Shown here: positions 1 through 46,951 of the stretch, piece by piece
Layout of the letters: each line of letters begins with the position of its first letter
How positions within the stretch are numbered: position 1 is the stretch's first letter
DNA from: a virus
DNA length: 46,951 bases
Reading direction: 5' to 3' (one strand)
IMG/VR virus record: IMGVR_UViG_3300021185_002429
Location: 1 to 46,951 of that record
The notes under the pieces: model-generated
Told to the model about the DNA's origin: nothing
Seen by the model: the letters and a program-made list of their open reading frames with translations, nothing else
Databases searched by the model: none
Program-made: the position numbers and the translations under genes

Positions 1-722
1 CCAGTTACTCCATCGCCGAAGTAAACCTCATAAAAACCATTTGGATTTTCTTGGAGATAATAAACTTGAGAAGCTGAATCTACAGTTAAAAGTGTTTCGA
101 ACTTAGTATATACTTGATAAGAAGTTGATTGTTCATTCTCTTGGACTCTCACACGAAGTGTAGAAGTATCAGCGTCTTTATCTGAGAGTTGGAACTTCTG
201 ATTCTCTATATCATTATCCACTCTATAAAGTAAAGACTTATGTCGGCCCTCGGCCAATTTTACATTATTAAAAGTATAGGTGTTATTAGTAGTATTTAAA
301 TTAGCGGACATATTTTCTAAAGTAGAAAAGTCATATGTAATACCCGAGGCCTCTGATGTAAACTTTGAACCTCTTTTTAAAATGATTAAGTTCGGTCTAT
401 TACCTGACATAGTACTTGCGTCTACTACTAGATTGACAGTAGCTCTTGGAGATAAAACAGAACGTGGAGTATAACCTAAGAGTTTCGCTCTAGTAACCAC
501 ATTACCTCTAATCTGTGCTGAATCTAAAAAGGCTTCATTTAAAGAGTAGTGAGCGGCCATCGCATTATAATGGGTGTTATATGAGAGAACATCTAAGAGT
601 ACATTTAAACCCGATCCATCAAAGTCGTGGTCTGTAAACTCATTCTGAGCTTTTAAAAAGTTTTTTAGATTCTTCTTGATTTCGTCAAAATCTAATTCTG
701 TGACATTTAAATTACTTGCCAT
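1..722 (-). CDS. 6: Baseplate wedge protein gp6 (partial, 3' end outside window)
   Basis: T4 gp6 forms the inner ring of the baseplate wedge around the hub. The frame is open from the ATG at 720-722 to the window edge, giving 240 residues of the N-terminal part. The segment SYNTHYNAMAAHYSLNEAFL, followed by a short stretch ending in AKLLGYTPRS, is characteristic of the gp6/baseplate J-like N-terminus. It starts 6 nt after the gp25 stop, so it is translated in the same late operon. The C-terminal part is beyond position 1. Confidence 0.92.
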   Translation of the reverse strand, partial: MASNLNVTELDFDEIKKNLKNFLKAQNEFTDHDFDGSGLNVLLDVLSYNTHYNAMAAHYSLNEAFLDSAQIRGNVVTRAKLLGYTPRSVLSPRATVNLVVDASTMSGNRPNLIILKRGSKFTSEASGITYDFSTLENMSANLNTTNNTYTFNNVKLAEGRHKSLLYRVDNDIENQKFQLSDKDADTSTLRVRVQENEQSTSYQVYTKFETLLTVDSASQVYYLQENPNGFYEVYFGDGVT

Positions 723-728
723 AATATC

Positions 729-1181
729 TTACCTTATTCTTTTGAGAACTATATTAACTTGTCCTATTTCGTTTGATTGTCTTATTAAGTACTTAACTTG
801 TATATTATAATTATTCTGGTCTGGTACAGGAGTTACATTTATCTTAATTAAACGAATACGCGGTTCACTTTCTAGTATGACATCTTCTATACTTTCTCTA
901 ATAGAGATAGTTGTGATTGTATCCATTGGTTCAAATAAAAGAGCTTTTAAATTCGCACCTATCTGTGGCTGAAAGGGTCTTTCAAAGAAGTTAGTAAGAA
1001 TTAAATTCCTTACCGCATTCTTTATCGCCTCTGAATCCTTCAAAGGAGTTATATCATTACGAAAGGGGTGCAAAATTAATTTTAAATCTAAATCTCTATA
1101 CCCTTTCGTACGAGATGTTCTAGTAGTAATACTCTTATCTGATATATTAATAGTACTAGATTTTCTTTCTACTGTTGCCAT
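729..1181 (-). CDS. 25: Baseplate wedge protein gp25
   Basis: This is a 150-residue GPW/gp25-family protein that nucleates the sheath-baseplate junction in contractile tails. The family core is visible: a conserved DI..LKDSEAIKNAVRNL segment, then FFERPFQPQIG and the C-terminal strand-rich part. Its length matches T4 gp25 (about 130 residues) with a short N-terminal extension. The ATG lies 5 nt after a perfect late box (TATAAATA, 1187-1194) and there is no Shine-Dalgarno, so the late transcript should start at or next to the start codon. Confidence 0.93.
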   Translation of the reverse strand: MATVERKSSTINISDKSITTRTSRTKGYRDLDLKLILHPFRNDITPLKDSEAIKNAVRNLILTNFFERPFQPQIGANLKALLFEPMDTITTISIRESIEDVILESEPRIRLIKINVTPVPDQNNYNIQVKYLIRQSNEIGQVNIVLKRIR

Positions 1182-1186
1182 ATACT

Positions 1187-1194
1187 TATTTATA
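1187..1194 (-). promoter_or_regulatory. T4-type late promoter box, leaderless configuration
   Basis: Exact TATAAATA on the minus strand, 5 nt before the gp25 ATG. In T4 the start site lies about 6 nt after this box, so the mRNA would begin at the ATG. Confidence 0.75.
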
Positions 1195-1199
1195 ACCTT

Positions 1200-2528
1200 T
1201 TATATGATGATTGTAATATTTTGGTTTACTTCTGTCGCGTTTTGTAGTATAATACTATTACCACTTATAGTATAATCTGTATCTAAAACCCCTAGGACAC
1301 CAGCAATAATTACTTTACTGGGTGCGGTTTCCAGACTTAAAACGGACCCGAAATTGTCAACCCCCTGTATAGTGGACTGATCTTTCACCCTGGTAAAAAC
1401 GTATATATCTGGCGAACTTCCTGTATCTCCAACTAGCGGGGTCGTATTTCTAGTCAATATAGGGAGAGAAGTTTTCCCTGGATTTAAAACGGGTGTTATA
1501 GTTAAAGGGTTAGTTAGGTCTATACTCTTAGGTAATCCTATTAAAGAGAGAAAGTCACAGAAATCAAACATCACCCAATCTAATATCTTTCCAAGTCCTA
1601 TTGCGTCCAGAAATTTCTTTACTATGTTTAACCATTCTTGGATAAGAAACTTTGGTATATTCTCTCCAAAGTCTCTGAGTCCCTCTAAGAACCTTTCCAT
1701 TCTTCTTTCGTCACTAATTATAAACTCGTTGGGTTTACCCCCTATTATATCCATTAAACTATATACTCCAATAGGAGTTGGTATTACTATACTTTCTATA
1801 GAAGAAATTATCTGTTCTCTTAATTCTTGTTTCAAGTGATCAGGTGCGTCTCGTAGTTCGTCGCGTAAGCTGTCTATCTTAGTTTTGATTAATGATTCTA
1901 TATCTAAACTAGTTAACGTCGGTAGAGAAGGAAGACCTAACGCGTCCCATATTTCATCAAATAAATCTATTAGTTTCCCGGCGGCGCTATATATTAAACC
2001 TAAAGCGCCTTTGTTTAACTGTGCCATTATATACGAAAATAAAACCTCCACTTTAAAGTCGTCACTTACGAGTCCATATTCTCCATCGTATACTTTATAG
2101 GGGTCTGGAATTAAAGAATATAATTCGTCTATTTGGTTTACAAGCTGACCTTTTAGTGTTATAATATAATTAGCATCTGTAAAAAACTTTATTAAGTCTA
2201 TACTAATCCCTATCCCTGGAATAGGAACAACAAAGTTTATTGGAGTTATATCGCCTATTAATTCTAGTATCTTAACCTGGACGTATAGATGATATTCTTG
2301 TGTCAACGCTGTAATTCGTTTCTCCCACTCGATCTCTGGTATTCTAAGAGTAGGAAAGACTGGAGAAGAAACAGTTACTGGAAACGATCCTAGTAAGTCA
2401 TCTATTTCTTGGAGTAAATCTTTTATTTCCTGTTCTGGTCTATTCGCAAGTTGAATAAAGACATTAGTAAGTTCTCCCTTAGTAGGAAGAAGAACCGCGG
2501 AACAGGGGATGTCAATACGAGTTGACAT
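1200..2528 (-). CDS. Virion structural protein between gp25 and gp5 (unknown role)
   Basis: This 442-residue protein is not assigned to a named T4 protein. The N-terminal half is rich in predicted helices with acidic turns. The middle (about 95-125) is hydrophobic with repeated Pro/Gly-Ile. The C-terminal 90 residues look like beta structure (short V/I/T-rich strands ending NITIII). It lies between the gp5 spike and gp25 genes in a continuous baseplate operon (2 nt from gp5), so a baseplate or tail role is inferred from context only. No catalytic motif was seen. Confidence 0.6.
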   Translation of the reverse strand: MSTRIDIPCSAVLLPTKGELTNVFIQLANRPEQEIKDLLQEIDDLLGSFPVTVSSPVFPTLRIPEIEWEKRITALTQEYHLYVQVKILELIGDITPINFVVPIPGIGISIDLIKFFTDANYIITLKGQLVNQIDELYSLIPDPYKVYDGEYGLVSDDFKVEVLFSYIMAQLNKGALGLIYSAAGKLIDLFDEIWDALGLPSLPTLTSLDIESLIKTKIDSLRDELRDAPDHLKQELREQIISSIESIVIPTPIGVYSLMDIIGGKPNEFIISDERRMERFLEGLRDFGENIPKFLIQEWLNIVKKFLDAIGLGKILDWVMFDFCDFLSLIGLPKSIDLTNPLTITPVLNPGKTSLPILTRNTTPLVGDTGSSPDIYVFTRVKDQSTIQGVDNFGSVLSLETAPSKVIIAGVLGVLDTDYTISGNSIILQNATEVNQNITIII

Positions 2529-2530
2529 AG

Positions 2531-3049
2531 TTAAGAAGGAGTTCCGTTAAGAAATATCTGCGGCGCTGTGAGAAAGATATTCCCATTACTATCGAAAGTT
2601 ATAAAGGAAGTAGGATTAGTTCCATGAGTGATTTTAATAGTTTCAGACCCCGATTTATTTTCTATCTCGAAGAGATGACCCGCCTGCGATTTATATACTT
2701 TCTTAGTAGTAGAGTGTTCACTAGGAACATCCACGACGCCATCAGTCTTAGACGATATCGATCCCATCACCATTGGATCCTGTGCGCTTGGTCCGTCTCT
2801 AAAGAACCCTACGACCCACGACCCTATTTCTAATTGATGTGATGATCCATTTCCTTTGATCCCCGCGGAAGTAGTTGGCATCATTACAGTTGCCCAAGGA
2901 AGATCGGACGTCGATAATACTTTTTTATTATCTGTATACCAACCAAAGGGTCTTACTTTTACTCTTCCAAGTTTTTCTGGATCATCTATATCTTCTATTT
3001 CTCCAGTAAACCAAGAGAATTGTTGTTCTACGAATTCGTCGCGTCTCAT
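2531..3049 (-). CDS. 5: Baseplate spike gp5-like OB-fold protein without lysozyme domain
   Basis: This 172-residue protein begins with the gp5/VgrG-type OB fold (FTGEIEDIDDPEKLGRVKVR, then GSWVVGFFRDGPSAQDPMVM). It is followed by a short strand-repeat tail (IKITHGTNP, ITFDSNGNIFLTAPQIFLNG) that resembles the start of the beta-helix needle. T4 gp5 is 575 residues with an internal lysozyme domain; that domain is absent here, so this spike cannot cut peptidoglycan itself. It overlaps the hub gene upstream by 4 nt. Confidence 0.85.
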   Translation of the reverse strand: MRRDEFVEQQFSWFTGEIEDIDDPEKLGRVKVRPFGWYTDNKKVLSTSDLPWATVMMPTTSAGIKGNGSSHQLEIGSWVVGFFRDGPSAQDPMVMGSISSKTDGVVDVPSEHSTTKKVYKSQAGHLFEIENKSGSETIKITHGTNPTSFITFDSNGNIFLTAPQIFLNGTPS

Positions 3050-4368
3050 ATTATACTCTCCTCAATATCTAAATTAACTGAACTTGAATTTCTTTTTAAA
3101 GTAACTCGCATCATATATTCGTTTGTTTTTAAATCATGTATTATATTAGTAACTAAATACTTTCCACTTTGGACTTTATTCACAGTTTCTTTTGCTTTAC
3201 TTTCTATTCGCGTTTCTGGAATTTCTATTTCTATTACCATACCCACATTTAATCTAAAATCTCCGGGAATCAATATCTGATGTGATTGATATTCTAAATT
3301 TTCTAAATGGGAATAACCTTTTCCTACGTTATCTTGTAGTGACGCGTAATAGTTTTTTGTTTTATTAAATGCTGCACTATTCAAATTAAAGAAAAAGTTT
3401 TTAGAATCTGGAAAGTCTGTTAAATTTTTTTCTTTTATTTTATTATTTCTTTTTAAGTCCGCAAAAGGTTTATGTGATTCAATACTAGTACTACTATCAT
3501 AAGAGTAAGTATATGTTTTTTCTTTCTTCTCTTTCGTAGCTATATCAAAGAAGTGAGATTTACTAGTAAAGGCGCCCTGTTGAAGTCCTGTGAATTTTGA
3601 CACACTATAATCTGATGACATTTCCACAATTCTTTTTCTTACTTCTTCGTAACCTTTATCTGATTCCATATTATTACTAAGGGTTTCTCTTATAGAATAC
3701 TTATCGAAAGGAACTTGATCAATTAATGCTTTAAGACTTTTAAATTTTATTCCATTTGTGAAAGTTTCAAAAAAATAATAAGGAGTCCCATCGTCGAATG
3801 TATTAATTAATAAGAAATTTATAGCACTCAATGGTTTTATTTTAGGAAAAACTCCAGTCATTTGAGGAGTCGCTGTATCTATTTCTAGTTTACTTAGGGG
3901 TATATCCAAATCACTAGTGCATATCTTTTGAATCGTTTGACCTACTGATCCATTAAAGGAATTGCCCTTGGAAACGACCTGATTACTGAGAATATGAGGA
4001 GAAACACACCTCATCTGATACGTCGTCAGCCCACGTTTTTCCTTGACAAAGTTCAATACCTCTATTACACGAAATTCGAGTGAATATTTTTCATTTCCGT
4101 AGTGAGCGTTCCTTTCTAATTCCAAGGAAATTTTTTCATTACCAGAAAGTCTTAACCTTTCTATATAATTTTCTGTATCCCCTACAGAAACGATAATTTC
4201 CAACCCTGGATTCTCTATATTTTCGATTACTTCTATTCTTGTTACTAGATTGTTGATATCAAATTCATAATTTCCTTCTCCATGTGTATTATTAGATGAG
4301 AGAATTATTTTTTTTCTACTATAGGAAGTTGGAAGTATTGTATTTCTGGCAGAACTTTTTTCAGTCAT
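3046..4368 (-). CDS. Baseplate hub protein, gp27-like candidate
   Basis: This 440-residue protein is of a size comparable with T4 gp27 (391) and sits directly before the gp5 spike, the usual place of the hub subunit that seats the spike. Visible features are a strand-rich N-terminal half (VTRIEVIENIENPGLEIIVS), a central segment with SVGQTIQKIC, and a C-terminal domain with IPGDFRLNVGMVIEIEIPET, a pattern common in gp27/gpD-type hub proteins. Identity is inferred from architecture and position; a different hub component is possible. Confidence 0.65.
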   Translation of the reverse strand: MTEKSSARNTILPTSYSRKKIILSSNNTHGEGNYEFDINNLVTRIEVIENIENPGLEIIVSVGDTENYIERLRLSGNEKISLELERNAHYGNEKYSLEFRVIEVLNFVKEKRGLTTYQMRCVSPHILSNQVVSKGNSFNGSVGQTIQKICTSDLDIPLSKLEIDTATPQMTGVFPKIKPLSAINFLLINTFDDGTPYYFFETFTNGIKFKSLKALIDQVPFDKYSIRETLSNNMESDKGYEEVRKRIVEMSSDYSVSKFTGLQQGAFTSKSHFFDIATKEKKEKTYTYSYDSSTSIESHKPFADLKRNNKIKEKNLTDFPDSKNFFFNLNSAAFNKTKNYYASLQDNVGKGYSHLENLEYQSHQILIPGDFRLNVGMVIEIEIPETRIESKAKETVNKVQSGKYLVTNIIHDLKTNEYMMRVTLKRNSSSVNLDIEESII

Positions 4369-4379
4369 AACTATTTTTT

Positions 4380-5321
4380 TTATTTGTTAAGAATTTTCTC
4401 AAATTCTGACACAAATTCTCCTATGAATTCTGGATTAATTACTCTAATAGAGGATCTTTCGTCATTTTTTTCTTGAATGTATTCTCTATTAGTCATAATA
4501 GATAATGCGGTTTCTGATTTGGCCAATCTTTCTGATGGAATATTTAATTCATCTAAGATTCCTTCGGCGGTGGCGTAGGAAGGTTGATATAAATTTGAGA
4601 TAGTAGTTGGATTTCCTTCATCAAGAGGAGAAGGATCGTTAATAAATCTTTCGTTACTGTAAATTCTTTTTTCTGTTTCTCCTGTAATCACATCAGTTTC
4701 GTTAATATAGTAGTGATGTGGTGCATCGACGTACTTATATACTATATGAGACTGAACTTCATCTTCACTAGTACTACCTATTACAGATTCTTTTTGATTT
4801 CCGTCACCAATAAATGCAGCGTTACCACTTCCAAGTGTAACATTTTGGACTATTAATTGATTTAGGTCAATATTTTTTCTGACAAGAGTTCCACTACACC
4901 CAGAAGCTCCTCCAGTAATAGTTTCTCCTAAGGAAAATTTTCCAGAAATGGAATTTTCTGTCTGTAAAGCTCCATCACTATTAGGTTGGACTGAAGGATC
5001 ACAAGTAATTACAAATCCATTATACTCAGTATTCAAATATTCTAGTAAAAGTTCCTGAGACATCGGCCAAACTTTATATCCATCGTGGAGAAATTCATTT
5101 ACTACAAAGAAAGTCCAATAATAATCTGGAGTTCCATATAATCTTTGTGAAACTATGTCTGGTCTTTCTCCATTTTTTATTTCATACTTCATATATAGAG
5201 ATGGAGAGTCGATAAATTCTTGAAGTGGTCGCACACTTCTATAGATATCTACTATTTTTTGAACTGTGCCAGTTCGATTTATGTCATAATCTACTTTAGG
5301 AAATAATTTAAAGTAACTCAT
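4380..5321 (-). CDS. 53: Baseplate wedge protein gp53
   Basis: gp53 clamps neighbouring wedges in T4. The N-terminal 100 residues carry the gp53 signature: RPDIVSQRLYGTPDYYWTFF followed by a short WP-containing stretch, comparable with T4 gp53 PEELANAIYGNPQLYW. At 313 residues it is longer than T4 gp53 (196). A Gly/Ser-rich insertion in the middle (about 110-190, containing SISGKFSLGETITGG) probably forms an extra exposed domain. It starts 3 nt after the gp48 stop. Confidence 0.87.
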   Translation of the reverse strand: MSYFKLFPKVDYDINRTGTVQKIVDIYRSVRPLQEFIDSPSLYMKYEIKNGERPDIVSQRLYGTPDYYWTFFVVNEFLHDGYKVWPMSQELLLEYLNTEYNGFVITCDPSVQPNSDGALQTENSISGKFSLGETITGGASGCSGTLVRKNIDLNQLIVQNVTLGSGNAAFIGDGNQKESVIGSTSEDEVQSHIVYKYVDAPHHYYINETDVITGETEKRIYSNERFINDPSPLDEGNPTTISNLYQPSYATAEGILDELNIPSERLAKSETALSIMTNREYIQEKNDERSSIRVINPEFIGEFVSEFEKILNK

Positions 5322-5324
5322 TTA

Positions 5325-6158
5325 TTATCCTCCAATTTTTAGTTCGTCGTAAGAAGAACCAGCCTTAATTTCTATCTGTTCTATGTCGTCAAGACTATCA
5401 GTATCGACATATAAATCTTCTCTCGTAAGTTGTCTTTGTTCTTGGAACGTTAACCCTATTGAAGTATCGGTAGGCGCGCCATCTTTGAAATACATATTTC
5501 CACCTTGTTGATTATAATTAGTATTCAAAGATGTCAAATAACTATCTTTGATAGTAGGAAGATATTTATTTCTATCTCCATTTGGTAGATGGAAAGTAAT
5601 TCTAAAGAGTGGTGGATATTCTAATGCAAATCCACTTCCAAGTTTTTTAGGATACATAAATTTCCTAAAAGTATTTTCTATTTTTGTAATAATATCGGAT
5701 TCTTTTTCGGAAGTTGGCATCATTTGGAAATTAAAATTAAAATTTCTTATCTGCATGTCATTAAATGTCGCGGTCGACATATTATTACTAGTAACATTTC
5801 CTTGGACTAATCCAATTTTAGTCGCACCCTCTAAACTTCCTCCAGACATTTGATTAATAACTGCTGCCGCAATCGCCTGAGATTCCCTTTGTTTAGAAGT
5901 ACTTAATTCATTATTAGTTGATGCCTTTTTATTTCTATTATTTTCAAACGCAGTAATCGCACCAAGATTAATAGTATCGAAAGACGCACCATCTTGAATC
6001 TGAAAATCCATAGGAAGGAAAAGATTAATAGATTTACTTCCTCCATCCATATTCATTCTTCCAGTTTCAGCGTTTCTGGTTCTTATAAGAAATCTTATAA
6101 ATGGTCTTTCTTCCACGTTGAGTGGAAATCTTAATGTATTATCGTTATCTTGTGCCAT
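5325..6158 (-). CDS. 48: Baseplate tail-tube cap gp48
   Basis: gp48 caps the hub and starts tail-tube growth with gp54. The C-terminal half of this 277-residue protein has the family pattern: a stretch with KIENTFRKFMYPK, then FRITFHLPNGDRNKYLP, an NYN motif and PTDTSIGLTFQEQRQLTRED. The N-terminal third is a low-complexity Asn/Gln/Ser stretch. It is the first gene of the leftward baseplate operon, downstream of a late box at 6201-6208 in a 50-bp divergent gap. Confidence 0.82.
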   Translation of the reverse strand: MAQDNDNTLRFPLNVEERPFIRFLIRTRNAETGRMNMDGGSKSINLFLPMDFQIQDGASFDTINLGAITAFENNRNKKASTNNELSTSKQRESQAIAAAVINQMSGGSLEGATKIGLVQGNVTSNNMSTATFNDMQIRNFNFNFQMMPTSEKESDIITKIENTFRKFMYPKKLGSGFALEYPPLFRITFHLPNGDRNKYLPTIKDSYLTSLNTNYNQQGGNMYFKDGAPTDTSIGLTFQEQRQLTREDLYVDTDSLDDIEQIEIKAGSSYDELKIGG

Positions 6159-6169
6159 ATTTTTTACCT

Positions 6170-6177
6170 TATAAATA
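6170..6177 (+). promoter_or_regulatory. Late promoter box for the rightward gp4 operon
   Basis: Exact TATAAATA on the plus strand, 31 nt before the gp4 ATG. It faces the minus-strand box at 6201-6208; predicted start sites are about 6184 (plus) and 6194 (minus), so the two transcripts would overlap by roughly 10 nt. Confidence 0.7.
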
Positions 6178-6200
6178 GTAATATTAATTAACTATAAGAG

Positions 6201-6208
6201 TATTTATA
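6201..6208 (-). promoter_or_regulatory. Late promoter box for the leftward gp48 operon
   Basis: Exact TATAAATA on the minus strand, 42 nt before the gp48 ATG and directly abutting the gp4 ATG on the other strand. Confidence 0.7.
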
Positions 6209-6655
6209 ATGGCTTATAAAGGGAAATATACAATAAAACATAAAGATAAGTACTTGGGTGATCCAACCAAAGTAGTCTATCGTTCGTTATGGGAAAGACA
6301 AGCATTCAAGTGGTGTGAGAATAGTCCTCGAGTAAAGAAATGGAATAGTGAAGAAATCGTTGTTCCTTACAAGTGTAAAACAGATAATAGATTACATAGA
6401 TATTATGTTGATTTATTAGTAGAATTTGACAATAGGGATATTGTTTTAGTAGAAATCAAACCAAAAAAAGAAACAAAACCACCTAAAAATCCAAAGAGAA
6501 AGACCAAAAGATATGTGAATGAAGTAATGACATATGTGAAAAATACTTCTAAATGGGAGGCCGCAAAACAATATGCTGACCATAAGGGATGGAAATTTCA
6601 GATATGGACTGAAGATACTTTATCTAATCTTGGCATCAAACTTCTGAAAGGATAG
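6209..6655 (+). CDS. 4: Head completion protein gp4 (TnsA-like nuclease fold)
   Basis: This 148-residue protein is almost exactly the size of T4 gp4 (150), which acts on filled heads before tail joining. It shows the TnsA/VRR-like core: VVYRSLWERQAFKWCE, then HRYYVDLLVEF followed by a short linker and VLVEIKPKKE. The D...E-x-K arrangement is the PD-(D/E)XK-type metal site. It is the first gene of the rightward late operon. Confidence 0.9.
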   Translation: MAYKGKYTIKHKDKYLGDPTKVVYRSLWERQAFKWCENSPRVKKWNSEEIVVPYKCKTDNRLHRYYVDLLVEFDNRDIVLVEIKPKKETKPPKNPKRKTKRYVNEVMTYVKNTSKWEAAKQYADHKGWKFQIWTEDTLSNLGIKLLKG

Positions 6656-6663
6656 TATAAATA
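6656..6663 (+). promoter_or_regulatory. Late promoter box, leaderless configuration
   Basis: Exact TATAAATA with 5 nt to the ATG at 6669; no Shine-Dalgarno between. Overlaps the gp4 stop region. Confidence 0.72.
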
Positions 6664-6668
6664 GATAT

Positions 6669-7262
6669 ATGGCATCTTTATTTGATACATTACAGTTAGG
6701 AGCGTTAAGGTCTGGAATTACTTTAAGAACTAAAGCATCCAAAAAATGGTTCCAAGAGAAGATTGAAGACATGAAAAAACCTTCTAGGGCCGCATTATTA
6801 AGAGATAATGCATTGGAACCTAGTAGTAGAGAAATGGTCGGAAATATGTATATGTATTTCTATGACCCTAAAGGTAAACAAGATTTACCATATTACGATA
6901 GATTTCCTTTGGTAGTAATGATTGAAAGATATAAAGATGGATTTTTAGGATTGAATTTACATTACTTACGACCAGATATTAGGGCAAAATTTCTTGATGA
7001 ATTAATGAAATTGGCCCCTGGTAAAGTAAAGAGTAATACAAGATTACTTAAAGCCAAATATGACTTACTTCAATCCACTAGAAAATTTAAAGAATTTAGA
7101 CCCTGTTTAAAAAGATATTTAGGATCACAAATAAGGTCTAAAGTAGTAAGAGTACCCATGCCAGAGTGGGAAATAGCTATCTTTCTTCCGACTGATCAGT
7201 TTGTTAAGGCATCCAAAACTGAAGTATGGAATGAAAGTATTAGAATTGCGAGAAAAAGTTAA
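6669..7262 (+). CDS. Conserved T4-like virion assembly protein next to gp4
   Basis: This 197-residue protein is of uncertain role. It carries a conserved-looking core, MYMYFYDPKGKQDLPYYDRF followed by PLVVMIERYKDGFLGLNLHY, and a basic C-terminus. In T4, gp4 is flanked by gp2 (DNA end protector) and gp53. Since gp53 is elsewhere here, a gp2-like or head/tail completion role is possible, but this rests on position. It has its own late box with a leaderless start and overlaps the next gene by 1 nt. Confidence 0.6.
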   Translation: MASLFDTLQLGALRSGITLRTKASKKWFQEKIEDMKKPSRAALLRDNALEPSSREMVGNMYMYFYDPKGKQDLPYYDRFPLVVMIERYKDGFLGLNLHYLRPDIRAKFLDELMKLAPGKVKSNTRLLKAKYDLLQSTRKFKEFRPCLKRYLGSQIRSKVVRVPMPEWEIAIFLPTDQFVKASKTEVWNESIRIARKS

Positions 7263-7924
7263 TGGCCAGTATAGATAAATTAAAATCAGTAATTACTTCG
7301 CGTGGCGGTATGGCGAGAAAGAATAGATATAATGTCTTTTTCACACCCCCGTCGATGTCTTTATTCAATATAGACCCACAAGCAATTCTATCAAATGTTC
7401 TTACAGGACAAGATGTTAGTGTTGGAACTTTAGTAAATGATCCGAGAGATATTTCACTATTATGTGATTCAGTAACTCTACCCGGACGTTCTCTTTCTAC
7501 TATGGAATATCAAGACCAGTTTCAAGTTATAAAAATGCCTTACACCTTTGTAGATAGTGAGGTGAGTTTTAGTTTTCTTTTAACTAAAGATTACTATATG
7601 AAAAGAATATTCGACAATTGGATAGATGGAATTATTAACGCGAAAGATGCGGAAGGTAATGTTGTTCCATACCAATTGGGATATAAAAAAGACTACTCGA
7701 CAGATATAGTCATTCAGCAGTTAGATGAAGAAGATGTTCCTGTCTATGGAGTTAAGTTAATAAACGCGTTCCCTATTAATATTGGTGATATAGAATTAGG
7801 TAACGCAAATGAGAATGAATTTTCGAAGGTAGAAATTACTTTTGGATATGATAAATATGAAGTAGAAGGACCATTAAGTAGTACTGTATCGCAGATTACT
7901 TCTGGTCTTTCTATATTTGGATAA
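7262..7924 (+). CDS. Tail-tube-fold protein (gp19/gp54 family)
   Basis: This 220-residue protein has the features of the T4 gp19-type tube fold: N-terminal GGMARKNRYNVFFTPP, then LLCDSVTLPGRSLSTMEYQ (the surface loop region typical of tube proteins) and a C-terminal strand KVEITFGYDKYE. As a single copy next to gp26 rather than near the sheath gene it may be the gp54-like tube initiator and not the major tube protein. Choice between the two is inference. Confidence 0.7.
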   Translation: MASIDKLKSVITSRGGMARKNRYNVFFTPPSMSLFNIDPQAILSNVLTGQDVSVGTLVNDPRDISLLCDSVTLPGRSLSTMEYQDQFQVIKMPYTFVDSEVSFSFLLTKDYYMKRIFDNWIDGIINAKDAEGNVVPYQLGYKKDYSTDIVIQQLDEEDVPVYGVKLINAFPINIGDIELGNANENEFSKVEITFGYDKYEVEGPLSSTVSQITSGLSIFG

Positions 7925-7943
7925 TATAATAGGAGAATAAATT

Positions 7944-8663
7944 ATGGCTTTGCCGTTAGTGAATGCGTCTAAGTACGAGGCGACTATACCAAGTACTGGA
8001 CAGGTGATTGAGTTTAGACCTTTCTTAGTTAAAGAAGAAAAACTCCTTATGGTAGCTTTAGAATCGAAAGATGATAAACTTATCGTAAGAACAATGAAAG
8101 ATGTATTAAGTTCGTGTGTCTATTCGGATATCGATATTAATACTTTTACTACTTTCGATTTGGAAGAACTTTTTTTAAGGTTAAGAGCTAAATCAGTGGG
8201 AGAGAAAGTAGAATTAAATTTAAAATGTGAAGAATGTGATTATGAAAACCCACAAGTAGTTGACCTTGACGAGTTAGGTGTTAAGATTAACGAAGATAGA
8301 AATAATGTTGTTATGATTAATGACGAGGTTGGAATTGAGTTTAAATATCCGTCTTTGACTGATTTAGAAGGACTGAATGTAGTTAAAGAAGGAGATACTA
8401 AAGGACAACTTAAGGCGATGACGCATTTAATTATTAAAAGTATTAAGAGTATTTTTGATAATGATAATGTTTATCCAGCAGTCGATCAAACCGACGAAGA
8501 GTTGGAAAACTTTATCGATGCGTTAAACTCTAACCAGTTTAAAGAGATTTCTGAATGGTTAAGTAATATCCCATCGTTAATTCATAATATAGAATATAGT
8601 TGTAACAAATGTGGACACGAGAATAGTCTGGAGTTAAGAGGTCTCCAAAGTTTTTTTACTTAG
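7944..8663 (+). CDS. 26: Baseplate hub/chaperone protein gp26 (T4_baseplate family)
   Basis: This 239-residue protein matches the T4 gp26 family: N-terminal FRPFLVKEEKLLMVALESKD, a central LTDLEGL segment, and two CxxC knuckles (C95-E-E-C98 and C220-N-K-C223) that probably bind one zinc. A good Shine-Dalgarno (AGGAG) precedes it. The last codons before the stop are TTT TTT ACT TAG, preceded by T, making a T TTT TTT slippery heptamer at 8651-8657; the -1 frame stays open for 65 more residues with gp51-like sequence. In T4, 26 and 51 are adjacent genes. Confidence 0.87.
   Translation: MALPLVNASKYEATIPSTGQVIEFRPFLVKEEKLLMVALESKDDKLIVRTMKDVLSSCVYSDIDINTFTTFDLEELFLRLRAKSVGEKVELNLKCEECDYENPQVVDLDELGVKINEDRNNVVMINDEVGIEFKYPSLTDLEGLNVVKEGDTKGQLKAMTHLIIKSIKSIFDNDNVYPAVDQTDEELENFIDALNSNQFKEISEWLSNIPSLIHNIEYSCNKCGHENSLELRGLQSFFT
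8651..8657 (+). other. Candidate programmed -1 frameshift site (T TTT TTT)
   Basis: Seven Ts read in the gp26 frame as agT TTT TTT ACT TAG. A -1 slip gives TTT TTT TAC TTA GGC and fuses gp26 to the downstream open frame. The heptamer fits the X XXY YYZ rule and lies 3 nt before the zero-frame stop. The product would be 303 residues. Confidence 0.6.
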
Positions 8664-8854
8664 GCCTTTCACATGATAATCTCGTAAACCATTATAAAAC
8701 TAATTTCGCCATGATGCAGAATCATGGATATAGTTTAACGGAATTAGATAATATGTTACCATGGGAAAGGGAGATATATGTCGCCCTACTAGTAGAACAC
8801 ATTAAAGAGGAGAATGAGCGTAATAAGGCTCAACAGAAAAAATGGAAGAGTTAA
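8657..8854 (+). CDS. 51: gp51-like C-terminal extension, read by -1 frameshift (or short ORF from 8711)
   Basis: The -1 frame after the slippery site encodes YLGLSHDNLVNHYKTNFAMM, then NHGYSLTELDNMLPWEREIY and a charged helical tail ending in KKWKS. The pattern (membrane-free helical domain, PWEREIYV) resembles the small hub-assembly protein encoded after gp26 in T4-like marine phages and the T extension of lambda-type G/GT tail chaperones. An internal ATG at 8711 would give only 47 residues and lacks an obvious ribosome site, which favours frameshifting. It overlaps the next gene by 13 nt. Confidence 0.62.
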   Translation, partial: YLGLSHDNLVNHYKTNFAMMQNHGYSLTELDNMLPWEREIYVALLVEHIKEENERNKAQQKKWKS

Positions 8855-9177
8855 AAAAAGAAGATGTTAAGACAAGTTATCACCCAGCCGATACTAACGG
8901 TGATGGGAAAGTAACTAAGAAAGAACAAGAAATGTACTTAGAGTTTAAGAGAAAAGAACTCGAAGACGCTGATGCGATGAGAGACGCACAAAGAAAAATG
9001 GCATGGTTTGCGTTAGGTGGAATGTTGTTATATCCATTCGCGGTAGTTATCGCAGTACTCGCAGGACTAGACCAGGCGTCTAAGATACTAGGAGATATGG
9101 CGGCGACTTACTTCGTGGCTGTAGCTGGTATCGTGGCAGCCTTTTTTGGTTCACAAGCTTTCTCAAATAAAAAATAG
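8842..9177 (+). CDS. EF-hand membrane protein
   Basis: This 111-residue protein has a canonical EF-hand calcium loop at residues 17-28 (DTNGDGKVTKKE: ligands D17, N19, D21, T25, E28), a charged helix (about 29-50), then two hydrophobic segments (about 52-75 and 85-105) consistent with membrane spans. A single EF-hand before two spans would sit on one membrane face. It is placed between the gp26/gp51 pair and the tape-measure candidate in a late tail operon; possible roles are tail-tip membrane interaction or calcium sensing at entry or lysis. Function is unknown. Confidence 0.75.
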   Translation: MEELKKEDVKTSYHPADTNGDGKVTKKEQEMYLEFKRKELEDADAMRDAQRKMAWFALGGMLLYPFAVVIAVLAGLDQASKILGDMAATYFVAVAGIVAAFFGSQAFSNKK

Positions 9178-9189
9178 GAATAGTTAGAA

Positions 9190-11010
9190 ATGGCGGATAA
9201 TAAAAAGTTAAGACAAAAGACTTCTGATGCGAAGAAGGCAAATGACTTACAGAAAGAATTACTTGGAACCCAACAGAAAGAACTTCAACGTCAGTCCAAT
9301 CTTCAAGAAATTCAAGCCAAAATCCAAGAATCTTCTTTTACTGCTCAAAAGTTAAGAGATGTTGGTGATGTTAAGAATGCAAAATTAATAGAAGATTCTT
9401 TAAACTCCGTCCAAGAACTATTAGGTAAAAATAAAAACTCAAATTCGGTTGCGGCCAGACTAGAGGAATTAGTTGAAATTGAAAAAAGTGCCAATGCAGC
9501 CGCCAAAATTAATGCAGGTGCGTTTAAAGAACAAGCCGATGCATTAGAAAGAAATAATAAAGAACTAGAAAAGAAAAAGAAGAACGCCGAAAAGGCTGAA
9601 CAACTTGCGAAAGAGCAAAAGAAAGAAGATGATGAAAACTTTGAAAAATTAAAAGAAAGTTTAAAAGAGGAAGAAGAAACGTTAGGACTAAAAGGCCTTA
9701 CTGATAAAATAAAAGAAGATACAGAAAATGAAAAGGCCAAAGGAACTTTAGGTACTAATGACCTTGGTAAGAGATTAAGTGCATTAAGTTTAGGTGCACA
9801 AACCACTGACGAAAAGGAAAAAGCACAAACATTAAAAAATGCCTTTGGAGATGCTCAAAATAATTTAAAGAAGGCCTTGGCAAGTGGTGATGAAGAACAA
9901 ATTAAACTGGCCAGAAAACAAGTTCAAAATTTAGAAGATAGTGTTAGAAGTGAAGAAGAATTAAGAGAACAAAAGAAAAAGGCAGATGAATCAAATAGTA
10001 CTTTACTTGCGATTAGGGATCAGACCAAAGGTTTTAATGATAAATTAAAAGCTATGGCGAAAGGTGGTGGATTTATTGCTGGTATGGCCGCCATAGTTCT
10101 TGCAGTATTTAATCCTGAGGCATTATCGGCTATAGTGATGAAAGTTGTTGACTGGTTTAGTACAATAGTGGACGCATTAGAGGCATTGATTAATGGTGAT
10201 ATGGAAAAATTTAAAACCACTATTTTAGATAACTTTGGACTATTCGCAGGTTTATTAGGACTTGGTTTAGTATATTTTGGTCCTGCTCTACTATCTGGAC
10301 TCTTTACTGTAATGAATACAATGAAGGCCTTTAGAGGATTTATGTTAGTTACTGCGTTCCCTGCGATATCAGCATTCTTTACTGGTATGATGACAACTAT
10401 CGGGGCCGCATTAGTACCAATGTTACCTATTATCGGAATAGGTGCTGCTGTAGTTGCGATTCTTGGAGTACTACTCTTTGCGTTTCATAAATTAAGAGAG
10501 AGTTTAGGACCAGGTGCAAGTATTATGGACACTCTAAAAGTTGCAATGTTATATTTTGTTGATTTCTTATCAATGATTGTAAATGGAATTACATTCATAC
10601 CTAGAAAGATGATAAGTTTCTTAGGTAAGAGAGCCGCAGGGTGGATATTAGGAGATGATTTCGATACATCAGCATTGGATGCTATAGGTGAGGGTCTTGA
10701 TACAGGAAGAGGTAGAAGAGCAGCTGAAGAAATAAGGGCAAAGAATGAAGCAGCTGCCGCAGAAGAAGCCTTAGAAAAAGAAAGACAATCTAAAATTGGA
10801 ACTGGAGAAGGTTTCGATATGAGTGATCTAACATCTGAAAATGCAGATATTATGGCAGACTTACAGGCTCAAGGTTTCCAAGTACCTTCTGCTGTTCAAA
10901 CTAATGTACAAAATAGTTCAAGTACTTCACAATCAACTACTATCGTAACTGATAGACCTTCGCGTGCATCTTCAATTATCATGCACTATAATTCAGGCGA
11001 ATTCAGATAA
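9190..11010 (+). CDS. Tape-measure protein candidate (gp29 position)
   Basis: This 606-residue protein has residues 1-285 as almost continuous charged coiled coil (K/E/Q/A-rich). A hydrophobic core follows (about 290-315 and 345-440, e.g. IIGIGAAVVAILGVLLFAFH), then a flexible Ser/Thr/Gln tail. That plan (long coiled coil plus membrane-active segments) is typical of tape-measure proteins, and it sits after the gp26/gp51 chaperone pair as expected. T4 gp29 is 590 residues. No sequence motif proves homology to gp29. The operon ends here at a terminator. Confidence 0.68.
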   Translation: MADNKKLRQKTSDAKKANDLQKELLGTQQKELQRQSNLQEIQAKIQESSFTAQKLRDVGDVKNAKLIEDSLNSVQELLGKNKNSNSVAARLEELVEIEKSANAAAKINAGAFKEQADALERNNKELEKKKKNAEKAEQLAKEQKKEDDENFEKLKESLKEEEETLGLKGLTDKIKEDTENEKAKGTLGTNDLGKRLSALSLGAQTTDEKEKAQTLKNAFGDAQNNLKKALASGDEEQIKLARKQVQNLEDSVRSEEELREQKKKADESNSTLLAIRDQTKGFNDKLKAMAKGGGFIAGMAAIVLAVFNPEALSAIVMKVVDWFSTIVDALEALINGDMEKFKTTILDNFGLFAGLLGLGLVYFGPALLSGLFTVMNTMKAFRGFMLVTAFPAISAFFTGMMTTIGAALVPMLPIIGIGAAVVAILGVLLFAFHKLRESLGPGASIMDTLKVAMLYFVDFLSMIVNGITFIPRKMISFLGKRAAGWILGDDFDTSALDAIGEGLDTGRGRRAAEEIRAKNEAAAAEEALEKERQSKIGTGEGFDMSDLTSENADIMADLQAQGFQVPSAVQTNVQNSSSTSQSTTIVTDRPSRASSIIMHYNSGEFR

Positions 11011-11013
11011 AAA

Positions 11014-11035
11014 AAAGGGACCTTTCAGTCCCTTT
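11014..11035. terminator. Bidirectional intrinsic terminator between converging operons
   Basis: Perfect 8-bp stem AAAGGGAC / GTCCCTTT with a 6-nt loop. On the minus strand it is followed by eight U residues (positions 11009-11016), a strong terminator for gp32 transcripts; on the plus strand the U-tract is weaker. Confidence 0.85.
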
Positions 11036-11043
11036 CCCATTTT

Positions 11044-11057
11044 AGCGCGTTGGCGCT
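11044..11057. terminator. Second hairpin in the convergent gap
   Basis: Stem AGCGC / GCGCT with loop GTTG, 14 nt from the gp32 stop codon. There is no clear U-tract; it may assist termination or protect the gp32 mRNA 3' end. Confidence 0.4.
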
Positions 11058-11070
11058 CTCTTCCTAATGG

Positions 11071-11973
11071 TTAGTTATCTTGCGCCAATTTGGCGAAGTA
11101 AGATAAAGTATCCTCTCCTTCATCACCAGCGTCTGGAGTGTCCATAACTGGAGAATCATTAGATGACATAGTTGGTGCTTCCATCACATCAGCCACTACT
11201 GGTTCAGCTGCAATTGGTCCTGCATCTACACCTAAAACTCTATTTAACTTAGTCTTTAGTTCATCGTAAGTTTTATAGTTTTCAGGAGCAAGGAATTCTT
11301 GAAGTGAATATAGTTTCCCATATACTTCTTCCAATCTTGCCTCATCACCATCATATAGAGAAGATTGACTTGCAAACTCTGACTTATCATAGTTTACCCA
11401 ACCTTCTACTTTTCTGATTTTAATTTTAAAATCAGCACCTTCCCAGAAGTCATAAGGATTGATAGGAGTCTCATCTTCAAAAGCAGGTTGCATAGCTTCC
11501 ATTACTTTATCAAAGATTTTCTTACCAAATTTATAAAGGAAAACCTTTCCTTCGTTTTCTGGATTACTTGGGTCAGATACAACAAGAACGTTTGACACAT
11601 AGTGTAACCTTCTTTTTCTTTCCCTTGCAATTGCTTTATCTTCATCTCTACCAGAATTCCATAGAACAGAGTTCATCTCTGATACAGGATCCTGTTGACC
11701 GATAGAAGTTAAAGAGTTTTCGATATACCATAGACCATTTGGTCCTTTAAAGCCATGATCCCAATATCTTACCCATGGAAGGTCTTCGCCGTCCGAGGCT
11801 GGTAGGAATCTAACTACGGCATAACCGTTTCCTGCTTTATCTCTGGTAGGTTTCCAGAATCTGTTATCCTCGTAAGAATTAGATTCTGTTTTAGTTGTGG
11901 TTACTGCTTCTGCAGCTTTTACGAGTTTGTCGATAGACGAGCCTCGAGCGCTCTTTAGATTTTCAAATGACAT
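11071..11973 (-). CDS. 32: Single-stranded DNA-binding protein gp32
   Basis: gp32 coats ssDNA and organises the T4-type replisome. Visible are the N-terminal basic segment, the OB-fold core with FWKPTRDKAGNGYAVVRFLP and NPENEGKVFLYKFGKKIFDK, and the acidic C-terminal tail (DEGEDTLSYFAKLAQ) that binds partners. T4 gp32 holds zinc through a His and three Cys; this protein has no cysteine at all (the CPxC position reads DPVSE), so it must be a zinc-free variant. An early promoter (12037-12065) lies about 64 nt upstream, and gp59 is the next gene upstream, as in T4. Confidence 0.95.
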   Translation of the reverse strand: MSFENLKSARGSSIDKLVKAAEAVTTTKTESNSYEDNRFWKPTRDKAGNGYAVVRFLPASDGEDLPWVRYWDHGFKGPNGLWYIENSLTSIGQQDPVSEMNSVLWNSGRDEDKAIARERKRRLHYVSNVLVVSDPSNPENEGKVFLYKFGKKIFDKVMEAMQPAFEDETPINPYDFWEGADFKIKIRKVEGWVNYDKSEFASQSSLYDGDEARLEEVYGKLYSLQEFLAPENYKTYDELKTKLNRVLGVDAGPIAAEPVVADVMEAPTMSSNDSPVMDTPDAGDEGEDTLSYFAKLAQDN

Positions 11974-12036
11974 ATTTTTCTCCGTTTCATCATTGTATTA
12001 CTGAATTATCCACTTTATACATAATATAGACTTTAT

Positions 12037-12065
12037 ATTATAACACATTACGTGTTATTTGTAAA
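12037..12065 (-). promoter_or_regulatory. Early sigma70-like promoter for gp32
   Basis: TTTACA (12060-12065), 17-bp spacer, TATAAT (12037-12042) with an upstream TG (extended -10). It overlaps the 3' end of gp59 and leaves a leader of roughly 55 nt. Confidence 0.75.
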
Positions 12066-12641
12066 CCCTTTTAATAATAAATTTTTACATTTAATATCAT
12101 CAAAGCTTACGAATGGTTTATACTTTTCGATTCTCCTTTTAATATCCGGCCATATAATGGTATCGGATATCTTTTTAGATTCACGAGGTATAAACCCTAG
12201 TAATGAGTCAAGAATAACCACTGTTTCCAATGATATATCATCTTGCATCATTAACTGTATTACGAGAGGAAGTTGACCATTATAAGATGTAAAACATTTA
12301 TCAAAATCAATTTCACTCTCTGTTAATATATTTATATCGACCGAGAACACTCGATGGATACTTTCTTTAACCTTTTTATATTTATTATAATTATCATCTC
12401 CAACTTCATTGACCATATCTCCAACATATGATACGCCTTCTTTAAAGTTGGCAACATAATAACCTACTAAATCATTACCATAATTCTTTGCTATCTTTGC
12501 AAAAAAGTATTTGTCTTTCCTCTTAAAAAAAGATTGAGGACTAACATTAGATTTATAATTATATTTTACTGCATCGTAATCTGTTTGAAAGTGTAGACGC
12601 AGTGCGTTATATAGTTTATAAGAATCAAATGGTTCTGTCAT
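12048..12641 (-). CDS. 59: Helicase loader gp59
   Basis: gp59 loads the gp41 helicase onto gp32-coated forks. At 197 residues (T4: 217) it shows the family pattern: YKLYNALRLHFQTDYDAVKY, a KRKDKYFFAKIAKNY segment, and ISLETVVILDSLLGFI in the C-terminal domain (T4: NIISFETFILLDSFLNII). Gene order 33-59-32 is retained as in T4. It starts by ATGA overlap with the 28-codon mini-gene upstream. Confidence 0.9.
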   Translation of the reverse strand: MTEPFDSYKLYNALRLHFQTDYDAVKYNYKSNVSPQSFFKRKDKYFFAKIAKNYGNDLVGYYVANFKEGVSYVGDMVNEVGDDNYNKYKKVKESIHRVFSVDINILTESEIDFDKCFTSYNGQLPLVIQLMMQDDISLETVVILDSLLGFIPRESKKISDTIIWPDIKRRIEKYKPFVSFDDIKCKNLLLKGFTNNT

Positions 12642-12724
12642 AATCTACCTGTCCATTGTAACCACCATCGGAAGTATCTTACTCCCTCTCCATAACCAGC
12701 TGATTTCATTGGATTATAAATCAT
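12638..12724 (-). CDS. 28-residue mini-gene between gp33 and gp59
   Basis: ORF MIYNPMKSAGYGEGVRYFRW... ending LQWTGRL. Its ATG overlaps the gp33 stop as ATGA and its TGA overlaps the gp59 start as ATGA, so all three genes would be translated by re-initiation. It fills the whole gap between them. It is rich in aromatic and basic residues (Y, F, W, R, K) with no acidic residue except one Glu. No known family was recognised. The exact double overlap argues for a real coding unit. Confidence 0.6.
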   Translation of the reverse strand: MIYNPMKSAGYGEGVRYFRWWLQWTGRL

Positions 12725-12981
12725 ATAGGCAGTTTGTTTCCTGTTTTCTTTCCGCGAATTAAGTTTAATGACGACGCCTCTTGTTCTATCTTTGACTTTA
12801 GTGAATCTGATAATAGTCTCTTAAGGTTTGTATATGGCATTCCTCTTTCTTCTATAATCATAACAGCGGCATCTATATAAGATACATTTTTACTTTGTGC
12901 GACCAGTTTCTCTACAGCAAGTGAGAATCTCTTTTTCGTCATTATTTTGTGTTCAAATACTTGTTTTTCTTTTTCTATCAT
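12721..12981 (-). CDS. 33: Late transcription co-activator gp33
   Basis: gp33 bridges RNA polymerase and the sliding clamp for late transcription and works with the gp55 sigma factor. The 86-residue sequence has the compact marine gp33 pattern: KRFSLAVEKLVAQSKNVSYI, then an EERG segment, LLSDSLKSKIEQEASSLN and a short hydrophobic C-terminus (NKLPI) suited to clamp binding. T4 gp33 is 112 residues. Its presence fits the TATAAATA late boxes seen across the window. It overlaps the upstream gene by ATGA. Confidence 0.8.
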   Translation of the reverse strand: MIEKEKQVFEHKIMTKKRFSLAVEKLVAQSKNVSYIDAAVMIIEERGMPYTNLKRLLSDSLKSKIEQEASSLNLIRGKKTGNKLPI

Positions 12982-14138
12982 AATATCCTAAGTAATATAC
13001 AATCACCGTTAACTCTTCCATTTGGAGTATTGATTTTAGTAGTGATTTGCTCTTTCCAAACCTTTTCGATTTGTCTTTGAGTTTTGGTTAATATTAAAGG
13101 TAGTATTACTTCTGGTTTCCTTAACTTAGTACACCTTGATAATTTACTATCGAAGTTTTTAATAGTAGTTCCACCCACTTCAAACCCTGCAGTCGCAGTG
13201 GTTACATATTCATATAAAGTTCTATTCTTTGTATTAAACACAAATAGATTAAAGGATCCTGGAATACCTATTGGATTAATAGATGTTAATTTATATTCCA
13301 TGTCCTCTACTTTATATTTCAAATCTTTTACTTGAACATCAGTTGCCTTTCTTTTCTTAATTCTAGGACCTCTTTCGGCCTTATAAGATAATTTTAGTTT
13401 ATCTAAATCAGAATAGATAGTGTCCATCTGTTTGATCATTTTCTTCTTATTCGCGAGACTGATATGTGAATATGCCTCTACAGCTTGATCACATGTTTTG
13501 TTTATCGCATCATTGATAACTTCATACTCGTCGTCAATTACTCTTTTAAATGGAGCAATTGCATTACTTTTCAGTCCAGCCTCTTTAAAGGCGGCAAAGA
13601 CATCTATAGATGTATCAAATTCTTGAACCATCCAACCTTCAACTACTGTCGTATCCCATAATTCGTATACAGTTTCCATAACCTTTCTACGAGTTCTTTC
13701 TGCTGGTGAGATTACTGGAGGTGCGTTCTTCTTTGCCTCTTTCTTTTCAGTAACTATAGTTTTGCCATAGTTAACCATTTCTTTTAAATGGTCAGCGACA
13801 TACTCATGTTGTTCTTTAGTATGTTCCCAGCCTCTAAAGTGTAATCTACACACTGCCTTACAATTAGCTATCAATCTCCAATCTTCTATTTGTTTTAAGG
13901 CCTTTATTTTATCTTTATCAAATTTGCATACTTCTTCAGCATACTGTATTACAAAAGGAACATAGTCCTTTGTTTTATAGAAATAGTTATACCAATGGGC
14001 CGCTTTGGTCCATGCCATTTTACCATCACTTTCTGATAGTTTACTTGACTCGCCTGGACTCCATAAAGGTTCTGGACCCATATACTTATCGTCGATAGTA
14101 ATTCTTTTTGCTCTAGTATTTTTCTTTTTTATCGCCAT
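12978..14138 (-). CDS. Conserved hypothetical protein upstream of gp33
   Basis: This 386-residue protein has no recognised domain. It has a basic N-terminus (KKKNTRAKR), a helical N-terminal half with several W/Y residues (WTKAAHWYNYFYKTKDY), a central basic linker (ERGPRIKKRKATDV) and a strand-rich C-terminal third (LFVFNTKNRTLYEYVTT). The overall charge is positive, so nucleic-acid binding is possible but unproven. It is co-transcribed with gp33-gp59 and preceded, 22 nt before the ATG, by the long hairpin at 14161-14211. Confidence 0.6.
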   Translation of the reverse strand: MAIKKKNTRAKRITIDDKYMGPEPLWSPGESSKLSESDGKMAWTKAAHWYNYFYKTKDYVPFVIQYAEEVCKFDKDKIKALKQIEDWRLIANCKAVCRLHFRGWEHTKEQHEYVADHLKEMVNYGKTIVTEKKEAKKNAPPVISPAERTRRKVMETVYELWDTTVVEGWMVQEFDTSIDVFAAFKEAGLKSNAIAPFKRVIDDEYEVINDAINKTCDQAVEAYSHISLANKKKMIKQMDTIYSDLDKLKLSYKAERGPRIKKRKATDVQVKDLKYKVEDMEYKLTSINPIGIPGSFNLFVFNTKNRTLYEYVTTATAGFEVGGTTIKNFDSKLSRCTKLRKPEVILPLILTKTQRQIEKVWKEQITTKINTPNGRVNGDCILLRIL

Positions 14139-14160
14139 AATATTTTCTTTTAATTAAAGT

Positions 14161-14211
14161 GGGGGTGGAACCTTTGAGTAAAATAAAAAGGAGTAAAGGT
14201 AACCAGCCCCC
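14161..14211 (-). other. Long RNA hairpin in an intercistronic gap
   Basis: GGGGG(T)GG at 14161-14168 pairs with CC(AG)CCCCC at 14203-14211, and ACCTTT (14070+100 to 14175) pairs with AAAGGT (14195-14200), leaving a 19-nt A/T-rich loop with an A/A internal mismatch. It begins 5 nt after the stop of the upstream gene and ends 22 nt before the next ATG. There is no U-tract on either side, so it is not a standard terminator; a processing, stability or translation-control element is likelier. Confidence 0.55.
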
Positions 14212-14216
14212 GAAAC

Positions 14217-14441
14217 TTATTTGACTGCAGGAACCTCCTTAATTCCAGACACCCAATTCTCTGCACAATTTTCTGCCCACGACTCGCTGTGATCAGGGTA
14301 CCATTCAATACCTAAATTGCTATTCTGATGTGTAAACCTTACACCGAAAAAGTTTTCTTTTTCTCCTACAGTGCGGATAACATCAGCTCTCTTCTCGCCC
14401 TCAACATAAGTTGAGTATTCCATATAATCATATTTCGACAT
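14217..14441 (-). CDS. Small conserved hypothetical protein
   Basis: A 74-residue soluble protein with three Trp in the C-terminal half (IEWYPDHSESWAENCAENWV). No family was recognised. Its ATG overlaps the preceding stop as TAATG. Confidence 0.5.
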   Translation of the reverse strand: MSKYDYMEYSTYVEGEKRADVIRTVGEKENFFGVRFTHQNSNLGIEWYPDHSESWAENCAENWVSGIKEVPAVK

Positions 14442-14593
14442 TATGTATTATCTCCATCCCTATTTTTAACCTTATTCTTATCGAATAAAGATTGACCTTT
14501 CTCGTTTGCGACTGCCTCTGCCGAACCAATTGCAAAAAACAATGCAAGGGTTAACAAGACAAATCCACCAATAAAACTAATTTCTGTTTCCAT
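14441..14593 (-). CDS. Small single-span membrane protein
   Basis: A 50-residue ORF: N-terminal METEISFIGG, a hydrophobic span (about 8-28, FVLLTLALFFAIGSAEAVA) and a charged tail. It fits exactly between neighbours, with a TAATG overlap to the gene downstream. Signal-anchor or cleavable signal (AEAVA) are both possible. Function unknown. Confidence 0.55.
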   Translation of the reverse strand: METEISFIGGFVLLTLALFFAIGSAEAVANEKGQSLFDKNKVKNRDGDNT

Positions 14594-14595
14594 AA

Positions 14596-14901
14596 TTATT
14601 TCCCTATGTGTTTAATGTCATCCTTTGGAATGACTTGATACGCACCTTTGTTATATGCTGGTGCAACTGTGAATTTTTTACTTTCTTTCAACTTCCAACT
14701 TTGATCCTCTGACTTTTCATAGGTCGTAAGTGGAGCTGATGGATAATGCTTAGTTTCTCTTACTACAGCATTTTGTTTTGGAGTTGACCAATTATAGTCA
14801 GCCATTGTTTTCTTCTTAGGTTTAGACATAGATATGGTTTTACGCTTTTTACCTGATGGTCCATATCTAAGTGACCCTGCATAAAAATTAGTTACTGACA
14901 T
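14596..14901 (-). CDS. Basic conserved hypothetical protein
   Basis: A 101-residue Lys-rich protein (SGKKRKTISMSKPKKKT near residue 16-32), low in hydrophobics and probably partly disordered. It starts by TAATG overlap with the gene upstream. No family was recognised; nucleic-acid binding is only suggested by charge. Confidence 0.5.
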   Translation of the reverse strand: MSVTNFYAGSLRYGPSGKKRKTISMSKPKKKTMADYNWSTPKQNAVVRETKHYPSAPLTTYEKSEDQSWKLKESKKFTVAPAYNKGAYQVIPKDDIKHIGK

Positions 14902-15167
14902 TATGTATTCCTCACGTAGTGATTAAGTAATTCTTGTCCTTCAAGAATTCTACCGAAGGTACGAATTACTTTATTATTTTGATATCTTTCAATAAATCCA
15001 CAGTTATATTCAATATCAGTAACATTACCAGCCTCAGTATCTTCTGGATGGTTATCATACCACATACTATTAAATCCATGTACGTGTATTGATTTGGTTT
15101 TCATTGACCAATCCTCGGCCTCTAATAGTAACCTATGTCTTTCTACTGTATCGTCGTACTGTGTCAT
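14901..15167 (-). CDS. Conserved hypothetical protein
   Basis: An 88-residue soluble protein with a His/Trp-rich centre (SIHVHGFNSMWYDNHPED). It starts by ATGA overlap with the 52-residue gene upstream. Function unknown. Confidence 0.5.
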   Translation of the reverse strand: MTQYDDTVERHRLLLEAEDWSMKTKSIHVHGFNSMWYDNHPEDTEAGNVTDIEYNCGFIERYQNNKVIRTFGRILEGQELLNHYVRNT

Positions 15168-15322
15168 GATACTACCTCTTTACATCTTTTTGGATTTTCA
15201 ATATTTTTTATTAATTGCTTTAGTTTTCTGGTCCACATCATTTTAAAACCTGGATCACCCGCCCTTTCTCTTACTGTAAGAAGAGCCTCGATTCTTTTTA
15301 CGTCGAGTTTCATTTGTTCCAT
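15164..15322 (-). CDS. Small basic hypothetical protein
   Basis: A 52-residue ORF, MEQMKLDVKRIEALLTVRER then a basic tail ending CKEVVS; predicted mostly helical. ATGA overlap with the gene downstream and 1 nt from the gene upstream support it as a real gene of this cassette. Confidence 0.5.
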   Translation of the reverse strand: MEQMKLDVKRIEALLTVRERAGDPGFKMMWTRKLKQLIKNIENPKRCKEVVS

Positions 15323-15323
15323 A

Positions 15324-15593
15324 CTAGTTCCAATCATCATGATCCTTCATTGATTGATAAGTTTCCATATACGAAGTACCAGCAAGATAGTCTTGCGTTT
15401 CTTTCTCAGTATAGTACATGTTTTCTTCTTTAAAACATTCTAAAGAACCTGGAGCTTGTTTTCCAGCTTTCTTTACTTGTTGAGTCAAATAGTTTTTAGG
15501 TCTTGAATATACCTTCTTGACAGTAGCCTTGAACTCTTGTTCTTCTTTTAACTTTTGAGCGGCCTCTTTGATTAATTGTAATCTATCTTTCAT
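15324..15593 (-). CDS. Small conserved hypothetical protein, first gene of an early cassette
   Basis: An 89-residue charged protein with a helical N-terminus (MKDRLQLIKEAAQKLKEEQE) and an acidic, Tyr-rich C-terminus. It has a good Shine-Dalgarno (GGAG) and lies 32 nt downstream of an early -10 box. Function unknown. Confidence 0.55.
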   Translation of the reverse strand: MKDRLQLIKEAAQKLKEEQEFKATVKKVYSRPKNYLTQQVKKAGKQAPGSLECFKEENMYYTEKETQDYLAGTSYMETYQSMKDHDDWN

Positions 15594-15625
15594 AATGTAA
15601 TCTCCTTCATTAAATTATACCCTAT

Positions 15626-15654
15626 ATTATAACACACTTTTTGCCAAATGTAAA
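15626..15654 (-). promoter_or_regulatory. Early sigma70-like promoter
   Basis: TTTACA (15649-15654), 17-bp spacer, TATAAT (15626-15631) with TG upstream of the -10. It drives the 15593-to-14217 cassette. Confidence 0.78.
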
Positions 15655-15667
15655 CACTTTTTTTAAA

Positions 15668-15961
15668 TTAATTTGCAAACATTTTAACTATGTTATTAAT
15701 CAAGAACATTAGTCCTACTCCATTCAGTAGAATTAACGCTCTATCCTTCCACATGACCGATACTATTAACCATAGGAAAATTCCTACAATTGATAAGTAT
15801 AAGTCATATAATTGCATACCTTCTACTCCACGAATACTCATCGCGAGTAAAACAAAGGTAGATGCAATCCACTTTAAATACCAGTCAACAGTAAATTTAG
15901 GTGTTGCTGATTTATAAATTCTTTTACTATTCTCTAATTCCTTTTTATCAAACTTTGACAT
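15668..15961 (-). CDS. Small multi-span membrane protein (DUF6552-like)
   Basis: 97 residues from the ATG that overlaps the preceding stop (TAATG); an in-frame upstream ATG is less likely. A basic N-terminus is followed by three hydrophobic stretches (about 30-45, 52-72, 76-92). The pattern KSATPKFTVDWYLKW before the first span resembles a small membrane family seen in marine alphaproteobacteria and their phages (DUF6552, from memory). Role unknown. Confidence 0.6.
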   Translation of the reverse strand: MSKFDKKELENSKRIYKSATPKFTVDWYLKWIASTFVLLAMSIRGVEGMQLYDLYLSIVGIFLWLIVSVMWKDRALILLNGVGLMFLINNIVKMFAN

Positions 15962-16173
15962 TACTTGACCCATACATGATTATATTTTTCAGGATAGTTA
16001 TCACAAGTGTAATCAGTATCACTATAATTAATAACTTCTACACATTCCCCTGTACTATGACTAACATGAACATCTGGTAAGTCCAGAGCACTATCGAATG
16101 CAAAAGCCAATAGTAAAGGTATTGATATTACTATTGCAATTTCTAAAATATGTTCTTTTATCCAATTTTCCAT
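15961..16173 (-). CDS. Small membrane-anchored hypothetical protein
   Basis: 70 residues: one N-terminal span (about 9-28, LEIAIVISIPLLLAFAF) and an exported tail with two Cys (ECVEV, YTCDN) that could form a disulfide. TAATG overlaps on both sides. Function unknown. Confidence 0.52.
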   Translation of the reverse strand: MENWIKEHILEIAIVISIPLLLAFAFDSALDLPDVHVSHSTGECVEVINYSDTDYTCDNYPEKYNHVWVK

Positions 16174-16388
16174 TATCCAGTCCTCATATATTTTTCAACA
16201 GGTTTTAACTCAATAAACTTTCTACGAGACTTTGAAAATTGTTTCATAGGAGATTTAAATTGAGTGTACTTTTTTGTGCCTGTGGCCTTAAAGCCTACAC
16301 AATGTCCTTGTTCGTTTAGAATATAGGTGTGATTAGGAACTTTATATCCTACATCGTCCCAATTAGTTATTTCTTTAAGAGCCTTCAT
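16173..16388 (-). CDS. Small basic hypothetical protein
   Basis: 71 residues, strand-rich start (YKVPNHTYILNEQGHCVGFK), basic C-terminus (FSKSRRKFIELKPVEKYMR). It overlaps the gene upstream by 14 nt. Function unknown. Confidence 0.5.
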   Translation of the reverse strand: MKALKEITNWDDVGYKVPNHTYILNEQGHCVGFKATGTKKYTQFKSPMKQFSKSRRKFIELKPVEKYMRTG

Positions 16389-16563
16389 ATACTACTTTCC
16401 TATTTCCTATCTGACCAAATGGTTGTTCCAATATTTGAACTACAGAACAATGGTTATCATTTTTTAAATCTTCTTTATGACATTCGCCTCGCATCTTTGA
16501 GATTACGTCGACATCACTTTCTGCCCATACATATTTTTCTACTTGAACTACATATCTTTTCAT
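16375..16563 (-). CDS. Small hypothetical protein
   Basis: 62 residues from ATG 16563, chosen because it overlaps the upstream stop as ATGA and has AGGAG 5 nt before it. It begins MKRYVVQVEKYVWAESDVDV, a pattern like small beta-alpha proteins. Function unknown. Confidence 0.5.
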   Translation of the reverse strand: MKRYVVQVEKYVWAESDVDVISKMRGECHKEDLKNDNHCSVVQILEQPFGQIGNRKVVYEGS

Positions 16564-16826
16564 ACGAACTCCTCCCAATAACCTGAAACACCTATCGCAG
16601 AGTTATCACAACCCTGGCCATTAAACCACCATTCCATATTTAAATCTTTGAATGCACTTAGATAAATTATTGTAGAGAACCATACTCCATGTTTCTCACC
16701 GTATTCATTTGTTGGACAAAATCTACCTTCGATAAAGTCTTTACCGACTTTTTTGACAAACCCTTCATAGTTTACACCTGACTGTGTATACCTAAAAGAA
16801 TCATATTCATTTACTATTTCTAACAT
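16560..16826 (-). CDS. Small conserved hypothetical protein, first gene of a cassette
   Basis: 88 residues, aromatic-rich (MEWWFNGQGCDNSAIGVSGY near the C-terminus), soluble. Shine-Dalgarno GGAG and an early promoter 28 nt upstream. Function unknown. Confidence 0.55.
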   Translation of the reverse strand: MLEIVNEYDSFRYTQSGVNYEGFVKKVGKDFIEGRFCPTNEYGEKHGVWFSTIIYLSAFKDLNMEWWFNGQGCDNSAIGVSGYWEEFV

Positions 16827-16854
16827 ATTTACTCCTTTTTTACCTTATACAACC

Positions 16855-16883
16855 ATTATACACTATTTCGAACCAAATGTAAA
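16855..16883 (-). promoter_or_regulatory. Early sigma70-like promoter
   Basis: TTTACA (16878-16883), 17-bp spacer, TATAAT (16855-16860). The surrounding 45 bp are nearly identical to the promoter at 17216-17244. Confidence 0.8.
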
Positions 16884-16928
16884 GTGTTTTCCGAAAAAAA
16901 GTATATATTTTTTATATATAAAAATGAT

Positions 16929-17186
16929 TTATAAACCTAGTTGTTTTTTGTGTTCTTTCCAATAGTCAGCATGTCTATTGATACTGTTAGGATATATACT
17001 GAAAGACTTTGCATCTTCCATTAAAGTACTTAATCTCATCGCGTCATATCTAGGACCTCTATATCTGATCCTACCCTTTCCTTTTGCCTTTAGAACGTCT
17101 GGATGGTATCTATATTCCATAGGAATACCTTTGTGACTGGCCTCTTGACCTTTACTGGGATTGATGTAGTTATCTAAATTAAACAT
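16929..17186 (-). CDS. Small basic hypothetical protein
   Basis: 85 residues from the ATG at 17186. The longer frame from 17213 is rejected because it would begin upstream of the predicted transcription start; the chosen ATG has AAAGGAG before it. Sequence is basic with an RIRYRGPRYDAMRLSTLMED core. Function unknown. Confidence 0.55.
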   Translation of the reverse strand: MFNLDNYINPSKGQEASHKGIPMEYRYHPDVLKAKGKGRIRYRGPRYDAMRLSTLMEDAKSFSIYPNSINRHADYWKEHKKQLGL

Positions 17187-17215
17187 ATTACTCCTTTTCT
17201 TTAATTTATACAACC

Positions 17216-17244
17216 ATTATACACTATTTTGAACCAAATGTAAA
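17216..17244 (-). promoter_or_regulatory. Early sigma70-like promoter
   Basis: TTTACA (17239-17244), 17-bp spacer, TATAAT (17216-17221), 29 nt before the ATG at 17186. It is a near copy of the 16855-16883 promoter. Confidence 0.8.
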
Positions 17245-17296
17245 GTGTTTTTTTAAACTTTTTTGTTACAATTGTGTTACATTTTATAACTAAATG

Positions 17297-17863
17297 TTAT
17301 AAGACACCTACTTGATGCATAACATCTATATTATTAACAACTGCAATAGTTAGTAGTCCATTTGCTATTACCATATCATCTTCAGTATATGTATTCCATA
17401 TAATAGTTCCGAATATTAGTTTTAGAGCTAGTATTTCACCTGCTGATGGTTTTTTTCCCAGAATAGGATTTACCTCATAAACGTAAGGACTCTTAAGGCC
17501 GTGATAAGTTGTAAGTGCGTCCATTGAATTAATAAAGATAAAATATGATTTTATGACTACGCCGTTATGGTGTGAAAATTGTAACCCGCTCAGATTTACC
17601 TTTGACTTGTATGTTATCGACTCGAGTAAAGCTTCTTTCTTTACACTTTCCAGCAGTGAACTGTGATAACAACACTCGAACCCCATCATAATTTCTTGTT
17701 TGGCCTTCGAGTCTAGCCGCGAGATTAACGGCATCTCCAATGACGGAATAGTCAAATCGAGATTCTGATCCCATGTTTCCGACGATGCAGTCGCCGGTAT
17801 TGATACCAATGCCAACATCAATCCTAGGAAGACCTTGAGTTTCAAGTTCTTTAATAAGTTCAT
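17297..17863 (-). CDS. DUF5658-like membrane protein overlapping the cyclase gene
   Basis: The C-terminal 85 residues look like a DUF5658-type membrane protein: INSMDALTTYHGL, VNPILG, then two hydrophobic stretches (about 142-156 and 165-177). Before the first span the frame has no ATG, GTG or TTG until M59/M60 (17689/17686), so any normal start lies inside the cyclase gene. The furthest ATG (17863) has AGAGG 6 nt upstream and encodes a signal-peptide-like start (LKVFLGLMLALVSIPATASS). That would be a 299-nt out-of-frame overlap with the cyclase catalytic domain. Start is uncertain; the C-terminal gene is likely real. Confidence 0.5.
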   Translation of the reverse strand: MNLLKNLKLKVFLGLMLALVSIPATASSETWDQNLDLTIPSLEMPLISRLDSKAKQEIMMGFECCYHSSLLESVKKEALLESITYKSKVNLSGLQFSHHNGVVIKSYFIFINSMDALTTYHGLKSPYVYEVNPILGKKPSAGEILALKLIFGTIIWNTYTEDDMVIANGLLTIAVVNNIDVMHQVGVL

Positions 17864-19391
17864 CTGCTGCCTCTAATATTTCTATTGCTGTATCTACGGC
17901 TAATTCCGCATGATTATCACAAGGTAAAGGAGCATTCCAAAATGCCATAATACAATCTCCCATGTACTTGTCTATTGTTCCACCATTCTTTAAAATAATT
18001 TTAGTCATAGTGTCCAAATAATTATTTATAATATTGACAAGCCCTTCCGGGTCATTGTTATTTTTATAGTGTTCTGATATTGGAGTAAATCCTACAATAT
18101 CCATAAATAAGAAAGTCATATCTTTTCTTTCGCCACCAAGTCGTAATAACGATGGGTCTTTCTGTAATAACATAACTTGTCGTGGATCCAAATAAGTTTC
18201 AAACTGTTTCTTAATTTGTTGTCGTAACATATATTGTTTATAGAAGTTATTGAAACTGCCTGAGGTAAAGGTTATTATATATAATATTAATGAATATGTA
18301 AGGTCAAGGAGCACATACCATTTATTCCAAACATAATAAACAGTTACGACTGATCCGAAACAGAAGACCAGAAATCCGATTCCAGAAACCCAAACAGGTG
18401 CCCGATATACTAACAGGACTAGAAGAGCAGCAAGAACTGTCGATACGAGAATTTCTATTAATGCCGTCCAGAGAGGACGTGAAATGGAGCTCTCATCAAG
18501 GACAGTCTGTATCGCAGAAGCCTGAAGTTGATGTGCAGACTGAAGACCAACAGGTGTTGGAATTTGAGAAGCCAGACCCGATGCAGTTAATCCAATCAAG
18601 ACGACTTTCCCTTCAAGATTTGGAAGATCACTACCATACTCTATTTCAGGAAATGAATAGTTAGTATTAATCCAGATTGATCCATTTGGATCAGTAGGTA
18701 TTTGAAATGGTCTTAAAATAATTTCTTCGATACCAGTATCATTTACTTTGACTGTATATGATGGCTTTTGATTTGCTACTCTAATTAATTCTAAAGTAAA
18801 TGAAGGATATAGTTGTTCGTTTATTTGTGATAAAAGTGGTATTCTTCTTACTACTCCATCAACTTCTGGCATACCATTAATTAATCCATGACCCCAAGCA
18901 CCTTGCTCTATTTCTGGTATATTGGTTACTAAACCATCATATTCTATAACCCAATCATTAGGGTCGCCAGTTCCAAAGATTGCAGTTCCAACATATGGAG
19001 CACTTTCACTTCTACCTCGTGGGTCAGCATCTTGTGATAATATAATTCCATTATCTTTTACCCATGACGAGAATACTTCATCTCCACCAAATCTATCATT
19101 CTCAGGGAACATAATAGTAAAACCAATAAGTCCAGCATTTGCATTCCTTAAATCAGAAATCATTTGTGCGAACTGTTGTCTAGGAAATGGCCACTGACCA
19201 TATTTTTCCAGTGCTTCTTCACCTATATTAATTAAAACTATATCTTCGGATTTTTTATCTGGTAGTGATTGGATATATTGATCAAATGTAATTAACCTAA
19301 CCTGTTGAACTATATCGGGATCCGATATACGAATAAATAGACCTAGTGCTATTATTGCTACAGTTGTCCAAATGGACGTAATATATTTCAT
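17565..19391 (-). CDS. CHASE2 sensor-adenylate cyclase (class III)
   Basis: A 608-residue membrane sensor enzyme that would make cAMP. Order: N-terminal span (about 5-20); periplasmic CHASE2 domain (about 25-300, with VLINIGEEALEKYGQWPFPR and GKVVLIGLTA); three spans (about 308-328, 332-352, 358-375); short linker; class III cyclase domain (about 422-595). Catalytic residues look intact: metal Asp431 (FMDIVGFT) and Asp479 (DKYMGD), adenine-selecting Lys475 and Asp547, transition-state Asn556 and Arg560. The K/D pair points to adenylate cyclase. It overlaps the 96-residue gene upstream by TAATG. GC is raised: 59 of 120 bases at 17701-17820 against about one third nearby, suggesting recent transfer. 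Confidence 0.93.
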   Translation of the reverse strand: MKYITSIWTTVAIIALGLFIRISDPDIVQQVRLITFDQYIQSLPDKKSEDIVLINIGEEALEKYGQWPFPRQQFAQMISDLRNANAGLIGFTIMFPENDRFGGDEVFSSWVKDNGIILSQDADPRGRSESAPYVGTAIFGTGDPNDWVIEYDGLVTNIPEIEQGAWGHGLINGMPEVDGVVRRIPLLSQINEQLYPSFTLELIRVANQKPSYTVKVNDTGIEEIILRPFQIPTDPNGSIWINTNYSFPEIEYGSDLPNLEGKVVLIGLTASGLASQIPTPVGLQSAHQLQASAIQTVLDESSISRPLWTALIEILVSTVLAALLVLLVYRAPVWVSGIGFLVFCFGSVVTVYYVWNKWYVLLDLTYSLILYIITFTSGSFNNFYKQYMLRQQIKKQFETYLDPRQVMLLQKDPSLLRLGGERKDMTFLFMDIVGFTPISEHYKNNNDPEGLVNIINNYLDTMTKIILKNGGTIDKYMGDCIMAFWNAPLPCDNHAELAVDTAIEILEAADELIKELETQGLPRIDVGIGINTGDCIVGNMGSESRFDYSVIGDAVNLAARLEGQTRNYDGVRVLLSQFTAGKCKERSFTRVDNIQVKGKSERVTIFTP

Positions 19392-19681
19392 TAATTAAAT
19401 TTCTTTTGTAACCACTTAAAGATTGCGTATATTGATAAACCATAAAACGCAAGAACACTCATAGGCAAAGCGATATACGCTAGTTCCCACGGAGTGAGGA
19501 ATAATATTTCCCAGGTAAAGTTTGCAACGGCTTCTGCATCACCTAATGGTTGGAGTTCAAGCATTTCTGAATCCATTTCAACACCTGCTTCATCCATCAT
19601 AACAATAAGTTCATCGTATGACTCAGTGTCTAAACAGATTTCAAATTCTTCTGGACAATTTCCTTCTCCGCCGTATTCCAT
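19391..19681 (-). CDS. Small membrane protein between curlin-like protein and cyclase
   Basis: 96 residues: an acidic, Met/Glu-rich N-terminal half with two Cys (C9, C16), then a hydrophobic part (about 55-90, WELAYIALPMSVLAFYGLSI) and a basic end (KWLQKKFN). One or two spans. TAATG overlaps on both sides tie it to its neighbours. No family recognised; a partner of the cyclase or of the curlin-like protein is possible. Confidence 0.6.
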   Translation of the reverse strand: MEYGGEGNCPEEFEICLDTESYDELIVMMDEAGVEMDSEMLELQPLGDAEAVANFTWEILFLTPWELAYIALPMSVLAFYGLSIYAIFKWLQKKFN

Positions 19682-20373
19682 TAGTTACCCTGCGAAACAT
19701 TAATTGTACAACCACCTACTGTATAACAATTATTGGTAATAGAATAACTCATATTCGTACTACCTTGTTGTAATAGATTTAATGTTGTTGGTTCGGTTCC
19801 TTGCAATCTTATTTGAGAATTATGATTTGCACTTCCTTTTTGCATGAGGTCTACTGATGAACCATCAGCTGTACCATAAAAATATGCATGAGAATAATGA
19901 GAACCTCCGCCTTCTTGCCATGATTCAATATTAGTATCATCAGCGTGTACATCTAAATTAAGTGTATGAGAACCATGCTGATAAACATCTACTGTATTAT
20001 CGTTACCCCATAGATGTCGACCATAAGTTGCACCATCATATTGTAATACTGTTTCATCATTACCTGTACCATCAATATCTCCACCCCATGATTTACCTGA
20101 GCCCCAATATGATACCCAGGATATAGAATTACCTGTACCATTCTGTGTTAAATCAAATGAATTGCTTGCATGTGCAAATGAAAAATTAACGCTATTACCA
20201 TAACCTATTTGAGTAATATTTAAATTTAAATCATCTCCGCTACCTACTTGTTCTACGTGAATGTGATTATCATCTGTAGGACCTGCGTATAATGGCATTG
20301 CTAAAAAGATACACGCACCCCACGGCAGTATCCAGTATTTAAAAAATTGTTGTTTTATTTTAGTCCAGTTCAT
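19681..20373 (-). CDS. Curlin-repeat secreted protein A
   Basis: 230 residues with an N-terminal signal segment (about 12-30, ILPWGACIFLAMPLYA). The mature part carries repeated Q-x-G-x-x-N units of the curlin type: EQVGSGDDLN, TQIGYGN, TQNGTGN, YQHGSHTLN, MQKGSANHN, QQGSTN and SQGN. Repeats are less regular than in CsgA. A C-terminal Cys pair (NNCYTVGGC) could form a disulfide. It is the likely cargo of the CsgG pore encoded nearby. It has its own late box 5 nt before the ATG. Amyloid formation is inferred from the repeat class. Confidence 0.78.
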   Translation of the reverse strand: MNWTKIKQQFFKYWILPWGACIFLAMPLYAGPTDDNHIHVEQVGSGDDLNLNITQIGYGNSVNFSFAHASNSFDLTQNGTGNSISWVSYWGSGKSWGGDIDGTGNDETVLQYDGATYGRHLWGNDNTVDVYQHGSHTLNLDVHADDTNIESWQEGGGSHYSHAYFYGTADGSSVDLMQKGSANHNSQIRLQGTEPTTLNLLQQGSTNMSYSITNNCYTVGGCTINVSQGN

Positions 20374-20378
20374 ACTTC

Positions 20379-20386
20379 TATTTATA
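20379..20386 (-). promoter_or_regulatory. Internal late promoter box, leaderless configuration
   Basis: Exact TATAAATA, 5 nt before the ATG at 20373. It would give a separate late transcript for the curlin-like protein, the small membrane protein and the cyclase. Confidence 0.72.
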
Positions 20387-21487
20387 CTAGTTTTGATTTA
20401 TAATTACCATAATATCTTCGCCATCATTACCTGTAATAATACCTTGATATCCAGGAGTTGTTGTGTCTAATGTAAAGCTACTACCTGCAGCAAATTCAAT
20501 TTCTATTAGTCCATTTACATTACGATATAATACTAAATTACCATCTCGTAAAAATACATTAAATTGTGATTCATCATTTAAACCTCTTCTTGCACCTTTA
20601 ATATCAAACTCGCCCAATGTATCAAATAAATCACCAGAATCAACTATTGCCAAAAAGTCTAATAAAAACTCAACATCTAATTCATCAATATCAAGTTCAC
20701 TAAATTCGTCCAACTCATCTTCTGCTAATTCATCTTCTTCTAATTCAGTAAATTCTAAGAAGTCGATATCAAGTAATCCTTGGTCTTCGTTCTGTTCGTC
20801 CTTAAGTTCTTCCTCTATTCTTTGTTTTACTTCTGCCGGTGGATTTACAATAAACATATTATCAATTAAGGCTGGTGTAATACCAGTAATTACAGTTGAA
20901 GATGTCGGAGGACTATCTAAAGTAGTTACCATAGTTGCTGCATAAGCCTGATCAAGTGTTACAGTACCTGCCGAATTAGATACTTCAATCACACCTGATG
21001 GATTACCTTTATCATCTGGTAGCAAAATAACAAGGCTTCTTCCTAATTCATCTATTGTTGTAGTAAAATCAGTTCCTCTTACAGCAATCGTAGCAGTAGG
21101 AGTTTCTATCTTTATGTTTGCGTTATTAACTAACCCTAATTTACCAGATGCAAATCTTGCAGTTCCCATTGCCATCTTTAATGACATTTTGGATAAATTT
21201 GGATTAGGGTCGTAATATATCTCGTCTATTAAAACGAGTGAGTGTTCTTTAAGTTGTAGTTCTGCCTTATCTAAAAATTCTATTAACATACGACCTTTGG
21301 CAGTTTGGGCTTGGTCGTATAGTTCTATTTGTTCTGTTTGAATTGCTTCTTTATCGCGTAGTATAGAATTTACGCCGGAAGATTCTCTAACTTCACCAAT
21401 AGGGTTAGCAAAACTAACCCCACTGATGAGTAGTAAAAGACTAGCTGTCGTTACCGACGTCTTTTTGATTAAGTTGAATAATTGCAT
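20387..21487 (-). CDS. FecR-domain periplasmic/surface protein
   Basis: 366 residues: signal peptide (about 1-27, ending GVSFA), then a FecR domain (about 28-180) with RMLIEFLDKAELQLKEHSLV and the diagnostic IKIETPTATIAVRGTDFTTT. A strongly acidic linker follows (about 225-290, many E/D with L) and a beta-rich C-terminal domain (about 300-366, LYRNVNGLIEIEFAAGSSF). In bacteria FecR-domain proteins are often encoded next to CHASE2 cyclases (general knowledge), so a sensor-partner role is plausible. The start overlaps the second curlin-like gene by 47 nt; no later ATG precedes the signal peptide. Confidence 0.85.
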   Translation of the reverse strand: MQLFNLIKKTSVTTASLLLLISGVSFANPIGEVRESSGVNSILRDKEAIQTEQIELYDQAQTAKGRMLIEFLDKAELQLKEHSLVLIDEIYYDPNPNLSKMSLKMAMGTARFASGKLGLVNNANIKIETPTATIAVRGTDFTTTIDELGRSLVILLPDDKGNPSGVIEVSNSAGTVTLDQAYAATMVTTLDSPPTSSTVITGITPALIDNMFIVNPPAEVKQRIEEELKDEQNEDQGLLDIDFLEFTELEEDELAEDELDEFSELDIDELDVEFLLDFLAIVDSGDLFDTLGEFDIKGARRGLNDESQFNVFLRDGNLVLYRNVNGLIEIEFAAGSSFTLDTTTPGYQGIITGNDGEDIMVIINQN

Positions 21488-22175
21488 TGTCTGATGTAAC
21501 TGTTAATACAATATTTGCATTAGGTGTTGCACAACCACCGCCTGAAGCAGCACATGTACCAGATATTTGATTAATATCAACATCTGCAGAATCACCTGTT
21601 AAAGTGAATTCTAAGTTTTGTTCACCATCTTTTTGCAATGTATTAATGTTATTACTATCACCAGTAATTTCAAAATCCCAAATGTTATCGTCTGATTCCC
21701 AGTCGATATCAAAGACATTTGAATTACCAATTAAGATTAAATCTGCATTCAATCTCTCTGCACTTAGACCATAACCTTGATCAATATCAAAAGTGTTTGA
21801 ATCACCTGTAACGTCAAAGTTTATGTCTGAGTCATCTGCACTACCAACGTTACCAATATTCCAATCTATAACATTTGAGTCACCTGTATAGTCAAGCTTA
21901 TAGGTTGAACTATCTGCTTTAACTGGACCAAATAATATATTTTGATTACCAGCGAAATCCAAATCAAATTCTAAGCTAGAACCTGTAATTGCCATTACAG
22001 AACCTGACCCACTTGAAAAGTTATCTCCACCAATTTTGTTACCAAAACCGATTTGATCAATATACAATTTAAGTGTGTCACCAGATTGTGTGATTTTAAT
22101 TTCGTTATCATCAGTGGCTTGTGCAAAAACGAACGATGTCGACAATAGCAATGCTATACTTAAAAGTTTATTCAT
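21441..22175 (-). CDS. Curlin-repeat secreted protein B
   Basis: 244 residues with a clear signal peptide (MNKLLSIALLLSTSFVFAQA). The mature protein repeats TGDSN-type units (97, 123, 171, 193; variants GNSN at 150 and AGNQN at 75) followed by alternating hydrophobic residues, and it has Q-x-G motifs near the N-terminus (TQSGD, DQIGFGN). It shares with protein A the start DDN-x-I-x-I-x-Q-x-G, a QIGxGN motif and a Cys pair near the C-terminus (GTCAASGGGC), so the two are probably paralogues. It overlaps csgG by 8 nt. Probable pore cargo. Confidence 0.75.
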   Translation of the reverse strand: MNKLLSIALLLSTSFVFAQATDDNEIKITQSGDTLKLYIDQIGFGNKIGGDNFSSGSGSVMAITGSSLEFDLDFAGNQNILFGPVKADSSTYKLDYTGDSNVIDWNIGNVGSADDSDINFDVTGDSNTFDIDQGYGLSAERLNADLILIGNSNVFDIDWESDDNIWDFEITGDSNNINTLQKDGEQNLEFTLTGDSADVDINQISGTCAASGGGCATPNANIVLTVTSDNAIIQLNQKDVGNDS

Positions 22176-23124
22176 TTTCGTTTACCTCTTCCTTTAATGG
22201 ATGTTTTTCGTTTTTACCATCAACTTGATGGGGGTGACGATGTCCATCCTCAATTATCCAAAGACCTCTATCATGTCCTTGGTATATTAGTTCAAGTACG
22301 GCAGCCTCAATAGCTGTTCGTACCGCGTATGTCACGGACTCATTATTACCCACTCCGTCCTCATATTCTACTAGGGTAGTACTATTATCAACAAATCTGA
22401 AAATATCTCCACTACCACCATAACTAAGGATTGTTTTCTTAGCTTGGACATTCAATAATACTTCACCTGTAAGAACTGAAACAGCTCTTACAGATACGGT
22501 GACGACATCTTGTTGATATCGTTTACTTTTACCAATACCCAATAGCCGTGCGCCTCGGCCTCCTGACTGAATATTAGTATCATATCCAATAATTCCACCT
22601 TCCATAATAATTCCAGCGAATAGGAGTGGATTTAATGGTTGCGGACCACCATCGCCCGCAAATTCTTGTCTTGCACTTCTGATTATCTGACGTTCTCTTA
22701 CCAGATGATCAATGCCTTGTCTTTCTACTACTCTAAACCAGGTTCCTCCACCCGCCGTTTTAAGAGCATCTATTAATAATTCTGTACCACCTTGTGTAGT
22801 GGCTGTAGAGAAATCAGCAATACCTTCTCTTGATTTTCTCTGTCCTGTTTTATCTATAAAATTATATACTGCGACTACTGGTCTTTCCTTTGCTGGTGGT
22901 AAGTCCAATAATTCAATATATGAAGGAAGTCTTATTGCTTCTGCTTCTTCTACACAGATATAAGAATGCCTTACTGTTTTTTCAATTCGTGCAATTGCAT
23001 TTGGACCTACATAAGGATCATCAAATGTAATCTCTTTACATTCTTGTGGTTCGTCTGACCAAACTGGAGACGATGATTCATTCATTAGTCCTAAGACTAA
23101 TAGTAATGCTATAAATGCTTCCAT
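22168..23124 (-). CDS. csgG: Curli secretion pore CsgG
   Basis: CsgG forms the nonameric outer-membrane channel that exports curli subunits. The homology is plain: RPVVAVYNFIDKTGQRKSRE, DFSTATTQGGTELLIDALK, then GGIIGYDTNIQSGGRGARLL and a C-terminal GHDRGLWIIED, parallel to E. coli VAVYNFSDQTGQ, NFSTAVTQGATAMLVDALK, GYESNVKSGGVGAR and GIDRGLWDL. The N-terminus is unusual: a weakly charged signal (MEAFIALLLVLGL), no lipobox cysteine, and about 55 extra residues with two Cys before the core. It is followed by a His-rich, charged tail. It lies 5 nt after csgF. Confidence 0.95.
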   Translation of the reverse strand: MEAFIALLLVLGLMNESSSPVWSDEPQECKEITFDDPYVGPNAIARIEKTVRHSYICVEEAEAIRLPSYIELLDLPPAKERPVVAVYNFIDKTGQRKSREGIADFSTATTQGGTELLIDALKTAGGGTWFRVVERQGIDHLVRERQIIRSARQEFAGDGGPQPLNPLLFAGIIMEGGIIGYDTNIQSGGRGARLLGIGKSKRYQQDVVTVSVRAVSVLTGEVLLNVQAKKTILSYGGSGDIFRFVDNSTTLVEYEDGVGNNESVTYAVRTAIEAAVLELIYQGHDRGLWIIEDGHRHPHQVDGKNEKHPLKEEVNENE

Positions 23125-23129
23125 TTTAT

Positions 23130-23636
23130 TTAACCCCCATCAGGGTCTTGACCAAAGTTACCTGTTCCTACTGGTATTTCAATAACAGTTGTAGTCCCAT
23201 CGGAATCAACAATTGTCATTTTAATATATTCTGATCCATCAGCATTCGTTATGACTTCATATGTTACTGTATTGCCTTCTAATACAAATGAACCATATCT
23301 TACTGACCCATCATTACTAAACATTGATTCTACTAATTGTTTAGACATTTGAGCGTAAATTCTTGATTCTAAGTTTCGAATGAACTTAGCCATTGTTGTG
23401 TTTTCTGCATCTCTTTCAGCGGCCTTTCTTGCAGCTTCCATAGCATCTTTTATTGCTTTCTTTCTGCTGTGTTCTTGATTCTCAATTGTTAAATAATGAG
23501 CACCTGTTCCCTGGCCACTAAAGGAAGGATTTTTAAATTTATGTGTAATATCTGCTGCAGCAACTTCAGGGGAAATTGCCAATACACTTATCATGAATAA
23601 TATAATAAGTACAGATAATTCAAGTCTATCTTTCAT
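23130..23636 (-). CDS. csgF: Curli assembly factor CsgF
   Basis: CsgF binds the CsgG pore mouth and narrows it, and guides subunit nucleation. From the ATG at 23636 (168 residues) the protein begins with a good signal peptide (about 1-28) and then ADITHKFKNPSFSGQGTG, which matches the conserved mature N-terminus of CsgF (FRNPNFGG type) that inserts into CsgG. The C-terminal strands (KMTIVDSDGTTTVIEIPVG) parallel the end of E. coli CsgF. A basic helix (about 55-75, SRKKAIKDAMEAARKAAERD) is an insertion. The longer start at 23675 would overlap the upstream gene and mask the signal peptide. Confidence 0.88.
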   Translation of the reverse strand: MKDRLELSVLIILFMISVLAISPEVAAADITHKFKNPSFSGQGTGAHYLTIENQEHSRKKAIKDAMEAARKAAERDAENTTMAKFIRNLESRIYAQMSKQLVESMFSNDGSVRYGSFVLEGNTVTYEVITNADGSEYIKMTIVDSDGTTTVIEIPVGTGNFGQDPDGG

Positions 23637-23901
23637 CTTTTCCATTACCTCTATTCTTTCGCTTTTTCTTTTCATTTTCTCTGTATTCTAAAACTACATT
23701 TACTTTTTGTTGTAATCTTATCAAATCTTGATCCAACATCCTTGTCTGATCAATAACTCTTATAAGAGCCATGTGCATTTCATCTAACTTCGGCTCTATA
23801 TGTTCTCCAATATACCACCATACATAATATATAAAATATCCTAAACCTACGGACATCACAATTGGAAACCCGTAGTCAGAAACTAATTGACCTACATCCA
23901 T
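23626..23901 (-). CDS. Small membrane protein with coiled coil, csg-linked (1)
   Basis: 91 residues: one N-terminal span (about 11-33, GFPIVMSVGLGYFIYYVWWY), then a heptad-like helix and a very basic tail (KKKRKNRGNGKDER). It has the same plan as the next gene upstream, so they may be a duplicated pair. The position between an endolysin and csgF allows a holin-like or curli-accessory role; neither is shown. Confidence 0.6.
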   Translation of the reverse strand: MDVGQLVSDYGFPIVMSVGLGYFIYYVWWYIGEHIEPKLDEMHMALIRVIDQTRMLDQDLIRLQQKVNVVLEYRENEKKKRKNRGNGKDER

Positions 23902-24197
23902 TAGTCTCTCCTAGTATCTATTTTGCCGTCCTCAATAAAGTTTTCTGCACGTGCAATTCTATCAGTATCTGGTCTTAAATCTAAGGCCGAAGATACTAAC
24001 AAATCAATTTTTATCATTTCATTACTCATTGTTCGTGCTCTATTCTCCAAACTCTGAGCAAATATAGTTAAGGTGTTTATCTTATCTACTATTCCTTCTA
24101 GTATCTGTTTGATTACTAAAAAAATAAAGAATCCCATAACTAAAGACCCAGCAATTGGAGCACCTACATCCGCAATGAGTGTAAATATACTCTCCAT
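23901..24197 (-). CDS. Small membrane protein with coiled coil, csg-linked (2)
   Basis: 98 residues: N-terminal span (about 8-30, ADVGAPIAGSLVMGFFIFLV) followed by a coiled-coil-like helix (about 35-70) and a charged tail. First gene of the csg operon. Its ATG lies 5 nt after a late box and has no Shine-Dalgarno. Function unknown; a holin candidate by plan only. Confidence 0.6.
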   Translation of the reverse strand: MESIFTLIADVGAPIAGSLVMGFFIFLVIKQILEGIVDKINTLTIFAQSLENRARTMSNEMIKIDLLVSSALDLRPDTDRIARAENFIEDGKIDTRRD

Positions 24198-24202
24198 GGA
24201 AG

Positions 24203-24210
24203 TATTTATA
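24203..24210 (-). promoter_or_regulatory. Late promoter box of the csg operon, leaderless configuration
   Basis: Exact TATAAATA, 5 nt before the ATG at 24197, directly downstream of a terminator (24235-24258). Confidence 0.78.
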
Positions 24211-24234
24211 AGAAAATAAATCTTAGATGCTAAA

Positions 24235-24258
24235 AATCCTCCGTTTTAACAGAGGATT
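24235..24258 (-). terminator. Intrinsic terminator upstream of the csg operon
   Basis: Minus strand: 7-bp stem AATCCTC / GAGGATT with a 10-nt loop, the 3' arm running into TTTTT. It ends the 24539 transcript 14 nt after that gene's stop. Confidence 0.8.
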
Positions 24259-24272
24259 AGCTTAATTTATTA

Positions 24273-24539
24273 TTAGTAACTGTGTGCGATTTTTACCGCT
24301 TTAATATTAGCAGTAGCTGCAGGTACTGATAGAGTATCCCTTGCATTCTTTCTAATATTAATTATTTCCCCATTAGCAAGTGAAAGAGTACCTAGTGTAT
24401 TACCACCTGAATCTTTTACTGTTAATAACTTAGTTGCCCCATTCAAATTATGAACTCTTACAACTTGAGCAAAGGAAACATTAGATGCGGTATTTGTCAA
24501 ATCAGCTTCAGATGATAAAACTTTAACTGTTGATGCCAT
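24273..24539 (-). CDS. Small conserved protein, probably virion-associated
   Basis: 88 residues, Thr/Ser/Val/Ala-rich and beta-like, low in charge (NTASNVSFAQVVRVHNLNGA, GGNTLGTLSLANGEIINIRK). It has a Shine-Dalgarno (GGAG) 7 nt before the ATG and its own terminator. The composition resembles small head or fibre decoration proteins of marine phages; that role is inferred. Confidence 0.6.
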   Translation of the reverse strand: MASTVKVLSSEADLTNTASNVSFAQVVRVHNLNGATKLLTVKDSGGNTLGTLSLANGEIINIRKNARDTLSVPAATANIKAVKIAHSY

Positions 24540-24720
24540 ACTTTTCTCCCATTTCTTGTCTTGTTAAATTCCAGTCAGAGTGTCTGAAAAACCCTTGTTT
24601 ATTATGACACCAAAACCAACCTCTGTCTTCGCCTTGATCCTCATTGGTATGATAATATCTTACACTGCCTCGAGTCTCGACATGAGTCTCTCTGCCCTGT
24701 TCGTCACTTGTTTGTACCAT
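24523..24720 (-). CDS. Small hypothetical protein overlapping the endolysin end
   Basis: 65 residues from ATG 24720 (a start at 24756 is also possible). Trp/His-rich core (GWFWCHNKQGFFRHSDWNLT). It overlaps the endolysin by about 60 nt and the next gene by 17 nt. Without it a 120-nt gap would remain. Real but unknown is the best reading. Confidence 0.45.
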   Translation of the reverse strand: MVQTSDEQGRETHVETRGSVRYYHTNEDQGEDRGWFWCHNKQGFFRHSDWNLTRQEMGEKYGINS

Positions 24721-25130
24721 CTTGAATCTCTCCCTTCTATCGCCGCAGTTTTCCAATCTTCTTCTAGGATTGCTGCATGCATTTTTTTAAATTTACTTAA
24801 TCTGGTTCTACCCATATTAAACATCATGTTGACCAATATCTGCTGGACTTCGTCGGGTAAGTCTCCAAAGACCCCTTCTTCGTATAACAGATTACATTCT
24901 TCGATTGCGGTGTCAAGGTCGCGTTCGAAGCATTCTCTAACTCGCTCTTCGGAAACAGCTGTTCCAAGGTCAGCTCCGTGTTCAGGGTCTGACTCCAGTA
25001 CCAGGTGTCCCACCCCAAAAGTAGGATATCCCAGATGGTCATGATAAATTTCATAAACCACCCCTTCGTCGATTTTTAATTGATTGAATACTGCTTCTCT
25101 ATCTAATTTTGTATCTTTTCTAAAAAACAT
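24660..25130 (-). CDS. e: T4-type endolysin (GH24 lysozyme)
   Basis: 156 residues, close to T4 lysozyme (164). The catalytic triad keeps T4 spacing: Glu22, Asp31, Thr37 within LKIDEGVVYEIYHDHLGYPT, then FGVGHLV. The C-terminal lobe has LVNMMFNMGRTRLSKFKKM, as in the family. No signal peptide, so a holin is needed for release; the nearby small membrane proteins and the distant spanins (39952-40873) would complete lysis. It starts 1 nt after the methyltransferase stop. Confidence 0.93.
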   Translation of the reverse strand: MFFRKDTKLDREAVFNQLKIDEGVVYEIYHDHLGYPTFGVGHLVLESDPEHGADLGTAVSEERVRECFERDLDTAIEECNLLYEEGVFGDLPDEVQQILVNMMFNMGRTRLSKFKKMHAAILEEDWKTAAIEGRDSRWYKQVTNRAERLMSRLEAV

Positions 25131-25131
25131 A

Positions 25132-25884
25132 TTAACTTCCTAAATCCATAACTCTATCGATGGGAATAGTATTCCAACTCGTTTTACTTTTCCAATTACT
25201 TATTGTATGATTTCCATCAAAACTTGCTTCCCAAAATACTAATTCTCCACTAGTATCTTCAGCTGTAAATTGAGTTAAATCTTTTATATCGCCATCAAAT
25301 AAAGTTCCATTAATTGTTACTTCACTCTCATCAACTTCTCTTTGAGGAAGAAGATGAGGAGTAATTTCATTCATTGGACATAATCCAAAAAATTCTACTA
25401 AATCAGAATCATCAATTTCTGCGTATCTATCTGCTCCTGAAATATCTGTATTATTACTTATATCATATGTTCCGTATTGCATTTTTAATTTATTTGGAAA
25501 AGTTTTATCTTCTAAATTTTGTGATTTTAGATTTTCGTATATTCCTAATATATTTTCCATATATACGTTTGAACCGAAGTTTTCATGTAAGTAGATATCT
25601 GCAGTTTGCAACGTAGCTGTACTTACATCTTCTTCTACAATAGTTACTTTGGCTTCGTCTTTAAATAATTCTTTTAGCCAATAAATAATTCTTTTATTAT
25701 TTTCGTATGCGTATACATGTGTTGCACCATATTTAACACATAGCCATGTCATAATTCCAGAACCAGCTCCTAATTCAACAACTGTTTTACCTGAAACATT
25801 TGCTTTAATCCATTCTAAATACGCTTCAGTTCTTTCTTTATCGATTGCATAATCAAATACTCTATTTACTATTGGATTTCTCAT
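25132..25884 (-). CDS. PRMT-like SAM-dependent methyltransferase
   Basis: 250 residues from ATG 25884, chosen for its ATGA overlap with the gene upstream (the longer TTG start is unlikely). Motif I is VVELGAGSG (35-43), with the acidic end of strand 2 at YAYENN (58-63). HENFGS (100-105) sits where protein arginine methyltransferases have their SE..GS double-E loop, and the C-terminal strand domain ends with WKSKTSWNTIPID, like the THW loop. This suggests a compact PRMT-type fold with the first Glu of the loop replaced by His. Substrate unknown. Confidence 0.75.
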   Translation of the reverse strand: MRNPIVNRVFDYAIDKERTEAYLEWIKANVSGKTVVELGAGSGIMTWLCVKYGATHVYAYENNKRIIYWLKELFKDEAKVTIVEEDVSTATLQTADIYLHENFGSNVYMENILGIYENLKSQNLEDKTFPNKLKMQYGTYDISNNTDISGADRYAEIDDSDLVEFFGLCPMNEITPHLLPQREVDESEVTINGTLFDGDIKDLTQFTAEDTSGELVFWEASFDGNHTISNWKSKTSWNTIPIDRVMDLGS

Positions 25885-26087
25885 ACTGTTTCGTCCCAAG
25901 GTGAATTTGTTTCTACCCAGTCATTAACTTTTTTCTGAGTAGCATCTTCGTCTATAAGTGTATCGTCTTCCGAATCTAAAACTGCAGGAATTTCTATACT
26001 GCTATCTTTATAATCAAATTTTGCCCATTTAAACTTTAAGTTTGGTTCCATTTGATCTTCTATAATTATATACGCTATATTTGACAT
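25881..26087 (-). CDS. Small acidic hypothetical protein
   Basis: 68 residues from ATG 26087 (TAATG with the fibre gene stop). Strand-rich N-terminus, acidic C-terminus (LDSEDDTLIDEDATQKKVND). Context between a fibre-like protein and a methyltransferase suggests a fibre chaperone or modification partner, but nothing in the sequence shows it. Confidence 0.5.
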   Translation of the reverse strand: MSNIAYIIIEDQMEPNLKFKWAKFDYKDSSIEIPAVLDSEDDTLIDEDATQKKVNDWVETNSPWDETV

Positions 26088-27523
26088 TATGATATTGTCC
26101 ATGTTGTTCGCGAAGTAGTTGTTGTTGAACTACTGCTGTTATTAGTACCTGAACCTCCTGGGAATAGAGTACTATCTACGTTATTAGAAAATGGTGTACC
26201 TGTATGGTAATTAGCTAAAGCAGAAACAGTACCCTCCTGCCATCTCCAAATTCTTGTTCCACCATCTCCAGATTGATATAAGTAAGTTGCTGAAGATCGA
26301 GGTAATGTTAATGTTGTCATACCACTTCGTGTTGCTACTAAATTTGTAAATCCTGAATTACTATCACTTCCAGTATTGGCGATAACCAACATAACTGAAC
26401 TTGTTTGAGCAGCAGGCCCATAAGAAAAATGTGTTATTGTACGTAATGTTCCAAGTGTCGAACTTACACCAAAATTAGTAACAGGATAAGTTGCTCCTAC
26501 TAAACTACCTTGGTTACTATCAGTTAAATGCGTTGTATTAACAGCACTATTAAATCCAAGTAACGCAGAGCTATAAGTACTATGATAAGTTTGACCTAAT
26601 CCATGGCAAATAAATTCATATTGACCACCACGTGGACCAGTATTAGTATCATATTTAACTGCTGGTTGTATTGTTACTGCACTTGTAACACCTGCAACAT
26701 AAGAAGCACCAAAAAAATCTGAGAACTTAATCTGTCCGGTGGTTGGTATATTTGCTGTACCTGTTCCAGTATTTACAAAATTTGAAGAAGCTCCTTTATA
26801 GTAATCTGACATTTTAACATTAGAACTATCATCACCACCAAATTCTTCTGCAATACCATTATTTGATGTTGTTGCAATAGTGCCACCTATAACTTTTAAA
26901 GTATAACTACTACTACTTGGTGTACCTAAACTACCAATTGCATTATATACTGTTCCAGATGAACCTGAGAAATACCACCATGTATCGCCGTTTTCTGATG
27001 AGTCATAAGATAAATCACTTCTATTGATTGTTACTGTTGTGCCACCATTAGTAGTAACTTCTATTTTAGACCAAGCGGCTAAATCTGTGTTTGTTACTCC
27101 TGTTCCATTTAGTGCAAAAACAAATAATCTTACATTATTTGGTGACGCATCTGGCAGACCCCAAAATACACCCCCGATTGATCTGGAAGTGCCGTCTGCA
27201 GCTAGATATCCAGTTGATCCTAAGGATCCAATGTTTGATTGTGAGGAATATCTTCTATTTCCTATACCAGCACCGTTTGAAAGTGCGAATACGCCATGAA
27301 TATATGATGAACTAAACATATTGCTAACAAAGCCGTAAGCATCACCTTGCCAAACTGTGGCAACTGAAAACTGCCCATCGCCTATTTCATTTAATTGTTG
27401 TATCTGTAACAGACCGTCAACACTTGCTGTAAAGGAAGTATTAAGTCTTACATTATCAGCATTTGAAGATGTATTTGTACCTAAGTCTTGTAATGCTAAT
27501 GCTCCACTAGAAACTATTGTCAT
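26087..27523 (-). CDS. Tail-fibre-like / virion surface protein
   Basis: 478 residues, Ser/Thr/Gly/Asn-rich with almost no long helices. Two copies of a marine-phage fibre motif are visible: VKMSDYYKGASSNFVNTGT and IPTTGQIKFSDFFGASY. The C-terminal half is beta-rich and ends in a Ser/Thr tract (NNSSSSTTTTSRTTWTIS). This composition is typical of adsorption or surface fibres. The gene overlaps the next upstream gene by 4 nt and is covered by a late promoter at 27805. Confidence 0.72.
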   Translation of the reverse strand: MTIVSSGALALQDLGTNTSSNADNVRLNTSFTASVDGLLQIQQLNEIGDGQFSVATVWQGDAYGFVSNMFSSSYIHGVFALSNGAGIGNRRYSSQSNIGSLGSTGYLAADGTSRSIGGVFWGLPDASPNNVRLFVFALNGTGVTNTDLAAWSKIEVTTNGGTTVTINRSDLSYDSSENGDTWWYFSGSSGTVYNAIGSLGTPSSSSYTLKVIGGTIATTSNNGIAEEFGGDDSSNVKMSDYYKGASSNFVNTGTGTANIPTTGQIKFSDFFGASYVAGVTSAVTIQPAVKYDTNTGPRGGQYEFICHGLGQTYHSTYSSALLGFNSAVNTTHLTDSNQGSLVGATYPVTNFGVSSTLGTLRTITHFSYGPAAQTSSVMLVIANTGSDSNSGFTNLVATRSGMTTLTLPRSSATYLYQSGDGGTRIWRWQEGTVSALANYHTGTPFSNNVDSTLFPGGSGTNNSSSSTTTTSRTTWTIS

Positions 27524-27786
27524 TTAACAATCTCCGTAATTAAATCCTCAAATTGTTCTATCTTTTCTACCCTATTTGGCCAAAGTATATATTCTTTTTC
27601 TGGATTCTTTTTTAAATTTGTTAGTAGAGGAAGTATAGAATTATATAGCTTATTCAGTTTATCTTCGGCCTCTTGTAAAGATGCGGATGCACTGGAGGCT
27701 TCAGTAGTAACTTTTTGTACTGCCTCTAGTTCGTTTTCATCTACAGCTGTAAAACCGAAATCAAAATCTAATAAATTATTTGACAT
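27520..27786 (-). CDS. Conserved small phage protein with coiled coil
   Basis: 88 residues: N-terminal acidic/aromatic motif (LLDFDFGFTAVDENEL), a coiled-coil helix (about 20-55) and a polar end (EYILWPNRVEKIEQFEDLI). This pattern recurs in T4-like marine phages next to fibre genes. Function unknown. A late box lies 18 nt upstream. Confidence 0.65.
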   Translation of the reverse strand: MSNNLLDFDFGFTAVDENELEAVQKVTTEASSASASLQEAEDKLNKLYNSILPLLTNLKKNPEKEYILWPNRVEKIEQFEDLITEIVK

Positions 27787-27943
27787 ATTTATTCCCTCTT
27801 GAAGTATTTATAATCTTTTTATTCTCTTTAGCGTCTTTTTTCTTTTTCTTTTTACCAAATATTTTATCCCAATTATCGGAATATGCTTTACTTGGGCCTT
27901 TACTCTGAATAGAGTCGCCTGTTATGTCGTTTTTGGTTGCCAT
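27776..27943 (-). CDS. Small Lys-rich conserved phage protein
   Basis: 55 residues, MATKNDITGDSIQSKGPSKA, then AYSDNWDKIFGKKKKKKD and a basic tail. It is a recurrent small gene of marine T4-like phages next to the previous one. It overlaps both neighbours. The late box for the downstream gene lies inside it. Confidence 0.65.
   Translation of the reverse strand: MATKNDITGDSIQSKGPSKAYSDNWDKIFGKKKKKKDAKENKKIINTSRGNKYVK
27805..27812 (-). promoter_or_regulatory. Late promoter box upstream of the fibre operon
   Basis: Exact TATAAATA, 18 nt before the ATG at 27786, inside the 55-residue gene. Confidence 0.65.
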
Positions 27944-28131
27944 ACTATTTTAATACCTCTACGAGTAAGTTCATTTGTTATCTTTTGCTTTACCTTAGGT
28001 TTAGTATTATGATTATTTAATAGTTCAAATAACTCTTGTTGTGGAGTTGATTTTATAAAAAAGTGTTGTACGCTTTTCTTTTTAGTATTTCTGTCAATTA
28101 GTACCTGACTTGGTTTTAATTTTACTGGCAT
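27922..28131 (-). CDS. Small basic conserved phage protein
   Basis: 69 residues from ATG 28131 (MPVKLKPSQVLIDRNTKKKS); the longer frame would run 100 nt into the next gene. Basic, helical centre (QELFELLNNHNTKPKVKQKI). It overlaps both neighbours. Function unknown. Confidence 0.62.
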   Translation of the reverse strand: MPVKLKPSQVLIDRNTKKKSVQHFFIKSTPQQELFELLNNHNTKPKVKQKITNELTRRGIKIVWQPKTT

Positions 28132-28717
28132 TATTATTATTCTCGTATGTAAATTTAATATCAGGAAACCTATCCATAATATTTTGTCGTTCTTGTTCCC
28201 AGTGACTACGAGGTTCAGAGTTCTCATATCCACTAGTATTAATATATATATTACTTCCAGTTATACCATCAAAACCGAGTAATATGATTTTATCATATTC
28301 TCCACTTTCGGCGGCAAGGAGTAACGCCCTTGACCCAGATGATATTTCGATGTCAGGTATTGACCTTATCTCGTCATAATCTTCTACCCAGGTCACATAT
28401 ACAAATTTATCAGTTCCTCTTACACATGCTTTATTGGTTCCATCATTTGCGATAACAGGTAAACCAAAACTTTGTGCAATAGGTTTTACTACTTCTTTAG
28501 GTAATGGATCCCACTGATTAAAATAACACCAGTTATGAATACAATACCCGGACTCGTATATTAAATGTTGCATATACACATCAACACATACTAATCTGTC
28601 AACATCTTCTCTATATGCTCCATTACAGCCGTATACTACTGCATCTGGCCATAATTTTCTATAATTGATATCTTTACGAGAATCCCCATTCCCTAGGATA
28701 ATTGCGGTTTTAGACAT
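28094..28717 (-). CDS. Conserved phage protein with nucleotide-sugar-like Rossmann start
   Basis: 207 residues. It begins TAIILGNGDSRKDINYRKLW, followed by VVYGCNGAYRE and LVCVDVYMQHL, the pattern of a phage family with a Rossmann-like N-terminus related to DUF115-type or sialyltransferase-like proteins. KIILLGFDG near residue 145 is a second conserved strand. Substrate unknown; sugar or surface modification is a guess. Confidence 0.55.
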   Translation of the reverse strand: MSKTAIILGNGDSRKDINYRKLWPDAVVYGCNGAYREDVDRLVCVDVYMQHLIYESGYCIHNWCYFNQWDPLPKEVVKPIAQSFGLPVIANDGTNKACVRGTDKFVYVTWVEDYDEIRSIPDIEISSGSRALLLAAESGEYDKIILLGFDGITGSNIYINTSGYENSEPRSHWEQERQNIMDRFPDIKFTYENNNNASKIKTKSGTN

Positions 28718-29303
28718 CTTCGCCTACAATATACTTATAAATGTGTTTCCATTTCCAGAATCTCGGAAATTTTACTTGTTCATCTACTGTATGTACATTG
28801 TGGCTATGTGCAACCAATATAGGATTTAGTCCAAAGTCTGCACCTGTTTGGGCATTTATAGGTTTATCTTCAATCCAGAAACAACCAGTTCCCTCGTACT
28901 TTTTAAGTTCTTCGTCTTTATCAGCACCGCAAGGTAGGAAAATAAAGTCATCCCAAAGTTCTTTTCCAAATAGTAATTCTAGGTTTTGTATTCTTAATTT
29001 TTGAGCATATCTGTTTGTAGATAAAGATGTAATACAATGGAACTTATATCCATGTAACATATTTAATCTTTTCATATAATAAACGGCATCTCTAAGGGGA
29101 GGTAAGAATGCAATAGCTGCAGAATCATTAAACTCTTCAACTAACTTTCTTCCTTCTTCTTTTGTAATACCGAATCTTTTACCGACATTATATTGTGAGT
29201 TGTCTTTTGTTTGATATCCTTTATGTAACAAGAAGTGTGTGAATGAATATTCCCAATCACATAGGACTCCATCACAATCTACCAATATTATATTTTCTTT
29301 CAT
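28710..29303 (-). CDS. HAD-family 5'-nucleotidase-like phosphatase
   Basis: 197 residues from ATG 29303, overlapping the upstream stop. HAD motif I is VDCDGVLCDWE (nucleophile Asp plus Asp+2). Motif II is HCITSLS. A loop with CFWIEDKPINAQTGADFG supplies the acidic motif IV. The architecture resembles small deoxynucleotidases of phages that trim nucleotide pools, and the early promoter at 29557 fits early expression. Substrate is inferred. Confidence 0.78.
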   Translation of the reverse strand: MKENIILVDCDGVLCDWEYSFTHFLLHKGYQTKDNSQYNVGKRFGITKEEGRKLVEEFNDSAAIAFLPPLRDAVYYMKRLNMLHGYKFHCITSLSTNRYAQKLRIQNLELLFGKELWDDFIFLPCGADKDEELKKYEGTGCFWIEDKPINAQTGADFGLNPILVAHSHNVHTVDEQVKFPRFWKWKHIYKYIVGEDV

Positions 29304-29524
29304 CAATGGAACACTCTTTCCTTTCCATCAATAACTAGCTTATCAATGTGAACATTACCTCTTAAATCCATAAACCCTTGGCTGATAATCAACTCACAAA
29401 GTTGATCCCAAGCGTTGTTGTCTTTAGAGACTGCCAAATCCACCATCTCTTGTTTATATAATGGCACTTCCACTAGTACGTTTTCGTTAACAACTAGTCT
29501 TCCTTTTATTACATTTTTACTCAT
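29303..29524 (-). CDS. Small hypothetical protein, first gene of an early cassette
   Basis: 73 residues from ATG 29524, chosen because it follows AAGGAG and lies downstream of the predicted transcription start (the longer frame from 29554 does not). Begins MSKNVIKGRLVVNENVLVEV. Function unknown. Confidence 0.55.
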   Translation of the reverse strand: MSKNVIKGRLVVNENVLVEVPLYKQEMVDLAVSKDNNAWDQLCELIISQGFMDLRGNVHIDKLVIDGKERVFH

Positions 29525-29556
29525 AAATTTACTCCTTTTTCTTAATTTATACAACT

Positions 29557-29585
29557 ATTATAACACATTTTAAAGTGCTTGTAAA
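29557..29585 (-). promoter_or_regulatory. Early sigma70-like promoter
   Basis: TTTACA (29580-29585), 17-bp spacer, TATAAT (29557-29562), 32 nt before ATG 29524. Confidence 0.78.
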
Positions 29586-29613
29586 GTGTTTTTGCGAAAA
29601 AAGTGCATCTTTT

Positions 29614-29823
29614 TTACTTAAAATATTTGTCTAACATCTCAAGTTTATCTACATAATCAGCCATTAAACCAAGTTCTTTTTCAAGTGATTCCATCATATC
29701 TGGATGTTCTGCAACAGCCACTGGATTACTTAACATTAACTCGATGTTCATTCTATGTTTTTCGGCTTGTCCTTGTAGATATTGAACCGATGTGTTGACC
29801 ATTCTATCTCTTAAACTTTTCAT
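29614..29823 (-). CDS. Small conserved helical phage protein
   Basis: 69 residues from ATG 29823 (ATGA with the peroxiredoxin stop). MKSLRDRMVNTSVQYLQGQA, then a helix of alternating charge with AEHPDMMESLEKELGLMADY. It recurs in T4-like marine phages. Function unknown. Confidence 0.62.
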   Translation of the reverse strand: MKSLRDRMVNTSVQYLQGQAEKHRMNIELMLSNPVAVAEHPDMMESLEKELGLMADYVDKLEMLDKYFK

Positions 29824-30341
29824 ACTACAAAATCCTCTCCTGGAGTCCATTCACAACCTGTAAGACCACCAGCCTTTAATGCCTGTAATGTTCTTAATAT
29901 TTCTTGTGCATTTCTTCCTGTATCTAATGCATTAATAGACGCATGTTGAATTGTTCTGTTTTTATCAAAAATGAATGTTGCCCTATAACAAACACCTTCT
30001 TCTGCATTTATAATACCTAATTCACAAGATAAATCTAAACCACAATCAGCCGCAAGTGTATGTCTAATATTACCAATTAGTTCATTATCTTTTTTCCAAG
30101 CCAACTTACAAAATTCGTTATCTCCACTGATACCAATTACATTCGCCTCATCTACCAACATATCCATTCCAGCAATTTCTGTTGGACAAATAAAGGTAAA
30201 ATCTTTAGGATAAAAGTAAACTACTGACCAATCATGTTTTAATGGCTGATAGTTTTCTTTTACTTCTACTCTCACAAATTCGTTATTTTCATTAATTCCC
30301 TGGAGTGAGAAAGCCGGGAATAAATCTCCTACTGTTAACAT
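29820..30341 (-). CDS. Peroxiredoxin (AhpC/TSA family)
   Basis: 173 residues. It reduces peroxides through a peroxidatic cysteine, here Cys52 in FYPKDFTFICPTEI. A probable resolving Cys163 is in LTGCEWTPG (typical 2-Cys, AhpC-like length about 187). The YRATFIFDKNRTIQHASIN strand completes the family fold. A thiol partner such as the phage glutaredoxin (34418-34636) could recycle it. It is a metabolic gene carried by the phage, probably to counter oxidative stress during replication. Confidence 0.92.
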   Translation of the reverse strand: MLTVGDLFPAFSLQGINENNEFVRVEVKENYQPLKHDWSVVYFYPKDFTFICPTEIAGMDMLVDEANVIGISGDNEFCKLAWKKDNELIGNIRHTLAADCGLDLSCELGIINAEEGVCYRATFIFDKNRTIQHASINALDTGRNAQEILRTLQALKAGGLTGCEWTPGEDFVV

Positions 30342-30349
30342 AGTTTCTC

Positions 30350-31033
30350 CTATTTACCAAACACCCTTTCACGGCGTTTTTCATCATTATATTTTCCTAT
30401 AGTATCTAGTAATTGTTGTGTCCAATTATCGCGATGTTCTACAAAAACTTGAGGTTCGTGATTATCTACAGCAATTAATACTACTAATTGTGTAATAGGT
30501 ATTCCAGTTCTTTCTTCCCACATGATTGCATATGCAGCACATTGCATGAAGTAGTTACTTACCCATTCCTTCTTTTTTGGCTTACGAGATGTTTTATAAT
30601 CCACAATGGAATCTTTACCAGCCCATACTCCAACACAATCCACTCTACCAGCCAAACCTAAGTGGTCTGAATATAAAGGAGCCTCTTGTGCGTAAACTTT
30701 ATTTAAATTATTATCTAATATTGGTTGTACATCTTTAAATGATTGTACTATGTGAGGGAGTTCTCCCTTTAAAAAATCTGGATCATTATCAACATATCTT
30801 TCAAGTAATTCATGTACGGCAGTTCCACGAGTAGAAGCAATCCTAGATATTTTATTTGCTTCTTCCTCACCTACTCTTGCTCTCCATTTTTGTATTGAAT
30901 CTCTACTTAATATAGACAATACAGTGGTAATAGAAGGATAATCTTTTCCTTCTGGAGTAGTATAAGTTCTACCAGTTTTCTTTGTCTCTGCTTTTAGGTC
31001 GTATCCTAAATCTATTGGTTCGTGTTTAAACAT
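30350..31033 (-). CDS. PD-(D/E)XK exonuclease (RecB/Cas4-like)
   Basis: 227 residues. The nuclease core is visible: RGTAVHELLERYVD (helix with His), GLAGRVDCVGVW (Asp), KDSIVDYKTSRK (D-x-K) and the QCAAYAIMWEE helix of RecB-type nucleases. Related to MGME1/Cas4-like exonucleases seen in T4-like marine phages. Likely role is DNA degradation or recombination processing. TAATG overlap with the gene upstream. Confidence 0.82.
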   Translation of the reverse strand: MFKHEPIDLGYDLKAETKKTGRTYTTPEGKDYPSITTVLSILSRDSIQKWRARVGEEEANKISRIASTRGTAVHELLERYVDNDPDFLKGELPHIVQSFKDVQPILDNNLNKVYAQEAPLYSDHLGLAGRVDCVGVWAGKDSIVDYKTSRKPKKKEWVSNYFMQCAAYAIMWEERTGIPITQLVVLIAVDNHEPQVFVEHRDNWTQQLLDTIGKYNDEKRRERVFGK

Positions 31034-31281
31034 TATTTTGTCTTTATATTATCTCTTAAACTAGGAGGAAGTCCAGACTTTACTTTGTCTTGAACTTCTT
31101 TCCACCCATCACCAGCCATTGATAAGGCACCTTGAGTACCTTTTGTTGTAAGACCTGGTGCTTTTAAAATAACTCTTTTTAAATTAGGATTATCTTTTAT
31201 GAAGTCATCATATTCAGATAGGGATATATTGTGTTCAACAACTTCTCCCGTTTCTTTATCTTGAAAATCATACAGAGGCAT
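31033..31281 (-). CDS. FmdB-like small conserved phage protein
   Basis: 82 residues from ATG 31281 (MPLYDFQDKETGEVVEHNIS); the longer frame lies inside the next gene. N-terminus resembles FmdB-type zinc-ribbon proteins (MPxYxF..) but the cysteines are missing. KDNPNLKRVILKAPGLTTKG follows. Function unknown. Confidence 0.6.
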   Translation of the reverse strand: MPLYDFQDKETGEVVEHNISLSEYDDFIKDNPNLKRVILKAPGLTTKGTQGALSMAGDGWKEVQDKVKSGLPPSLRDNIKTK

Positions 31282-31843
31282 AATTAAACCACTCTGGTAC
31301 TTGTCTTTTTGTCCATTCCATTTTAAACCTTTCTTGTTTAGTCTGATAAAAATTTCTATAAGTTGCAACAGCATCTGTGCCACCTAATCCATGTACAACA
31401 CATTCTGGATTAGATTTCATTGCAAGTCTAAATGGAGTCATTCCACCAGCCCTGTTTATATTTTTAGGTAATTTACTTAGTATATCTCTCAACTTAGTAT
31501 CTGTTGAATGTACTTTACCATACCTATATGTATATTCATCACATAGTGCCACAAAATGTTCGTAATGCCAAGAATAGTTACAACAACTTTCTCTTGACCA
31601 GACAGAACATGGGTGATTAAAGTGGACAGCTTTGTACAAGATATCTTCTCTCTCGTCTGATAATTTATAATATTTTACCATTGTTCTACCAGACTTCGAG
31701 GGTCTTTTCTCGGTAATACCATCAATCATTCTATGTGCTGTAGAAAGCATTTGTGCAGATTCTACAATCATTTTTACCACATGTTTGTCGCACTGTTCTT
31801 GTGCGGCCATAACAGGGTCATCATTTAATATAAAAATATTCAT
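31268..31843 (-). CDS. Conserved phage protein of unknown function
   Basis: 191 residues with strongly conserved-looking blocks: AAQEQCDKHVVKMIVESAQM, then LSTAHRMIDG and HPCSVWSRESCCNYSWHYEH. Many His and Cys suggest a metal or catalytic site. It recurs in phages but has no function that can be named from sequence here. An early promoter lies just 7 nt before the ATG, predicting a leaderless early mRNA. Confidence 0.62.
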   Translation of the reverse strand: MNIFILNDDPVMAAQEQCDKHVVKMIVESAQMLSTAHRMIDGITEKRPSKSGRTMVKYYKLSDEREDILYKAVHFNHPCSVWSRESCCNYSWHYEHFVALCDEYTYRYGKVHSTDTKLRDILSKLPKNINRAGGMTPFRLAMKSNPECVVHGLGGTDAVATYRNFYQTKQERFKMEWTKRQVPEWFNYASV

Positions 31844-31850
31844 AGTATAT

Positions 31851-31879
31851 ATTATAACATATATTTAAGAAAATGTAAA
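31851..31879 (-). promoter_or_regulatory. Early sigma70-like promoter, near-leaderless
   Basis: TTTACA (31874-31879), 17-bp spacer, TATAAT (31851-31856); the ATG at 31843 is only 7 nt from the -10 box. The -35 overlaps the terminator-like hairpin 31878-31894. Confidence 0.75.
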
Positions 31880-31894
31880 CCCCCTAATAGGGTT
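31878..31894 (-). terminator. Terminator-like hairpin after the 31927 gene
   Basis: Minus strand stem AACCC / GGGTT with flanking G's, followed by TTACATTTT (weak U-tract); it overlaps the -35 of the next promoter. Confidence 0.4.
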
Positions 31895-31904
31895 ATCAGA
31901 GGGT

Positions 31905-31917
31905 CCACATTTAGTGG
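31905..31917 (-). other. Small hairpin in the same 3' region
   Basis: CCAC / GTGG with loop ATTTA, 10 nt after the stop of the 31927 gene; probably part of a structured 3' end with the next hairpin. Confidence 0.3.
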
Positions 31918-31926
31918 TTCGCCTCC

Positions 31927-32085
31927 TTAACTAGCTGTTCTTAAATAATTAATCATATCTTGTATCTTATCGGCTTTTCGCCTCATTTTAGATGCAAGGT
32001 CTGTTTTACCTTTTTTTAATAATCTAGTGCGATATCTTAATGTATCGCTTTTGTCCTTCTTCAGACTTTCAATTCCATTACCCAT
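31927..32085 (-). CDS. Small basic hypothetical protein
   Basis: 52 residues from ATG 32085, chosen for the strong AAGGAG 6-7 nt upstream. Sequence is helical and very basic (LRYRTRLLKKGKTDLASKMR). Possibly nucleic-acid binding; unknown. Confidence 0.5.
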   Translation of the reverse strand: MGNGIESLKKDKSDTLRYRTRLLKKGKTDLASKMRRKADKIQDMINYLRTAS

Positions 32086-32134
32086 AAGCAGCTCCTTAAT
32101 TTGAGTTATTAAAATTGATATAGTCATAACAAAA

Positions 32135-32560
32135 TTACTCTGCAATCAATCCAGGAAAAGCGTCTTTGCAAAGTTTTTCAGTGATACCAGGATATTTCAT
32201 TTTCTTATCCTTGGCAGCAACTAATAATTCTGCTTCTGTATGATGAATGCTTTCTAGCAGTTCAATAAACATGGATTCTCTTTTTAGGGCTTCAGTTTTT
32301 AGACCAGTAGGTCCATTAAAGAAGTATTTAAATCTTCTAAACTTTTTGCCTAAGTGACTTGGTGACTTACCTTCAGGTGCGTCATCTGCGTTATAAGGTG
32401 GTTTACCTTTCGGTAACAGAGATTCAATATTCGGATCATAATTAATCCTAATGATATCTCTTAATTCTGGACAGTCGTGCTCTCTTAAAAAAGCCCTTCT
32501 TTCCTTTTGTGTTGATAAGGCTGATGCCCTCTCAAATATTTCAGGTACTAATAGTTTCAT
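32135..32560 (-). CDS. Conserved T4-like phage protein (DUF6433-like)
   Basis: 141 residues from ATG 32560 (MKLLVPEIFERASALSTQKE). Conserved blocks in marine T4-like phages: REHDCPELRDIIRINYDPN and FFNGPTGLKTEALKRESMFI. Co-transcribed with RNase H, whose end it overlaps by 20 nt. A link to replication is suggested by context only. Confidence 0.65.
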   Translation of the reverse strand: MKLLVPEIFERASALSTQKERRAFLREHDCPELRDIIRINYDPNIESLLPKGKPPYNADDAPEGKSPSHLGKKFRRFKYFFNGPTGLKTEALKRESMFIELLESIHHTEAELLVAAKDKKMKYPGITEKLCKDAFPGLIAE

Positions 32561-33416
32561 TGTTGTAAAATTCCTCCAATACTTCAATCAATAATTTACA
32601 TCTTTTTTTAATTAAATAATTCAAAACCTTCATCTTCATTGCCGGTTTTTGTGAATCATATTTATTTATAATACTTTTTTGGATATCTTCTGGGATTTCC
32701 GTTAAGTCAATAAGTTTTTTGTTTCTTTGGTAGTTACGAAATACCTCTTCTGGCAGTACTTCTCTAAGTCTATCAGCATTGTATATCCAGTCATCAATTC
32801 TATTTTGCCTAAGTGGAGTTTGCTTTCCCTCGGAAACAAATGTATCATCTCTGGACAATACATTTGGAATCCCGTCACCTGAGTCGCCTCTGAAGATGTG
32901 GTTCCAAAGATAGGTAACAGGATTATCGTTGACAACAAGTTTCTTTTGTTGCGGTGAAAATTGTTTAACATTTGAATACCTCTGTAGTTGTATAAAATCT
33001 TTATCACTTGAAACAATCATCATAGGTTCATGACAACCAAATTCTTGTGACCTGAGAACTAATGATCCTATAATATCATCTGCCTCTACCCCTTCCATAT
33101 GAATAACTTTATAAGGTAAATTCTCTCTTATTTCATCACGAACAAGGTGTAGAATTCTAAATATTTCTGTCCAATCTTGGTCTGAATTATCCCTATTCTT
33201 TTTTCTATTAGCCTTATATTCTGGAAAATATTCTTTTCTCCAGGTATTCATTCCGTCAGCACATATAACCATCTGGCCATATTCATCGCGATACCTTTTA
33301 TTATACATACGAATACTGTTTAGAATCATATGTCGTATCATTTCTTCATCATTCAATCTTTGAACAATAATATTGGCGAGTGCGATTTGACTGTAATCAA
33401 GTAGTATCATCATCAT
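32541..33416 (-). CDS. rnh: RNase H / 5'-3' exonuclease (FEN-1 family)
   Basis: 291 residues (T4: 305). Removes RNA primers during lagging-strand synthesis. Acidic active-site blocks are in place: MILLDYSQIAL, VICADGMNTWRKEYFPEYKA, VEADDIIGSL, VSSDKDFIQLQ and RGDSGDGIPNV. It overlaps the upstream gene by 20 nt; several ATG codons in a row (33410-33416) make the exact start uncertain by two residues. Confidence 0.93.
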   Translation of the reverse strand: MMMILLDYSQIALANIIVQRLNDEEMIRHMILNSIRMYNKRYRDEYGQMVICADGMNTWRKEYFPEYKANRKKNRDNSDQDWTEIFRILHLVRDEIRENLPYKVIHMEGVEADDIIGSLVLRSQEFGCHEPMMIVSSDKDFIQLQRYSNVKQFSPQQKKLVVNDNPVTYLWNHIFRGDSGDGIPNVLSRDDTFVSEGKQTPLRQNRIDDWIYNADRLREVLPEEVFRNYQRNKKLIDLTEIPEDIQKSIINKYDSQKPAMKMKVLNYLIKKRCKLLIEVLEEFYNNETIST

Positions 33417-33798
33417 CTCCGTCTAAATTAAAATCTGGTTCAAATTCAATTTCATTCTCAGGTTTTTCTGCTCTTTGTTGTGCGATTCTTTTTATATTTA
33501 CATATAATAAATCCATATCTTTATGCAGTTCATGAGGTATTTCAGTATATCTTAAAAGCATTGCATAAATTAGATTTACAATAACAAAGGCATCTCTGCT
33601 TTCTGGATACTGTTCATCTCTCATGTTGAAACCATCCAACCATTCAATATTCATTGCACAAAGTTCATCGTCAATAACATCGAGTAGATGCTGAGCAGTA
33701 TTTACTGAATCGTCAACTAAAGAATTCACAATATCTTGAAAGTGTTCTTTTTCGTTTTTTAGTTTTTTCCCTGAAGGAAATTGTATTAATTCGCCCAT
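33397..33798 (-). CDS. Conserved small acidic phage protein
   Basis: 133 residues: MGELIQFPSGKKL start, helical centre with NLIYAMLLRYTEIPHELHKD, acidic end (EFEPDFNLDGDDDDTT). It recurs before rnh in marine phages. The early -10 box is only 10 nt before the ATG, so its leader would be very short. Function unknown. Confidence 0.6.
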   Translation of the reverse strand: MGELIQFPSGKKLKNEKEHFQDIVNSLVDDSVNTAQHLLDVIDDELCAMNIEWLDGFNMRDEQYPESRDAFVIVNLIYAMLLRYTEIPHELHKDMDLLYVNIKRIAQQRAEKPENEIEFEPDFNLDGDDDDTT

Positions 33799-33808
33799 AA
33801 TAAGTACT

Positions 33809-33837
33809 ATTATAACACATCCTATGACAAAAGTAAA
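33809..33837 (-). promoter_or_regulatory. Early sigma70-like promoter, near-leaderless
   Basis: TTTACT (33832-33837), 17-bp spacer, TATAAT (33809-33814) with extended -10; ATG at 33798. Confidence 0.75.
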
Positions 33838-33840
33838 GTG

Positions 33841-34266
33841 TTATTTTAAATTTTTTACAGCATTTCCGCCAATACGGCAGTTAATAATTCCATTGTAATA
33901 ATCATCAGTAAGAAGTACATTCCTATCAAACTGCTCTTTAGTTTCCATATATGCACATTCACCTTTTGTTTTGCATAAATGTATAATTTCTCTATGAAAC
34001 ATATCTGGGCCCATTTTTGTCACTTCTTCTTTTAAGTGAACATTTGATCCGTAGTAATCTCTCCAATCAGATTCAACTAGTAACCTCTTTCTGCGTTTTC
34101 TAGTTTTAGTTATAGGTAGTGTTTTCTTACTCCAAAAGAATTTCTTTCCAACATACTTTCTACCATTACCTCTATTTGTAATTACATATACAAAACCATA
34201 GTAATCATCGGAACTAAAATCTTCGGGTGGTTCAAATACTCTACCCTCATACAACCATTTACTCAT
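33841..34266 (-). CDS. GIY-YIG-like endonuclease (Seg-type)
   Basis: 141 residues from ATG 34266. The GIY-YIG start is recognisable as YGFVYVITNRGNGRKYVGKK, followed by a basic loop (TKTRKRRKRLLVESDW) and Glu in ECAYMETKEQF. It resembles the SegE-like proteins of T4-like phages. It is not inserted in a gene, so it is either a free-standing homing nuclease or a domesticated repair enzyme. Confidence 0.75.
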   Translation of the reverse strand: MSKWLYEGRVFEPPEDFSSDDYYGFVYVITNRGNGRKYVGKKFFWSKKTLPITKTRKRRKRLLVESDWRDYYGSNVHLKEEVTKMGPDMFHREIIHLCKTKGECAYMETKEQFDRNVLLTDDYYNGIINCRIGGNAVKNLK

Positions 34267-34408
34267 CAAAATCCAATTCGTCTATATCTTCTACGGCAGT
34301 ACCGCAATGAGGACAGTATATTCTTTCTGGTCTTTCGTCATCAAAATTTATTTTTGTAGATGTAAAACAAAACTCACAGTTATGCGTATACCAGTGGGTT
34401 GGTTCCAT
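34259..34408 (-). CDS. Small zinc-ribbon protein
   Basis: 49 residues with two Cys pairs, C11-E-F-C14 and C32-P-H-C35 (HNCEFCFTS, IYCPHCGTA), forming a rubredoxin-like zinc knuckle, then an acidic tail. Shine-Dalgarno GGAG precedes it. It overlaps the next gene by 8 nt. Confidence 0.65.
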   Translation of the reverse strand: MEPTHWYTHNCEFCFTSTKINFDDERPERIYCPHCGTAVEDIDELDFDE

Positions 34409-34417
34409 GGAATCTCC

Positions 34418-34636
34418 TTATCCTAGTTTTTCTTTTAATTTATCGTACCCACCAATCTTTTCGCCTTCAAGTATAATTTGTGGGAATGTTCTGGCTGTAG
34501 GAAATTTCTCAACCATTTCCTGTCTATTAAAATCTTTATCAAGTTGAAAATATTCATATTCTAAACCTTTTTGCGTACATAATACTTTTGCCATATCACA
34601 AAATGGGCATTGTTCTTTTCCATAAATTTCTATCAT
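34418..34636 (-). CDS. Glutaredoxin
   Basis: 72 residues with the CPFC redox site (GKEQCPFCDMAK), cis-Pro region TFPQIILEG and the GGYDKL glutathione-side motif. It supplies electrons to the ribonucleotide reductase encoded upstream in the same operon; it may also serve the peroxiredoxin. Confidence 0.93.
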   Translation of the reverse strand: MIEIYGKEQCPFCDMAKVLCTQKGLEYEYFQLDKDFNRQEMVEKFPTARTFPQIILEGEKIGGYDKLKEKLG

Positions 34637-35073
34637 AATGTCTCCTCAATAAATTTACCAATAGTTTCTATATCTTCGTCTGATAACATTCCAGCTTGAG
34701 CCCACATTGTTGAGCTCATGTTACCTACTGTCTCTCTGTTCTTGTATGCATATAATCTTTGAGATACATATTCGTTATCTCGTCCGGCCAACGCAGGGAA
34801 CGGTCCCATACCTTGTCCTTGTTGTCCGTGACATGCTGCACATCCTGCCCAAAGTCCTCTAATGGAACTATATGGATCTGATGCGGCCTCTGCTTTTTTT
34901 GCTTGAAGGATTTCAACCACTGTACCATTAACTTTAACATATTCTTCATAACATTCTCCATAACATGACCCGGTACTACTATAACCAGAGTATTCTAGGT
35001 CAGGGTAAATTTTAAAGCCAAAAAACAACGAAATAATCATTGTTCCAAATAAGGCCATTCCTAATTCTTTCAT
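34633..35073 (-). CDS. Membrane-anchored c-type cytochrome
   Basis: 146 residues: N-terminal signal anchor (about 5-22), a linker with two Cys (C37, C41), then a class I cytochrome c domain (about 72-146). The heme site is C78-A-A-C81-H82 (GCAACHGQQG), followed by FPALAGRDNEYVSQRLYAY; Met119 or Met123 is the likely distal ligand, and SDEDIETIGKFI is the closing helix. The fold matches cytochrome c4/c553 or cbb3-associated electron carriers. It lies between glutaredoxin and nrdB with ATGA overlaps. Host heme-attachment machinery would be required. Confidence 0.88.
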   Translation of the reverse strand: MKELGMALFGTMIISLFFGFKIYPDLEYSGYSSTGSCYGECYEEYVKVNGTVVEILQAKKAEAASDPYSSIRGLWAGCAACHGQQGQGMGPFPALAGRDNEYVSQRLYAYKNRETVGNMSSTMWAQAGMLSDEDIETIGKFIEETL

Positions 35074-35243
35074 TCTACTACTCCATTAATTAACCAAAAC
35101 GCCAATAGCATAAATCCAAATACACATACTTGAATTATTGATGCCCAAAAGACTTGACGCATTGGGTGTATTTCTGTTAATTTTTCTATCCAAGATTCAC
35201 TTGGTGATAAGTTGATCACCTGTAAAACTTTTTCTTTCTTCAC
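35070..35243 (-). CDS. Small single-span membrane protein beside cytochrome c (GTG start)
   Basis: 57 residues from a GTG that overlaps the nrdB stop as GTGA; it ends by ATGA overlap with the cytochrome gene. A charged N-terminus (KKEKVLQVINLSPSESWIEK) is followed by a span (about 33-52, FWASIIQVCVFGFMLLAFWL). The coupling at both ends suggests it works with the cytochrome, for example as its membrane partner. No family recognised. Confidence 0.65.
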   Translation of the reverse strand: MKKEKVLQVINLSPSESWIEKLTEIHPMRQVFWASIIQVCVFGFMLLAFWLINGVVE

Positions 35244-36313
35244 AATGATAATCCTTTAAAAGTATCTTCCGATACATCTTGTTTAACTCCACCAACAACA
35301 TATGAACTGATTTCTGTTTCTTGAGGTGCAACTTGAACATTACCTCCTCCAATCCATTTTTCGGTCCATGGTAAAGGATTAATTTTAGGTACTGTATAAG
35401 GACATGGTAATCCTATTGCTCTCATTCTCTTACAGCCTATCCATTCTATATATTCTTTTAAAATATTACTATTAAGACCAATCATTGATCCATCTTTAAA
35501 TAGATATTCTGCCCATGCCTTCTCTTGTTCAATAACATCAGTAAATAGTTTTATAGCCTCAGGTTCATATTTCTTTGCTATTTTTTCCATTTCTTTATCT
35601 TCTTTAATTAGATTTTTTAGAATTGTAGTAGTTGCGGCAAGATGAACATTTTCATCTCTAGCAATAAACTTGATAATCTTTGCATTACCTTCCATCTTTT
35701 TAAGTTCAGCAAAAGCCCAACTACAAGCAAAGGAAACATAAAATCTAACCCCTTCTAATGCATTTGCAGATAACATACACATATATAAGGACCTTTTGTG
35801 GTCCATTCTATTTGTAGTAGAATTGTTATCCTTAATTAAGTCATCATAATATTCAGCAATATCACCCCCACAATCCATGATTGGTTTAATATCTAACATA
35901 TTATCAAATACTATAGAAGGATCAGCATAGATATTCCTAATAATATGAGTATAACTTCTACTATGTATTGTTTCAAAAAAAGACCATGTCTCAATCCACG
36001 TTTCAACTTCTGGTAATGATGCGATAGGTAGAAACGCCATATTAGGAGCTCTGCCTTGAACAGAATCAAGTAGAATTTGCCTTTTAAGATTAGATGTGAA
36101 GATATGTTGTTCATGGTCAGTTAAGTTCTCAAAGTCTTTTTTATCTTTTGATATGTCTACTTCTTCTGGACGCCAGAAGAAACCTAATTGTTTATCAGTA
36201 ATTTTATCTAATTGTGGGTATTTTAAAATATCGAATCTTTGGATATCTACTTCTTCGTCAAGAAACATATTTTTATCTAAATGTGATTTTTTGTTTTTCT
36301 TTAATATTGACAT
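35240..36313 (-). CDS. nrdB: Ribonucleotide reductase class Ia small subunit NrdB
   Basis: 357 residues. It holds the di-iron/tyrosyl radical site: Asp83, Glu114, His117 and radical Tyr121 within LDSVQGRAPNMAFLP and ETIHSRSYTHII, offset by one from E. coli D84/E115/H118/Y122. The later ligands are in ARDENVHLA. All are present, so the enzyme should be active. It follows nrdA with 18 nt between them. Confidence 0.97.
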   Translation of the reverse strand: MSILKKNKKSHLDKNMFLDEEVDIQRFDILKYPQLDKITDKQLGFFWRPEEVDISKDKKDFENLTDHEQHIFTSNLKRQILLDSVQGRAPNMAFLPIASLPEVETWIETWSFFETIHSRSYTHIIRNIYADPSIVFDNMLDIKPIMDCGGDIAEYYDDLIKDNNSTTNRMDHKRSLYMCMLSANALEGVRFYVSFACSWAFAELKKMEGNAKIIKFIARDENVHLAATTTILKNLIKEDKEMEKIAKKYEPEAIKLFTDVIEQEKAWAEYLFKDGSMIGLNSNILKEYIEWIGCKRMRAIGLPCPYTVPKINPLPWTEKWIGGGNVQVAPQETEISSYVVGGVKQDVSEDTFKGLSL

Positions 36314-36331
36314 TCAATTTTCCTTGTTGGT

Positions 36332-38644
36332 TTATATAGTACAGCTATCACAATCTTCATCATCAACAATTTGTTCAGTACCTGTATAATATGGGTGATG
36401 TTCGTCCTCTTTCATTTCACCCGCACCGTCGTAAGTATTAAAGTAATACAATTGTTTTAATCCAAATTTATAAGCTGTAATTAAGTCCTGTATCATGACA
36501 GACATAGGTATTTTATTGTCTTCATAATGCTCAGGGTTGTAAGAAGTGTTTACGCTGATACCTTGATCAACATATTTTTGTAATATACCACATATTTTTA
36601 AATAACCCTCAGGTGATTTTTGATCCCATAATAAGTCATACTTATTTTTAAGATGATGATAACCTGGGACGACTTGTGGTAATACTCCGTCCTTACTTTG
36701 TTTATATGATACCAGAGCTCTAGGTGGCTCGATACCATTCGTACTATTAGAAATTTGTGCACTTGTTTCCGCCGGCATTAATGCCATCAGAGTACTGTTC
36801 CTAATTCCAGTAGTTTTAAGTTGAGTTCTCAACTCGTCCCAAGGAAGTCGTTCAGTATTCTCTATTAAATTATCTATTGCACTCTTATATGTAGTATTTG
36901 GAGTTGCTCCACTGGCGTATTTTGTCTCATTATTTTTAGGTATTTTACCTTTTTCTTCTGCAAGGTTTGCTGAGGCTTTAATAAGATAGTAACTCCATGC
37001 CTCTGCATACTCATCTACTGTTTCGAATGCGGATTCATTATATTTAAGTCCACGTTTGGCGAGGAAGTATGCGAGATTAATAATACCGATTCCCAATGGT
37101 CTACGATTCTTCGTCCCATTTTCTGCTGCTGCAACTGGATAGTCTTGATAATCAAGAAGTTCATCAAGAGCACGAACAGACAAATCGCAATACTTTTCAA
37201 ACTCGGCCGGGTCATTGATTAAACCCCAATTGATTGCTGATAGAGTACATAAAGATATTTCTCCTGTGTGGTCATCATATGATTCTAATGGAGTAGTAGG
37301 TAAATCAATTTCACAACATAAGTTACTCATTCTAATAGGAGCAACTTTAGGGTCAAATGATCCATGTTCATTTGCATGATCAACATTCATAACATAGATT
37401 CTTCCAGTGTCCTTTCTTTCTGTAAGTAATTTCTGGAATACTTCTAATGCTGGTAATGTTTTCTTTCTAATACTATATGCCCTTTCATATTTTTCATATA
37501 GTTCTTGGAACTTTTCTTGGTCGTCATAGAATGATTCATATAAATCTGGTACATCATTAGGGTCAAAGAAAGTAATATTACCACCAGTTAGTAACCTCTC
37601 GTACATTAACTTGTTTAACTGAAACGCATAGTCCATGTGGCGAACTCTTGTTTCTTCAGTACCCTTATTGTTTTTTAATACTACCAAATCCTCAAACTCA
37701 TAATGCCAGACTGGTAGATACACAGTCGCGGCTCCTCCACGTACACCTCCCTGAGAACAGCTCTTTACAGCACTTTGAAAATATTTGAGGAATGGTATTA
37801 AACCTGTATGAACAACTGATCCGTCTCCTACTTTGGCACCTACTCCTCTAATTGAACCAGCACCGATTCCTATACCTGCTTTTTTACTTATATACTTAAC
37901 AATACTAGTAGAAGTAGCATTAATACTATCAAGGGAATCGCCAGACTCAATAAGGACACAAGAACTAAATTGTCGAGTAGGCGTTCGTACTCCTGCCATA
38001 ATTGGAGTAGGTAGTGATATATAAAATTGAGAAATCGCATCGTAATAATCCTTAACATATTTTATTCTTGTATCTTTTGGGTAATCTGAAAATAAAGTTG
38101 CTGATACCATCATATAAAGCATTTGAGGAGTTTCGTAATGTTCCTTAGTTCTTCTATCTTGAACTAAATACTTACCTCTAAATTGTTCCATACCTGCATA
38201 GGTAAATGAATCATCTCGTTCGTGTTTGATATAAGAATTTAAATCATGGATTTCATCAGGTGTATATTTGTTCAGTATTACTGGATCATATACTCCCTGT
38301 TCAATATTCCTGTCAATTAATTCTTTTAGTGGCCAAGGTTCATAATCACCATATACTTCTTTACGAAGTTTATACGATACTAACCTTGCGGCGACAAATT
38401 GGTAGTTTGGTGTCTGTTCTGATATAAGTTCAGCAGCACTTTTAATAAGTAATTCATGTATATCATATGCTGGTATTTTATCAAAGAGTTGAATATTAGC
38501 CTTCAACTCAATTTCAGACATTGAAACCCCTGTGATATCGGCAACGGCCCATTCTAAAACTTTATGTACTTTATCTAAGTCAAAGTCTTGAATATCCCCG
38601 TTACGCTTAGTAACCCTTATGGCCATATTATTGTTTTCCATCAT
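36332..38644 (-). CDS. nrdA: Ribonucleotide reductase class Ia large subunit NrdA
   Basis: 770 residues (E. coli 761). N-terminal ATP-cone (RVTKRNGDIQDFDLDKVHKV), catalytic barrel with QFSSCVLIESGDSLDSINAT, RPLGIGIINLAYFLAKRG and MALMPAETSAQISNSTNGIE, and a C-terminal CxxC-type redox tail (DCDSCTI). It makes dNTPs for replication. Early promoter 30 nt upstream. The start could also be ATG 38641 or 38626. Confidence 0.97.
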   Translation of the reverse strand: MMENNNMAIRVTKRNGDIQDFDLDKVHKVLEWAVADITGVSMSEIELKANIQLFDKIPAYDIHELLIKSAAELISEQTPNYQFVAARLVSYKLRKEVYGDYEPWPLKELIDRNIEQGVYDPVILNKYTPDEIHDLNSYIKHERDDSFTYAGMEQFRGKYLVQDRRTKEHYETPQMLYMMVSATLFSDYPKDTRIKYVKDYYDAISQFYISLPTPIMAGVRTPTRQFSSCVLIESGDSLDSINATSTSIVKYISKKAGIGIGAGSIRGVGAKVGDGSVVHTGLIPFLKYFQSAVKSCSQGGVRGGAATVYLPVWHYEFEDLVVLKNNKGTEETRVRHMDYAFQLNKLMYERLLTGGNITFFDPNDVPDLYESFYDDQEKFQELYEKYERAYSIRKKTLPALEVFQKLLTERKDTGRIYVMNVDHANEHGSFDPKVAPIRMSNLCCEIDLPTTPLESYDDHTGEISLCTLSAINWGLINDPAEFEKYCDLSVRALDELLDYQDYPVAAAENGTKNRRPLGIGIINLAYFLAKRGLKYNESAFETVDEYAEAWSYYLIKASANLAEEKGKIPKNNETKYASGATPNTTYKSAIDNLIENTERLPWDELRTQLKTTGIRNSTLMALMPAETSAQISNSTNGIEPPRALVSYKQSKDGVLPQVVPGYHHLKNKYDLLWDQKSPEGYLKICGILQKYVDQGISVNTSYNPEHYEDNKIPMSVMIQDLITAYKFGLKQLYYFNTYDGAGEMKEDEHHPYYTGTEQIVDDEDCDSCTI

Positions 38645-38673
38645 AATTAGTTTTTGTTTATTTAATAGTATAT

Positions 38674-38702
38674 ATTATAACACAAATCGCAAGAAAAGTA
38701 AA
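38674..38702 (-). promoter_or_regulatory. Early sigma70-like promoter for the nrd operon
   Basis: TTTACT (38697-38702), 17-bp spacer, TATAAT (38674-38679) with extended -10. It drives nrdA-nrdB-cytochrome-glutaredoxin. Confidence 0.78.
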
Positions 38703-38710
38703 CAGTTAAT

Positions 38711-39037
38711 TTACTTTTTCTTTACTTTTTGCTTCTCAAGTTTTTCAATTCTGGCGATTAGAGCTGAATATGCTTCGAACTCATGTAATTCCTTACATGG
38801 GTGTGAATTCTTTTCTATCTCGTCTAATCTTTGCGCGACTAAAGGATACTGTTTTCTAAATTTAGCATCCTTTTTCATGAGTTCTAATTCGTACTTCTCT
38901 GCAAAATATTGCATAAATTTATCTACTTGTTTTTGAAACCAAATACCAAGTGTAGTATCCTGGAACCATTTATAGAATGATGATCCTATAATAGATGATA
39001 GAATAGATTTTAGAGAGAGTACAATTAGCCAATTCAT
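38711..39037 (-). CDS. Conserved small phage protein with amphipathic start and coiled coil
   Basis: 108 residues: hydrophobic/amphipathic N-terminus (MNWLIVLSLKSILSSIIGSS), charged helical centre, coiled-coil end (YSALIARIEKLEKQKVKKK). A late box lies 22 nt before the ATG, inside the lipase end. Function unknown; possibly membrane-associated. Confidence 0.6.
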   Translation of the reverse strand: MNWLIVLSLKSILSSIIGSSFYKWFQDTTLGIWFQKQVDKFMQYFAEKYELELMKKDAKFRKQYPLVAQRLDEIEKNSHPCKELHEFEAYSALIARIEKLEKQKVKKK

Positions 39038-39789
39038 TTTTTTTCTGCCTTTTTAAGTTTATTTATAGCTTTTACATAGTTAGGCATACCATGGTCTACA
39101 ATACCATCAAAGAATTTAAATCTCTTCCATGAATTAATAATACCATAAAAAGTATCAGCCCATGATGGTCCTGCTGCTCTTTGACCATTTCTGTCAAAGT
39201 ATATCATAGCACCATGATGTCTAAACCCTAACCACGCTGGTGGTATTCTACATACGATATCATTATTATTCATAAATCTATAATGATCACATGTAATATG
39301 TCTTACAAATTTTGGACCACCAACTCTTGGTGAACCAAACGTGTGTAGTTCTTCAGGTGCATGTCTTGTGGCCGCAATTGTTGCCATTGCTGCACCTAAA
39401 CTATGACCAGTCATCCAAACATCTTTTACATTTCTTAACCCATCATTGTGTTCAATTTCTGCAAGAACATCCATCCATAAATCATTAACTTCTTTTTGGA
39501 ATCCACCATGTACTTTACCACCTGCCATTGCAGTTTGTTTAATAACATTTAAATCTGCCATAACATCATTTAATTTTGATGGTTCAGTACCTCTAAATGC
39601 AAACCATAAGTCTGTTCTATTCTTTGCGATGAGCACTTCTGCCCCGTCTCTACTAATTAACTTAACAGAAGTAAATCCTAATTTTTTACCTGCAGTCTCT
39701 GCTGGTTTTGGATTCATATAGGCAATCGCAGATAATTTTGCTGCAATTTCTGCCCTTTCCCATAAGTGTAAATCTTTTGCCTTTGCCAT
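39034..39789 (-). CDS. Class 3 lipase-type alpha/beta hydrolase
   Basis: 251 residues from ATG 39789 (AGAGG upstream; the longer frame runs into the next gene). Lipase_3 features: FRGT oxyanion region (65-68), nucleophile Ser130 in VWMTGHSLGAA, acid Asp177 (NNNDIVCRIPP) and His233 (IVDHGMPNY), a complete triad. No signal peptide, so it acts in the cytoplasm or leaves at lysis, or is packed in virions. It sits directly beside the spanin pair, which suggests a role in membrane breakdown at lysis. Confidence 0.87.
   Translation of the reverse strand: MAKAKDLHLWERAEIAAKLSAIAYMNPKPAETAGKKLGFTSVKLISRDGAEVLIAKNRTDLWFAFRGTEPSKLNDVMADLNVIKQTAMAGGKVHGGFQKEVNDLWMDVLAEIEHNDGLRNVKDVWMTGHSLGAAMATIAATRHAPEELHTFGSPRVGGPKFVRHITCDHYRFMNNNDIVCRIPPAWLGFRHHGAMIYFDRNGQRAAGPSWADTFYGIINSWKRFKFFDGIVDHGMPNYVKAINKLKKAEKK
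39060..39067 (-). promoter_or_regulatory. Late promoter box inside the lipase end
   Basis: Exact TATAAATA on the minus strand, 22 nt before the ATG at 39037. Confidence 0.6.
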
Positions 39790-39790
39790 T

Positions 39791-39949
39791 TTACTTCCTC
39801 TTAGTTTTACTAGTTTTTGATTTATATACTCTTTTATACGCTTCATTCTTGGCCGTTTTAGGGTCGTCCGCAATGTATCTGCCTTTCGCATCTCTTGCTC
39901 TCACTTTTTCCCAGCCGAAGAAATCTGCTAATTTGCTCCAAAAAGCCAT
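39791..39949 (-). CDS. Small basic conserved phage protein
   Basis: 52 residues, MAFWSKLADFFGWEKVRARD, then a Lys/Arg-rich tail (VYKSKTSKTKRK). A common small gene of marine myophages. GAGG lies a few nt upstream. Placed between lipase and spanins. Function unknown. Confidence 0.62.
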   Translation of the reverse strand: MAFWSKLADFFGWEKVRARDAKGRYIADDPKTAKNEAYKRVYKSKTSKTKRK

Positions 39950-39951
39950 GA

Positions 39952-40527
39952 TTATTCCTCCACTTTAACTTCAACTGCTGCAGCGTCTTCATCATCTATT
40001 GTCACATTTCGATAATATACTATTACTTCACCGAGTTGATTTATATATCTTTTAATTTCCTGAGTATTATAAGACATTAACTCATAATCCTCAACCGTCA
40101 TTGCAAAGAAAACAGTATCTCCGCCATGTTTCTTTTTTATATCTTCGATAAATCTATCTAAGTATGTATAATCTTCAGGCCAATCTGGATTCTCCTTTCC
40201 GAGTTTACATACTCTAATAATTTTACCTTTCTCATTTAATAATCCATCTGGATGATCCATTTTAGGTCTTTTATATTTTTCTTTACCTTTATCATCATAC
40301 TGTTTTGGATTATAAAATTCTTTTGCACAAGGGTTGATGATTCTTGAATCAGAAACGACATACCACTTAGGTTCTTTTAAATCTATTGGTCTAGGCATAA
40401 CAGGTTGTGTAATATCAACCTTTACTGGTTTTGTAATTATCTCAACTTCTCTTGGAGACTGTTGAAGTAATGAACAACCACTAATCGTTAAGAGAGCTAA
40501 TACGCTGACTATCTGCTTCAATCGCAT
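39952..40527 (-). CDS. Outer-membrane spanin-like lipoprotein (Rz1 type)
   Basis: 191 residues from ATG 40527 (MRLKQIVSVLALLTISGCSL), with a lipobox ISGC and Pro-rich mature start (KPVKVDITQPVMPRPIDLKE), both typical of o-spanins. The start lies inside the i-spanin gene in another frame, the classical Rz/Rz1 overlap. It is longer than lambda Rz1, with an extra C-terminal domain of unknown role. Confidence 0.78.
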   Translation of the reverse strand: MRLKQIVSVLALLTISGCSLLQQSPREVEIITKPVKVDITQPVMPRPIDLKEPKWYVVSDSRIINPCAKEFYNPKQYDDKGKEKYKRPKMDHPDGLLNEKGKIIRVCKLGKENPDWPEDYTYLDRFIEDIKKKHGGDTVFFAMTVEDYELMSYNTQEIKRYINQLGEVIVYYRNVTIDDEDAAAVEVKVEE

Positions 40528-40873
40528 CGAACACCTCCTTAGTTGCATTATTTGCATCGACTTCAACCATACCAGGTCTTGCACTTGCTAGTTTCGACAA
40601 ATTATGTCGTCTGAATATATCCAGATAATCTGCCATTTGTATTTCGTATTGTTGATTTTTAGTCTGTAACCCAGAAAGGGCTTCAGCAGTTTTTTGTAGA
40701 TTCCCTTGGATAGCCTCTATTGTGGCTCTTTGTTCCTGGTCCCTTAATTCTTGTGCCGCAATAACTTTTATCTGTTCCTCAAGTTTATTTTTCATAGGAA
40801 CAACTGAAAAATTATAATATAGTAATGCTGATAGACACATTGCAGCAATAATTCCACTCAATATTTTTGTCAT
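40481..40873 (-). CDS. Inner-membrane spanin (Rz type)
   Basis: 130 residues: N-terminal signal anchor (about 4-22, ILSGIIAAMCLSALLYYNF), periplasmic coiled coil (about 30-75), and the Rz-like C-terminal segment ASARPGMVEVDANNATKEVF. With the overlapping lipoprotein gene it forms the complex that fuses inner and outer membranes in the last step of lysis. Confidence 0.8.
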   Translation of the reverse strand: MTKILSGIIAAMCLSALLYYNFSVVPMKNKLEEQIKVIAAQELRDQEQRATIEAIQGNLQKTAEALSGLQTKNQQYEIQMADYLDIFRRHNLSKLASARPGMVEVDANNATKEVFDAIEADSQRISSLND

Positions 40874-40889
40874 AATATATACCTTTGTT

Positions 40890-41141
40890 CTAACCTTTTG
40901 TCTTAATACTATCCAAATTTTTCTTATTGGCCTTTTCTTGTTCTTTTAGTTTTTTAGATTCTCTACGCTGTAAAATTCTATTTACAAATGCCTTACCTTC
41001 TTTAGTTCTGGCATCGTACTTTATTTTTTCTTTATGTTTTTTGTGCTTATCTTTAGTCATCATATCAGATGGTAAAGATACACCACCAGCACCTACAGAG
41101 TTTGCAGCTGCATCTTCCCACATATCTTTAAATTTTTTCAT
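40890..41141 (-). CDS. Small basic protein with capsid-targeting-like leader
   Basis: 83 residues, starting MKKFKDMWEDAAANSVGAGG, then very basic (KDKHKKHKEKIKYDARTKEG). The leader resembles the MKxFxxxxxE start shared by the head-gene cluster at 42132-46264, so it may be packaged in the head. ATGA-type overlap with the gene upstream. Confidence 0.58.
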   Translation of the reverse strand: MKKFKDMWEDAAANSVGAGGVSLPSDMMTKDKHKKHKEKIKYDARTKEGKAFVNRILQRRESKKLKEQEKANKKNLDSIKTKG

Positions 41142-41728
41142 CTTTTTATATCCCTACTAGTTATATAAATGTCATGTTGAGTTCTAAGGTGGGTAACCTT
41201 ATAAATGTTTTGATAAAAACAATTATCAACAGGACTATTATTCACCCCTACTCTGACTTTGGTTTTAGCCTCTGCAATTATTTCTCCAGTTACTGGAGAT
41301 GCAACATCATTAACTAACCAATAATCACCTTCATTTAAAGTTCCATCGTCCTTTTGGAACCATGTTGATTCTTCTAACTGATCAACATTATCATCATCAA
41401 TAAACTTTTGCATTACCTTTCTAATTTGATTCTCACTCATTCCAGTTTCTTCTTTAATAAGAAACAATGCAGTTGCGTAAGAAGCCAACTTTGATTTTCC
41501 AAATGGTAATTTATTCAGTAACCTTTTTAGGTTGAATACTAACCTATGGAAAACAGTATAAGATGCCTTTTCATCACCTGATGTTAATTCTCTGGCCTTT
41601 TTTAATACCTTTCCGTTCTCGTCAATAATACCGAGCTCAAATGCCTTCATTTTTTCCCAAGGTGTAGTTAACATCTTTAGAAATCTAAAGGCATAAAACA
41701 TATCACCTGTTCTTGATATTAATCCCAT
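41138..41728 (-). CDS. Conserved T4-like phage protein
   Basis: 196 residues with a conserved core: FYAFRFLKMLTTPWEKMKAF, FHRLVFNLKRLLNKLPFGKS and ALFLIKEETGMSENQIRK. C-terminal part is strand-rich. It recurs in marine T4-like phages together with the next gene. Function unknown; helical, basic centre. Confidence 0.65.
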   Translation of the reverse strand: MGLISRTGDMFYAFRFLKMLTTPWEKMKAFELGIIDENGKVLKKARELTSGDEKASYTVFHRLVFNLKRLLNKLPFGKSKLASYATALFLIKEETGMSENQIRKVMQKFIDDDNVDQLEESTWFQKDDGTLNEGDYWLVNDVASPVTGEIIAEAKTKVRVGVNNSPVDNCFYQNIYKVTHLRTQHDIYITSRDIKR

Positions 41729-42099
41729 TATAGGTTCCTTAATCTATCTACTATTACTGGATCCAAAGGTACATCTACCTTTTCATCTTCTGGTAAATAG
41801 TTTAAATATACCAAGAAAGGCTTTATATATGTCCAATGGTCCTTTTCTACTTTATACCAAATCATTCTATTGGCAGGACCTATTCCAAATACATTAAAAA
41901 TAACGATTAAGTGATTAAGTATTAACCTTTCTTGTAGGTCATCACTTGCCTCATATCGACTTAATAGTCTTTTAATATATTTAAATCTATTTAAGTCCTC
42001 TTTGAATTCATCTACATCAATACATTCAGTATTGTTATAGTTATTCATTGCGAAGAGCTTAAAATTCTTCTGATTTAGTTCGTCAAATATTTTCATCAT
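41728..42099 (-). CDS. Conserved T4-like phage protein (DUF7207-like)
   Basis: 123 residues: MKIFDELNQKNFKLFAMNNY, then DEFKEDLNRFKYIKRLLSRY and LNHLIVIFNVFGIGPANRMI. It recurs in T4-like phages beside the previous gene, suggesting a joint role. No catalytic motif seen. Two ATGs in a row leave the start uncertain by one residue. Confidence 0.65.
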   Translation of the reverse strand: MMKIFDELNQKNFKLFAMNNYNNTECIDVDEFKEDLNRFKYIKRLLSRYEASDDLQERLILNHLIVIFNVFGIGPANRMIWYKVEKDHWTYIKPFLVYLNYLPEDEKVDVPLDPVIVDRLRNL

Positions 42100-42131
42100 A
42101 TATTATATATACTCCTTATGGAGATATAATC

Positions 42132-42629
42132 TTAACTTTCTAATCTGAACTCTGTTTGTTTATTTAAGAAAACAACTTCCCATTTATCATCACTACCAAT
42201 AAAGCAGTAATCAATTTTTCCTTTATTTGGTCCATCAATTATTTTCCAAATCCAACATACGTGTCCGAAAGGGACCTTTTTACCATCAGATTCTGCTGCA
42301 ATAGCTTGGAAAAATGTTCGCATTTTATCTTGTGCATTCCAGTATCTACCATATCGAATATCATCAGATTTCCAAACTTCGGAAAATTTCTTCTGAGCAT
42401 CTTTATAATCTTTGGCGATAACATGTCTTGCAGTAGCTGGTTTGCCGTATGGTACATTACCTAAACCTAATACTTGTACTTTACCGCCATAAACATTCTC
42501 ATCTTTTACGCCATAATTTCTTGCCGATGAACCACTATGAAATACATTGAGTTTAAGTCCAGGTTTTAGTTTTGCAACTGTAACTTTTCCCTCGGTGAGT
42601 TCTTGTCTGATTTTAAAAAAGTCTTTCAT
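42132..42629 (-). CDS. Head-associated protein with cleavable-type leader (1)
   Basis: 165 residues: leader MKDFFKIRQELTE, with a prohead-protease-like L-T-E/G site at residues 11-13, then a mature beta/alpha domain (GKVQVLGLGNVPYG, ending KWEVVFLNKQTEF). The mature function is unknown. It overlaps the next gene upstream by 1 nt. The leader is compared with T4 IPIII (MKTYQEFIAE/A). Confidence 0.62.
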   Translation of the reverse strand: MKDFFKIRQELTEGKVTVAKLKPGLKLNVFHSGSSARNYGVKDENVYGGKVQVLGLGNVPYGKPATARHVIAKDYKDAQKKFSEVWKSDDIRYGRYWNAQDKMRTFFQAIAAESDGKKVPFGHVCWIWKIIDGPNKGKIDYCFIGSDDKWEVVFLNKQTEFRLES

Positions 42630-43027
42630 TATTTGTTTTTCTTATTAAATTCGGCTTTGGCCCTTTTTAACTTATCTTTTAAGTCAGAAAGTTTTTCATC
42701 TTCCAATTGACTTGCTTTATCATCCAAATCATGTTGTTGAGCATCGTAATCTGAACCATCATCACCTTTATCTTCAGCATCTCTTGCCTTCTGATAAAGT
42801 TTGTCCGCTTGATCCCTAAGTTTTTGGATTTGGTTTTCAACTGAATCTATTTGATTTTGTATTTGCTTAACTTTATTATCATCAGATTGTTTAGCAGAAC
42901 CTGTATTAGGTGCTTTATTATCAGCACCGGTTGCCTTACGAATACCAGAACTATCTGCTCCTGCAGATGGAATTCTATGTCCTAGAAATTCGTTTAATCC
43001 TTCTCTTAATTTAAAAAAATCTTTCAT
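42629..43027 (-). CDS. Head-associated coiled-coil protein with cleavable-type leader (2)
   Basis: 132 residues: leader MKDFFKLREGLNE (L-N-E at 11-13, near-identical to the neighbour), a Gly/Ser/Asn linker, then a long charged coiled coil (about 50-130). The plan fits a scaffold or internal head protein. Function inferred from leader and composition. Confidence 0.6.
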   Translation of the reverse strand: MKDFFKLREGLNEFLGHRIPSAGADSSGIRKATGADNKAPNTGSAKQSDDNKVKQIQNQIDSVENQIQKLRDQADKLYQKARDAEDKGDDGSDYDAQQHDLDDKASQLEDEKLSDLKDKLKRAKAEFNKKNK

Positions 43028-43028
43028 T

Positions 43029-44090
43029 TTAGTTTATGTCCTTTTGAACATCTGCTAAAGTTTTGGCATCTGAATCTGCTCCAAGATGCATTTTAGCATA
43101 TGAAATTAAATCTTCTTCAGAACCAGTCATAACGGCTTTTACGCCTCCCATCTGACTTGATCCTTTAGACATAATTTTAATACGACCTCTTAAACCTTTT
43201 TTCTTAGGCTCATTAACAGAATCCTTATTTTCACCATCATCTGTTTTACCAGTAAAACCATCAACTTTTAATGTAGCTTCTGATACTGATTCTTTTTGTA
43301 AGTCCCTTATTTTATCTTTTAGGTCCTGAATCTTCTGGCCAGCTTTAAAGTCCAACTCAAGATAAAATTCTTCTTTGTCATCAAACTCGACTTTATCGAT
43401 TTTACCAGCTTTAAATTCATCTTCTTTTTTACCTATCTGGACAAAATATCTCTTTTGATCCAGTTCAAGTGATTTAATTCTGTCTTTAGCCTTTTGAATC
43501 TTTTCAGCTTTCTTTCTCTTATCGCCTGCCAAATCAGTACCAGCTACTTTATCAATACCTCTTTTTACACCCTGTGCAGCTTTTCTTATAACATTTTCAT
43601 TTGTAGCCTTATAGTTCTTATCTACATAATTGAAAAACTCTTTTCTTTTCTCTTTGTCAAGTTCTTGTGGTGATTCAACTCCATACTTTTTAAGAGCAGA
43701 AGCAAAGAACTCTTTGTACTTCTGTTCATCAGTAAGTTGTCTTTTTGAATCTTCTTTAGTTACTGTTCCATCAGGGTTTTCGCCAGACTTCTTAACTACG
43801 TGCTTGTCCTTAAATTCTTTTTCGCCTTTTGCTCTTGGCTCTTCAGGACTTTCCTTTACTGGTTTTTCATGAGTATAACCTTTCTTAGAAAGTTCTTCAT
43901 GGTCTTTCTCATTATTGGCCACAACTTTTGCACCAGTTTCTGGGTGAAACATATCATGTGGATATTTGGCTTCTTCGCCATATCCAGACTTGATTTTTTT
44001 CTTGCCGTAACCTTCTTTTTTTACTTTACCCTCTAGTACATCACTTACGGCGTTAGCAATGCTTTGGGTTTCTGCGTCATTAAATTTCAT
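43029..44090 (-). CDS. Probable prohead core/scaffold-type protein
   Basis: 353 residues: N-terminal MKFNDAETQSIANAVSDVLE/G (V-L-E at 18-20), segment YPHDMFHPETGAKVVANNEK, a conserved block with LTDEQKYKEFFASALKKYGV, a long Lys/Glu helix region (about 190-275), a possible second site VSEA, and a basic C-terminal domain. High charge and helices suit a core protein processed by the prohead protease. Assignment is inferred. Confidence 0.6.
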   Translation of the reverse strand: MKFNDAETQSIANAVSDVLEGKVKKEGYGKKKIKSGYGEEAKYPHDMFHPETGAKVVANNEKDHEELSKKGYTHEKPVKESPEEPRAKGEKEFKDKHVVKKSGENPDGTVTKEDSKRQLTDEQKYKEFFASALKKYGVESPQELDKEKRKEFFNYVDKNYKATNENVIRKAAQGVKRGIDKVAGTDLAGDKRKKAEKIQKAKDRIKSLELDQKRYFVQIGKKEDEFKAGKIDKVEFDDKEEFYLELDFKAGQKIQDLKDKIRDLQKESVSEATLKVDGFTGKTDDGENKDSVNEPKKKGLRGRIKIMSKGSSQMGGVKAVMTGSEEDLISYAKMHLGADSDAKTLADVQKDIN

Positions 44091-44100
44091 ATTAGTTCTC

Positions 44101-44400
44101 CTATTGTATGAAAAGCATTCCTGTGATACCTGTTGCCGCAGCCGCGATAACTACCCAGAAAATTTTATTAATTATATTTACAGTCGAAGCATTTTGCCTG
44201 ACTAATTCTTCTAACTTGTCTACTCTATTTATAATAGTTAGTAATTGAGCTGATTGTTGTTTACCAAATTGTGTGATAGTATGTATTTTTTCTTCTGCCC
44301 TAGCCAAAGAGATAATAGCCTCGGACATAGCATCTAGTTTTTTTTCTATACTATCTAATCTTCTTGATTGATCAGCTCTTTGTTCTTGTGCTGTTGCCAT
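44101..44400 (-). CDS. Coiled-coil protein with C-terminal membrane span (DUF7201-like)
   Basis: 99 residues: heptad-rich helix (about 10-75, RLDSIEKKLDAMSEAIISLA) and one C-terminal span (about 79-97, IFWVVIAAAATGITGMLFI). Tail-anchored plan. It recurs in phages; a holin or tail-anchor role is possible. It overlaps the gene upstream by 29 nt. Confidence 0.6.
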   Translation of the reverse strand: MATAQEQRADQSRRLDSIEKKLDAMSEAIISLARAEEKIHTITQFGKQQSAQLLTIINRVDKLEELVRQNASTVNIINKIFWVVIAAAATGITGMLFIQ

Positions 44401-44665
44401 GTTTATAAACCCTGCATTTTAGTGGGGTAACCCCTTTAATTAATCTATGGTATTCCTGTTGTTTAATATCAAATACCATTCCCTTTTTAAGAAGCCATGG
44501 TAAACAATTTTCTATTTGAAATTGCCAACCTTCGCCTTCTAACACTTCTATTTCTCTATCTTCCATATCACGATGCCAAACATATTCGGCGTCATGTTTA
44601 TGTGGATCAAACCATCTGATCACACCATCTTCCCAATACGGTTTACCAAAAGTAATTTCCACCAC
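44372..44665 (-). CDS. Conserved phage protein (GTG start)
   Basis: 97 residues from GTG 44665. Trp-rich: ITFGKPYWEDGVIRWFDPHK, DAEYVWHRDMEDREIEVLEG and ENCLPWLLKKGMVF. It recurs next to the zinc-like DUF5872 protein upstream. Function unknown. Confidence 0.55.
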   Translation of the reverse strand: MVEITFGKPYWEDGVIRWFDPHKHDAEYVWHRDMEDREIEVLEGEGWQFQIENCLPWLLKKGMVFDIKQQEYHRLIKGVTPLKCRVYKHGNSTRTKS

Positions 44666-45005
44666 CTTTTAACCCCAATTGTTTCGCATACTTAGGTAAT
44701 CTACATGCCCAATAACCTGGTGATAACTTGTCCTTTTTAGTATCACAGTTATGTCTGGCCGCAAAGTTCCTTGCTGCATCTCTGTTATTAATTTTCGCAC
44801 TTAAACCTGTTGTATCTCCAAACTGAACCTTCTTAATATTACCAGTTTGAGGATTCTTAACATAAACAACATATTTCTTTTTACCACCTCTTTTAGGACT
44901 ATTTAATTCTGGTTCAGCTTCTTCTACCATAGGTTGTTCTAAAGGTACGTGAGAACCTTCATATAATCCAAATCTTTCTTCAATGTGATCCAAAAAACTA
45001 TGCAT
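44643..45005 (-). CDS. Conserved head-region protein (DUF5872-like)
   Basis: 120 residues: leader MHSFLDHIEERFGLYE/G (possible protease site L-Y-E/G), acidic linker, then a conserved basic domain KKYVVYVKNPQTGNIKKVQF, ARNFAARHNCDTKKDKLSPG and YWACRLPKYAKQLG. This domain is widespread in marine phages near head genes. Possibly nucleic-acid binding. Overlaps the kinase gene by 8 nt. Confidence 0.65.
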   Translation of the reverse strand: MHSFLDHIEERFGLYEGSHVPLEQPMVEEAEPELNSPKRGGKKKYVVYVKNPQTGNIKKVQFGDTTGLSAKINNRDAARNFAARHNCDTKKDKLSPGYWACRLPKYAKQLGLKGGGNYFW

Positions 45006-45678
45006 TTTTTTTCTTATCTCTCTGTTGTTTTATCCATTTCATTGCAATTGCATTCTCAGGTGGTCTTTTAGACCAATTCATAATATCTTTATATGCGTCC
45101 ATTGTTGCTGCATCTATATTAGAGTCTACAGAATTATCCACAACTGTCATTCTACTTCTAAATAATGCTTGAAATTTACCAATGTTCTTTTGAACATCAT
45201 TCCACATCTTTTCAACTACCTTATCTGGTAGTACTCTAGGTCGCATTCTATTTCTTTCTAATGCAGTATCTAAATCTGTATTAACAAAAATCATATGAAC
45301 TGCATAACCAAGTTCTCTAGTTTTTTGAACTTGGGCCTTAATCTTGTTATAATCTTTACCAGTTCCATCAATTACAATACCCATTCTATTTTTTAATGCA
45401 ATATCTAATCGTTTTCCTGTTAAGGCCTTTGCAGTAGCCCTTACAGCCTGACCTGGTTCTGAAAAGATATCCTCTGGTGTAGTTCCCATACCAGCCCTTT
45501 TCAAACCTTTTTCAAAGGCATCATCAGAATTAATTAATCTAAATCCCAAGGCCTTTAAAGATGTCTTTCCTACTACAAACGATTTACCAGAACCTGGTCC
45601 ACCTGCTAAGAAAACTGCCTTAAAAATTGCCGGGTCTTCTACTCCTTCTATTACTGTTAAATAATCTTTAAATTTCAT
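44998..45678 (-). CDS. P-loop kinase (zeta-toxin-like) with head leader
   Basis: 226 residues. Leader MKFKDYLTVIE/G, then a P-loop kinase domain: Walker A GGPGSGKS (26-33), acidic motif LINSDDAFE, IVIDGTGKDYNKI (Walker B-like), and RNRMRPRVLPDKVVEKMW with the lid arginines. The order resembles zeta-toxin and polynucleotide-kinase-type enzymes. The leader implies packaging into the head and delivery with DNA. Substrate unknown. Confidence 0.78.
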   Translation of the reverse strand: MKFKDYLTVIEGVEDPAIFKAVFLAGGPGSGKSFVVGKTSLKALGFRLINSDDAFEKGLKRAGMGTTPEDIFSEPGQAVRATAKALTGKRLDIALKNRMGIVIDGTGKDYNKIKAQVQKTRELGYAVHMIFVNTDLDTALERNRMRPRVLPDKVVEKMWNDVQKNIGKFQALFRSRMTVVDNSVDSNIDAATMDAYKDIMNWSKRPPENAIAMKWIKQQRDKKKNA

Positions 45679-46025
45679 TTCTTTAACTTATACATAAAGG
45701 CTTTACCCTTTTGTTGTCTTTTTCTAGTAACACCCATATTAACATGTTTGGCAACATTATTTAACTGCATTAATTTCTTTTCATCATCTTTGGCAAGTCC
45801 ATCAGTAAAGTATGTTTGTAGTTGATTTAAAATTGCCTTTACTATACCACTATTACTTGCGACTAAAGCCTCATCAACATTTTCATCTTTTCTTGCTCTT
45901 TTAAAATCTTGTTTTGTCGGAGCACCTTTAGAGCCAGGTTTACGCATAGGTCTACCTTCTTTTCTCTTTTTGTGGATATTAGCCCAAAGGCCAGCGCCCT
46001 CTTGATGTTCCTTAAATGATTTCAT
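45675..46025 (-). CDS. Conserved basic head-region protein
   Basis: 116 residues: MKSFKEHQEGAGLWANIHKK, then RKEGRPMRKPGSKGAPTKQD, a motif common in marine phages. Very basic, with a helical C-terminal domain. It shares the MKSF leader start but lacks a clear L-x-E site. ATGA overlap downstream. Possibly a DNA-condensing internal protein. Confidence 0.62.
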   Translation of the reverse strand: MKSFKEHQEGAGLWANIHKKRKEGRPMRKPGSKGAPTKQDFKRARKDENVDEALVASNSGIVKAILNQLQTYFTDGLAKDDEKKLMQLNNVAKHVNMGVTRKRQQKGKAFMYKLKK

Positions 46026-46264
46026 TATTTTAATCTTCCTCTTAGAATATCATCTAAATTACTGTCCAACCAATCAGTAAAATCATCTGGATCATCTGTT
46101 TTAATTTCTCCGTTATCAAAGGCCCATGAATATAAATCATCTTCAGCCTTTTTAGATAATTCTAAATTACCAGTTCTTTTAGCTTTTTGCAATTCTCGTT
46201 TATGTTTACGAAGAATGTCACGCATCTTAGCCTCGTTTAAAAGATATTCGTTAAAAGACTTCAT
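46025..46264 (-). CDS. Small head-region protein with cleavable-type leader (3)
   Basis: 79 residues: leader MKSFNEYLLNE/A (L-N-E at 9-11), basic helix (MRDILRKHKRELQKAKRTGN) and an acidic C-terminus (KTDDPDDFTDWLDSNLDD). The mature part is a small helical protein; role unknown. Confidence 0.6.
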   Translation of the reverse strand: MKSFNEYLLNEAKMRDILRKHKRELQKAKRTGNLELSKKAEDDLYSWAFDNGEIKTDDPDDFTDWLDSNLDDILRGRLK

Positions 46265-46951
46265 TACTTTCTACCTCTTTTTTCTTTATCTAATAAAGCC
46301 ATAATAGACCTTAATGTGGCTTTATCATCATCTGAAATTCTATCCAGTTGTCTTTGTTTTTTAATCTTCTCCAATGACTTTGCCCATGCAGCATCTGATT
46401 CATGTACTGTTTTTTCTGGTTCATCAGAACCAATATGTGCACCTTTTTTCTTTAAAGATTTGGAAGCTGCGGTATCTTCTTTATATGCTCTGAGAAGTTT
46501 CTTTGCTTTCATTCTATCATGGTATTTAAATTTATAAAGCTTTCCATCTTTGTTATCTTTTAGAGTATATCCATCTCCAATCTGGCCCAGCTTGATAATT
46601 GTACCTTCTCTTTTATTACCATTATTATCATAGAAGTCTACTACTGTTCCAACTTTAATTGATTTTCTTGTTTCTGCACCCATACCTTTTCTTGCAAGGG
46701 TTCTATAGTTTTCTAATACAGCTTCTTCTGTTTTATAAACACCCTTACCATTATCCCAATGGTCATAAAATTTCATAATAGCATTGGCCAATGAAGTGTT
46801 ATTAACAACACCAAAATTACTAACAACGTGGTTATATAAATATGGAATATTCTTTTCGGCTTGTTTTACTGTCATGGCTTTTCTAGGGTCACCATACTTT
46901 CCACCCATAGACTTATAAAATTTTTCTATATCTTTTTCAATCTTTTTATCA
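46264..46951 (-). CDS. Head-region protein, N-terminus outside window (partial)
   Basis: The frame stays open from the ATG at 46908 back to the window edge (DKKIEKDIEKFYKSMGGKYG), so the real start is probably beyond 46951. It contains a helical N-terminal part (NNTSLANAIMKFYDHWDNGK), a small SH3-like strand segment (VGTVVDFYDNNGNKREGTII) and a charged C-terminal helix ending KEKRGRK. Function unknown; it is co-transcribed with the leader-bearing head genes. Confidence 0.6.
   Translation of the reverse strand, partial: DKKIEKDIEKFYKSMGGKYGDPRKAMTVKQAEKNIPYLYNHVVSNFGVVNNTSLANAIMKFYDHWDNGKGVYKTEEAVLENYRTLARKGMGAETRKSIKVGTVVDFYDNNGNKREGTIIKLGQIGDGYTLKDNKDGKLYKFKYHDRMKAKKLLRAYKEDTAASKSLKKKGAHIGSDEPEKTVHESDAAWAKSLEKIKKQRQLDRISDDDKATLRSIMALLDKEKRGRK

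Follow-up and report, generated by a model that had tools for sequence, protein, structure and literature searches.

The window (the complete 46,951-base virus record IMGVR_UViG_3300021185_002429) contains a gp26-like gene that ends in a run of seven T's, and the frame one base back remains open past its stop codon. This raises the question of whether the second frame encodes a protein of its own or is appended to the gp26-like product by programmed -1 frameshifting, as was proposed in a preliminary description of the window. The neighbourhood of the slip site is T4-like, with genes for the DNA end protector, head closure, tail tube and baseplate wedge.

Organization of the gp26 end

The gp26-like gene (putative TAC-N; plus strand, 0 frame, 7944..8663) encodes 239 residues and is terminated by TAG at 8661-8663. 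Its product belongs to Pfam family PF12322, T4_baseplate (E=1e-61), and to phrog_150 (E=6e-65), which agrees with the original assignment as gp26, and it matches 1225 phage records. The last codons of the gene read AGT TTT TTT ACT TAG. The slippery heptamer T_TTT_TTT (plus strand, 8651..8657) lies in phase and ACT is the single sense codon between it and the stop. A heptamer in the correct phase, 3 nt ahead of the gp26 stop, is what the preliminary description had reported. The SD-like element AAGAGG (plus strand, 8636..8641), a candidate stimulator, ends 9 nt 5' of the first T of the heptamer.

After a slip by one base, the ribosome would read TTT TTT TAC TTA GGC and so on, with 65 further codons before a stop at 8852-8854. 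This extension (TAC-C, gp51-like; plus strand, 8657..8854) has the residues YLGLSHDN...KKWKS, and the predicted junction peptide of the fusion is ...LQSFF-YLGLSHDNLVNHYK. The sole ATG, GTG or TTG in the open -1 frame is the ATG at 8711, 18 codons into the extension. It opens a 47-aa ORF (plus strand, 8711..8854) that annotation programs could call as a separate 'gp51'; this ORF has no SD, and conservation extends to the 18 residues that precede it.

Elsewhere in the window, a lipase-like ORF on the minus strand ends in an in-phase A_AAA_AAA (39034-39043) and is followed by a 107-codon -1 continuation. The run at 39043 was considered as a second frameshift site and rejected: an ATG overlaps the stop, and ordinary gene overlap is the simpler explanation.

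Coding selection on the extension in the -1 frame

The 65-residue extension matches 592 phage records at E<=0.01, as expected of the conserved-looking open frame that had been described. Its gp51-like character is borne out by a match to phrog_634, 'baseplate hub assembly catalyst' (E=5e-28). The pooled pairwise dN/dS of the extension is 0.05 in the -1 frame versus 1.08 and 3.81 in the other frames; these values are rough because synonymous sites are near saturation, but the contrast between the frames holds. Within the clade of the window, linker codons 6–20 have a pN/pS of 0.083 when read in the -1 frame, versus 3.3 and 4.8 in the other frames. Furthermore, the first 21 codons of the extension are free of -1 frame stops in every sequence compared (0/258), while stops in the other frames are found in 255–258. 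As no standard start codon precedes the linker in the window, frameshifting is the simplest route to its translation.

These data bear directly on the possibility that the extension is a separate gp51 gene whose translation begins independently at ATG 8711 or is coupled to the termination of gp26. Such a gene is annotated at this place in most cyanophages (GenBank). Most relatives have an ATG 20–21 codons into the extension; in some cyanophages and vibriophages an ATG lies directly at the gp26 stop. The ATGs of the extension, however, have a mean SD energy of -1.8 kcal/mol, compared with -3.0 for random and -5.0 for gp26 starts, and in the window's clade the -1 frame codons ahead of the ATG show strong purifying selection. 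An independent gene also has no need of the in-phase T_TTT_TT that is present in 257/257 sequences. Independent initiation at ATG 8711 was rejected on the SD energies together with the selection on the preceding codons, in line with the earlier remark that such a start would yield only 47 residues and lacks a ribosome site. The ORF 8711..8854 is probably not an independent gene, and a second gene in either form, with its own start or coupled, is highly improbable.

Conservation of the slip site

The window and its relatives, taken from phage records and viral contigs, form a comparison set of 258 sequences, in each of which the extension was located by profile. One contig (L023) begins 27 nt before the heptamer and was for this reason omitted from the frame counts; 257 sequences remain testable. 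The relatives include Pelagibacter, Methylophilales, Prochlorococcus and Synechococcus phages, Schizotequatrovirus vibriophages, an Aeromonas phage and a Pootjesviridae Agrobacterium phage. Those with the slip site span several phage families. Scans of viral contigs with divergent queries yielded no locus for the Agrobacterium extension and one locus for the Aeromonas extension.

At least six T's are present at the junction in 258/258 sequences. In all 257 readable sequences the first T of the run is a third codon base, and the extension is read in the -1 frame. The last base of the heptamer T_TTT_TT is C in 135, T in 106 and A in 17 of the 258 sequences. With three exceptions among the 257, the gp26 stop follows 0–1 codons past the heptamer (10 or 13 nt from the first T to its end). 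From codon usage alone, six T's would be expected in about 47% of cases per lineage, whereas their loss was observed zero times across the relatives, despite near-saturated neighbouring synonymous sites. The seventh base of the heptamer has changed at least nine times on the tree. The conserved slip site and the -1 frame coding are not due to chance.

The preliminary description had proposed to look in related phages for conservation of heptamer and frame, and had named as evidence to the contrary any relatives whose two frames are clearly separated or whose second gene has a strong ribosome site. Heptamer, phase and -1 continuation are kept in 257/257 testable relatives, and no relative of the contrary kind is found among the 257.

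In Rhizobium phage RL38J1 the extension, annotated as a separate 'baseplate hub assembly catalyst', lies inside a 320-bp repeat that is annotated where the record begins (L009 1-320), so that the edge of the record truncates the chaperone gene. In a T4-like contig (L269 3001-3746) the gp51 match is broken in the single frame, perhaps by an indel or a sequencing error.

The length of the T run is relevant to a further possibility, namely slippage of the RNA polymerase on the T7 run. This would give mixed mRNAs, and the fusion would be made by normal translation of an altered mRNA. RNA polymerase slips on homopolymers, and the run comprises seven T's in the window and eight in a few relatives. 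In 152 of the 258 sequences, however, there are only six T's, followed by C or A, which is short for polymerase slippage. Since most relatives carry just six T's, this mechanism is unlikely. Furthermore, the conserved X_XXY_YYZ phase, the upstream SD-like element and the hairpin of cyanophages described below are marks of ribosomal slippage. Together, these observations leave transcriptional slippage a very low probability, though not a zero one on a T7 run. Judged from the sequences, programmed -1 frameshifting on T_TTT_TTT is the best explanation and very probably the correct one.

Candidate stimulatory elements

Of 202 non-redundant relatives, 185 have an SD-like motif 8–9 nt 5' of the heptamer. 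Where a Glu codon occupies this site it is GAG in 85/108 cases, compared with 27% elsewhere in the same genes. The signal of the window itself is unremarkable (z -0.4), and the bias is a result at the level of the family. The motif resembles the SD stimulator of the E. coli dnaX frameshift.

In P-SSM2-like cyanophages, an 11-bp hairpin begins five bases past the heptamer. In P-SSM2 it is formed by AGTATGGCTCA...TGAGTCATACT, five bases 3' of T_TTT_TTC (L003 2492-2548), and it is present in most slip sites of the related cyanophage loci (L179-L258). Pairing is retained in 93% of cells, with 24 compensatory cells at one pair, compared with 25–44% in slid controls. In P-SSM2 and related loci the hairpin overlaps the ATG used by annotators as the gp51 start.

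The window has no downstream hairpin at +7..+57 (-0.1 kcal/mol). A longer segment of the window folds no better than 19/200 shuffles, and no consensus structure was found downstream of the heptamer in the window's clade. On the tree, the hairpin state has changed at least 19 times. A link between T at the seventh base and absence of the hairpin was considered (Fisher p 5e-13) and rejected, as the tree-based sign test gives a median p of 1. Since the association disappears on the tree, it reflects shared ancestry.

One homologous slip site may have acquired lineage-specific stimulators, the hairpin in cyanophages and the T run with the SD-like element in the window's clade; this suggestion is tentative, with the odds somewhat against it. 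If it is true, the turnover of the hairpin is a natural series on how the ratio of short to long chaperone is kept with changing parts.

Relation to T4 gp26 and gp51 and to the chaperone fold

The gp26-like protein of the window aligns with T4 gp26 by BLASTP (25% over 230 columns), and T4 gp51 itself belongs to PF12322. The gp26 profile covers residues 14-200 of T4-type gp51 and the profile of the extension covers residues 200-247 (hhalign, E 1e-6, prob 91). The boundary between the two profiles on T4-type gp51 falls on the residue that corresponds to the slip codon. T4 gp51 accordingly consists of a gp26-like domain followed by the same extension, both read in one frame, which makes the product of the frameshift most likely a normal long chaperone and not a chimera.

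The AF2 model of the gp26-like protein (pLDDT 90.6) resembles most closely 3fgx (Z 8.1), the HK97 tail assembly chaperone (2ob9, Z 7.2) and YqbN (3klu, Z 6.9). Lower matches are 5ir0 (Z 5.4) and a next row at 4.4; all Z values are moderate. The matches to 3fgx, 2ob9 and 3klu involve residues 1-95 of the model. Foldseek gives a modest match to the HK97 chaperone (prob 0.77, E 0.45). No tail assembly chaperones are among the structure matches listed for a T4-type gp51 model, which was built from a shallow alignment of eight sequences. A sequence search of the PDB with the gp26 profile returned nothing meaningful.

Most likely, the locus encodes a pair of tail assembly chaperones, TAC-N and TAC-NC, as suggested by the predicted fold and by analogy with lambda. 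The frameshift had been thought to join two T4 baseplate proteins, a reading that reflects their older names. The homology to gp26 and gp51 stands, but a chimera of two baseplate parts is unlikely; in T4-like phages, gp26 and gp51 are more aptly regarded as tail assembly chaperones.

Proposed mechanism

The majority of ribosomes would end at TAG 8661-8663 and release TAC-N, the gp26-like short form of 239 aa. The others, a minority, would slip back one base on T_TTT_TTT, bypass the stop and append the 65 residues. The resulting long form, TAC-NC, would have about 303 aa and would be the counterpart of T4 gp51 and lambda gpGT. If the analogy with lambda holds, abundant short and scarce long chaperones coat the tape measure protein, and the appended domain recruits tail tube subunits. 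The level at which slippage occurs, namely translation, is what we infer here, as are its frequency and the chaperone function.

Downstream genes

The extension is followed by a gene for a 111-aa protein with hydrophobic segments (plus strand, 8842..9177). This protein is 74% identical over 98 aa to its counterpart in Pelagibacter phage HTVC008M and is far more conserved than gp26. It contains an EF-hand-like DTNGDGK motif, and its gene separates the chaperone gene from that of the candidate tape measure. The next ORF (plus strand, 9190..11010) encodes a 606-aa protein with coiled-coil and hydrophobic stretches. No family match was found for it. The HTVC008M gene at the equivalent place is annotated as putative tail tape measure, and the two products show a weak coiled-coil match. 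By position and composition, the 606-aa protein is a candidate tape measure protein.

Comparison with known systems

Frameshifting in the chaperone gene of T4-like phages is already known, and the window is a new, well-supported example of it. Vladimirov reportedly described such a TAC frameshift in T4-like phages in 2022; reportedly, the frameshift is retained across a number of T4-like groups, and T4 itself employs genes 26 and 51. At most, details of the stimulators are new, such as the hairpin that is common in cyanophages and absent from the window. The locus also matters for annotation: records of cyanophages, pelagiphages and vibriophages, hundreds in all, list a 'gp51, baseplate hub assembly catalyst' separately or miss it. 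Most likely, the gp51 annotated in those records is the frameshift-encoded end of the gp26 product.

The layout of lambda G/GT is the same, with a short chaperone and a form extended in the -1 frame. The slip sequence differs, being G_GGA_AAG in lambda and T_TTT_TTT here. The parallel to lambda that had been drawn is upheld, with the HK97 chaperone among the top folds of the gp26 model; the relation of the window's chaperone to that of lambda rests on this moderate fold match. In lambda, according to PMC5009743, the short chaperone and a low level of the -1 extended form are required for tail assembly on the tape measure protein.

An earlier review still lists T4 as the exception to G-T frameshifting. 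Two later papers cite the work of Vladimirov. One, PMC10885494, describes some T4-like phages that, in place of frameshifting, encode the short form and the long fusion in two genes. The other, PMC12846349, mentions polyT slippery sequences in the TAC-N genes of T4-like phages. The same paper, on phage Adele, proposes a TAC -1 frameshift for Vandenendeviridae and Andersonviridae at an invariant GTTTTT that ends TAC-N; these are other phage families than that of the window.

In T4, gp26 is homologous to the 0-frame product and gp51 to the entire product of the frameshift, with the junction at the corresponding codon. The two forms nevertheless derive from separate, divergently transcribed genes, whereas the window has one gene. 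The 3' end of T4 gene 26 reads GAG TTC TTT GAG, and both the T6 run and the -1 extension are absent from it. With divergent genes and no slip site in gene 26, T4 uses two genes for what its marine relatives appear to make by frameshifting. These observations support the view that T4 genes 26 and 51 are a split version of one gene that is frameshifted in marine relatives, and the long-puzzling 'hub assembly' proteins of T4 would thereby be tied to tail-length chaperones.

Follow-up and report, generated by a model that had tools for sequence, protein, structure and literature searches.

We propose that the block at positions 40890-46951 of the window, by which we mean the whole 46,951-base stretch of DNA analysed here, encodes head-packaged cargo of a marine T4-like myovirus, targeted by short N-terminal leaders, cut by a gp21-type protease and presumably ejected with the DNA (probability roughly 0.83). 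Each protein would be routed into the prohead core by a propeptide of 9-20 residues, roughly MK-[ST]-F-K-E-[hydrophobic or aromatic]...[LIVM]-x-E. The gp21-type prohead protease would then cut after the Glu. The mature body so released, whose first residue is usually Gly, Ala, Ser or Asp, would presumably leave the head together with the DNA. Some ORFs would be small polyproteins in which a single leader precedes at least two bodies separated by further [LIVM]xE/[GA] joints (a slash marks the predicted cut throughout), and in the cell the cargo probably takes part in nucleotide or nucleic-acid chemistry at an early stage of infection. There is good support for a T4-type propeptide common to unrelated proteins, which the prohead protease cuts after aliphatic-x-Glu; for the window phage itself we infer targeting, cleavage and injection. 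The preliminary description of this DNA had proposed such a capsid-targeting propeptide on a set of head genes. The propeptide is upheld by its unrelated carriers, its restriction to certain families, the residues flanking the cut in the kinases, sites in capsid proteins and the virions of cousin phages, but the designation of the carriers as head genes is not.

By sequence comparison, the gene content of the window matches that of T4-like myoviruses, and its P-loop kinase shares 50% identity with a protein of Methylophilales phage Melnitz and 45% with one from Pelagibacter phage HTVC008M; both phages belong to the Kyanoviridae. The window nrdA lies at 36332-38644; the block, entirely on the minus strand, stretches upstream from there as far as the end of the contig. 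In HTVC008M, S-SM1 and large IMG/VR relatives the counterpart block is found between the gp41 helicase and gp61/nrdA, as is most of the block in Melnitz, whose kinase is located elsewhere. A matching cluster follows gp41/mazG in S-CRM01, with MISFDQFLSE, MKKLDQFLTE and MKLFNQFFKE/A. The block is accessory, stands beside replication genes and is not a head module; its contents are accessory enzymes and small proteins. The earlier label was wrong because annotated relatives place the block between the gp41 helicase and gp61/nrdA. Late-promoter linkage (TATAAATA), examined at the block, gave no signal and lends no support.

Table 1. ORFs of the window that bear leaders, leader-like N-termini or cleavage-like sites.
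Feature	Coordinates	Strand	Leader or candidate site
ORF open at contig end	46264..46950	-	start off contig; homologues begin MKLKDLREK or MKFKQLREK
79-aa basic protein	46025..46264	-	leader MKSFNEYLLNE/A at 46232-46264
116-aa protein	45675..46025	-	weak leader MKSFKEHQE/G at 45999-46025, His at P3
P-loop kinase (AAA_33 / zeta-toxin-like)	44998..45678	-	leader MKFKDYLTVIE/G at 45646-45678
120-aa protein (phrog_7595)	44643..45005	-	leader-like MHSFLDHIEERFGLYE/G at 44958-45005
353-aa protein	43029..44090	-	candidate 20-residue propeptide ending VLE/G at 44031-44090; internal SVSE/A
132-aa coiled-coil-like protein	42629..43027	-	leader MKDFFKLRE/G or MKDFFKLREGLNE/F at 42989-43027
165-aa protein	42132..42629	-	leader MKDFFKIRQELTE/G at 42591-42629
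83-aa lysine-rich protein	40890..41141	-	leader-like MKKFKDMWE/DAA at 41115-41141, Met at P3

All N-termini quoted in the preliminary description proved to be real ORF starts on the minus strand of the window (Table 1). ORF 42629 does carry a leader, but the cut LNE/F assigned to it is less likely than LRE/G after residue 9. Cleavage is less sure in ORFs 45675 and 40890 because of their P3 residues. The 40890 family keeps MKxFKD[MVI]WEDAA in relatives, the 44643 family keeps MHxFLEHIEERFG[LI]YEG, and relatives of ORF 42132 bear the leaders MKDFFEIREDQLNE/A and MKSFNKWEQEQLDE/G. Overlooked earlier were ORF 46264, the candidate propeptide of ORF 43029, which could possibly be a polyprotein judging from its predicted sites, and the internal sites in ORFs 43029, 45675 and 46264. 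ORF 45675 consists of its leader, a GLWANIHKKRKEG module and the site NVDE/ALVA, and the ALVA body has its own leader in relative L013 (MKGFNEHQYADE/ALVA); the GLWANIHKKRKEG module stands within three residues after an aliphatic-x-Glu in only 31 of 49 cases. The cleavage-like site of ORF 46264 is TVHE/SDAAW, and the body SDAAWAKSLE is found behind a leader in relative L012 (MKSFKDIRTKNVEE/SSAAWAKSLE). The neighbours 42132 and 42629 have common MKDFFK leaders on unrelated bodies, and since the DNA likeness of the two leaders is limited to the first ~20 bases, they may stem from a recent duplication, though this is unproven.

Published virion mass spectrometry of S-SM1 and S-CREM2 supports packaging of leader-bearing proteins. 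The S-SM1 virion contained the putative cytidylyltransferase T4-GC190 (PMC3037559), the N-terminus of which (gp190) reads MKKFSAFLNE/A; a leader is lacking in T4-GC15, which was also newly detected in the S-SM1 virion. For S-CREM2, Table 3 of the virion proteome gives non-structural proteins that were maybe encapsidated or, by the authors' own caveat, merely co-purified (PMC10665884). Virion proteins of this phage include a SAM hydrolase (MKDFDSFLEE), an APH-like kinase (MKRFDAFLTE) and a cytidylyltransferase (MKNFSSFLTE/A), further N-termini are MKDLHSFLTE and MQTFSMFFSE, and a Cas9-like protein has LRFASFMAE/A inside its start. In the T4 leader, residues 4 and 7 serve targeting and residues 8 and 10 processing (PMC9026906). 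Over 50 kb of T4, a pattern built from these mutagenesis positions, with Leu also allowed at position 4, matched IPII and IPIII alone; its single match in S-SM1 was gp190, and in S-CREM2 it matched ORFs 6, 13, 136 and 154, plus ORF14 from its annotated start. All five S-CREM2 carriers are in the virion (p=6e-4), as are 4/4 when Leu at position 4 is disallowed (p=0.003). With Leu allowed, 6/6 carriers of the two phages combined are in published virion proteomes. With a regex fixed before S-CREM2 was examined, 6/10 matches were in the virion versus 22/185 among non-structural proteins (p=7e-4), and with looser patterns 4/10 S-CREM2 matches were absent from the virion list. It is unlikely that the packaged and trimmed proteins act in the head only, as core- or scaffold-like assembly proteins and not as injected effectors. 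Deletion of T4 IPIII does affect head assembly (PMC9026906), and several bodies are small, basic or coiled-coil (42629, 40890), but many carriers are enzymes: the P-loop kinase, the cytidylyltransferase and the KxDG DUF6267 protein, and in S-CREM2 the SAM hydrolase and the APH-like kinase.

The predicted cut after Glu can be followed in the kinase; viral contigs contain at least 257 relatives of this protein. Among 82 kinases, the leaders vary in sequence and length, P1 is Glu and P1' is Gly in 82/82, and P3 is Leu in 48, Ile in 28, Met in 3, Val in 2 and Phe in 1 (81/82 L/I/M/V). L/I-x-E before a small residue is found in the four strong window leaders as well as in these kinases, where P3 is mostly L/I. 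Distant homologues from marine metagenome bins keep the arrangement (MKYFHELQE/G, MKSYTDLQE/G), and in the AlphaFold model of the kinase the body is ordered and residues 1-9 are of low confidence. The kinase body contains four other [LIVM]xE[GASD] sites versus 47 expected (O/E 0.08). The idea that mature bodies generally avoid cleavage motifs was refuted by an O/E of 1.61 for leader ORFs: only the kinase shows strong depletion, and that of DUF6267 is weak (0.69). A clear leader is missing from some orthologues, namely DUF6267 of S-SM1 and S-CRM01. The structure model of DUF6267 was too poor for use.

T4 gp21 cuts after L/I-x-E (PMC9026906). A gp21-type protease is encoded by the closest relative (L001/G012) and by five other relatives, and that of L001/G012 itself starts with the leader-like MKLIAEYIETDLEVIVE. 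The capsid protein of L001/G012 has the predicted site MISE/A; INE/T, MTE/S and MISE/V are predicted in other relatives and FLSE/A in Melnitz. The window contig carries no gp21-type protease, and a peptidase S77 search of the window found nothing, as did its controls. Leaders 9-20 residues long, compared with 10-19 for the T4 type, sit on otherwise unrelated proteins. When leaders with F/Y/L at position 4 are selected, F/Y/W/H are over-represented at position 7 (0.32 vs 0.11), as are hydrophobics, which resembles the T4 leader. In T4, Asp at position 10 prevents processing. The exact T4 aromatic spacing (positions 4 and 7) occurs in a subset of leaders only, one of them in the window; ORF 44643 is the sole window ORF that fits the T4-position pattern.

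Similar sites recur where cargo bodies are fused. The body of the 46025 family occurs either behind short leaders (MKNFKEHTLSE/GKK) or fused behind other proteins, with the junctions ETVEE/GKK, ETISE/GKK, EIKE/GKK and ISE/AK, all of the form [VILM]xE/[GA]. Fused kinases follow VTE/GVND behind an ART-like (YRGM) region in Atu_ph07, IME/GVND in L050 and LLE/GVHD in L157. Across 225 distinct internal junctions, [LIVMF]xE stands exactly at the aligned cut in 30% versus a background of 2%, in 16-19% one residue to either side, some bodies having been mis-sited by the regex, and in 0-12% elsewhere. Because junctions of fused cargo keep the cleavage motif in this way, cargo polyproteins are suggested. 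More broadly, marine T4-like phages may carry modular polyprotein cargo, with interchangeable effector bodies behind one leader, [LIVM]xE/[GA] separators, a protease cutting inside the capsid and joint injection; we hold this generalisation tentatively, at a little under even odds. The same junctions bear on the idea that the N-terminal segment stays uncut and serves as a docking tag for another complex, such as the replisome, membrane or tail, and that the Glu-Gly boundary is the edge of a folded domain. The genes do adjoin replication genes and cleavage is a prediction, but recurrence of [LIVM]xE/[GA] at internal junctions and in capsid proteins, together with the presence of T4-exact leader carriers in virions, makes a docking tag very improbable.

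A motif search across the window ORFs bore out the leader reported earlier: strict MK(x)[FYW]x3-8[LIVMF]xE is found in 4/78 ORFs, and shuffling gives a mean of 0.30 (sd 0.56, maximum 3, 200 shuffles). Since the regex given earlier, MKxF-x(5,8)-[LIV]xE, misses T4 IPIII itself, we adopted wider patterns with shuffled and family controls. In ~80 related marine contigs, about 20 protein families with no relation to one another bear the leader, versus 0% of the neighbours interleaved with them. When 2,919 ORFs from kinase loci and reference phages were clustered, the families of at least four members gave 434 leader matches versus 64 expected, concentrated in few families with 35-76% matches, and no leader was found in the interleaved neighbours 44372, 44101, 41138 and 40481 or in nrdA. 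Tighter clustering yielded 25 leader-carrying families, at least one of which (UvsY-like) is an apparent false positive; they include DUF6267 (KxDG motif), a 460-aa family, a lysine/arginine-rich family and the prohead protease. On five large contigs, 38/143 ORFs inside the gp41-nrdA block carry the leader versus 13/612 outside (p=2.5e-19, which overstates independence because the genomes compared are related), and 3 of the 13 outside are the prohead protease. Chance, which could draw on the common MK- starts and acidic residues of AT-rich phage genes and on a short motif with only 1-4 strict matches per genome, is extremely improbable given the 0% in interleaved families of the same genomes, the excess inside the block among these non-independent genomes, and the coincidence of T4, S-SM1 and S-CREM2 matches with known virion proteins.

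The mechanism that we propose for head-packaged cargo is that of T4 and already known; new, as read from the sequences, would be the wide range of carriers, the conservation of the block and the junctions within polyproteins. Like the capsid-targeting sequence of T4 IPI, IPII and IPIII, the block leaders are short N-terminal propeptides on unrelated proteins, with an MK.[FY] start and an aliphatic-x-Glu cut, and the T4 leader MKTYQEFIAE/A is nearly identical to MKSFKTFIAE/G of kinase relatives. Unlike the T4 internal proteins, the block has many more carriers, several of them enzymes, leaders of variable length and genes between gp41 and nrdA, and its bodies are also fused with motif junctions. 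The T4 ADP-ribosyltransferase Alt is likewise a head-packaged enzyme trimmed by gp21 (PMC9026906), whereas the cargo of the window block comprises a kinase and other proteins, and no ART was found in it. In phiKZ and SPN3US many head proteins are substrates of a gp21-related protease that cuts after Glu, and they are then ejected (PMC9026906), but phiKZ uses S/A-x-E, and a short common MKxF leader is not described in the phiKZ and SPN3US literature searched. Polyvalent proteins (Iyer et al. 2017, PMC5512222) are likewise multi-domain effectors thought to enter with phage DNA; they are joined to MuF or portal-type domains, whereas the common feature of the block is short leaders and [LIVM]xE junctions. 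In the open-access papers searched, we found no link between a capsid-targeting leader and such marine phages.

The leader would provide a sequence rule for the head contents of T4-like phages that infect abundant marine bacteria and a possible explanation for the enzymes repeatedly detected in cyanophage virion proteomics. In the two cultured cousins, all proteins with a T4-exact leader were already known from virions, and the reason had never been given. Dozens of 'hypothetical proteins' encoded in the gp41-nrdA interval become testable injected effectors, and in-capsid processing of fused cargo is predicted. T4 internal proteins inhibit type IV restriction enzymes (PMC12373910). For the cargo described here, a plausible role would be to counter host defence early on, through RNA or DNA end repair or through NAD-related chemistry. 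The partners of the kinase in relatives include a CTP_transf_like enzyme and the KxDG (ligase-like) DUF6267 protein, and its fold is nearest to polynucleotide kinase, with matches to the shikimate kinase and adenylate kinase folds too.

In the mature bodies of the P-loop kinase from 82 relatives, [LIVM]xE[GASD] sites were found to be strongly depleted (4 observed vs 47 expected), as if internal cutting of the mature kinase had been selected against, and a depletion of this type was not seen in other leader families. Kinase-bearing phage contigs were also present inside bacterial and archaeal genome bins (L141-L157), the labels of which include Rhodobacteraceae, Thaumarchaeota, Flavobacteriaceae and others; these contigs are probably mis-binned phage and not host genes.

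In Agrobacterium phage Atu_ph07, one of the tandem ART-like proteins is fused to a window-type kinase, with VTE/GVND at the join (slash, predicted cut), and the N-termini of these proteins (MRWEQLTE or MKWNDLNE) form a leader-like run. The leader-like LRFASFMAE/A of a large S-CREM2 virion protein is preceded by a 16-residue extension, and the S-CRM01 counterpart carries LSLDSFIKE/A.

The 34-residue module GLWANIHKKRKEGRPMRKPGSKGAPT, which is present in the window and in loci L187-L266, occurs as scattered copies in many unrelated marine phage proteins, with a Glu a few residues before it in nearly all cases. The window's curli-like module has its counterpart, at an identical relative position, in the annotated curli module of phages HTVC008M and Melnitz.

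Coordinates of the features described
Source	Position	Strand	Feature
Window	17565-24197		curlin-repeat proteins, FecR-like and cyclase-like ORFs
Window	45675-46025	-	116-aa protein with GLWANIHKKRKEGRPMRKPGSKGAPT module
Atu_ph07 (L127)	1429-7608		ART-like (YRGM) proteins
S-CREM2 (L136)	7704-10313		virion protein annotated as Cas9-like nuclease
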